Below are positions 1 through 29,908 of a stretch of DNA of 29,908 bases, piece by piece. The stretch covers positions 1 through 29,908 of the IMG/VR virus record IMGVR_UViG_3300037487_001607, one strand, 5' to 3'. Made by a program: the position numbers and the translations under genes. The notes below the pieces were generated by a model. The model was not told the DNA's origin. It was given only the letters and a program-made list of their open reading frames with translations, and searched no databases. Numbering within the stretch: position 1 is the first letter of the stretch; every line of letters begins with the position of its first letter. The stretch comes from a virus.

Positions 1-1965
1 AGCACTCCCCACATTCTCCAGCGTACTCCCACTCATTGCCATCCACTGAGAGTTGGAGAGGAGGTTCTGCTGAACAATTTTATCCTGCACAGGTTTTCTT
101 GTAAGGGATGCTCCGGTAGCTGGCCAAGTAGCATGAAGCTGATTTGTTGAGGAATCTCGCCATCCGCCTTGGATGATCCCTTCCGGTTCGAGGGCGAGGG
201 TGGCACCGATTTCGTAGAGAAGGAAATTGTTTAAGACAACACTTGAATTATTGGCAACGGAAACGATGCTTAATCCTCCCGTTGTTGTTGCTGTAAATTC
301 AGTCGAAACCCCTGTCGCTGCCGTATCAATGGTATCAATAGTTTGTGTGCGAGTAAAATCTTTTATCGTCCATGTTGACGTAAGGGTTGCGGCATCATAA
401 ACCAGCCTGTATTTCTTCCCAATAACGGTAGTTCCATTGGCAACGGGGAGATCGCAGTATTGTCCAGCCGCATTAGCGGTGATTGTTAAAACTCCACCCG
501 TTGTTTCATCATAGGCGTTGATAGCCCCTGTATTCGCCCAGTTTGAAGCCCCTGCAAAGGTTGAATCGTTTCCGGTGATAATGCTCGTCTGGCTTCCCCA
601 CTTATCCGCCCATGCAATCCCGTTCCTGTAGAAGTCAAGGACTTCGGCGGCGGTGAGGGCACGGTTTCCCATTCCGGCACTAAATACAGTTCCCGCATTT
701 CGGGTTGAGGAGTATCCAAGCGCCATAAATGAGCCTACATTGGTTATATCTCCGACTGTATTGGCAGTTATCGTAAGAGTCTCAAACAAACCTCCATCAA
801 TATAAATAGCTACGCTTCCCGCTACAGCTGCCGTTTCTTTAGTGACAGAAAATAAAAATTCATGCTGAGTTCCATCAACCAAAGACGGTATCGTTGTTGT
901 CGTTAAAGTTACCGCACCCGTTGTCCCTTTCAGATAAACAACTATTTTCCCTGTGGCATCTAACGAGACAATGACCCCATTTGTAGAAAACTTTGAGAAC
1001 AAATAGGGAGTGTCTCCTGATGTGTAATCAGGCATTAACCCGTCATACCACACAAAAAAGTTGTTAGTGGTATTGTCGTAAACGGCACTATTAGCAACTG
1101 TAACCCCGCCAGTTACAGCGGTTGCAAACGTCAACGCCACCCCCTGACTCATGGCTTTGGGGTTACTCACCATCTCCAATTCAGACAGCATCGCAAGAGG
1201 AGACGCAGGAGTATAGGTTACTGATTCAGGTCTTTGATGTAATCTTGCATAGCCAGCCTGTGCATTGTGATCTGCAACGTAGAGCTGTGCTGCGTCTGCT
1301 GGTGAGGTGGTTGGTGCTGTGCCAGAGCCGATTGCGAGGACTTTGGCTGCGGAGGTTCCGTATGTATTTGTACCGATACCAAAGTTACCAGCAGTGTAGG
1401 GTTGGTTACTTACCGTATCCACCGTCAGAATAGCATTGCCATCTTGATCGCACAACTGAATAGCTGTCGTGGCATCGGTGGTTGGTTTAAGAATAAGGGA
1501 TGCTGCTGTAGCAACAATCTGTGGAGTGGTTATCTGTGTTGTAAATACAGGACTTCCTGCTCTTACCGGAGCACCTGTACCAGTTGCCTCTGTCCAAACT
1601 GGATCGGCTGCCCCTCCACCAACGAGTATTTTAGTAGTAGCACCAGCTGCTAAAGCATGAGGGTCAGCACTACCTACACCAACAAGAAGTTCACCAGCGG
1701 CAAGGATTGTAAGAGGAGTGATTGCGTCTGTTCCTGAGCCGAGAAGGATACAATGGTCTGTGAGAGTTGAAGCTCCCGTCCCCCCATCAGCCACCGCTAC
1801 ATCTGTCCCAGCAGGCGTATATGGCGATCCTGTCAGTGTCGTCGCATTATTCACCGTCAGGTTAGCATTTACATCAACTGCGCTGGCTGCCGCCACGTCA
1901 AGACTTGCCGTTCCATTGACTATGTTTATGTTGTTTACCGCTGCTGTGATTACTGTTCCAGCCAT
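1..1965 (-). CDS. LamG-domain tail/head fibre protein (partial, runs off left edge)
   Basis: An open frame of 655 codons without a stop reaches the left edge, so the C-terminus is missing. The start is an ATG 5 nt after an AGGAGG that overlaps the previous gene's stop. Residues 60-135 carry the GGTGAS / ILLGSGT / ELLVGVGSADP low-complexity pattern common in phage tail fibres. Residues about 298-450 look like a concanavalin A/LamG (laminin-G-3) fold: NFFVWYDG, then LFSKFST, KIVVYLKG, GTQHEFLFSV, VAIYIDGG, and finally ALTAAEVLDFYRNGI. A second beta-rich stretch follows (about 455-600). This is probably a receptor- or carbohydrate-binding virion fibre; that role is inferred from the fold. It is the last visible gene of the leftward operon. 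Confidence 0.8.
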   Translation of the reverse strand, partial: MAGTVITAAVNNINIVNGTASLDVAAASAVDVNANLTVNNATTLTGSPYTPAGTDVAVADGGTGASTLTDHCILLGSGTDAITPLTILAAGELLVGVGSADPHALAAGATTKILVGGGAADPVWTEATGTGAPVRAGSPVFTTQITTPQIVATAASLILKPTTDATTAIQLCDQDGNAILTVDTVSNQPYTAGNFGIGTNTYGTSAAKVLAIGSGTAPTTSPADAAQLYVADHNAQAGYARLHQRPESVTYTPASPLAMLSELEMVSNPKAMSQGVALTFATAVTGGVTVANSAVYDNTTNNFFVWYDGLMPDYTSGDTPYLFSKFSTNGVIVSLDATGKIVVYLKGTTGAVTLTTTTIPSLVDGTQHEFLFSVTKETAAVAGSVAIYIDGGLFETLTITANTVGDITNVGSFMALGYSSTRNAGTVFSAGMGNRALTAAEVLDFYRNGIAWADKWGSQTSIITGNDSTFAGASNWANTGAINAYDETTGGVLTITANAAGQYCDLPVANGTTVIGKKYRLVYDAATLTSTWTIKDFTRTQTIDTIDTAATGVSTEFTATTTGGLSIVSVANNSSVVLNNFLLYEIGATLALEPEGIIQGGWRDSSTNQLHATWPATGASLTRKPVQDKIVQQNLLSNSQWMAMSGSTLENVGSA

Positions 1966-1974
1966 TATACCCTC

Positions 1975-3882
1975 CTAATCATTTAAGACCATAAATCTAC
2001 TTCCATTTGCAATAGTAAAGGTGTAACCATTCCCCACTGTCCAAGGGCCAAGAACATGACCATTATAGCCACTTCCAATGCTTTGATTTGATGCAGTCGT
2101 TTGAAGATTCTTGAATACATTGCTTTCGTCGTAAGCCCAATTACTTGATATAGGCTGTGCTAATTCTCCGTCTACGGGCGAGTCGTCTATATTGGTGACA
2201 AGGAGATACTGGGTGTGGTCATCTGCACTTAGATTCGCCAAAGAACTATGGTCTGTCGCCGCACTTAAAGTAAACTGAGTAGTAAACGAAGACTCTACTG
2301 AATGAAACGCTGCAGCACCAGTTCTACATATAACCCTGCCGATTAATTTTGCCCAGTCTACACAGTAAGGTGGTAATGATTCCGGAACAGTAGCGGCCTG
2401 TGCCGCACCTATATTGGAGTATGTAGAGGTTCCAAGGACCACATTCAAATGACCATCCGGACACAAGAATACCCAGTAAACACCATAATTGCTCCCACCT
2501 ATTGCTGTTAAATCTGTATCATTTTGATAGGTAGTATATACCGTGTGTGTAGAAACAATTGTATCGGAAAATAAGGTTAACGCAGAAGTACGAGTCCATG
2601 CACCTGCTTCATGTTTATACCAGACAAAGAACGTATTGGCTAAGGGGGTTGTATAGGCATAGTTTGCTACGTACCACGAACCCGCATCTACCTGTATCCG
2701 TAAAGCTGTTAAGTGTTGTGATAAGGTTGCCCCACTTACCCTGTCCATGTTTCCGTATTTAAGAATGAGTCGTTCGTGTGAGCGACGATCTTTATTAAAA
2801 AGGTTATGACCAGTAAAAATAGGCTCTACGGTATTACCTGAACGCCAAACCCTTCCTACGGAAAATTGATCGTACTGATGAATGTCTGAACGAGTAGCAG
2901 TTGCCATGTATCTGGGCGTTCCACCGTTCCAATCAAAGTAAATCCAGTACACCATGTTGTCAGCCAGACCGGTTAAGTCAACTGTTCCAGCTGCCTGTTT
3001 GAAGTAGATATAATCTCCACCTAAAACATTGGTAGTAAATATCATCCCTTCCATTGCGGAAATGACCACTTTGCCATCAGCTGTTGGAGGGGCTACATAA
3101 GCAGATATGGTCCCGCCTGTAATACGACCAGAAGAACGGGTCATTCTTAAAAAGTCCTGCATGTCGTCGTATGTGGGTGTTCCTATTCCTCCAGGAATGG
3201 TAACGTCCTTGGCTTGTGGGGATCGGAAAGTAGGTACTGCCGCTGCACCTGATACCGGCCCCATGAGAGCGAGATTTGCCGCCTGATTATCAAGACCGAG
3301 AACCTGAGTTGATAGGGATAGAAATGTGTCAGCATTTACGTCGAGGGTTACTGCTGCATGTTTCAACGAGACCGCACTTGATACTTCTGCGTCTGTATTT
3401 GTCGCATCTATCGGAAGCCCAGAAGCATCTGCCTTGAGCATCTTACCCGAAGTGGCCGAGGATGTATGGTCAGAGGTGGATGTTATCGTATGGGATCGTG
3501 TGTGGTCAGTAGCATTAGAATGACTTGCCGTGACAGCAGCTGAAACCTGTGCGTCAGTATTCGTAGCCGGAACGAGTTTACTTCCGTCAGATTTGACGAG
3601 ATAGGTATTTGTCAGACTACCAATAGTATGGTCTGCGGTAGCGTCAAGGGCATGTTGTCTTGCGTGTTGTGCTGCCGTAGCCGCTTCTAAAGCTAATATC
3701 TGTGCTGCCGTTGCGTGACCATCTGATGCATTAGTAGCTGCGGGTATGGATATAACAGGGTCTGTCCCACCAGTAGATGCAACTGGAGCAGTAGCAGTGA
3801 CAGACGTAACTGTACCTAAGCTGCTGTCCCGTTCACCTGGAATCTCATATACATCTTCTTTGTATGGGTTTAGACCTGTCAT
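1975..3882 (-). CDS. Tail fibre protein with DHSSL...DDHTQYL motif
   Basis: A protein of 635 aa. The first ~190 residues are low-complexity and hold related segments: ATNTDAQVSAAV and ATNTDAEVSSAV, together with several H-rich ADHT/SDHT turns, a pattern typical of trimeric fibre shafts. Residues ~200-540 are a beta-rich body with many aromatic residues. Near residue 550 is DHSSLANLSADDHTQYLL, a motif I recognise from many phage tail fibres and base-of-fibre proteins. The ATG overlaps the stop of the gene before it (TAATG), so translation is probably coupled. Its likely role is host adsorption. Which end attaches to the virion cannot be read from sequence. Confidence 0.8.
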   Translation of the reverse strand: MTGLNPYKEDVYEIPGERDSSLGTVTSVTATAPVASTGGTDPVISIPAATNASDGHATAAQILALEAATAAQHARQHALDATADHTIGSLTNTYLVKSDGSKLVPATNTDAQVSAAVTASHSNATDHTRSHTITSTSDHTSSATSGKMLKADASGLPIDATNTDAEVSSAVSLKHAAVTLDVNADTFLSLSTQVLGLDNQAANLALMGPVSGAAAVPTFRSPQAKDVTIPGGIGTPTYDDMQDFLRMTRSSGRITGGTISAYVAPPTADGKVVISAMEGMIFTTNVLGGDYIYFKQAAGTVDLTGLADNMVYWIYFDWNGGTPRYMATATRSDIHQYDQFSVGRVWRSGNTVEPIFTGHNLFNKDRRSHERLILKYGNMDRVSGATLSQHLTALRIQVDAGSWYVANYAYTTPLANTFFVWYKHEAGAWTRTSALTLFSDTIVSTHTVYTTYQNDTDLTAIGGSNYGVYWVFLCPDGHLNVVLGTSTYSNIGAAQAATVPESLPPYCVDWAKLIGRVICRTGAAAFHSVESSFTTQFTLSAATDHSSLANLSADDHTQYLLVTNIDDSPVDGELAQPISSNWAYDESNVFKNLQTTASNQSIGSGYNGHVLGPWTVGNGYTFTIANGSRFMVLND

Positions 3883-4187
3883 TATTGCCCCTCTTGTTCA
3901 AATATTGAAGTAGCTACATCCATTTTTAGACTCGCCACAAAGTCGGTAATTGCCTTTGAATATGCGTTCCGTAATGTCTCGTTACGTTTTTCTTTGCTGA
4001 ATACCCATAGTCCGAGAACAGGAAAATGTTTTATTAAGTACCACAAAAATCTATCTGTTATTATTAACAACGGATAACGGCACATGGGCAAACCGGCATA
4101 TGTAACGTCCAACTCAAACCCACCATGGTATCGTTTTTTTACTGTTAATATGAGATCACTGTCTTTTACTTCTGGAATTGGTTCCAT
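3882..4187 (-). CDS. Hypothetical protein in structural operon
   Basis: A protein of 101 aa that I do not recognise. It has a charged N-terminus, a short hydrophobic/aromatic centre (LLIITDRFLWYLIKHFPVLGLWVF) broken by charges, and an amphipathic C-terminal helix. The centre could be a membrane-interacting helix or just a buried core; it is not a clean transmembrane segment. Both ends overlap neighbours by one base (TAATG junctions), so it belongs to the virion-gene operon. A minor structural or fibre-assembly role is inferred from position only. Confidence 0.7.
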   Translation of the reverse strand: MEPIPEVKDSDLILTVKKRYHGGFELDVTYAGLPMCRYPLLIITDRFLWYLIKHFPVLGLWVFSKEKRNETLRNAYSKAITDFVASLKMDVATSIFEQEGQ

Positions 4188-4558
4188 TATTCTGCCTCTC
4201 TAAAGTCTATGTCTAAGGTGCCAGTTGCCGCCACTGATCCATACTGAGTGAACGTGAATGTTATATATGTTTCTTCTATCGTCCAGGTAATGGGGATACG
4301 GTAATTACCCAGAGCATTAAGTATATATGTGGTTGGAGAAAGTATTCTTGTCGCTGAGTTGAGAGATATGTGTTGATATCTGTCAGTAGAAAGAAGGCCT
4401 TTTGAACCATAAGAAAGAGCTATCCGCACACCGTCTTCATTACCCTTGGTATATTTTACAAACAGTATCCCACCAATGCCGTGTGAAGTTGCTGTGTATG
4501 TAGCAACCAGACCCGCAAGAGATAAAGTACTGTATGTAGATATAAGGGTAAATGGCAT
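4187..4558 (-). CDS. Hypothetical beta-rich protein in structural operon
   Basis: A protein of 123 aa, not recognised. It is almost entirely short beta-type segments rich in T, S, I, Y and G (for example LISTYSTLSLAGLVATYTA and ITWTIEETYITFTFTQYG). There is no signal peptide, membrane span or cysteine. Such composition is common in small head-decoration, tail or fibre-adaptor proteins, so a virion role is a reasonable inference. Its stop overlaps the start of the 101-aa gene by one base, and it begins 2 nt after the 186-aa gene ends. Confidence 0.7.
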   Translation of the reverse strand: MPFTLISTYSTLSLAGLVATYTATSHGIGGILFVKYTKGNEDGVRIALSYGSKGLLSTDRYQHISLNSATRILSPTTYILNALGNYRIPITWTIEETYITFTFTQYGSVAATGTLDIDFREAE

Positions 4559-4560
4559 TG

Positions 4561-5121
4561 TTACATCTTGCCTCCAAAGTAAGCACGCATGTAAGTGCAG
4601 TCTGCGTCTTCAGCCAGCAGTTTCAGGCGACCAAACATACATTTAACATCTTCATCGACTAGCCCAGGAGTAGCTGCACCGATATCCACTTTGGTTCCAT
4701 TAACATCTACATATGTACCAGCCCATGATTGCTGGATAGTAGCATCACAAGCACCTGAGGCATATACCGTACCAGTAATTTCCCAGTAACCTGATAGATC
4801 CTGCCAGGCAGTGTAGTACACTTGATTCATCTTCTCATCACCAGAACCGTTCTCGTCTGCACCGAACGCAACCGCTACTCCATTCTCAGAATGTGCTGTG
4901 GCCAGAATATAGTCAGCCGTAACAGCAGTAATAAGAATGGTAATATTACTGTTGGCGGTTCCAGTAAGAGCAGCATAGTCTCCAGCAGTCCAGCCAGAAC
5001 CGATACCAGTGGCAGAAATTTTAGCAACACCACCAGTAGCGAAATCCTTGTCAATAACGAATGTCCCAGTGAAATACTGCAGGTCTTCTGTTACACTTTC
5101 AAATAGATCTAAATTATACAT
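4561..5121 (-). CDS. Hypothetical structural-type protein
   Basis: A protein of 186 aa, not recognised. It is rich in G, A, T and D and acidic overall, with predicted beta strands and segments such as GIGSGWTAGDYAALTG and TGTVYASGACDATIQQSW that resemble beta-sandwich virion proteins. The ATG follows a strong AGGAGGGG site that starts right at the stop of the lysine-rich 32-aa gene. It lies just after the portal block, where head-completion or head-decoration proteins often sit. A major capsid role is unlikely at this size, but it cannot be excluded without structure prediction. Confidence 0.7.
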   Translation of the reverse strand: MYNLDLFESVTEDLQYFTGTFVIDKDFATGGVAKISATGIGSGWTAGDYAALTGTANSNITILITAVTADYILATAHSENGVAVAFGADENGSGDEKMNQVYYTAWQDLSGYWEITGTVYASGACDATIQQSWAGTYVDVNGTKVDIGAATPGLVDEDVKCMFGRLKLLAEDADCTYMRAYFGGKM

Positions 5122-5129
5122 ATCCCCTC

Positions 5130-5228
5130 CTATTTTTTCTTACCACGTTTATTTTTTTTACCCTTCTTGCCCTGAACTACGGGTGTCTGTTTTTGTTTTT
5201 TCTTTTTTACTTTGGATTTTGCTCCCAT
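5130..5228 (-). CDS. 32-aa lysine-rich small protein
   Basis: Short frame, 32 aa, beginning MGAKSKVKKKK and ending NKRGKKK. About half of all residues are lysine or arginine. The ATG sits 6 nt after a strong TAGGAGG, and the gene fills the gap between the portal stop (5238) and the next gene's Shine-Dalgarno exactly, so it is very probably translated. It has no hydrophobic stretch and should be soluble and bind polyanions. Possible roles are a DNA-condensing or packaging-associated peptide or a flexible basic virion component; none is proven. The poly-A/T nature of the codons makes chance K-richness worth considering, but the flanking signals argue for a real gene. Confidence 0.7.
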   Translation of the reverse strand: MGAKSKVKKKKQKQTPVVQGKKGKKNKRGKKK

Positions 5229-5237
5229 AGTTGCCTC

Positions 5238-7934
5238 CTACTTAATCCCCAACGGTTTTTTATAATTCTCTGCAAAGAACGCAGCGTCTTTTGGATTTGG
5301 GAAATGAATATGTTCACCTGTCTGCATTGCGTAGTCCATGGCTGCTTTTGGATCCAGTTGTACCAGTTTACCGGTATGTGGATCTTGCACAATATTGGGA
5401 TACACAATGGCTCCATCACGTGTGGGTGCATAGGACATTAAGTGGGTAGAATAACCACCTGGTCCTAGGTCAGGACGTTCAACCACTGGATAATTTTGTG
5501 GGTTTACCAGTCTTTGTACGAAGTTCTTATCTACGTTCTGGGACAGTATTCGTATAATGTCATGGTTCTCCAAGTCTCTGTGTGATGGGTCTTCTACTTC
5601 TGGTTGACCAGTTAGATCGGTTAACTTGGGAACAGGGAATTCTTCTGATCGTTGAGGTTGTATTGGTAATTGTGAACCACCGTACATACCTGTTGGTTGA
5701 GTCTGTTGTGTCTGTTGGTTTGGTATAATTGTACCTGGTCTATCAGGAACAAATAATTCTCGTCCCATTTCTCCTACTTCATACATACCAGGGTTAGGAT
5801 CACTTGGAGTTGGAGTTGAACCTGGAGGAGATACCCGACCACCCTCTGCACGACCAGGTATCCCAGCAGGTGTCTGGACTGCTCCCTGATTGAACTGTCG
5901 TGTATCTTGACCAACTACTGGGTTACCTGATGCGTCGAGTGTCTGGGAGGCTTCGGGAGGAACCTGACCTGGCATTGGTTGACCTGGCTGACCACCCGTG
6001 TTTTGCGGTTGAGGAGGTTGCTGAGGTGGGAATATACGGGTTACATCAAGTTGCATGGAACGGGCAGTTTCTTCTAACAGATACTTGCGACCTTCGAAAC
6101 CCATAATTTGTAGGTCAACTGGATTATTGGTACCTGCCATGAATTCCATGCGCCTGGCTGACAACTGTTCTTTGAGTAGGGCTGCTGTGGATCCGATTGT
6201 AACAACTTCATAATCACATACCAATCCATAATTCTCTTCTTGTTCGATGCATAATTGGTACTGTCTTTTAACCGACTGTGAGGTAATATGATCGTCGATG
6301 GAAGTTACTAGGGCTTTGATTCCACGGGCTGCGGAAGACATGAGCATTGAAAGGCCGGAGGCGGTATTACCTGCCCCACCTACCTGTGGATCCCCATGAG
6401 CATAAGCAGGAACCCCAGAATGCTCATCAGCAATTTTACTAAACGACGTATACACACTCATTAGTCTTTCTACCACCATGGGAGGCTGGTAGAATTTTAA
6501 GGCAGGAGCATTAGACATCATCATACTGTCGGTTACATCCCAGACTTTCCAGGGAACCAACTGATTATCGGCACGATCTGCTGCGGTTATGCGGTCTATG
6601 TTTCTTTCTATTTGAGGACCGCTTGCCATCCCTGCATTATTGGCAATTGCACGAGCCACAGCATTACAAGCAGTCTGACAGTCAACGATTATTTCTGGGA
6701 GACCCTTACCCCAGAACGATCCAGCCCTTTCTTCGAATGATGCCTTATAGTATGGTTTACGACCCATGGGATCTTTGTTGAATTGGATTTTTATGACATG
6801 GTTACCGATCAGATATGCACAGATGTTGTAAAACTTATTCTCGTCTATTGGTTGTTTATCTTTGTCTGTAGTGAGACCCCAGTCCAATAATTTATCACCG
6901 TACACATAACCCCAGAACTCTAAACAATCTATCTTATCTGAATCATACGCCATGGGTGCTAGTTCTGAGTTCATATCTGCTATGTCTTGGTCAACTTGTA
7001 ACCCTAACCAGTTGTTGTATTTACCTTGTGTGGATTCGGATATGACTTCCAGGATTTCTTCGTCTTTGTAACCCTGCACACCTATCAGTTCTTGTAGTTT
7101 CATAGGTGTGATCTTGATACGATCAATCAGGTATCCATCATCAATACCTGTACTGCCTGGTGCTGGATATATAAAAAGCGGATGGCGGGTCTCGTAGGTG
7201 GGGATTACATCTTCTTTGACAACAGATTCTAACTTACCGGAAGGAGTTGTTACGATCTTGTTTAAAAATCTCTTACGATACACAGGGCCCTTTAATATGC
7301 CCGTATGTAACACTACGTTGGTAACTGTCTCTTTTAACGCCGCATACCATCCGCCTTCTATTAGTTTATCATCTACTTTCTTTTCTATCTCTTCAGCCAT
7401 CTTTTTGGCAATTGTTACTATTTCAACTGCAACCTGTTTTTCCATTTCTGGCATCATTTGTTGAGCTACTTGTTGTATGGCATCAGGGTCCTGGAGTAGT
7501 TCTGGGTTCTGCATTGCCATTGTTTGAACCAACTGGCTCATCAACTGACCAAAGATTTCATCTTTTATGTGTGCTGGAAGTTCGGGAACAGGGGTGGGAG
7601 TAATTGCCCATGGTTTTGAGGATGCTTGGAAAAGAATATCACATACCCAACTAGTTGCATTTTTACTTTTGGCATCCGTGATCATCATGAAGATTTCCGA
7701 ACCACCGACTTCTTTTATGGCTCGTAGTTTGTCGGCTTCGTACTCACCATCAATCTGTCTCATGTTTTTTAGTATTTGTGGTTCAGCACCATTTTCTTTA
7801 TAACGTTTAGCCTGTTCCCAACACCCCATTATGTATGAGGAGATGGATGCATCACTAAGCTCTTTGTCAGGAGTTTCTAAGTTGATAGCCTGTTGATCCA
7901 TTTCCTCAAGTTCTCTTGAACCTATAATTTTCAT
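5238..7934 (-). CDS. Podovirus-type portal protein with long C-terminal extension
   Basis: A protein of 898 aa. The portal is the dodecameric ring through which DNA is packaged and the tail attaches. Residues ~1-630 look like podoviral portals: an acidic, helix-rich N-terminal region, FWGKGLPEIIVDCQ, NAVARAIANNAGMASGPQ, then SGVPAYAHGDPQVGGAGNTA, a sequence style typical of such portals. Residues ~634-705 are a P/Q/G-rich linker. Residues 720-739 carry the motif GEMGRELFVP...GTIIPN, usually seen in tape-measure proteins. Residues ~832-895 form a separate small domain (GAIVYPNIV, then GEHIHFPNPKDAAFFAENYKK) known as a C-terminal module in assorted phage structural proteins. ATG with GGAG 5 nt upstream; the previous stop is 6 nt before the start. 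Confidence 0.8.
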   Translation of the reverse strand: MKIIGSRELEEMDQQAINLETPDKELSDASISSYIMGCWEQAKRYKENGAEPQILKNMRQIDGEYEADKLRAIKEVGGSEIFMMITDAKSKNATSWVCDILFQASSKPWAITPTPVPELPAHIKDEIFGQLMSQLVQTMAMQNPELLQDPDAIQQVAQQMMPEMEKQVAVEIVTIAKKMAEEIEKKVDDKLIEGGWYAALKETVTNVVLHTGILKGPVYRKRFLNKIVTTPSGKLESVVKEDVIPTYETRHPLFIYPAPGSTGIDDGYLIDRIKITPMKLQELIGVQGYKDEEILEVISESTQGKYNNWLGLQVDQDIADMNSELAPMAYDSDKIDCLEFWGYVYGDKLLDWGLTTDKDKQPIDENKFYNICAYLIGNHVIKIQFNKDPMGRKPYYKASFEERAGSFWGKGLPEIIVDCQTACNAVARAIANNAGMASGPQIERNIDRITAADRADNQLVPWKVWDVTDSMMMSNAPALKFYQPPMVVERLMSVYTSFSKIADEHSGVPAYAHGDPQVGGAGNTASGLSMLMSSAARGIKALVTSIDDHITSQSVKRQYQLCIEQEENYGLVCDYEVVTIGSTAALLKEQLSARRMEFMAGTNNPVDLQIMGFEGRKYLLEETARSMQLDVTRIFPPQQPPQPQNTGGQPGQPMPGQVPPEASQTLDASGNPVVGQDTRQFNQGAVQTPAGIPGRAEGGRVSPPGSTPTPSDPNPGMYEVGEMGRELFVPDRPGTIIPNQQTQQTQPTGMYGGSQLPIQPQRSEEFPVPKLTDLTGQPEVEDPSHRDLENHDIIRILSQNVDKNFVQRLVNPQNYPVVERPDLGPGGYSTHLMSYAPTRDGAIVYPNIVQDPHTGKLVQLDPKAAMDYAMQTGEHIHFPNPKDAAFFAENYKKPLGIK

Positions 7935-7942
7935 TGGTGCTC

Positions 7943-8965
7943 CTATTGGTTATTTAAGTAACGATCTAAAACCATATCTGTACCAAAATTAACAGCACTG
8001 TTGCCAATATTCCTTGCTAAACTTGTCCCTGCACTAACAGGAGACATGTATTCTACTGGGTTTGGCGCATCTTGTAGTGCCTCCTGTTCTGGAGTGGGAG
8101 GGCGCCAACTGCGATATGCGTTTTCTAATGTCGGACCAACCACGTTTGTTCCTAACATTGCAGCTCCACCAATTGCAACCCCCGCTGCAGCGCTTTTACC
8201 GATATCCGCTAACAAATCATACTTCCCAGGACTATTAACAGGGTTGCCATATGATGTAATACTCTCCATATATTTTGGATAACCGTGGCTATAACTCGAA
8301 AAATCTAGCGGGTCTCGCATATGAGGAGTAGAAAGTCTTTCTGACGAAGACAACATTCTTCTATATTCTGCATCTCGTGCTTCTCTTTCTCCCATATTCA
8401 TAAAATACTCCATATCTCCCGCCTTAGAACTAGTTGATCCTCTTTCAAAACCTTCTTTTACTTGTATATGGTGTTGTATTTCGTGTAATATATCATCTAT
8501 AGTAATCTTACCCTCAGAATTAAGTCCAATTTCTGCTGGTCTACCTTTCCAATCACCATACGATTTTATTTCTGGACGATAGGTTGCAGCCATGTCTTTA
8601 TCAAGAAATGGACGTATTTGGACAATCATATCCTTTAGTTCTGGATATTGTTTATATAACTCGTCGTGTTGTAATATGTCTTTTAGTTTAATCCTGCTAA
8701 TTTCATTTTTATATGGTGTATGTATTAACTTTGCTAAAGCATCACTTATTTCTGCACGTAATTGTTTATCATGGATCATTGAGAATTTCCCTTGTAATGA
8801 TTGAAAACCCTTGGCATACTTCCCAACGTTCATTGCCTGTGCTTCGTCTGGAGATACAAAACGACCCACGCTATCCACTATATCACCAACAGAAGGAATA
8901 GCCTGCCTAGGACTCCATGCATATGAGTTGTCTTCTTGTGTAAGCATTTCTGGAATTGCCGACAT
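7943..8965 (-). CDS. Virion-associated protein with HExxH zincin-like motif
   Basis: A protein of 340 aa starting at MSAIPEML; AGGAG lies 6 nt before this ATG, while the upstream in-frame ATG lacks one. The centre (about residues 145-200) has GLNSEGKITIDDILHEIQHH: HEIQH at 161-165 is an HExxH zinc-peptidase motif, followed by a GEREARDAEYRR segment (about 192-202) that could give the third ligand. This arrangement resembles the metal-binding domain found in large phage polyvalent proteins (LPD23-like). Near residue 270 is a glycine/alanine-rich hydrophobic stretch (AAAGVAIGGAAMLGTNVVG), possibly membrane-active. Lying between TerL and portal, it may be an ejected or maturation protein; proteolytic activity is untested inference. 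Confidence 0.65.
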   Translation of the reverse strand: MSAIPEMLTQEDNSYAWSPRQAIPSVGDIVDSVGRFVSPDEAQAMNVGKYAKGFQSLQGKFSMIHDKQLRAEISDALAKLIHTPYKNEISRIKLKDILQHDELYKQYPELKDMIVQIRPFLDKDMAATYRPEIKSYGDWKGRPAEIGLNSEGKITIDDILHEIQHHIQVKEGFERGSTSSKAGDMEYFMNMGEREARDAEYRRMLSSSERLSTPHMRDPLDFSSYSHGYPKYMESITSYGNPVNSPGKYDLLADIGKSAAAGVAIGGAAMLGTNVVGPTLENAYRSWRPPTPEQEALQDAPNPVEYMSPVSAGTSLARNIGNSAVNFGTDMVLDRYLNNQ

Positions 8966-9039
8966 ATACCACTCCTGTTTAAATAATAAAAAGTACAGAT
9001 AATTACGTATAACCGATAAAATATTTAATGTCAATCATT

Positions 9040-10482
9040 TTATATCCACCCAGACATTGATCTTTTTGCTGTTTTTGGGGTGATATATCTGGTACCCATG
9101 TAACCTTTTGCTGCTATAAAACCTGCATCGGCTACCATGGCTGCATATTGTAGGGCGTCGTGAAGATGAGAAAAGTTGTTTTTAACTGGGGTTTCCGAGT
9201 ACTTATCATCACCATAACCCCTGTATTTTTTTAACTTATACTCTCCTAAAAAGCCCTTCCGCATCATGTCACATGATGGGTCCAACTGGAACGCAGCCTT
9301 GCCACCAACCAGACGGGTTAAGAATATGTCAACAGCATTAAAACGGGCTAAAAAGGAATTACTCCTGGCAGGGGTGGCGGGAAACCCTTGTAGTCTTAAT
9401 TCGTCATATGCTGTCCGTTCGTCTGTATCCTGTCGTCTGATTCCAGCAGGATCTCCAGTACTGATAATCTCAAACCCTCTGTATTTAGACAGGAGATAAG
9501 GTTTTACAACATCGTTGAGAAATCTACGTAGACCTATATCTTCTTCGTATAACTCTTTTATGACATGGAATTTGCCGTTGGGAAGTAACTGGGTAATAAC
9601 ACAGGCACCTATCATGCCGAAATCGAAACCTAATATAAGTGGGATACCTTTTATGGCTTCTATGGGTTCGGTGGCAGTGTGTAAGAAGTCGGAGTAATTG
9701 CCATATACAGGTTTACCGTCACGGATGTATCCATACTGACCATCAATGTACACCTTTATATATTCCAGATCTTTCCCAATGGCTAGATTTTTATAATAAT
9801 CTTCATCGTTCCATTTTAGGTTTTCTGCTTGTTCTGATCTGCCTGATGGTTGATGAAACAGTTCGTATTTTGATGCGAGTTCTATGTCTTTAGGAACCTT
9901 TTCTTCGAATAACTTGTACAACTTGGAGTCTGTGTCTGGGGGATTTGTGTCTGCGATTATCCCTGACCATGTGAAACCACCATCCAATACAGATGGGAAC
10001 CTTTTTACCCGACCCTCCATAGCTTCGACAATTGCCCATGGAATTTCTCTGATTTCATTGAACCACGCACCAGTTAGTTCGAGGGATAATAGGTTACGCA
10101 CATGGTCAGGTTTATCGAGAGCCCTGAACAGTATTTCTATTTCGACCCTTGTACCATCATCGAGCGGGATTTTGTTAATTGTGTATTTGTGATCGCTGAC
10201 ATGATATGTTCCAAAAAACTCAGGGGGAATCCAATTAAAAAAGGTTACCATGGTTGTGTCTTTAAGTTGGGGATAGGTGTTACGGACAACTGCCCACCTA
10301 GTTCTTCTTACACCGTTGCTATCTGGTGCCTGTCTCATTCCCCTGTCTATGATCTCAGCCACACAACCAGAAGACTTACCACTTGAAAAAGGTCCAATTA
10401 TGCAACGAAAAAACTTGTCACACTCATTGAACTTTTTAATTGTAGGTACATCATCATAGTCGTATGTCTTGTTAAATCCCAT
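9040..10482 (-). CDS. terL: Terminase large subunit (packaging ATPase/nuclease)
   Basis: A protein of 480 aa, normal length for TerL. It pumps phage DNA into the prohead through the portal and cuts concatemers. The N-terminal ATPase has Walker A GPFSSGKSS (residues 30-38) and a Walker B-like ELTGAWFNEIREI (135-147). The C-terminal RNase H-fold nuclease shows the expected acidic triad: GFDFG (D287), STGDPAG (D344) and SHLHDALQYAAM (D442). The gene starts 1 nt after the TerS stop, and its AAAGG lies in the end of terS. The portal follows two genes downstream, the usual packaging order with one gene inserted. Confidence 0.95.
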   Translation of the reverse strand: MGFNKTYDYDDVPTIKKFNECDKFFRCIIGPFSSGKSSGCVAEIIDRGMRQAPDSNGVRRTRWAVVRNTYPQLKDTTMVTFFNWIPPEFFGTYHVSDHKYTINKIPLDDGTRVEIEILFRALDKPDHVRNLLSLELTGAWFNEIREIPWAIVEAMEGRVKRFPSVLDGGFTWSGIIADTNPPDTDSKLYKLFEEKVPKDIELASKYELFHQPSGRSEQAENLKWNDEDYYKNLAIGKDLEYIKVYIDGQYGYIRDGKPVYGNYSDFLHTATEPIEAIKGIPLILGFDFGMIGACVITQLLPNGKFHVIKELYEEDIGLRRFLNDVVKPYLLSKYRGFEIISTGDPAGIRRQDTDERTAYDELRLQGFPATPARSNSFLARFNAVDIFLTRLVGGKAAFQLDPSCDMMRKGFLGEYKLKKYRGYGDDKYSETPVKNNFSHLHDALQYAAMVADAGFIAAKGYMGTRYITPKTAKRSMSGWI

Positions 10483-10483
10483 G

Positions 10484-10945
10484 TTAACCTTTCTTTATTA
10501 TGAATACGGCCTTGTCGATATTGGTTGTGTCGCCTGATTTACCTGTTTTGTCACGTCCCAATAACGCCTCTCGGACTTCCAGGGCGGTACGTATATCGGT
10601 CATAGATTTGAGTTTCACTTTACTTTCCACGATATTCCCGTTCTCATCAATAATGGCCGCGTCTTTTAGCATGACATCTATTAATTTAAGGTTACGTTTA
10701 CGGCTGTCGGTGTGATCAGCGATACTCTCTATGTTTGCTGTGTCTATATGTTGCTGGTCCACCTTGATAACTTTATTGCGCCAGTCGAAAATCTTTGACC
10801 AGCGTTGTACTGTGAGAGGAGCCTTGTTCATCAACTTGGCTATTTTGACAAGACTGCGCTCGTCGCCCATTTTACAGTACTCTTCAAACGCACGTCGTTG
10901 CTCAACAGTTTCCTGACCTGCTGATAGTTTACGTCCAACCGACAT
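10484..10945 (-). CDS. terS: Terminase small subunit
   Basis: A protein of 153 aa directly upstream of terL. It has an N-terminal helix-turn-helix region (RSLVKIAKLMNKAPLTVQRW) followed by the W-x5-W pattern WSKIFDWRNKV, which is characteristic of phage small terminases and related DNA-binding proteins. The C-terminal half is helical and charged and suits oligomerisation. TerS recognises the pac or cos site and regulates TerL. The call rests on the HTH plus position; the sequence is too divergent to assign a subfamily by eye. Confidence 0.85.
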   Translation of the reverse strand: MSVGRKLSAGQETVEQRRAFEEYCKMGDERSLVKIAKLMNKAPLTVQRWSKIFDWRNKVIKVDQQHIDTANIESIADHTDSRKRNLKLIDVMLKDAAIIDENGNIVESKVKLKSMTDIRTALEVREALLGRDKTGKSGDTTNIDKAVFIIKKG

Positions 10946-10947
10946 TG

Positions 10948-11112
10948 TTATTTCCCCTTGTTTTTGAAATATTGAACTCGGCGTTCCTCTGCGTTGAACT
11001 CGTTTTCAGTGGGTTTCTCTTTACCGAAATACTTGAGAACCTTGCCCGTAGTCTTGCTGACCAGAGCATATTCCTTCTCGCCTGTGTTCGGGTTTGTAAC
11101 CTTACGAAGCAT
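10948..11112 (-). CDS. Small conserved-type phage protein (VLKYFG...EERRVQYFK)
   Basis: A protein of 54 aa starting MLRKVTNPNTGEK; an AGGAGG site lies 10 nt upstream of this ATG, which is preferred over a longer in-frame start inside the promoter region. The pattern ALVSKTTGKVLKYFG followed by EERRVQYFK resembles a family of short proteins I have seen in phage and other viral metagenome sequences; function unknown. It is strongly charged, with no membrane span. It is the first gene after the leftward promoter at 11144-11172 and lies 2 nt before terS, so it is probably co-expressed with packaging genes and could assist TerS or bind DNA. Confidence 0.7.
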   Translation of the reverse strand: MLRKVTNPNTGEKEYALVSKTTGKVLKYFGKEKPTENEFNAEERRVQYFKNKGK

Positions 11113-11143
11113 TTTCCACCACCTCCTGTACATAATATAAGGT

Positions 11144-11172
11144 ATAGTAGTGGAAAAAATTGGAAATGTCAA
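11144..11172 (-). promoter_or_regulatory. Sigma-70-type promoter for the leftward structural operon
   Basis: On the minus strand TTGACA (11167-11172), exactly 17 nt, then TACTAT (11144-11149). It lies just upstream of the 54-aa gene and terS/terL and points into the virion genes. The -35 matches the consensus fully and the -10 in 5 of 6 positions. Being host-type, it could fire without a phage RNA polymerase. Confidence 0.75.
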
Positions 11173-11190
11173 GCAAAAAAATGTTGAAAA

Positions 11191-11697
11191 TTATAATTTT
11201 AATGACAACTGTGTTTCTAAAAAATTTAGTGTTGCATATTCTCCATAATATTTTTTTGCAGCCATATCATATGCGTAAGCTGCTTCTATTGGGTCACTGT
11301 AATATCCAACATGTTTTCCATTTTTCTTTATGTGCAAAGATGCTCTCCATTTGTTTTTATTTTTATCCCATGACACGCCATGATATCCAGACGTATTTGT
11401 ACAATATAATTTATGATTCATTGTATTTTCAGACATGGAAACTATTCTTAAATTCTCCTTTCTGTTGTCTAACCCGTTACGATTAATATGATCTGATATT
11501 TTACCATCCCTATGTTGAAGTCCTAAAATTTCTCTATGCATATCTATTGTTGTTGTTTTTCCATTTTTTAATACAGAACGAGATGCATAGTAAGAATGGC
11601 GTGCTTTGTGAGAAAACCATTTAAATTTTGATAACCATTTGTAATCATCATCGTCAACAATAGTAACCATGCCCTTTGTTAGTTTTATTTCTTTCAT
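11191..11697 (-). CDS. HNH homing endonuclease with AP2 domain
   Basis: A protein of 168 aa starting MKEIKLTKG, with AGGAGG 7 nt upstream. Residues ~50-100 hold the HNH core (IDMHREILG, SDHINRNGLDNRKENLRIVS), and the C-terminal part is an AP2-type DNA-binding domain (TSGYHGVSWDKNKNKWRASL, then AAYAYDMAAKKYYGEYATLN). HNH-AP2 proteins are classic free-standing mobile endonucleases of phages. It sits in the divergent control region with its own promoter, separating the two halves of the genome. Base composition is more AT-rich than in the terminase genes, consistent with separate acquisition. Confidence 0.9.
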   Translation of the reverse strand: MKEIKLTKGMVTIVDDDDYKWLSKFKWFSHKARHSYYASRSVLKNGKTTTIDMHREILGLQHRDGKISDHINRNGLDNRKENLRIVSMSENTMNHKLYCTNTSGYHGVSWDKNKNKWRASLHIKKNGKHVGYYSDPIEAAYAYDMAAKKYYGEYATLNFLETQLSLKL

Positions 11698-11722
11698 ATA
11701 ACAACCTCCTGTAATTTTCTTA

Positions 11723-11751
11723 ATAATGCATAAAAATAATTCAAAAGTCAA
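11723..11751 (-). promoter_or_regulatory. Sigma-70-type promoter for the HNH-AP2 gene
   Basis: On the minus strand TTGACT (11746-11751), a 17-nt spacer, and CATTAT (11723-11728), 26 nt upstream of the HNH-AP2 start. It may also feed the downstream structural operon. The -10 overlaps an ATGCATTA sequence that recurs at the rightward promoter. Confidence 0.65.
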
Positions 11752-11766
11752 GCTTTTTTGTCGCCT

Positions 11767-11790
11767 CGCGCGCGTGCGCACGCTGCGCGC
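11767..11790. other. Alternating purine-pyrimidine GC tract (Z-DNA-prone quasi-palindrome)
   Basis: Positions 11767-11783 alternate pyrimidine and purine without a break (CG repeats with one TG and one CA step), and 11784-11790 repeats GCGCGC. The core GCGTGCGCACGC is a perfect 12-bp palindrome. It stands out sharply from the AT-rich flanks and lies between divergent promoters. A run of C follows at 11818-11825. Confidence 0.6.
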
Positions 11791-11858
11791 TTCCTTTTAT
11801 ATTTATTATGCGCGCGACCCCCCCCTCAAAAAAAGTTTTAAAAAGCATCAAAAAAATG

Positions 11859-11887
11859 TTGACAAACAAAAAAAGGGATGATAGTAT
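11859..11887 (+). promoter_or_regulatory. Sigma-70-type promoter for the rightward early operon
   Basis: TTGACA (11859-11864), a 17-nt spacer, then TAGTAT (11882-11887). It lies 29 nt before the HTH regulator start and heads the long plus-strand operon. The -35 is perfect and the -10 matches 4 of 6 bases, so it may need activation or be intrinsically moderate. Confidence 0.65.
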
Positions 11888-11916
11888 GCATTAAAAAGTT
11901 GGGGGAGGTAGAAGAA

Positions 11917-12111
11917 ATGGAATTAAAACGCAACCTTAGATTGAGAAACAAATTGTGGGATCTTTGCTTAACACAGTATTATTTGGCTATGATAACAAAA
12001 ATTCCAGAAGCATATATATCAAAATTCATAAATGGAGGTATGTCACCAACAGAAGATCAGAAAAGAAGAATTGCGGAAGCGTTGGAAGTGGAAATAAACG
12101 AACTGTTCTAA
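11917..12111 (+). CDS. Small Cro/CI-type HTH regulator
   Basis: A protein of 64 aa starting MELKRNLRLRNKLWD. The start chosen has GGGAGG 9 nt upstream; a longer frame would begin inside the promoter -10. The helix-turn-helix reads QYYLAMITKIPEAYISKFINGG, followed by SPTEDQKRRIAEALEVEINELF, the standard ending of the XRE/Cro family. It is the first gene of the rightward operon, at a divergent promoter region, so it probably represses one or both promoters, as Cro does in temperate phages. No integrase or full-length CI is visible, so a temperate lifestyle is not implied. Confidence 0.85.
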   Translation: MELKRNLRLRNKLWDLCLTQYYLAMITKIPEAYISKFINGGMSPTEDQKRRIAEALEVEINELF

Positions 12112-12135
12112 CGAAACAAAGAAAAGGATTGACAA

Positions 12136-13161
12136 ATGGAATGTAAGTTAAAAAGTCCCACCTTTAAAACGTCCGAGCCGTATTCACTTGATACCGATTG
12201 TTTGTACAGACAGGCAAATGGTAGGCATGTTGGATACTGCAAGAGACCAGAACTGTACAGGTGTGTGGAAGACGTATGGAAGAAACCCATTTTACTATCA
12301 CACACTGGATTACAATCGTTCCTAACCTGCCATCGTTTATATTATTTGAAGTATATCAGGGGGATTGAGACAAGAAAAAATATGTTGTCTGTTCCATTGA
12401 AACTCGGTATACTATGGGATGCGTCTTTACAATTTTTGTTAGGCAAGACGGATGTCAATATGAATGATATAATTGATGAGTATGAGATTGAGAACAGGGA
12501 GATCGCCAAGGTACGTGCGTTGTACAGGGCGGTCAAAACACTGGAGATTAAGTTTGACATGAACTGTGAAATCCAACCTTCTTTCTTTTATAACCTGGAC
12601 CTGCACGAGGACAACAAGGATGCTGATAAATTGGTTGTAAATGGAAAGTATGACAGGAAGTATGCTGACGGATTTGTGGAGACCAAGCTGAGTGGCAGAC
12701 CAGATTTTTATCTTGACATCTTCTTCCTGCAATCACAAGTCGGGACATATTTTGCAGTTGACAAAAGCCTGGAATACTGTACAATGGAAATTTCCCGTAC
12801 ACCGGATCTGAGGAGCACGGGACAGTACAAAGAAGAGTCTGATGATAATTACGAAGAAAGGTGTTATCAGGACATTATCAGTAGACCGTCTTATTATTTC
12901 ATCGGGTATGATAAAAACAAACATACATATGGTAAGAAGTATTATAGATCTGAGTTTGATCTGGATGAGGTAATGGACAGGTTTAAACATTGCGCCAGAG
13001 AGATAAAGGAAGCTGCTGTGTGTGACGGATGGTATAAAAATGACAGGGTATGTAACCAAATATTACCAGGCATACAGTGTGATATGCTGTCTGTATGCAG
13101 ACACAACACAATGTCGGAAACAATGTTTAAGATAAAAGATATTCCACCAACCAAAGTATAG
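12136..13161 (+). CDS. PD-(D/E)XK nuclease, Cas4/AddB-like, with cysteine cluster
   Basis: A protein of 341 aa. LSHTGLQSFLTCHRLYYLKYIRG (about residues 54-76) matches the opening of Cas4/AddB-type nucleases, with C65 as first cluster cysteine; C306, C315 and C321 near the C-terminus could complete a 4Fe-4S site. The metal-binding aspartate is probably D191 in SGRPDFYL. The downstream strand is MEISRTPDLR (E219), where typical Cas4 has E-x-K, so the lysine is displaced or missing. The MEISRTPDLR ... DIISRPSYYF pattern recalls a phage nuclease family usually placed beside recombination genes. It probably processes DNA ends for the Sak4-like annealing system. The activity is inferred. Confidence 0.75.
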   Translation: MECKLKSPTFKTSEPYSLDTDCLYRQANGRHVGYCKRPELYRCVEDVWKKPILLSHTGLQSFLTCHRLYYLKYIRGIETRKNMLSVPLKLGILWDASLQFLLGKTDVNMNDIIDEYEIENREIAKVRALYRAVKTLEIKFDMNCEIQPSFFYNLDLHEDNKDADKLVVNGKYDRKYADGFVETKLSGRPDFYLDIFFLQSQVGTYFAVDKSLEYCTMEISRTPDLRSTGQYKEESDDNYEERCYQDIISRPSYYFIGYDKNKHTYGKKYYRSEFDLDEVMDRFKHCAREIKEAAVCDGWYKNDRVCNQILPGIQCDMLSVCRHNTMSETMFKIKDIPPTKV

Positions 13162-13174
13162 AAAAGGAGAAGGA

Positions 13175-13636
13175 ATGAACAAAATAAAATTTAAATATGG
13201 CCCATATAAAATACAGGATCAAAATGATAAAACGAGATGGGTTGGTATTTTGCCAAACGGGAAGAAAACTTCTCGTGCCAGACTAATCATGATGAATTTT
13301 TTACACACAGACAACATCCCTCGTGTATTCCATATTCATCATATTAATAGAGACACACAAGATGATGTTTTGGACAACCTGCAACTTATGTCCATTATAG
13401 ATCATATGCAACTCCATACTCCTCGTGATTATAAGTATGGATTTTCAAGTACAGAAGATCACATAGCATATCAAAAGGCATTACGTAATTCGCCTGATTA
13501 CCATGAAGGCTACCTTGTAAAACGAAGAAGGTACTATCACGATGTATTAAGGCACAATGCAACATACGTACAAAAAAATAGGGAAAGAGTGGCAATCTAT
13601 AATCAAACCCACAGAAAAAGAATAGGAGAAAAGTAA
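13175..13636 (+). CDS. HNH endonuclease
   Basis: A protein of 153 aa. The HNH core is VFHIHHINRDTQDDVLDNLQ (about residues 52-71), with the paired HH and the D-x3-N-L helix typical of HNH homing endonucleases. A basic C-terminal region (VKRRRYYHDVLRHNATYVQKNRERV) could bind DNA. AAGGAG precedes the ATG. Its stop overlaps the start of the Sak4-like gene (TAATG). It is inserted between two genes of the recombination module, as is usual for mobile free-standing HNH genes. Confidence 0.85.
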   Translation: MNKIKFKYGPYKIQDQNDKTRWVGILPNGKKTSRARLIMMNFLHTDNIPRVFHIHHINRDTQDDVLDNLQLMSIIDHMQLHTPRDYKYGFSSTEDHIAYQKALRNSPDYHEGYLVKRRRYYHDVLRHNATYVQKNRERVAIYNQTHRKRIGEK

Positions 13637-14409
13637 TGAGAATATACAATAAAGATGAAATGATAGACACTGACGGAAGTATGGTTTTACTATATGGCGA
13701 ATCTGGTACGGGCAAGAGCGTGACCACCATTCAGACGGCCCCTGACCCAATTCTTTATTTAATGGCAGAACCGAGATCTGTTAATAAAATGATCGCTGCT
13801 GCCCAAAGGCCAGACGTAAAGATTAAATTTGGGTTTTACGAGGGTTGGGACGACATAATGGAATTTGTATCTAATAAGGATAATTTTACCGGAGCAAAAA
13901 CTATTGTTATAGATTCTCTTACACATTTAATGTCCATTGGACTAAGTGATGAGCTTATGGAAGAAAGTTATGAATCTCTCGATAAAAAGAAAGGCGTGGA
14001 AAAAGATTTAACCATGAGGGTTAAAATGTCAATCGAATCCTATGGAGCACTATCTGGACAAATGCTTAGATTTACTAATGCAATTTCAAAACTTAGCCAA
14101 ATTGGATATATTGTTATTTGTCTGGCAAGGGTAGAACAAAACCCTAAATTCAATAGGGCTTTGGCAGCTGCTCCATCTTTTCGTGGCAAGGAGTATATGA
14201 AATACGTTGCTGGATTTATGGATTATATTGGGCTTGTCGAAAGTAGGGTTGAAGATAGTATGGTTGTATACCCACCATTGGTAAGTTTTCAAGATGATGG
14301 TTCATATATTAGCAAGTGGTGCGGAATTATGCCTGAAGGTGGGGTATATAAGAGAGTGCTGAATATTGAGAAGATATTAAATGTGGCACATGGTAAGAAT
14401 GGTAAATAA
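13636..14409 (+). CDS. Sak4-like RecA-fold ATPase (single-strand annealing/recombination)
   Basis: A protein of 257 aa. Walker A GESGTGKS is at residues 21-28 and the Walker B strand KTIVIDSLTHL at 88-98. Size and layout fit the short phage RecA/Rad51-like core proteins known as Sak4 (AAA_24), which assist strand annealing together with a neighbouring single-strand-binding protein. That partner is probably the 166-aa protein two genes on. No N-terminal DNA-binding domain of full RecA is present. The start overlaps the HNH stop by one base. Confidence 0.85.
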   Translation: MRIYNKDEMIDTDGSMVLLYGESGTGKSVTTIQTAPDPILYLMAEPRSVNKMIAAAQRPDVKIKFGFYEGWDDIMEFVSNKDNFTGAKTIVIDSLTHLMSIGLSDELMEESYESLDKKKGVEKDLTMRVKMSIESYGALSGQMLRFTNAISKLSQIGYIVICLARVEQNPKFNRALAAAPSFRGKEYMKYVAGFMDYIGLVESRVEDSMVVYPPLVSFQDDGSYISKWCGIMPEGGVYKRVLNIEKILNVAHGKNGK

Positions 14410-14433
14410 AACCGAAAGGAGGCACAGTATCAA

Positions 14434-14460
14434 ATGACTAAAACAGAAAGGAGAAACTGA
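14434..14460 (+). CDS. Possible 8-codon leader ORF
   Basis: ATG to TGA encodes only MTKTERRN. An AAAGGAGG lies 11 nt upstream, a long spacing. The stop touches the ATG/GTG region of the next gene, and the mini-ORF contains that gene's own AAAGGAG, so a ribosome reading it would cover or expose that site. It may be a translational-coupling leader or chance. Confidence 0.25.
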   Translation: MTKTERRN

Positions 14461-14462
14461 AT

Positions 14463-14729
14463 GTGGTAAAACAAAAGTGGGTAGAGTTTGAGGATACGAA
14501 TATTGTAGCGTATCTTCACTATAAGGGACATGATTTTGCTCCTTATAAAAAAGGTAGGGATCGGGTTGCTTTTAGGGTATTTGGGGAAGATATTGAGGAG
14601 GACTTGTCGGATATGTATAGTGATACGGTTATCCAGAACTTCCTTAAGTGTCTAAAGGCGGTCAGATCATCAATGTTCACTATGAAAAGCATAACACATG
14701 AAGAAAAAGAAATGGAGGATACAATATGA
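14463..14729 (+). CDS. DUF5659-like small protein
   Basis: A protein of 88 aa with a GTG start (14463); the nearby ATG at 14461 hits a stop after one codon. AAAGGAG lies 8-9 nt upstream. The sequence NIVAYLHYKGHDF...RDRVAFRVFGEDIEEDLSDMY...NFLKCLKAVRSSMF fits the pattern I associate with DUF5659: a layer of strands (AYLxxKGH, RVxFxF) followed by helices. Function is unknown; the family is common in phage and viral operons. It sits between the Sak4-like ATPase and the DUF669-like protein and overlaps the latter by four bases, which suggests co-translation. Confidence 0.65.
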   Translation: MVKQKWVEFEDTNIVAYLHYKGHDFAPYKKGRDRVAFRVFGEDIEEDLSDMYSDTVIQNFLKCLKAVRSSMFTMKSITHEEKEMEDTI

Positions 14730-15226
14730 GAGTAAAAGGAAGAAGTGAAGCAGATTGGGGATTCAGAGTACCTACACCTGGTTGGCATACGGTATGTTTC
14801 CAGGAAGGAATTGATCTGTTTACTAATGAAACGTCAGGTAAACAGTCGGTAACCGTTCCTGCTGTTATTGATGAAGGCGGGGCTGATGATGGTATCAGAT
14901 TGACCGTATTCTGCCCATATAAGGATGATACAGGTGGGTATAGTTCTTTTGGAGAACAGAAACTGGCTGATGTTCTGTCGGCTGTTGGTCTGTTTGACAA
15001 GTTCGAGGAAAAATACCCAGGTGATGTCAGTCTGTTTGAGGCTCATATTCTGGAGGCTATCAAGATTAAAGTCCCTGGATGTTTTGCCAAGATGAAAGTG
15101 GAGTTGTCTAAAGACGGGAAGTATTCCAATATCGTTGGGATCGCTGGTACAAAGGCGGATACTTCTACGGTTAAAGCGGAAAAGCCTGCCAAGTCCACTG
15201 GCAAACAGGCACCTGCTGACTGGTAA
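14726..15226 (+). CDS. DUF669-like protein, putative phage ssDNA-binding protein
   Basis: A protein of 166 aa. The N-terminal two thirds are beta-rich (GWHTVCFQEGIDLFTN, IRLTVFCPYKDDTGG), followed by a helical region (FGEQKLADVLSAVGLFDKFEEKYPGD) and a strand pair ending KMKVELSKDGKYSNIVGIAG. The last ~25 residues are disordered and K/A/P-rich, ending in APADW. This order matches DUF669-type proteins that accompany Sak4-like recombinases and bind single-stranded DNA. GGAGG precedes the ATG, which overlaps the previous stop (ATGA). The acidic tail usual in SSBs is weak here, so the call is by similarity and context. Confidence 0.65.
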   Translation: MRVKGRSEADWGFRVPTPGWHTVCFQEGIDLFTNETSGKQSVTVPAVIDEGGADDGIRLTVFCPYKDDTGGYSSFGEQKLADVLSAVGLFDKFEEKYPGDVSLFEAHILEAIKIKVPGCFAKMKVELSKDGKYSNIVGIAGTKADTSTVKAEKPAKSTGKQAPADW

Positions 15227-15233
15227 TTAAACA

Positions 15234-15328
15234 TGGGGCTGATGTACGTTTATAACATGAAAGACTCTCGACTACATGTTATACGCTCTAGCGGTAGAAC
15301 GATGATGTTGCATCAGCCCCACTTTTTT
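15234..15328 (+). ncRNA. Three-way-junction structured RNA with terminal U-tract
   Basis: Outer stem P1 pairs TGGGGCTGATG (15234-15244) with CATCAGCCCCA (15311-15321), 11 bp. Inside, P2 pairs TATAACATG (15251-15259) with CATGTTATA (15275-15283), 9 bp around a 15-nt loop. P3 pairs CGCTCTA (15284-15290) with TAGAACG (15295-15301) around a GCGG tetraloop with one C-A mismatch. T6 follows at 15323-15328, so the whole may end transcription. It separates the recombination genes from the phosphoesterase gene. Compared with a simple hairpin terminator it is far larger and branched, so a processed small RNA, a cis-regulator or a nuclease-resistant RNA are alternatives. Confidence 0.55.
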
Positions 15329-15343
15329 AGAAGGGGAATATGA

Positions 15344-16153
15344 ATGAAAGCAGACGCATTGGTATATACTGTTAACTATAAATACGGTGATGAGATAAAA
15401 ATTAAACCATTAATGGACTTGCACAAGGGTGCAAAAACATGTGATATTAAAGGTTTTAAAGAATACATAAAAGATAGAGATGATAAAACCTATTTTCTCA
15501 CAAACGGTGACCTGTGGGACATGATTTTCTTTAATGATAAAAGATTCAGACCTTCGGGGCATGACCTGACAGATACAGATGATGCCATAGATTCAGAAAT
15601 TGAAGAAATGGTTAATGACCTTGATGAAATAAAAGACAGAATAATTGCCGTTGGTACTGGTAACCACGAAGACTGCGTAACAAAATCCTGCCACACAAAT
15701 CCATCTAAAAGACTTGCTGATAAAATTGGTGTTCCATACATGGGATATTCTTACTGGTTAAGATTGGCTCTTACAGAAGATGGAGCTCGCGGTAGAACTG
15801 TAGATTTTTTTATCCACCATGGGTTTGGTGGTGGCATGAGAACAGAAGGTGGTTCTATTACCAAGTACTCCAGATTTGCTGACAGATTTTTATGTGACGT
15901 ATTTCTCACAGGACATGATCACAAAAAACAGTTTGTGAGATATCCCATGCTTGGGATTACTGGTGTTAAAGAAGCAAAACTGTATGGCAAATCTAAGGTT
16001 ATATTACTCGGCGGTAGTTGGAAAAAGACCTATGGCATGGGAACTACTGTTACATGGGAAGAAACAAAAGGATTTCCTCCTTCTGAAATAGGAGGTGTGA
16101 CAATAGGAATTAAACCAAACGGCAAATGGGTTGATATTAACGTATCAATGTAA
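15344..16153 (+). CDS. Calcineurin-like metallophosphoesterase
   Basis: A protein of 269 aa with the full set of two-metal phosphoesterase motifs: DLH (25-27), NGDLWD with GD at 55-56, GTGNHED with GNHE at 106-109, a histidine in IHHGFGG (158-159), and GHDH (190-193). This is the fold of Mre11/SbcD nucleases and of many phosphatases. The helical capping and dimer regions of SbcD are not recognisable, and no SbcC-like ATPase is beside it, so substrate is open. Next to nuclease and recombination genes, a DNA-end or RNA phosphatase/nuclease role is plausible. AAGGGG precedes the ATG; the gene follows the structured RNA element. Confidence 0.85.
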   Translation: MKADALVYTVNYKYGDEIKIKPLMDLHKGAKTCDIKGFKEYIKDRDDKTYFLTNGDLWDMIFFNDKRFRPSGHDLTDTDDAIDSEIEEMVNDLDEIKDRIIAVGTGNHEDCVTKSCHTNPSKRLADKIGVPYMGYSYWLRLALTEDGARGRTVDFFIHHGFGGGMRTEGGSITKYSRFADRFLCDVFLTGHDHKKQFVRYPMLGITGVKEAKLYGKSKVILLGGSWKKTYGMGTTVTWEETKGFPPSEIGGVTIGIKPNGKWVDINVSM

Positions 16154-16167
16154 AAAGGAGGAATGGA

Positions 16168-16482
16168 ATGAAAAGTAAGGACACAGAAATAAATGTATAC
16201 ATGAAAGACATACTCCAAGAAATGTTCCGTATTGTTGGTGCAGAATATTCAGATGAGTTTGTAAAAAAAGAAAACTGGTTTATGGAATACGAATGGGATG
16301 AAAAACAACAGGATGAATTTGCAAACTGGCTTGTTAATTATCTAAAGGGTAACAGGGAGGCTCGTAAGCATTTCTTTGGCAGGTCTGTTCTGTCTAACAG
16401 GGTATTAAAGGACAGCATCGCCATGTTTTTGTTCCACTGTGGATGGAAATTTAAGGAGGAGATAGAAGATGAAACAGCGTAA
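16168..16482 (+). CDS. Hypothetical phage protein
   Basis: A protein of 104 aa, soluble, acidic and aromatic. The pattern YEWDEKQQDEFANWLVNYLKGNREAR, then KDSIAMFLFHCGWKF, looks like a small helical phage family I have seen without an assigned function. There are no metal-binding or catalytic motifs. AGGAGG lies before the ATG, and its 3' end overlaps the next gene by 14 nt. Confidence 0.75.
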   Translation: MKSKDTEINVYMKDILQEMFRIVGAEYSDEFVKKENWFMEYEWDEKQQDEFANWLVNYLKGNREARKHFFGRSVLSNRVLKDSIAMFLFHCGWKFKEEIEDETA

Positions 16483-16678
16483 GTATGTGTTGAATTGGTT
16501 TGATAGGCTTGTTGTGAAGTATTTGCAGGGCAACAAGGAACGGACTGAAATAATTGTGTCTTCTTCGTTTGAGGGTTATAGGGTGGGGAAGATCCGAAAA
16601 GACTCTGGTGTAAAGAAAGGAAAGGTGGTATATGAAAACGTGGAATCAGGTCAAACAGTCGGGATCGGAACATTATAA
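16469..16678 (+). CDS. Hypothetical basic small protein
   Basis: A protein of 69 aa, not recognised. The N-terminal helix (QRKYVLNWFDRLVVKYLQ) is followed by a basic beta-type half (TEIIVSSSFEGYRVGKIRK). AAGGAGGAG lies 7 nt before the ATG. It overlaps both neighbours (14 nt upstream, 47 nt downstream), so translation is probably coupled. The 47-nt overlap is unusually long, but both frames have plausible start signals. Confidence 0.6.
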   Translation: MKQRKYVLNWFDRLVVKYLQGNKERTEIIVSSSFEGYRVGKIRKDSGVKKGKVVYENVESGQTVGIGTL

Positions 16679-16889
16679 AACTGGTGACGTGGAACCGATT
16701 GACTTATACAGGTCTCTTGGTATACTCAGACCGTTCGCTATTGCCAGTATTATTAAGTACAGTTCACGCAACGTAGGCGACGGGACCCAGGCGAGCGATC
16801 CTGTCAGTAATAAAGACATGCAAAAGATAATCCACTATGCAGAAATACTGATGTGTGTGTGCGGTGACTCCTATGAGAGTGAAACCTAG
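16632..16889 (+). CDS. DUF3310 family protein
   Basis: A protein of 85 aa. SEHYKTGDVEPIDLYRSLG, then AIASIIKYSSRN, then DMQKIIHYAEIL reproduces the DUF3310 signature: an HY-x-G-x-EPID opening, an IIKY-x-x-R helix and a final helix usually ending in LDxL. The family is widespread in phages and sometimes labelled nucleotide-kinase-like; no biochemical role is established from sequence here. AAAGGTGG lies 4-5 nt before the ATG. Confidence 0.8.
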   Translation: MKTWNQVKQSGSEHYKTGDVEPIDLYRSLGILRPFAIASIIKYSSRNVGDGTQASDPVSNKDMQKIIHYAEILMCVCGDSYESET

Positions 16890-17394
16890 AAAAAGTAAGG
16901 GCATAAAAGTGAGGGCGAATAGAAACACCGAACTAAAGTCCCACATTATACCCGAAGACATGGTTGTTGTAATTGATACACGTGAGCAGGTTCCCCTTTG
17001 GATGCCAAAACCTCCCAAGGGGCTTGTGATCATGAGAGATACATTACAAAATGGTGACTATAGTATCAAGGGACACGAACACAAATTCGCCATTGAACGG
17101 AAAAACAGTGATTTATTTGCCTTTTTGACGTCAGAAAGAGCGAAGACCAAGGAAAAACTGAACAGGTTGCTTGATTATGACTTCAAGGCATTGGTAATCG
17201 AATATTCCGAAGACGAATTGTTCATGCCTCAGTTATTTACTAACATTTCACCAGAAGTAGTAAGGCAATCTCTTATAAGTTTCGAGATAAAATATGGTTT
17301 GCACGTGTATTATGGTACAAAAAGTGATATAGAAAGGAAGGTTTTAGACTGGATGGTTTATTATTTTAACTACAAACGAGGAGGGACTAAATAA
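16855..17394 (+). CDS. ERCC4-domain (XPF/Mus81-type) nuclease
   Basis: A protein of 179 aa from the longest start; an alternative ATG at 16873 has a weak GGTGA in front and gives 173 aa with a very basic N-terminus. The nuclease core has VVIDTRE (D41, R43, E44), QNGDYSIKG (GDYSI 67-71) and the hallmark ERK (residues 81-83). A helical region follows, then PEVVRQSLISFEIKYGLHVYYG. ERCC4 nucleases cut branched DNA, flaps or fork structures next to double-strand/single-strand junctions. With no helicase domain or HhH, it resembles archaeal and phage minimal XPF proteins. The XPD-like helicase lies three genes downstream. Confidence 0.85.
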   Translation: MCAVTPMRVKPRKSKGIKVRANRNTELKSHIIPEDMVVVIDTREQVPLWMPKPPKGLVIMRDTLQNGDYSIKGHEHKFAIERKNSDLFAFLTSERAKTKEKLNRLLDYDFKALVIEYSEDELFMPQLFTNISPEVVRQSLISFEIKYGLHVYYGTKSDIERKVLDWMVYYFNYKRGGTK

Positions 17395-17966
17395 TGCGTA
17401 AGACAGGAAGGGAAAAAGCGAATTGGGATGATACCAGTTGGACTGAACATGTTAATTGGAACGAAGTTATAGACAAAATACCATTAGCCATAACATATGG
17501 TAAGGGTGTTCCGATTATACGTAAAACTGTGTACATGAACCAGTGGCACCAACACGTCATGGAACAAATATTGCATGAGGCAAGAGAATATTTCCGAACA
17601 GAAACGGATCTAACACGTTCGGTCATGAACACAGGTCTTGTTATGTATTACAATATATTTATGAAAAACAAGGCATCTCTGTCAGCCGACGAAGCGTTCT
17701 TCTATCAAAGTATCCGTGAATGCGAAAAGGCATGGAAAGCATCTGACATGGCTGAGGTAGTAAAACATGTTGTTTGTGAGAACACTAGACGTAAACGAAG
17801 AAAGATCCTCACAAACGAAAAGGCACAATCTTTGTATCTCGACACAATAAATAGACTCCCTAGTAAATTTAAGGAAGAGGTTTTGTCCATACTAGACGAA
17901 GAATCTAAGGACAATATTATTTCCAATGTTACATTTAATAAGTCTGTTGTAAAAGGAGAATCGTGA
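17394..17966 (+). CDS. Hypothetical protein, possible RHH-like segment
   Basis: A protein of 190 aa, not recognised. It is mostly helical and charged. EAREYFRTETDLTRSVMNTGLVMYYN near residues 60-85 has the spacing of a ribbon-helix-helix DNA-binding segment (TxSDLxRxAxxxG), but it sits inside the protein rather than at the N-terminus. A basic patch (ENTRRKRRKIL) lies near residue 130. The start shares a base with the ERCC4 stop (TAATG). It may be a partner or regulator of replication proteins; that is context only. Confidence 0.65.
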   Translation: MRKTGREKANWDDTSWTEHVNWNEVIDKIPLAITYGKGVPIIRKTVYMNQWHQHVMEQILHEAREYFRTETDLTRSVMNTGLVMYYNIFMKNKASLSADEAFFYQSIRECEKAWKASDMAEVVKHVVCENTRRKRRKILTNEKAQSLYLDTINRLPSKFKEEVLSILDEESKDNIISNVTFNKSVVKGES

Positions 17967-18262
17967 TGCTTTCTACAGAAGAAAATGAAATATATGACTA
18001 CCTTTCTGATTATGACTTAAAAATTGAACATGCTAGAAAAGAGTTAATAAAAAAGAAAAATCGTGATTATAAAAGAAAGTTATACAATGAAGATCCAGAG
18101 TATAGAAGGAAAAAAGCATTGTATAACAAGCGGTGGAGAGAGAAGGAAAAAAGCGGAGAGTATATTCATGATCGTGGGAAAAGGTTTAAATTACCCACAC
18201 AAGAGGAATGGGACGAAATACAGTCCTGGTATGCCGAAAGAAGAAAGATAGGGGGTGCATAA
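17966..18262 (+). CDS. Hypothetical highly basic helical protein
   Basis: A protein of 98 aa from ATG 17966 (GGAG 7 nt upstream; the GTG at 17963 is too close to it). The middle (KKKNRDYKRKLYNEDPEYRRKKALYNKRWREKEK) is an array of basic, tyrosine-rich short repeats like those flanking HNH domains in mobile endonucleases, but no HNH core is present. Nucleic-acid binding is likely. It overlaps the previous stop (TGATG). It could be a remnant or DNA-binding half of a homing endonuclease, or an independent protein. Confidence 0.65.
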   Translation: MLSTEENEIYDYLSDYDLKIEHARKELIKKKNRDYKRKLYNEDPEYRRKKALYNKRWREKEKSGEYIHDRGKRFKLPTQEEWDEIQSWYAERRKIGGA

Positions 18263-18516
18263 GTGAATATTAGAATACCTACATATTTGAATATTAACAT
18301 ATTTACATATATAATGTTACATATTGGCATACCTACATATTGGCATACGGTACCCGAAAGATCTCCTGTAGATGTTGGGTCTCCACTGCTACTGTAAGTA
18401 AGATCATTATATGCTTTTGGGGTCGAATCGGAACCGAACCGTAATTACATTTTAACATATCTGCATATTTGATGTAACGCAGATTTAAATATTAGATGAA
18501 TAGAGGAAATGAATAA
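18263..18516 (+). repeat. Non-coding repeat and structured region upstream of the helicase gene
   Basis: There is no credible gene in these 254 nt. Positions 18281-18341 carry ACATATT at 18281, 18297, 18319 and 18335 plus ACATAT at 18305. Two copies of TACATATTGGCATAC lie in tandem at 18318-18332 and 18334-18348. Immediately after, CGGTACCCGA (18348-18357) can pair with TCGGAACCG (18428-18436), enclosing an inner GATCT/AGATC stem (18360-18364 / 18401-18405). The repeats look like iterons or operator sites, while the second half looks like a folded RNA leader for the helicase gene. The region could be a replication origin, a promoter control site or both. Confidence 0.5.
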
Positions 18517-20121
18517 ATGAATAATAGAATATTAGAGGCAAAGAATAGGTTCGAGAAGTTCAGGAATCTGCCTTTTAGGGAGCACCAGGCAGAGATTGTC
18601 GAATTTGCCTGTAGGAGTAAAAAGAAGTTTACTGTCATAGAGGCTCCTACAGGTATAGGAAAAACTCTGGCCGGTATGTGCATTGGGAGTATGTATGGTG
18701 GTGCGATTTATACCGTACATTCCAAGACACTGCAAAAGCAGATCGGGGAGGACTTCAAAGAAGTGCCTGTTTTATGGGGGAGGAATAATTATGCATGTTT
18801 GTATGATGATAAACTGACCACAGACATGTGCCCCCTTTCTAAGGACAAATGTGAGAACTACTGGGCGTGTTTGTATAATGTGGCTAAGTTAAAGGCGTCT
18901 AAGTCCAACCTGTGTACTTTAAACTACCACTATTTGCTCACAGAGGTGAATTTTGTCGGGGTCTTTAGTGGGCGTAACTTGATTATCATTGATGAAGCGG
19001 ATAGCCTAGAAACCGTTCTGGCTGACTTTATTGGGATTAATATTAATAACCGTATGGTCAAGGACTACAAGATACCATTTCCCTCGTATAAAACCACGTC
19101 CTCGCCAAAAAGTATTGATTCGTGGATAGAGTGGGCAGAAACACTTTTGGACTCCCTGGGGACCCATATGAGGCGAATTAAGATGTCTGTGGACACGACT
19201 GGGGATATTGTCAGTGAGGAACAGTATGAGGCGATTAAGAAGATAAAACAGATTGAGACCAATATGACCAAGTTGAATATGTTTATTGACAACGTGGATT
19301 CTTCCTGGTTGTATGAGGAACGGGAGAGTAAGTATGGAGTAAGCATACATTTTAATCCTACGTGGATCTCTGTGGATCTGGCGTATAAGTATTTATGGAA
19401 CCATGCTGACAAATTTGTGTTAATGTCTGCTACGTTTCCGTATTTGCCTGTATTAACCAAACTGCTAGGAATGGAACCTGGGGATGTGGACTACTCACAG
19501 TACCCTTCTATCTTTCCTGTGGAGAACAGACAGGTAAAATACGAGATCGCTGGTGACCTGGTATATGCCAAAATGAAAGAGGAGACTCCTAAGGTTATCA
19601 AAAAGGTTAAAGAGATAATCAATAGACCTGAGAACGTTAATGAAAAGGGGTTGATACATACTGTATCGTATAGGCTCGCTGATGAGATCATGAAGATAGG
19701 TGATAAGAGATTAGTTACCCATACCAATGACTCAGATAGATCCAGTATACTAGACAGGTTTATGTTTGCTCGTGAACCCCTGATCTTAGTGAGCCCCAGT
19801 ATGGAGAGGGGTATTTCTTTGGATGATGATTTGTGTCGGTTTGTGATATTTCTAAAAGCACCGTTTTTAAGTTTGGCAGACAAGTTGGTTAACGCTAGAT
19901 TGTTTGGAAGCCAAATTGGACAGATTTGGTTTATATCTCAAATGTTGTTGTCGGTGGTACAGGGTTGTGGACGTGCGGTTAGATCTAATAAAGATTATGC
20001 TAAGGCATACATTTTAGATTATCAAATACAAAAAGCAATTTCAAGAAATCCAAACATGGTTCCAAAATGGTTTCGAGATTCGGTATGGATTTTATTATTA
20101 TGTGTAATGGGGGTATCATAA
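18517..20121 (+). CDS. XPD/DinG-type superfamily 2 helicase with Fe-S cluster
   Basis: A protein of 534 aa. Walker A EAPTGIGKT is at 42-50, and motif II IIDEAD has DEAD at 159-162. Motif VI QGCGRAVR is at 482-489. Between motifs I and II are four cysteines (C94, C105, C112, C118) with the spacing of the XPD/DinG 4Fe-4S domain. These enzymes unwind DNA 5' to 3' and remove R-loops, D-loops and protein blocks. It should act in phage replication or recombination, perhaps with the ERCC4 nuclease. The last ~12 residues (WILLLCVMGVS) turn abruptly hydrophobic right before an HNH gene, so the original C-terminus may have been replaced. Start: AGAGGAAA about 9 nt upstream. Confidence 0.85.
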   Translation: MNNRILEAKNRFEKFRNLPFREHQAEIVEFACRSKKKFTVIEAPTGIGKTLAGMCIGSMYGGAIYTVHSKTLQKQIGEDFKEVPVLWGRNNYACLYDDKLTTDMCPLSKDKCENYWACLYNVAKLKASKSNLCTLNYHYLLTEVNFVGVFSGRNLIIIDEADSLETVLADFIGININNRMVKDYKIPFPSYKTTSSPKSIDSWIEWAETLLDSLGTHMRRIKMSVDTTGDIVSEEQYEAIKKIKQIETNMTKLNMFIDNVDSSWLYEERESKYGVSIHFNPTWISVDLAYKYLWNHADKFVLMSATFPYLPVLTKLLGMEPGDVDYSQYPSIFPVENRQVKYEIAGDLVYAKMKEETPKVIKKVKEIINRPENVNEKGLIHTVSYRLADEIMKIGDKRLVTHTNDSDRSSILDRFMFAREPLILVSPSMERGISLDDDLCRFVIFLKAPFLSLADKLVNARLFGSQIGQIWFISQMLLSVVQGCGRAVRSNKDYAKAYILDYQIQKAISRNPNMVPKWFRDSVWILLLCVMGVS

Positions 20122-20814
20122 ATGAGAGTTTGCACAATATGTGGAACAGCAAAAGAAAATTCTTGTTTCTATAAAGAAAAAAGACGCATAGACGGTCTTC
20201 GTCTTTATTGTAAAACATGTTCTTCCCTACAAGTTAAAAAATGGTATCATGCTCATCTTGAACAAGCTAGAGCAACAAATATGAGACACAAACGTGCACA
20301 TCCAGAAAAAGTTAGGGCACAGATTAAAAAATGGCGTGCAGAGAATCCAGGCATAGTTAAGTTAAATAGAGATAAATGGATAAACAACAACAGGGGTAGG
20401 TTTAATGAATTACAAAGGAAAGTTAAACTTAAAATAAGGGCAACATTAAAGGGAAAATTAACCCATAAAATTGGTATGTCTATCAGAAATACAGTGCAAG
20501 CTAAAAGTAAAAATAACAAACACTGGGAAATACTTGTTGGTTATACGGTTGAGGAACTAATAAATTATTTAGAAAAATTATTTACACCTAACATGACGTG
20601 GGATAATTATGGTCCTGTATGGCATATAGATCATAAAATACCAATTTCTGTATTTAATTTTGAAACACCAGATGACATTGATTTTAAAAAATGTTGGTGT
20701 TTGGATAATTTACAGCCACTAGAAGCATCTAAAAACTGGAGTAAACGTGCAAATTTAACCGAACCATTCCAACCATCTTTACTTATTAATTTACAAAAGA
20801 AAGGAGAAATATGA
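20122..20814 (+). CDS. HNH endonuclease with N-terminal zinc finger
   Basis: A protein of 230 aa. The N-terminus has CTICG (C4, C7) and a second CxxC in LYCKTCSS (about residues 29-32), a zinc finger usual in phage recombination-endonuclease-like HNH proteins. A long basic helical middle follows. The C-terminal HNH is WHIDHKIPISVFNF, then CWCLDNLQPLEASKNWSK. The ATG directly abuts the helicase stop codon (TAAATG); the GGGGG in the helicase 3' end may act as its ribosome site. It is a mobile free-standing homing endonuclease by family. Confidence 0.9.
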   Translation: MRVCTICGTAKENSCFYKEKRRIDGLRLYCKTCSSLQVKKWYHAHLEQARATNMRHKRAHPEKVRAQIKKWRAENPGIVKLNRDKWINNNRGRFNELQRKVKLKIRATLKGKLTHKIGMSIRNTVQAKSKNNKHWEILVGYTVEELINYLEKLFTPNMTWDNYGPVWHIDHKIPISVFNFETPDDIDFKKCWCLDNLQPLEASKNWSKRANLTEPFQPSLLINLQKKGEI

Positions 20815-21098
20815 AAACACCGTCTGAATTATGTATAGAATGTATGAAGTGTTGTCAATCAATAGGGTGGTATGTCAACGCCAAAGACCTGCACGCTATT
20901 GCTTTTTATATTGCTCGTGGGTGCAAGTTGTATATGTATGATGAAAACTCTGTATTGGTATCGGTGCCCCATGTATGTCAGCATTTGGGAGAACACGGAT
21001 GTAAGATATATGACAAGAGACCGTTGATATGTAAGGCATATGATGGTCGTATGGATCCTAGTCTGAAAGGAGAGTGTTTATGGAATCTGTTGGGGTAG
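20811..21098 (+). CDS. YkgJ-type cysteine cluster protein
   Basis: A protein of 95 aa. The N-terminus has C-x2-C-x2-CC (C8, C11, C14, C15), then CQHLGEHGCKIYDKRPLICKAY (C56, C64, C74) and a last C89. This is the signature of the YkgJ family of metal- (zinc or iron-sulphur) binding proteins, whose function is poorly known. AAAGGAG lies before the ATG, which overlaps the previous HNH stop (ATGA). In cells such proteins often accompany oxygenases or modification enzymes; here it is simply embedded in the replication operon. Confidence 0.8.
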   Translation: MKTPSELCIECMKCCQSIGWYVNAKDLHAIAFYIARGCKLYMYDENSVLVSVPHVCQHLGEHGCKIYDKRPLICKAYDGRMDPSLKGECLWNLLG

Positions 21099-21508
21099 TT
21101 GATAGTTATAAGCCTAAACCGTATAAGAAACATAAGACCACGGAGGAGCACTTTGAAACCTACAAAGCGGAGATAGAAAAACTATGGACAATGTTCCAGA
21201 TGAGTGGTATTAGTACGTTTTATCAGCACACTAAGATACAAGCCAGGGCTGCGTATAAGATTAGTTCTGACATGGTTGTGTCGTATTGTTTGTCTACTGA
21301 ATGGTATCAGTGCGAGGAACCTACTAATGAGGATGTAAAAAAATCTGCCAGACACGAGTTTTCTCACTCGTTGGTTGGGATAATTGATTTACTTGCTCAT
21401 GACAGGCACGCTACTGCAGCCGCACTGAAAATGGAGTTCGAGAGATTTGCTAATATAATGGAGGATTTTTTGACTAAACTGTATGAAGGGAGGATTGAGT
21501 ATAAGTGA
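21080..21508 (+). CDS. Small HExxH (SprT/zincin-like) protein
   Basis: A protein of 142 aa starting MESVGVVDSY at the ATG with AAGGAG 7 nt upstream; an upstream in-frame GTG lies inside that spacing. KSARHEFSHSLVGIID (around residue 90) has HEFSH, an HExxH zinc-peptidase motif on a helix, followed by an acidic-rich helix (KMEFERFANIMEDF) that could give a third ligand. The overall pattern resembles small SprT-like or phage putative metallopeptidases. The preceding strand AAYKISSDMVVSYCLS fits the edge strand of such folds. Peptidase activity is inferred; structural use of zinc is possible. Confidence 0.6.
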   Translation: MESVGVVDSYKPKPYKKHKTTEEHFETYKAEIEKLWTMFQMSGISTFYQHTKIQARAAYKISSDMVVSYCLSTEWYQCEEPTNEDVKKSARHEFSHSLVGIIDLLAHDRHATAAALKMEFERFANIMEDFLTKLYEGRIEYK

Positions 21509-22059
21509 ATAAAATAAACTTACTTGGCAAAAGATTTGGTAGACTTGTTGTTATCCAAGAGCATCCATCTCTTAAAACACCTAATCAAAAGAAAATATCT
21601 TGGACTAGATGGAAGTGTTTATGTGATTGTGGTAAAGAAACAATTGTTCGTACTGGCAATTTGTCCAATTATAGAACATTTTCTTGTGGATGTATAAGAA
21701 TTGAAAAATTAAAGTCCGAAAAACGTGAAACTGCTAGAAATTGGAAAGGTGGTAGAGACACGAACCCAGCAGGTTATATATATGTATATAGTCCAGAACA
21801 TAAAAATTCTGGTACAAATGGTAGAGTTGCAGAACATGTTTTAGTCATGTGTAAACATCTTGGTAGAATGTTGCATAAAGGTGAAAGTGTGCACCATTTA
21901 AACAATATTAAATCTGATAATAGAATTGAAAACCTTGAACTATGGACTACCAACCACCCAAACGGGTCAAGAGTTGAAGACATTATTAATTTTTCAATCG
22001 AAACACTAAAAAAATATAAACCAGAAGTACTGAAAAGTGAAAGGAGTAATAATATATAA
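21505..22059 (+). CDS. HNH endonuclease with N-terminal zinc ribbon
   Basis: A protein of 184 aa with GTG start overlapping the previous TGA; GGGAGG lies ~12 nt upstream. N-terminal GKRFGRLVVIQE, then WKCLCDCGKETIVRTGNL, then SCGC form the zinc-ribbon module commonly fused to phage HNH endonucleases. The HNH_3 core is HVLVMCKHLGRMLHKGES, then VHHLNNIKSDNRIENLEL, ending WTTNHPNGS. It is a free-standing mobile endonuclease. Visibly AT-richer than its flanking genes. Confidence 0.9.
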   Translation: MNKINLLGKRFGRLVVIQEHPSLKTPNQKKISWTRWKCLCDCGKETIVRTGNLSNYRTFSCGCIRIEKLKSEKRETARNWKGGRDTNPAGYIYVYSPEHKNSGTNGRVAEHVLVMCKHLGRMLHKGESVHHLNNIKSDNRIENLELWTTNHPNGSRVEDIINFSIETLKKYKPEVLKSERSNNI

Positions 22060-22577
22060 TGTTTATATATTTCGATTTGGATGGAGTTCTAAGAGACTTG
22101 GCTAATGCCGTGTTTAAGACTAAAGCCAAAGTATGGGACCAGGAAGACAACAACGGTAATGGGGTAATCGAAGCTGTTAACCGTAAACCCAGTATATTGA
22201 TCCAGGCTCGTAAGACACCCTACTGTGACCCCATACTGGATTTCATAGTGGAGCATGGGATGTATTTGTATCTGCTCTCTGCTCAACCTGGTAACTGGAG
22301 GGTTAATACCGACAGGTGGATTGAGAAGAATATTGTGAGGTATAGTCCTTATTTCAAAAAGGCTGATCCACGTGTTATATACGTGACTAAACCTGAACAG
22401 AAGTTACGTATGTTGAATAAAAAGAAAGGGGATGTACTGGTTGAGGATTACCCTAAGTTTGATGATTACTCTAGGATCATACTGATTGATTATATGTATA
22501 ACAGAACTGTTACGGGTATGTTGGCTCGTGTACGTACTCCTGAGGAGTTGATCGTTGAACTGGAGAAGTATGTCTGA
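22059..22577 (+). CDS. HAD-like phosphatase (possible 5'-nucleotidase)
   Basis: A protein of 172 aa. HAD motif I is FDLDGVLRD (D6 nucleophile, D8). LLSAQP (about residues 72-77) is the motif II serine region. Motif III/IV are probably K114-K-K and DVLVEDYPKFDDY (about 124-136). The short cap fits phage deoxyribonucleotidase/NT5C-like proteins, which would dephosphorylate nucleotides; polynucleotide phosphatase is an alternative. TAATG junction with the HNH gene upstream. Confidence 0.75.
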   Translation: MFIYFDLDGVLRDLANAVFKTKAKVWDQEDNNGNGVIEAVNRKPSILIQARKTPYCDPILDFIVEHGMYLYLLSAQPGNWRVNTDRWIEKNIVRYSPYFKKADPRVIYVTKPEQKLRMLNKKKGDVLVEDYPKFDDYSRIILIDYMYNRTVTGMLARVRTPEELIVELEKYV

Positions 22578-22595
22578 TTAAAAGCAGTATATGAT

Positions 22596-22616
22596 CCAGG
22601 CTCCAGGCTCCAGGAG
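22596..22616 (+). repeat. Three tandem 7-nt repeats (CCAGGCT, CCAGGCT, CCAGGAG)
   Basis: Three units sit back to back in the short gap between the HAD gene and the zinc-finger gene, two identical and the third differing at two bases. They are probably a replication-slippage product in the leader of the next gene; no function is evident. Confidence 0.55.
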
Positions 22617-22644
22617 CACGAGCAAGCATACAGAAAGGAAGTAT

Positions 22645-22986
22645 ATGTGTAGTATAATTGGTGTTTTCACCTGTTGTCAATGTAAGGACAAATTCGATGA
22701 GTTTGAGTTTAATTACAAGGCTCACAAGGTGGATGGGTTTATTATGTGTAATTTGTGTAGGAAGACCCTGGGGTTGCAGTATTCCAGATCACAGGAACGA
22801 AGGAAAATATACAATGTGTATGGGAAAACTGGGAAACCCTACAACTGTATTTTATGCGGTGAGGTGATTAAAAAGGGATCCAAAGATGTGCAGTATCGGG
22901 TGGAAAACGGGAAGCGCAAATACATGCATCTGGACTGCCCCGAATGGAAACAGGTGAAACTTGAGTTGACAACTTTTGGTGAATGA
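22645..22986 (+). CDS. Zinc-finger protein, unknown function
   Basis: A protein of 113 aa starting MCSIIGVFTC, with AAAGGAAG just upstream; the longer frame would begin in the repeat region without a ribosome site. It shows two CxxC-type zinc sites: CCQC ... CNLC (residues ~10-40) and CILC ... HLDC (residues ~70-100), with a basic linker (RSQERRKIY). This is the form of a double zinc-ribbon, typical of DNA- or RNA-binding phage proteins. Function unknown. It is the last gene before the tRNA pair. Confidence 0.7.
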   Translation: MCSIIGVFTCCQCKDKFDEFEFNYKAHKVDGFIMCNLCRKTLGLQYSRSQERRKIYNVYGKTGKPYNCILCGEVIKKGSKDVQYRVENGKRKYMHLDCPEWKQVKLELTTFGE

Positions 22987-23011
22987 TAAAAAAATAGTTG
23001 TAAACAAACGA

Positions 23012-23086
23012 GCCGGAATAACTCAACGGGTAGAGGGGCATTTTGTAAGCGCCTGGTCGGTGGTTCGAGTCCGCCTTCCGGCTCCA
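23012..23086 (+). tRNA. tRNA-Thr (anticodon TGT), irregular anticodon stem
   Basis: The acceptor stem GCCGGAA pairs with TTCCGGC, with T73 and an encoded CCA. The D stem is CTC/GAG, and the T arm is GGTGG-TTCGAGT-CCGCC. The anticodon loop reads TTTGTAA, giving anticodon TGT (Thr). The anticodon stem GGCAT/GCGCC has an A-C mismatch and a T-G wobble, and the D-arm to anticodon joint seems one base short. It may be functional, edited, or a decaying copy. Confidence 0.75.
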
Positions 23087-23095
23087 AATAAATGT

Positions 23096-23172
23096 CGGGA
23101 TGTAGCGCAGTCTGGTAGCGCACTTGATTTGGGATCAAGGGGTCGAAGGTTCGAATCCTTCCTTCCCGACCA
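23096..23172 (+). tRNA. tRNA-Pro (anticodon TGG)
   Basis: The acceptor CGGGATG pairs with CTTCCCG with a single T-T mismatch; discriminator A and encoded CCA follow. D stem GCGC/GCGC; anticodon stem CTTGA/TCAAG is perfect around loop TTTGGGA, anticodon TGG. T arm GAAGG-TTCGAAT-CCTTC is perfect. The C1-G72 start pair is typical of bacterial tRNA-Pro. It lies 9 nt after the tRNA-Thr, so the two are probably processed from the operon transcript. Confidence 0.93.
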
Positions 23173-23192
23173 TAAAACGAAAGGAGTGAAAA

Positions 23193-23417
23193 ATGTTAGT
23201 TACAGAAGAAGAAGCGAAAAAGAAGTGGTGTCCAATGGTGAGTTTTCATGTTGGATTTAAGAGTAATGTATTTGACAACAAACCAGGTGGCTCTCCCGCA
23301 CACAACGGCTCTTGCTTTTGTATCGCCTCTGATTGTATGAAGTGGAGGTGGAGAGAAAGCATCTGGGCAGGTAAAGAAACCCTCGGTTACTGCGGTCTGG
23401 GAGGTAAGGTTGTATGA
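23193..23417 (+). CDS. Conserved-type phage cysteine protein (KKWCPMV ... YCGLGG)
   Basis: A protein of 74 aa. The layout [17 protein letters not shown], then [13 protein letters not shown], then GYCGLGGK matches a small family common in phage genomes, with conserved cysteines that probably bind a metal. Function unknown. AAAGGAG precedes the ATG. It is the first protein gene after the tRNAs, and its stop overlaps the next start (ATGA). Confidence 0.75.
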
Positions 23418-23629
23418 CAAGACAAATGGAGTATATGAACCGTAATTCGTGGGCAGGGTTTCTTAATTACTGGTACCAGAGACCAGAACATTTTGAAGAT
23501 CTGTTTGGGGTAAAACTCGACGACGAATCAGCAATCGACGCATATATTGAGTGTCGGGAATTACGTAGAATGTTGAGTATCATTGATTTTAAAAACATAG
23601 TGTCAGAAGAGGTGGAAGAATATGATTGA
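23414..23629 (+). CDS. Hypothetical acidic protein
   Basis: A protein of 71 aa, not recognised. It is acidic and helical, with no cysteine pairs or membrane span: an aromatic N-terminal part (SWAGFLNYWYQRPEHF) and an acidic tail (IVSEEVEEYD). Overlaps both neighbours by a few bases, so it is translationally coupled. Confidence 0.65.
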   Translation: MTRQMEYMNRNSWAGFLNYWYQRPEHFEDLFGVKLDDESAIDAYIECRELRRMLSIIDFKNIVSEEVEEYD

Positions 23630-23783
23630 AAAATGCACTACATGTTATGGATATGGGCTCTGGGCAATTGGTTATTCTGATCCCATGGGCCCACTGGATG
23701 CCAAAGACGGATGTCCAACAAAGAAATGTCCCGAATGTGGGGCTGATTACAATCCAAAAAAGGAGGATACAGAAAATGGCTAA
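23622..23783 (+). CDS. 53-aa zinc-ribbon protein
   Basis: A short frame from ATG 23622 to TAA 23783 encodes 53 aa. C5 and C8 (KCTTCYGYG) and C36 with C39 (KKCPECGAD) form a likely zinc ribbon of two CxxC knuckles; C31 is an extra cysteine. GAGGTGGAAG precedes the start, and the gene overlaps the previous frame by 8 nt and the next by 8 nt. The first knuckle, CxxCxGxG, resembles small DnaJ-type or rubredoxin-like motifs. Probably nucleic-acid or protein binding. Confidence 0.7.
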   Translation: MIEKCTTCYGYGLWAIGYSDPMGPLDAKDGCPTKKCPECGADYNPKKEDTENG

Positions 23784-24006
23784 AGCAGAGGTATATGACA
23801 AAATGAGATTAAAATTCGGGTTTGATGTTAATGAATTTTCTTCACCGTTGAATATTGTGCCCTTCATATTTGATCACACTACGCCCACAAAGATACGGGG
23901 TGCCACCAGATACATGGTTGTTGTTGATGTTCCCATGTACAATACCGTGGCTCCCGATGTGGTTGTGAAGGAAGTGGCAATGGTTGCCGAGGAGGTGGAG
24001 GAATGA
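23776..24006 (+). CDS. Hypothetical protein
   Basis: A protein of 76 aa from MAKAEVYDKM, with AAAGGAGG 11 nt upstream; a longer in-frame start overlaps the zinc-ribbon gene and is rejected. It has mixed alpha/beta composition, with a hydrophobic strand pair (RYMVVVDVPMYNTVAPDVVVKEVAM) and an acidic end (EEVEE). Not recognised. Its stop overlaps the next start by four bases. Confidence 0.65.
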   Translation: MAKAEVYDKMRLKFGFDVNEFSSPLNIVPFIFDHTTPTKIRGATRYMVVVDVPMYNTVAPDVVVKEVAMVAEEVEE

Positions 24007-24410
24007 AGGTTAATAAAAAAGTAGACGACTATCTTAAACGCTATATACGTGATGATGAAAAGGAGGACACAATGAATAAAATGCCATTACCAGAGGCATC
24101 TGCTAGTACAGGCAGTACAACAATAGGCACCGCAACTAGTACCATAACATTCACGGACAACAAAAAGTACGGCTGGGTCTGCGGTATATGTAACAGGTCA
24201 AACAGCCCCTGGGTCACAACCTGCCCATGCTGGGGGATGGGGAACTATCCATACTACCCAACTTACCCGTACCCAAACTACCCGTACTATCCATACAATC
24301 CCTGGGTAAGCCCGTGGTACACTAATACAACGGGACCAACGTGTTGTACTGATACAGCAAACGACCCACTTAAACGTCCATCTACAGACAGTACATTTGC
24401 AGGATACTAA
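24003..24410 (+). CDS. Zinc-ribbon protein with Y/P-rich tail
   Basis: A protein of 135 aa; an internal ATG at 24072 with AAAGGAGG 7 nt upstream gives an alternative 112-aa form, and either or both may be used. A zinc knuckle WVCGICNRSNSPWVTTCPCW (C60, C63, C74, C76) is followed by a tyrosine/proline repeat (residues 82-106, built of YPYY, TYPYPN and YPYN units) and a CC pair. The knuckle fits RanBP2-like or rubredoxin-like ribbons. The aromatic-proline tail is unusual in phages and suggests an adhesive or disordered region. It is the last gene of this operon segment. Confidence 0.65.
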   Translation: MKVNKKVDDYLKRYIRDDEKEDTMNKMPLPEASASTGSTTIGTATSTITFTDNKKYGWVCGICNRSNSPWVTTCPCWGMGNYPYYPTYPYPNYPYYPYNPWVSPWYTNTTGPTCCTDTANDPLKRPSTDSTFAGY

Positions 24411-24456
24411 TAAAAGTCGCAAAGACGGGATTTCTGCTTTTTCTTTGTCAGACAAA

Positions 24457-24574
24457 CAGTATAAATTTTCTGACAGATTTTTCGGGAGTCCCGTTTTGTG
24501 GCAGTATTAAAAATTTTCCAGGAACCCTTTTTGTGTGTAGTATCAGAAATTTTTCAAAGAGTCCCTTTTTGCCT
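24457..24574 (+). repeat. Three imperfect direct repeats (~36-45 nt)
   Basis: Each unit starts AGTAT, continues with an A/T-rich AAATTTT segment and ends in a CCC-TTTTTG or CCCGTTTTG word: 24457-24501, 24502-24538 and 24539-24574. Identity is partial. They could be decayed tandem terminators or binding sites. Confidence 0.45.
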
Positions 24575-24591
24575 AGATATCAAAAAAAAAT

Positions 24592-24656
24592 GGGAGGGTG
24601 GGCGTGTGTGTGAGGGGGTGGTGGAGAATCGACCCCCCTTACCCCCCTTTTCCCCC
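24592..24656. other. Adjacent G-quadruplex-type and C-tract motifs
   Basis: On the plus strand GGG, GGG, GGG and GGGGG (24592-24618) fit a G-quadruplex with short first loops. Just after, C6, C6 and C5 runs (24633-24656) give G-tracts on the minus strand. The two halves can also partly pair with each other. Such a block is exceptional in this AT-rich sequence. Confidence 0.55.
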
Positions 24657-24821
24657 TTTGACGACTGGTAGGGATACCCCTTGTTTGTCGTATGCAAGGG
24701 TTGTGCCAACAACGGGAAACGTATAACTGGCTTGACTTTGCCGAACGTGGGCAGGTCGTGAGGGTATGGGTATGCAAAGGGACAATAATGTCCTAAATAC
24801 TACACCATAAGGAGAACGATT

Positions 24822-25079
24822 ATGAGTAAGCAAGTTGATTTCAGTAAGTTTGCAAGTGTTGGGGTTAAACCAGTAGCCAAGGCTAAAGATTTCACTCCGA
24901 AGGAACCAAATGCACCGGCAAGTTTCGACCAGAAGAAGCTCTTATCAGTCATCTTCAAGTATAAGGGTATGACCTATGACTGGTCTTTGCCAATCACCAA
25001 GGGTGAAGCAAGTGCCATGATTACCGAAGGCATAACTGTGCTTCCACCCCGACAGAAGCAGTCCAGACGTGGCTGGTAG
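24822..25079 (+). CDS. Monocistronic hypothetical basic protein
   Basis: A protein of 85 aa, not recognised. A flexible K/P-rich N-terminus (residues 1-40) leads to a short folded part (LLSVIFKYKGMTYDWSLPITKGEASAMI) and a basic tail ending QSRRGW. AAGGAG lies 7 nt upstream. Unlike nearly all other plus-strand genes it stands alone: a long control region precedes it and a strong terminator follows. This suggests separate, possibly high, expression; a DNA-binding or host-takeover role is conceivable but unproven. Confidence 0.75.
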   Translation: MSKQVDFSKFASVGVKPVAKAKDFTPKEPNAPASFDQKKLLSVIFKYKGMTYDWSLPITKGEASAMITEGITVLPPRQKQSRRGW

Positions 25080-25092
25080 TATCAGCCAACCG

Positions 25093-25120
25093 AGGGGGGC
25101 AGAAATGCTCCCCTTTTTTT
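25093..25120 (+). terminator. Intrinsic terminator after the 85-aa gene
   Basis: G6-CA (25094-25101) pairs with TG-CTCCCC (25105-25113) around a short AAA loop with one internal bulge, followed by seven T (25114-25120). It is a textbook rho-independent terminator. Confidence 0.85.
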
Positions 25121-25141
25121 GAGCACTACATACGGACAACG

Positions 25142-25219
25142 ATTGCCGTATTGTATGAATTATGTATTGCCGTATTATTGCCGTATGTTGATAACCCTGT
25201 TGATAACCATGTTGATAAC
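25142..25219 (+). repeat. Iteron field: 3x ATTGCCGTA and 3x TGTTGATAAC (origin candidate)
   Basis: ATTGCCGTA occurs at 25142-25150, 25166-25174 and 25177-25185. It is followed without a gap by TGTTGATAAC at 25186-25195, 25198-25207 and 25210-25219, an exact 12-bp period. The reverse complement of the second repeat contains TTATCAACA, 8 of 9 bases of the DnaA box TTATCCACA. Short phased iterons plus DnaA-box-like sites in an intergenic region suggest a replication origin; a repressor operator is the alternative. Confidence 0.6.
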
Positions 25220-25242
25220 TTTGTGAATTGGGGGTATAAGTA

Positions 25243-25308
25243 ATGGATTTATTTATTGGATTTCTGTGTCTGATAATGGTCGGACTGTGGATTGTGAATG
25301 TGTTTTGA
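25243..25308 (+). CDS. Possible 21-aa single-span membrane peptide
   Basis: ATG to TGA encodes 21 aa starting MDLFIGFLCL; almost the whole peptide is hydrophobic and could span a membrane. A GGGGG lies 8 nt before the ATG. Tiny holin- or toxin-like phage peptides have this form, but at this length chance is hard to exclude. Confidence 0.35.
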   Translation: MDLFIGFLCLIMVGLWIVNVF

Positions 25309-25329
25309 TTAGCCCAAAAAGAACAATTT

Positions 25330-25343
25330 TGTATCATGATACA
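25330..25343. promoter_or_regulatory. Perfect palindrome TGTATCATGATACA (putative activator site)
   Basis: A 14-bp perfect dyad lies 20 nt upstream of the first sigma-54-like element. A dimeric regulator could bind it; sigma-54 activators usually bind dyads upstream, though commonly farther away. Confidence 0.5.
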
Positions 25344-25363
25344 TTTTTGTTGAATCTGTAATC

Positions 25364-25379
25364 TGGCATGATTCTTGCA
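25364..25379 (+). promoter_or_regulatory. Sigma-54-type promoter element 1
   Basis: TGGCATGATTCTTGCA matches the -24/-12 consensus TGGCACG-N4-TTGCA at every conserved position but one (T for C at position 6), with exact GG-to-GC spacing. It precedes the small-gene cassette. Confidence 0.55.
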
Positions 25380-25399
25380 TTGGAATTGGAGTACAAACT

Positions 25400-25415
25400 T
25401 GGCATGATTCTTGCA
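25400..25415 (+). promoter_or_regulatory. Sigma-54-type promoter element 2
   Basis: An identical copy of the 16-nt element TGGCATGATTCTTGCA, exactly 36 nt downstream of the first. The expected start of transcription is near 25427, about 200 nt before the first good start codon. Confidence 0.55.
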
Positions 25416-25465
25416 AAAGGGGTGTGTTCGAATCACCACCTCCACCCCTTTCCCACCCCCCCAGT

Positions 25466-25571
25466 AGAACGATCGTTCTGGGGAATTATTACCCAGTTGG
25501 AATTACCCAGTGGGGAATTATTACCCATTGTCTGTGATTACGGGTAGTTAGAGGTGGATAAAAATTACCCA
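25466..25571. repeat. Palindrome AGAACGATCGTTCT plus four ATTACCCA boxes
   Basis: A perfect 14-bp palindrome (25466-25479) is followed by ATTACCCA at 25488, 25502, 25520 and 25564. The first and third lie in the larger repeat GGGGAATTATTACCCA (25480-25495 and 25512-25527). The GGG/CCC ends also allow small hairpins. This is an operator-like array directly upstream of the next gene. Confidence 0.55.
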
Positions 25572-25626
25572 GTTGGGTGGATACTTATTACTCAGGTCAA
25601 GAGGTGGGCAAATGGAGGTGAATACG

Positions 25627-25776
25627 ATGTGGGCTAATTTTGTAGATGTGTCGTGGTATAATTTTTTGTATCAGGTTGGTAAATATTCCGACTGGGTGTT
25701 TGGTGTCGTTGTGTGTGGATTGATTAGTGTTTTGATGTGCTTTTTTGTGAGCAGATTTGAATGGGTGAAGGAGTGA
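25627..25776 (+). CDS. Small single-span membrane protein
   Basis: A protein of 49 aa starting MWANFVDVSW, chosen because GGAGGTG lies 6 nt upstream (an ATG at 25612 is an alternative). Residues ~22-43 (WVFGVVVCGLISVLMCFFV) form one transmembrane helix, with charged ends. Size and form are like phage holin-type or membrane-anchored accessory proteins; no family recognised. It is the first gene of the cassette behind the sigma-54-like sites. Confidence 0.6.
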   Translation: MWANFVDVSWYNFLYQVGKYSDWVFGVVVCGLISVLMCFFVSRFEWVKE

Positions 25777-25781
25777 GTGAT

Positions 25782-25964
25782 ATGTTTGATAACAAGAGGT
25801 ATCATTTGATTCATGTGTTTGTTGACAAAAAAGAGTTCTGGGTGGTGTTTGATAGTCGTGATGTCAAGTCGGTCAGAGATGAACATGGTAACAATTGGGA
25901 ATTCTTGAATGAATCGGATGCTGTGGCGTTTATGCAACAGTTGGAGGGAGGGACAGAAGAATGA
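25782..25964 (+). CDS. Hypothetical small protein
   Basis: A protein of 60 aa from MFDNKRYHLIHVFV, with AAGGAG 8 nt upstream. It has a beta-beta-alpha look: YHLIHVFVDKKEFWVVFD, then a charged linker and helix (ESDAVAFMQQLEGG). Not recognised. Overlaps the next gene by four bases. Confidence 0.65.
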   Translation: MFDNKRYHLIHVFVDKKEFWVVFDSRDVKSVRDEHGNNWEFLNESDAVAFMQQLEGGTEE

Positions 25965-26194
25965 GTAAAGGAAAGAGACCGCTATTTAGCGACCACGGAA
26001 TGTATAATGCGGATGCAGTAAGGTTGGAGAATCAAATCCGCAAAGTTGTAAACCCTCTGATTCTACAGTGGATTGAGGATGGATTTTTGCCACAAGACAT
26101 AGAATTAGTGACTGTCTATGCTGTCCATGGATTTTCTGCTGAAGCAAGATTGGTGGAATCAATGAAAATTAAGAGATCGAAGAAGTTGGTTTGA
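25961..26194 (+). CDS. Hypothetical small protein
   Basis: A protein of 77 aa, basic at both ends, with a helical centre (DAVRLENQIRKVVNPLILQWIEDG) and a strand-helix end (DIELVTVYAVHGFSAEARLVE). Not recognised; no metal or membrane motif. ATGA overlap with the previous gene, so co-translated. Confidence 0.65.
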   Translation: MSKGKRPLFSDHGMYNADAVRLENQIRKVVNPLILQWIEDGFLPQDIELVTVYAVHGFSAEARLVESMKIKRSKKLV

Positions 26195-26224
26195 TTCAGT
26201 ATTTGTAAATAGAGGGAGGAGATT

Positions 26225-26425
26225 ATGTTAATAGTTCTGAAAAACCATAAGGTATTGGATATGGCTGATCCGAGGGATTTGGAAGTTGCGTATGATACGG
26301 ATATAAGGGATGTGTATTCGTATGTGGCTACGGCCAGAGATTCTGCACCCAAGGCTCTACTAATTCAGGATTTCTATTCTGAGAGGCTGAAAAGAGGCGG
26401 AGGCAAAGATGAGAGAACTGCTTGA
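26225..26425 (+). CDS. Hypothetical small protein
   Basis: A protein of 66 aa, not recognised. It starts with a strand (MLIVLKNHKVLDM) followed by helical segments and a basic, glycine-rich end (KRGGGKDERTA). AGGGAGGAG lies just before the ATG. The end overlaps the next small membrane gene by 17 nt. Confidence 0.65.
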   Translation: MLIVLKNHKVLDMADPRDLEVAYDTDIRDVYSYVATARDSAPKALLIQDFYSERLKRGGGKDERTA

Positions 26426-26552
26426 TGGTCTGGATGTGTTGTTGAATAAGGACTGGGTTACTCTGGTTGTTGTGGCAATAACGTTAACACTATGTTTGAT
26501 TGGGGAGATTTTGGGAAGAAAGGAGAAGAAGTATTATGGTTCAAGTCGGTGA
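26409..26552 (+). CDS. 47-aa single-span membrane protein
   Basis: A short frame of 47 aa, ATG 26409 to TGA 26552, with GGCGGAGG about 6 nt upstream. Residues ~17-34 (VTLVVVAITLTLCLIGEI) make one transmembrane helix, followed by a basic tail (LGRKEKKYYGSSR), so the C-terminus is probably cytoplasmic. It overlaps both neighbours, as is usual for tiny phage genes. Function unknown. Confidence 0.6.
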   Translation: MRELLDGLDVLLNKDWVTLVVVAITLTLCLIGEILGRKEKKYYGSSR

Positions 26553-27195
26553 TGTTGTAGTATGTCATGACAATTCTTATAATTATGAGCAGAAGTCGGG
26601 CAAATGGTTTGATTTGTATAATCATTCCAGGTCTGGGAGAACGGTTGTTGTTGCGGTTGATTGTGTTTTGCCAACTACGGGATCTCATTCACTATCAGAC
26701 ACTAAAATAGACCCAAACGATTGTATCGTGTGTTTGGATGGGGCAACTTATGTGTATACCAGAGCGAGTTTTTTGAGTAAATCTAGTAAAGATAACTTTA
26801 CAGAGCCTGTCAAAGAAGACGAAATGAATGGTCTTTTGAAAGAAAGGGCGTTAGCCAGAACAAGAGATTTTATCATCAAGGAGCCCATAAGACGAATGGT
26901 CGAGGCATTGCAGCGATTTGAAGAAGAATCTCTTGATAGCGTTAAGAATCGCAGCCTTTCTGGACTATTCAATACCAAAGCCGAGATGATTCGGTCAATC
27001 GTTGGGCTTATCCCTGTTGGAAGCATGTCCTGTCCATATTGTGCTTGTTTTCTCCATTCCGGTAGACTGTTAGGTTGTGCTGATTGCAATTATGGTAAGA
27101 AGCATGGAATGTGTGGAAAGGAACACTCAAATTATTTCGAGTTGATGACCGCATTCCGCAAATTTAATGAAGAACTCGTGAAGTATCGTATGTAA
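26536..27195 (+). CDS. Cysteine-rich hypothetical protein with C-terminal zinc-binding part
   Basis: A protein of 219 aa from MVQVGDVVVCHD; AAAGGAG lies 10 nt upstream. The N-terminal ~85 residues are beta-rich (VGDVVVCHDN, SGRTVVVAVDCVLP). A charged helical region follows. Residues ~165-200 hold CPYCACF, GRLLGCADCNYG and GMCGKEH, a likely one- or two-zinc cluster. I do not recognise the family. It is the largest gene of the cassette and could be a DNA- or RNA-binding protein with zinc used structurally. Confidence 0.7.
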   Translation: MVQVGDVVVCHDNSYNYEQKSGKWFDLYNHSRSGRTVVVAVDCVLPTTGSHSLSDTKIDPNDCIVCLDGATYVYTRASFLSKSSKDNFTEPVKEDEMNGLLKERALARTRDFIIKEPIRRMVEALQRFEEESLDSVKNRSLSGLFNTKAEMIRSIVGLIPVGSMSCPYCACFLHSGRLLGCADCNYGKKHGMCGKEHSNYFELMTAFRKFNEELVKYRM

Positions 27196-27221
27196 AATAA
27201 TAATGAAAAGGAGGGATAAGA

Positions 27222-27338
27222 ATGAGCAAAATGGAGAAGTTGCTGGTAACTTTCATTGGTAGCAATATATTAATTATTTCTATTGTGATATTGATTGTGG
27301 GAGCCATTCATGCTTCATATCATTGTGCCAACTGGTAA
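27222..27338 (+). CDS. 38-aa single-span membrane protein
   Basis: A short frame of 38 aa, ATG 27222 to TAA 27338, with AAAGGAGGG 7 nt upstream. Residues 7-31 (LLVTFIGSNILIISIVILIVGAI) form one transmembrane helix; the tail is ASYHCANW. No family recognised. A holin, toxin-like or membrane-accessory role cannot be distinguished by sequence. Confidence 0.6.
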   Translation: MSKMEKLLVTFIGSNILIISIVILIVGAIHASYHCANW

Positions 27339-27383
27339 GACGATAAAGCAACTAAATAATAAATATAAAAAGGAGAATAAAGT

Positions 27384-27899
27384 ATGAAGATTATCGAAGC
27401 ATTGAAGAAGGTTAAGGATCTGAAAAGAAAGGCTGATGATCTGGTTGAGTTGATTAAAACAAACTCTGCCATCAGTTCCATGGAGTCGGCGAAATACGGC
27501 ATGGATCAGAAAAAGACGGTTGACGGTTGGATTCAGGCTCACAAAGACATTTTGAGTGAGATTTCCAATTTGCAGTTTCTGGTTCAGAAAACGAACATGG
27601 CTACGAATGTGGAGATCGAGTTGCCTGATGGGAAGCGGGTAACAAAGACAATCACCGAATGGATTTATAGACGGAGGGATCTGGCTGGTGCTGAGTTGAA
27701 GGCATGGAAGGCGTTGTCAGACAGGGGTATCAAGGAAGGGGTTGTGAAAAGCCCCACTGGAGATCCGGTTGAAATCAAGATTGTCCGGTTTTATGAGCCT
27801 GCTGCGAGAGATAAGAGGGTGAATGACTTGGCGTCTGAACCGTCCGTGATTGATGGAAGATTGGAAATTGTCAATGCGGTTACTGAACTTTTAGAATAA
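27384..27899 (+). CDS. DIP1984-like family protein
   Basis: A protein of 171 aa. The layout fits DIP1984/DUF6847-type proteins: opening KIIEALKKVKDLKRKADDLVELI, a middle QKTNMATNVEIELPDGKRVTKTITEWIYRRRDLAG, and a final helix (PSVIDGRLEIVNAVTELLE) where the family usually has LDxxIQxxNWxTxL. The family is helical, possibly forming coiled-coil oligomers, and its role is unknown. AAAGGAG lies before the ATG. The gene closes this part of the cassette; a new promoter begins 3 nt after its stop. Confidence 0.65.
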   Translation: MKIIEALKKVKDLKRKADDLVELIKTNSAISSMESAKYGMDQKKTVDGWIQAHKDILSEISNLQFLVQKTNMATNVEIELPDGKRVTKTITEWIYRRRDLAGAELKAWKALSDRGIKEGVVKSPTGDPVEIKIVRFYEPAARDKRVNDLASEPSVIDGRLEIVNAVTELLE

Positions 27900-27902
27900 C
27901 CC

Positions 27903-27931
27903 TTGACATTCCCATAAACACACAATATATT
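27903..27931 (+). promoter_or_regulatory. Strong sigma-70-type promoter
   Basis: TTGACA (27903-27908), a 17-nt spacer, then TATATT (27926-27931): 11 of 12 consensus bases. It is the best promoter in the window and drives a stretch with no clear gene. Confidence 0.75.
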
Positions 27932-28069
27932 TAGAATCGCCCTATGATCAGAGTAATAATTCAAATATAGGCGTTGGTGATTGACGATATAATTACAAAC
28001 CATGCTATTGGTGATTGATTATAACTTTTGTTGCCTGATAAGGCAATAACCATTAAGGAAGTATGGCTC

Positions 28070-28231
28070 ATGTTTCATGGAAGTATGGCTCATATCCTTA
28101 AAGGTAACATGGTGGATGGGAGTAAGTCTAAACTCAAAATGTTTGGTTGCTATACCAAATACCGAGAGAAATCTGGGCAACAGAGTTGGTTTCCTATAAC
28201 CATGAAACTCTCCCAGCTTCCTGATTCGTGA
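28070..28231 (+). CDS. Possible 53-aa protein inside the stand-alone transcription unit
   Basis: ATG 28070 to TGA 28231 encodes 53 aa (MFHGSMAHILKGNM ... MKLSQLPDS), with AAGGAAG about 9 nt upstream. Composition is protein-like (K/S/G with aromatic residues) but no family is recognised, and the frame contains a 15-bp direct repeat and a long hairpin. Alternative starts at 28028 (TTG) or 28085 (ATG) have no better signals. Confidence 0.3.
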   Translation: MFHGSMAHILKGNMVDGSKSKLKMFGCYTKYREKSGQQSWFPITMKLSQLPDS

Positions 28232-28340
28232 GGGCTTTATATATTGTTTGTATATTTTATTTGTGAGGTGATGCCTATGATTTGAGCAACAAACATATAT
28301 GCTACTATCTATGACTAAGTTTATTATTAATGGTGAAAGA

Positions 28341-28371
28341 GGGGGTGTTCTTAATTGAGCATCCCCTTTTT
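28341..28371 (+). terminator. Intrinsic terminator
   Basis: GGGGGTGTTC (28341-28350) and GAGCATCCCC (28357-28366) form a stem with one bulge around a TTAATT loop, followed by T5 (28367-28371). It ends the stand-alone unit begun at 27903. Confidence 0.8.
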
Positions 28372-28427
28372 GTCGTTGTGTGGGTTTAGTTATGAAATTT
28401 AATCGTTTATTACAGGGAGGATTTATC

Positions 28428-28910
28428 ATGGCAAAAAAGGAAGAACAGTTGATGGTGGTAAAAGAGAGAGTGTTAGAAGCGGCTAAAGAATGTCCAGATA
28501 CCAAGAGGGTGTTGAAGAAACTGTTTCCTGAGGCATTTGAGGAGAAAGAGTTGGTTTTATATTGGGTGGATGTTGGTATGACCATGACTGCAATAGATTG
28601 CATTTTGTATGCCTACAAGGAAAAGATTAAAGGTCCTGTTAAGGTGATGTTATGTGGAAGTCAAGACGCAGAAGGATATATGGTTGTGATAATCAATGGA
28701 CCACACAAAGGATCTGGTGATTATCTCGATATGAATGATATCATCGACTGTGTTATGGCAGATTGGGATGAAGACGCATATGGTAGTTATCAAAAGTATT
28801 TGAAACAAACAGAAGGTGCAAACAATGCTGTCTGTCAATACGAATTGGCAACCATTATGGGAGTTTCTGTGGAGAGTGCCATCAAGATGATAAAGTCGGC
28901 GAAGAAGTAG
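28428..28910 (+). CDS. Hypothetical protein
   Basis: A protein of 160 aa from MAKKEEQLMVV, with AGGGAGG 7 nt upstream; a longer frame begins in the terminator tail and is rejected. There is a helical, charged N-terminus (ERVLEAAKECPDTKRVLKKLFPEAF) of a type often seen in phage proteins, a central alpha/beta part (PVKVMLCGSQDAEGYMVVIING), and a helical end (ATIMGVSVESAIKMIKSAKK) reminiscent of an HTH. No function assigned. Confidence 0.7.
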   Translation: MAKKEEQLMVVKERVLEAAKECPDTKRVLKKLFPEAFEEKELVLYWVDVGMTMTAIDCILYAYKEKIKGPVKVMLCGSQDAEGYMVVIINGPHKGSGDYLDMNDIIDCVMADWDEDAYGSYQKYLKQTEGANNAVCQYELATIMGVSVESAIKMIKSAKK

Positions 28911-28922
28911 GAGGATGATGAT

Positions 28923-29117
28923 ATGTATAAACATAGAAAAGAAAAATTAATTAACCGAATGATCCGTAGCATATGGAACAGAAACGGTGGTCAGTCAACA
29001 CATGGAATGACATTTAAAAACGCTGATATAGGAGATTCCTTTGGATATCGTGAGACCGCTACTATGATCATTAATGCTACATTAAGAGCAGAAAAAAGGT
29101 TTAGAACGGGGAGGTGA
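28923..29117 (+). CDS. Hypothetical basic small protein
   Basis: A protein of 64 aa, strongly basic (YKHRKEKLINRMIRSIWNRN ... LRAEKRFRTGR), not recognised. The AGGAGG is formed at the end of the previous gene, 9 nt upstream. Charge suggests nucleic-acid contact; no motif supports more. Confidence 0.6.
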   Translation: MYKHRKEKLINRMIRSIWNRNGGQSTHGMTFKNADIGDSFGYRETATMIINATLRAEKRFRTGR

Positions 29118-29121
29118 CAAA

Positions 29122-29313
29122 ATGCTAATTGTATATGTCAGGAATGTTTCAAAGCTGGCGGATGTGTCTGACTATGATTATCTGGTGTTTGTGAATGATA
29201 AAAAGATTGCTGAGGGTAAGGTTAGGAAACATACCAGATCAGATGGTTGGGCGATTCTTATGGGTAAGATTGTGGAAGATAATTTGGGAGGTGGTTGTGA
29301 ACAAGTTGGCTGA
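29122..29313 (+). CDS. Hypothetical small protein
   Basis: A protein of 63 aa, not recognised, beta-rich (MLIVYVRNVSKLADVSDYDYLVFVNDKKIAEG). GGGGAGG lies 7 nt before the ATG. Overlaps the next gene by 17 nt. The first residues resemble those of the 66-aa gene at 26225 (MLIVLKNHK), perhaps distant paralogy. Confidence 0.65.
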   Translation: MLIVYVRNVSKLADVSDYDYLVFVNDKKIAEGKVRKHTRSDGWAILMGKIVEDNLGGGCEQVG

Positions 29314-29497
29314 ATACGAAAGGCGGTTAGCGGACAATACCAGAAAGAATAACTGGGAAAGAATTTTGGAAAGAGTGGACAATCAGGACATGGATAAACT
29401 TGCTGAATTGTTTGTCGCTGGTTGTATTGGATTCGTTCTGGGATTTGTCGCTGCATTTTTAACTGTGCAGGTGATGTTGGGAAATACAGGAGGGTAA
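29297..29497 (+). CDS. Small C-tail-anchored membrane protein
   Basis: A protein of 66 aa with GTG start, chosen because GGGAGGTG lies 3-9 nt upstream; longer frames start inside the previous gene without such a site. A charged helix (NKLAEYERRLADNTRKNNWERILERV) is followed by a transmembrane segment (LFVAGCIGFVLGFVAAFLTVQVML, about residues 37-60). This layout fits tail-anchored or spanin-like accessory proteins; no family recognised. Confidence 0.6.
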   Translation: MNKLAEYERRLADNTRKNNWERILERVDNQDMDKLAELFVAGCIGFVLGFVAAFLTVQVMLGNTGG

Positions 29498-29498
29498 G

Positions 29499-29843
29499 AT
29501 GTTAGCCGAGATTCATTATGAGGTGCTTGTGGATGGAAGTATCAAGATTGTTGATCTTGTGAACTTTCTTGATAGAAAGGGTATCGGAAATAAATTCGGC
29601 GAAGAAGTAAAAAGAATTTATTTTGGTCAGTCGGTTTATATTGAATTTTCAGATTTCGGTGGTATTGGCGTTCGTGCCAAAGGAATAGTTTTACCCAAAA
29701 GCCAACTGTATACTGGAGATATTGTGTCCAGAAAGAATTTTGGTAAAATCGTTGCCGAAACAAAAGCAGCTGGTCGCAAGTTGTGTGAGATTGTCGAGAT
29801 GGTTAAGAATCATGTGACGGTTGTGAGGATGGTGAGGATATGA
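29499..29843 (+). CDS. Hypothetical protein
   Basis: A protein of 114 aa, not recognised. It has an alpha/beta look: strands AEIHYEVLVDGSIKIVD and RIYFGQSVYIEFSDFG, and a basic helix-strand end (KIVAETKAAGRKLCEIVEMV). AGGAGGG precedes the ATG. The last base pair overlaps the next start (ATGA). Confidence 0.65.
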   Translation: MLAEIHYEVLVDGSIKIVDLVNFLDRKGIGNKFGEEVKRIYFGQSVYIEFSDFGGIGVRAKGIVLPKSQLYTGDIVSRKNFGKIVAETKAAGRKLCEIVEMVKNHVTVVRMVRI

Positions 29844-29908
29844 TACCACTAACTGATTGTAAAGACGGATATACCTACAAAATCCGTTCTCGAAACCTCA
29901 AATACGGG
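29840..29908 (+). CDS. Conserved phage protein, N-terminal fragment (runs off right edge)
   Basis: Only the first 23 codons are present (MIPLTDCKDGYTYKIRSRNLKYG). The pattern of a short polar start, then GYxYxIxSRNLxxGxF is one I recognise from a small, widespread phage protein family of unknown function. It overlaps the previous gene by four bases. Assignment needs the rest of the frame. Confidence 0.6.
   Translation, partial: MIPLTDCKDGYTYKIRSRNLKYG

Follow-up and report, generated by a model that had tools for sequence, protein, structure and literature searches.

A T-tailed, branched stem behind the SSB-like gene of a phage recombination operon: a probable intrinsic terminator with an unusually long loop

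The locus and the predicted fold

The window, by which we mean the whole stretch of DNA that was analysed, is the complete IMG/VR virus record IMGVR_UViG_3300037487_001607 of 29,908 bases, and is possibly a fragment. Judged from its predicted genes the record is a phage, as it encodes a terminase (PHROG 2), a Sak4-like protein, an ERCC4-type nuclease and a DinG/Rad3-type helicase. The element studied here sits between ORF 14726-15226 and ORF 15344-16153, all on the plus strand. The upstream ORF lies in the same module as the Sak4-like recombination gene (13636-14409, plus strand, identified by a profile match), and its protein has no match in PHROG or Pfam. We call this product SSB-like because its AlphaFold model, built on an eight-sequence alignment and having a mean pLDDT of 72, resembles PrgE, a plasmid ssDNA-binding protein that provides its best solved-structure matches (8s4s and 8s4t; E 6e-5 to 4e-4). 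Its low-complexity tail ends in W; among eight SSB-like tails a W or F is found at or near the end, and most of these tails are acidic, that of the window barely so. The downstream ORF encodes a phosphoesterase (PHROG 7339, DNA repair exonuclease), whose likely ribosome-binding site, read from the sequence as AGAAGGGG at 15329-15336 on the plus strand, abuts the T run of the element and is followed by the start codon seven bases 3'.

Several other features of the window were recorded. Free-standing HNH-type endonuclease genes are interspersed with the phage genes at 11191-11781, 13175-13636, 20122-20814 and 21505-22059. The first of these scores above the cut-off of the Pfam family HNH_3 and the second slightly under it, while 20122-20814 is without a Pfam match and, like 21505-22059, was judged to be of HNH type by eye from its translation. 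Rfam and ARAGORN place the only two tRNAs of the window at 23012 and 23096, and a tRNA or tRNA remnant was thus rejected as an identity for the element. A 36-aa ORF that runs across the element (15233-15343) has no ribosome-binding site by eye and is read as a chance occurrence.

A preliminary description placed a three-way-junction RNA at 15234-15328, and the element was confirmed at these positions. The 95-nt sequence has a predicted minimum free energy of -35.2 kcal/mol (z -5.5; none of 200 shuffles was equally stable), and this fold is a three-way junction. Seven bases separate the SSB-like stop codon from the outer stem, which, as had been proposed, comprises 11 pairs, with its 5' arm at 15234-15244 and its 3' arm at 15311-15321 of the plus strand; it is recovered by the fold, the pair list and the stem scan described below. 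Its pair probabilities are 1.0 except for a closing U-A pair of 0.73, and it is prolonged by a U-G pair, an A-U pair (0.5) and then four pairs between 15247-15250 and 15304-15307 (plus strand, probabilities 0.78-0.95). In the version returned by the stem scan the outer stem has 13 pairs, one G-U and seven G-C among them, around a loop of 62 nt. A single base separates the stem from the predicted run of six T residues, which is present at 15323-15328 (plus strand, by sequence and stem scan) and is presumed to be the U tract of an intrinsic terminator.

Within the loop, inner hairpin 1 (15251-15283, plus strand) contains the 9-bp stem claimed earlier, called stem 2 here, a perfect inverted repeat TATAACATG/CATGTTATA that pairs 15251-15259 with 15275-15283 around a 15-nt loop. 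Inner hairpin 2 (15284-15301, plus strand), or stem 3, is weak, with pair probabilities of 0.66-0.75 and a stability equalled in 295 of 1000 shuffles. It had been described as a 7-bp stem with a tetraloop; the tetraloop GCGG is there, but the stem has six pairs and one C-A mismatch.

The outer stem and the branched interior against chance

The two parts of this structure differ in how they compare with shuffled sequence. When both strands of the whole window were strictly scanned for stems of 10 or more pairs, no more than one of them G-U, next to a T run, the site of the element was the sole hit. The plus strand has one such stem, whereas 60 dinucleotide shuffles of it average 0.03, so the combination of outer stem and T run is no accident. 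The interior (15246-15310, 65 nt), taken alone, has a z of -0.16, and 416 of 1000 shuffles fold as well. When the outer stem was held fixed and the interior shuffled, 341 of 1000 sequences gave three-way junctions in which both inner stems had at least 5 pairs. The three-way shape is therefore no evidence of function, and of the cloverleaf-like form first taken to be distinctive the branching stands but the distinctiveness does not. Stem 2 is mildly unusual, since merely 12 of 1000 shuffles match its stability. With ~65 nt enclosed by this strong stem, a three-way junction arises in roughly one case in three, which is a warning that multi-branched folds alone are poor grounds for assigning function.

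When the plus strand is folded in sliding windows with correction for composition, the element ranks fifth among 2981 windows, as the third separate peak after those at 28301 and 24411. The latter, which outranks the element, corresponds to a nested outer and inner stem at 24411-24500 followed by TTTTG, directly 3' of ORF 24003-24410, and 24400-24530 folds at -38.3 kcal/mol. Hairpins near T runs at 25092-25115 and ~28335-28371 resemble plain terminators. A short-loop terminator scan of window positions 9000-28900 found 13 candidates against 12.8 expected, so the window is not demonstrably rich in ordinary terminators; the element is absent from the output because its loop is too long.

To place the branched loop in a wider context, we surveyed T-tailed stems on both strands of 105 of 127 sequences (1.29 Mb; 22 duplicate or gene-only loci were excluded, and minus-strand coordinates follow reverse-complement numbering). 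This returned 51 T-tailed stems with 9 or more pairs, a count in which one L125 element appears on both strands and near-duplicate loci may persist. Twelve have loops of 41-90 nt and five of those are branched, namely the window element, the antisense of a tRNA-Thr gene and others in L100, L102 and L105. A branched loop is thus uncommon yet not unique. L100, a WOR-3 MAG contig, holds two T-tailed elements (12944-13015 and 13820-13897) with alike loops and unlike outer stems; the loops share segments such as GAAAATCTAT, TGTCCTT and GGACTATC, and neither element has an Rfam match.

Gene ends after the SSB-like gene in related phages

Relatives of the locus are distant. Nucleotide searches for relatives of the element locus returned none, nor did single-protein scans of viral contigs with the phosphoesterase, the SSB-like protein and the helicase. 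Protein searches of named phages returned distant helicases (487 records), five weak phosphoesterases and 23 terminases, with no match for the SSB-like and Sak4-like proteins, and scanning genome contigs with the helicase gave distant helicases alone among the matches listed. Alignment-based scans did reach related phages, at least those among the matches listed, which have in common with the window the gene at 12136 (a weak PD-(D/E)XK match) and the genes for Sak4, the SSB-like protein, ERCC4 and the helicase.

The comparison covered eleven lineages in which the SSB-like gene could be read (L006, L009, L090, L091, L096, L097, L098, L118, L122, L124 and L125), whose Sak4 proteins are 28-57% identical to that of the window. 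These lineages are partly dependent, with L118/L122, L006/L096 and L009/L097/L098 mutually closer than to the rest. Near-identical members were counted once: L119-L123 (98.9-99.95% identical; L122 used), L006, L007, L092 and L095 (L006 used), L009, L010, L093 and L094 (L009 used), L090, L110 and L126 (L090 used), and L091 and L111 (L091 used), the last four groups being merged on the evidence of contig names and of match figures that coincide. L117 was left unscored because its sequence ends inside Sak4.

The two inner stems were seen in none of the 11 relatives. This comes near the outcome that was to reduce the element to an ordinary terminator, with the proviso that the relatives are too distant to allow an alignment of the RNA. 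What follows the SSB-like gene is an unbranched hairpin in eight lineages (two with a clear T run), a branched fold in one, a tRNA-like text in one and nothing strong in one, L009. Plain hairpins with T5 in L090 and with T6 in L097, the latter 137 nt past the stop, lie shortly upstream of the next start codon. L098 nests a 9-pair hairpin inside a 19-pair stem that is followed by a weaker tail, TTTATT, and L125 has separate plain hairpins with TATT after the strongest. No T run accompanies the 16-pair hairpin of L091 or the long bulged hairpins (~90-115 nt) of L118, L122 and L124 (z -3.4, -3.6 and -4.3). The branched fold of L006 has a 6-pair outer stem and lies within the start of the next ORF. 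Folds of 190 nt also branch in L009, L091, L096, L097, L124 and L125, via flanking sequence (in L096 via the tRNA-like text), and shorter folds of L124 and L125 are unbranched hairpins.

We asked whether this site is special by ranking it against the other gene ends of the same loci, 8 to 44 per locus. The SSB-like gene end comes first for structure in L091, L006, L098 and L125 and second in the window, L090 and L124. It ranks fifth of 23 in L118 and fourth of 17 in L122, and it is unremarkable in L096, L097 and L009, where 5/17, 7/17 and 12/13 others are at least as structured. The combined Fisher p is 0.003 over 12 loci and 0.008 when the window and L118 are removed, a result that is suggestive only because several sites were inspected before the test and the loci are partly related. 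Structure thus suggestively tends to recur after the SSB-like gene in these loci, and terminators after well-expressed genes would yield an identical signal.

Additional observations were made in these relatives. The tRNA-like text of L096 (7558-7800) contains, by eye, tRNA-Leu-like halves with a long insert between them; when introns are permitted, ARAGORN makes a doubtful call of a tRNA-Ser with a 146-nt intron, and Rfam does not report the region. A homologue of the window phosphoesterase with 44% identity lies elsewhere in L117, on the other strand (3148-3921, minus strand), beside the small terminase gene and near a homologue of ORF 22059; these genes seem to be mobile cargo. A further structured element precedes an SbcC-like ATPase ORF in L118 (13425-13496) and L122 (4698-4768). 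Three of its 13 outer-stem pairs differ on both sides, an inner TTATATATTGGGGAATAT is identical (by eye), and Rfam has no match for it. On these two sequences only, it is a candidate conserved RNA.

Interpretation and comparison with known systems

We conclude that the element is probably an intrinsic (Rho-independent) terminator, and probably a leaky one, placed in a phage recombination operon, where it directly follows the SSB-like gene. As RNA polymerase arrives at the T run the outer stem would form and most transcripts would be released, with read-through transcripts supplying the phosphoesterase and later genes; the two minor hairpins in the long loop are probably tolerated and not functional. 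The stem, the T run, the position and the fact that the inner stems are unseen in the relatives found are observed directly, and termination itself, leakiness and polarity are what we infer. The terminator part of the preliminary description is thus well supported as a prediction, for a strong, stable stem stands directly before a T6 at the 3' end of a same-strand gene, with only seven bases between stop codon and stem. There is little promoter room between the T run and the phosphoesterase start, so downstream expression would depend on read-through. The element seems tied to the upstream gene and not to the phosphoesterase, because L090 and L097 share the layout with different downstream genes and because the phosphoesterase homologue of L117 sits elsewhere. 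Four points count against a terminator. The 62-nt loop is far longer than is typical, as more than 90% of terminator hairpins in one survey have loops of fewer than 13 bases (PMC8355165), a short loop being typical of terminators and not defining; additionally, stem 2 is mildly unusual in its stability. The hairpins at this place in L091, L118, L122 and L124 have no T run, and the short-loop scan gives no excess of ordinary terminators in the window. Overall, the element is real but ordinary, with an unusually long loop.

A broader reading, which we hold to be unlikely, is that the element is a structured 3' end of the SSB-like mRNA, conserved in position, that shields the message from 3' exonucleases or serves as a processing site, with termination as one form of it. 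The excess of structure over other gene ends of the same loci and the long bulged hairpins without a T run in L118, L122 and L124 argue for it, and these hairpins together with that of L091 mean that the role in common may be something other than termination. The statistic is modest, however, and was computed on sites partly seen beforehand in partly related loci, of which L009, L096 and L097 are unremarkable; the forms and sequences differ and make no case for common descent beyond L118/L122. Put in full, and as unlikely, this clade might reserve the end of its SSB-like gene for a fast-diverging structured RNA that sets the level or stability of the SSB message relative to downstream genes, one whose forms might be branched, long bulged or simple hairpins with or without a T run, the window junction being one. 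Recurrent structure after the SSB-like genes of this clade is a modest lead; should it hold up as further genomes are added, it would suggest that phage recombination operons have a common means of setting SSB levels.

That the element is a ligand-, protein- or tRNA-responsive, riboswitch-like terminator controlling the phosphoesterase gene is very improbable. Such a role would fit a three-way junction followed by a T run ahead of a start codon, and a ligand-responsive terminator had been proposed; the proposal found no support. Rfam has no match for the element, and a permissive Rfam search gave only two chance matches of snoRNA type, both on the opposite strand (E 0.35 and 3.7). No competing fold that could act as antiterminator was found within the 84 nt upstream, and forcing the 5' arm to remain unpaired, with these 84 nt included, moves the fold from -54.3 to -41.2, a penalty of 13 kcal/mol. 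Inner stems unseen in all the relatives, a phosphoesterase gene located elsewhere in L117 and a shape expected by chance weigh against it as well.

A DNA element, either an origin hairpin or an operator in the form of an inverted repeat, is similarly improbable. Iteron origins carry repeats of the kind seen right after the SSB-like stop codon in L122 (~4270-4308, four copies) and L118 (~13052-13082, three imperfect copies), where short direct repeats of ~AAGATGTTG lead into a T run and a long hairpin rich in GC, an arrangement that appears to resemble such an origin, and the 9 bp of stem 2 form a perfect inverted repeat. By eye, however, 15226-15344 of the window has one GATGTTG and no tandem repeats, and an operator was rejected because the half-site TATAACATG, with at most one mismatch, occurs at 16 sites against 12.5 expected, about the chance rate. 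Least probable of all is a small RNA released by processing, as proposed earlier, or a self-cleaving ribozyme, for beyond a compact fold with a terminator-like end there is no Rfam match, no second copy elsewhere in the record and no match among phages in a nucleotide search, in which plasmids gave just 25-26 nt chance matches. The second hairpin, searched for as an exact 17-nt string, was not found in viral contigs.

Three known systems invite comparison with the probable terminator. Three-way-junction riboswitches exist, for example the purine class, and the element has in common with them an outer stem around two hairpins, but it is without an Rfam match and no conserved junction was seen in the relatives. 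With a mid-operon attenuator that permits read-through it shares a terminator-like form, co-directional genes and little promoter room before the next start, but a leader ORF with a plausible ribosome-binding site was not found by eye, nor was an antiterminator found. Titles among the literature matches listed do not describe terminators that branch or structured RNAs downstream of SSB genes in phages, and a branched single unit is not among the shape classes I, L, U, V and X in the part of a published survey that names them (PMC8355165). The third likeness is to the L-shaped class of intrinsic terminators, a hairpin with a poly-U trail, with which the element shares a G+C-rich stem, a single base and then T6 near a stop codon, and from which it differs by a 62-nt loop able to form two hairpins.
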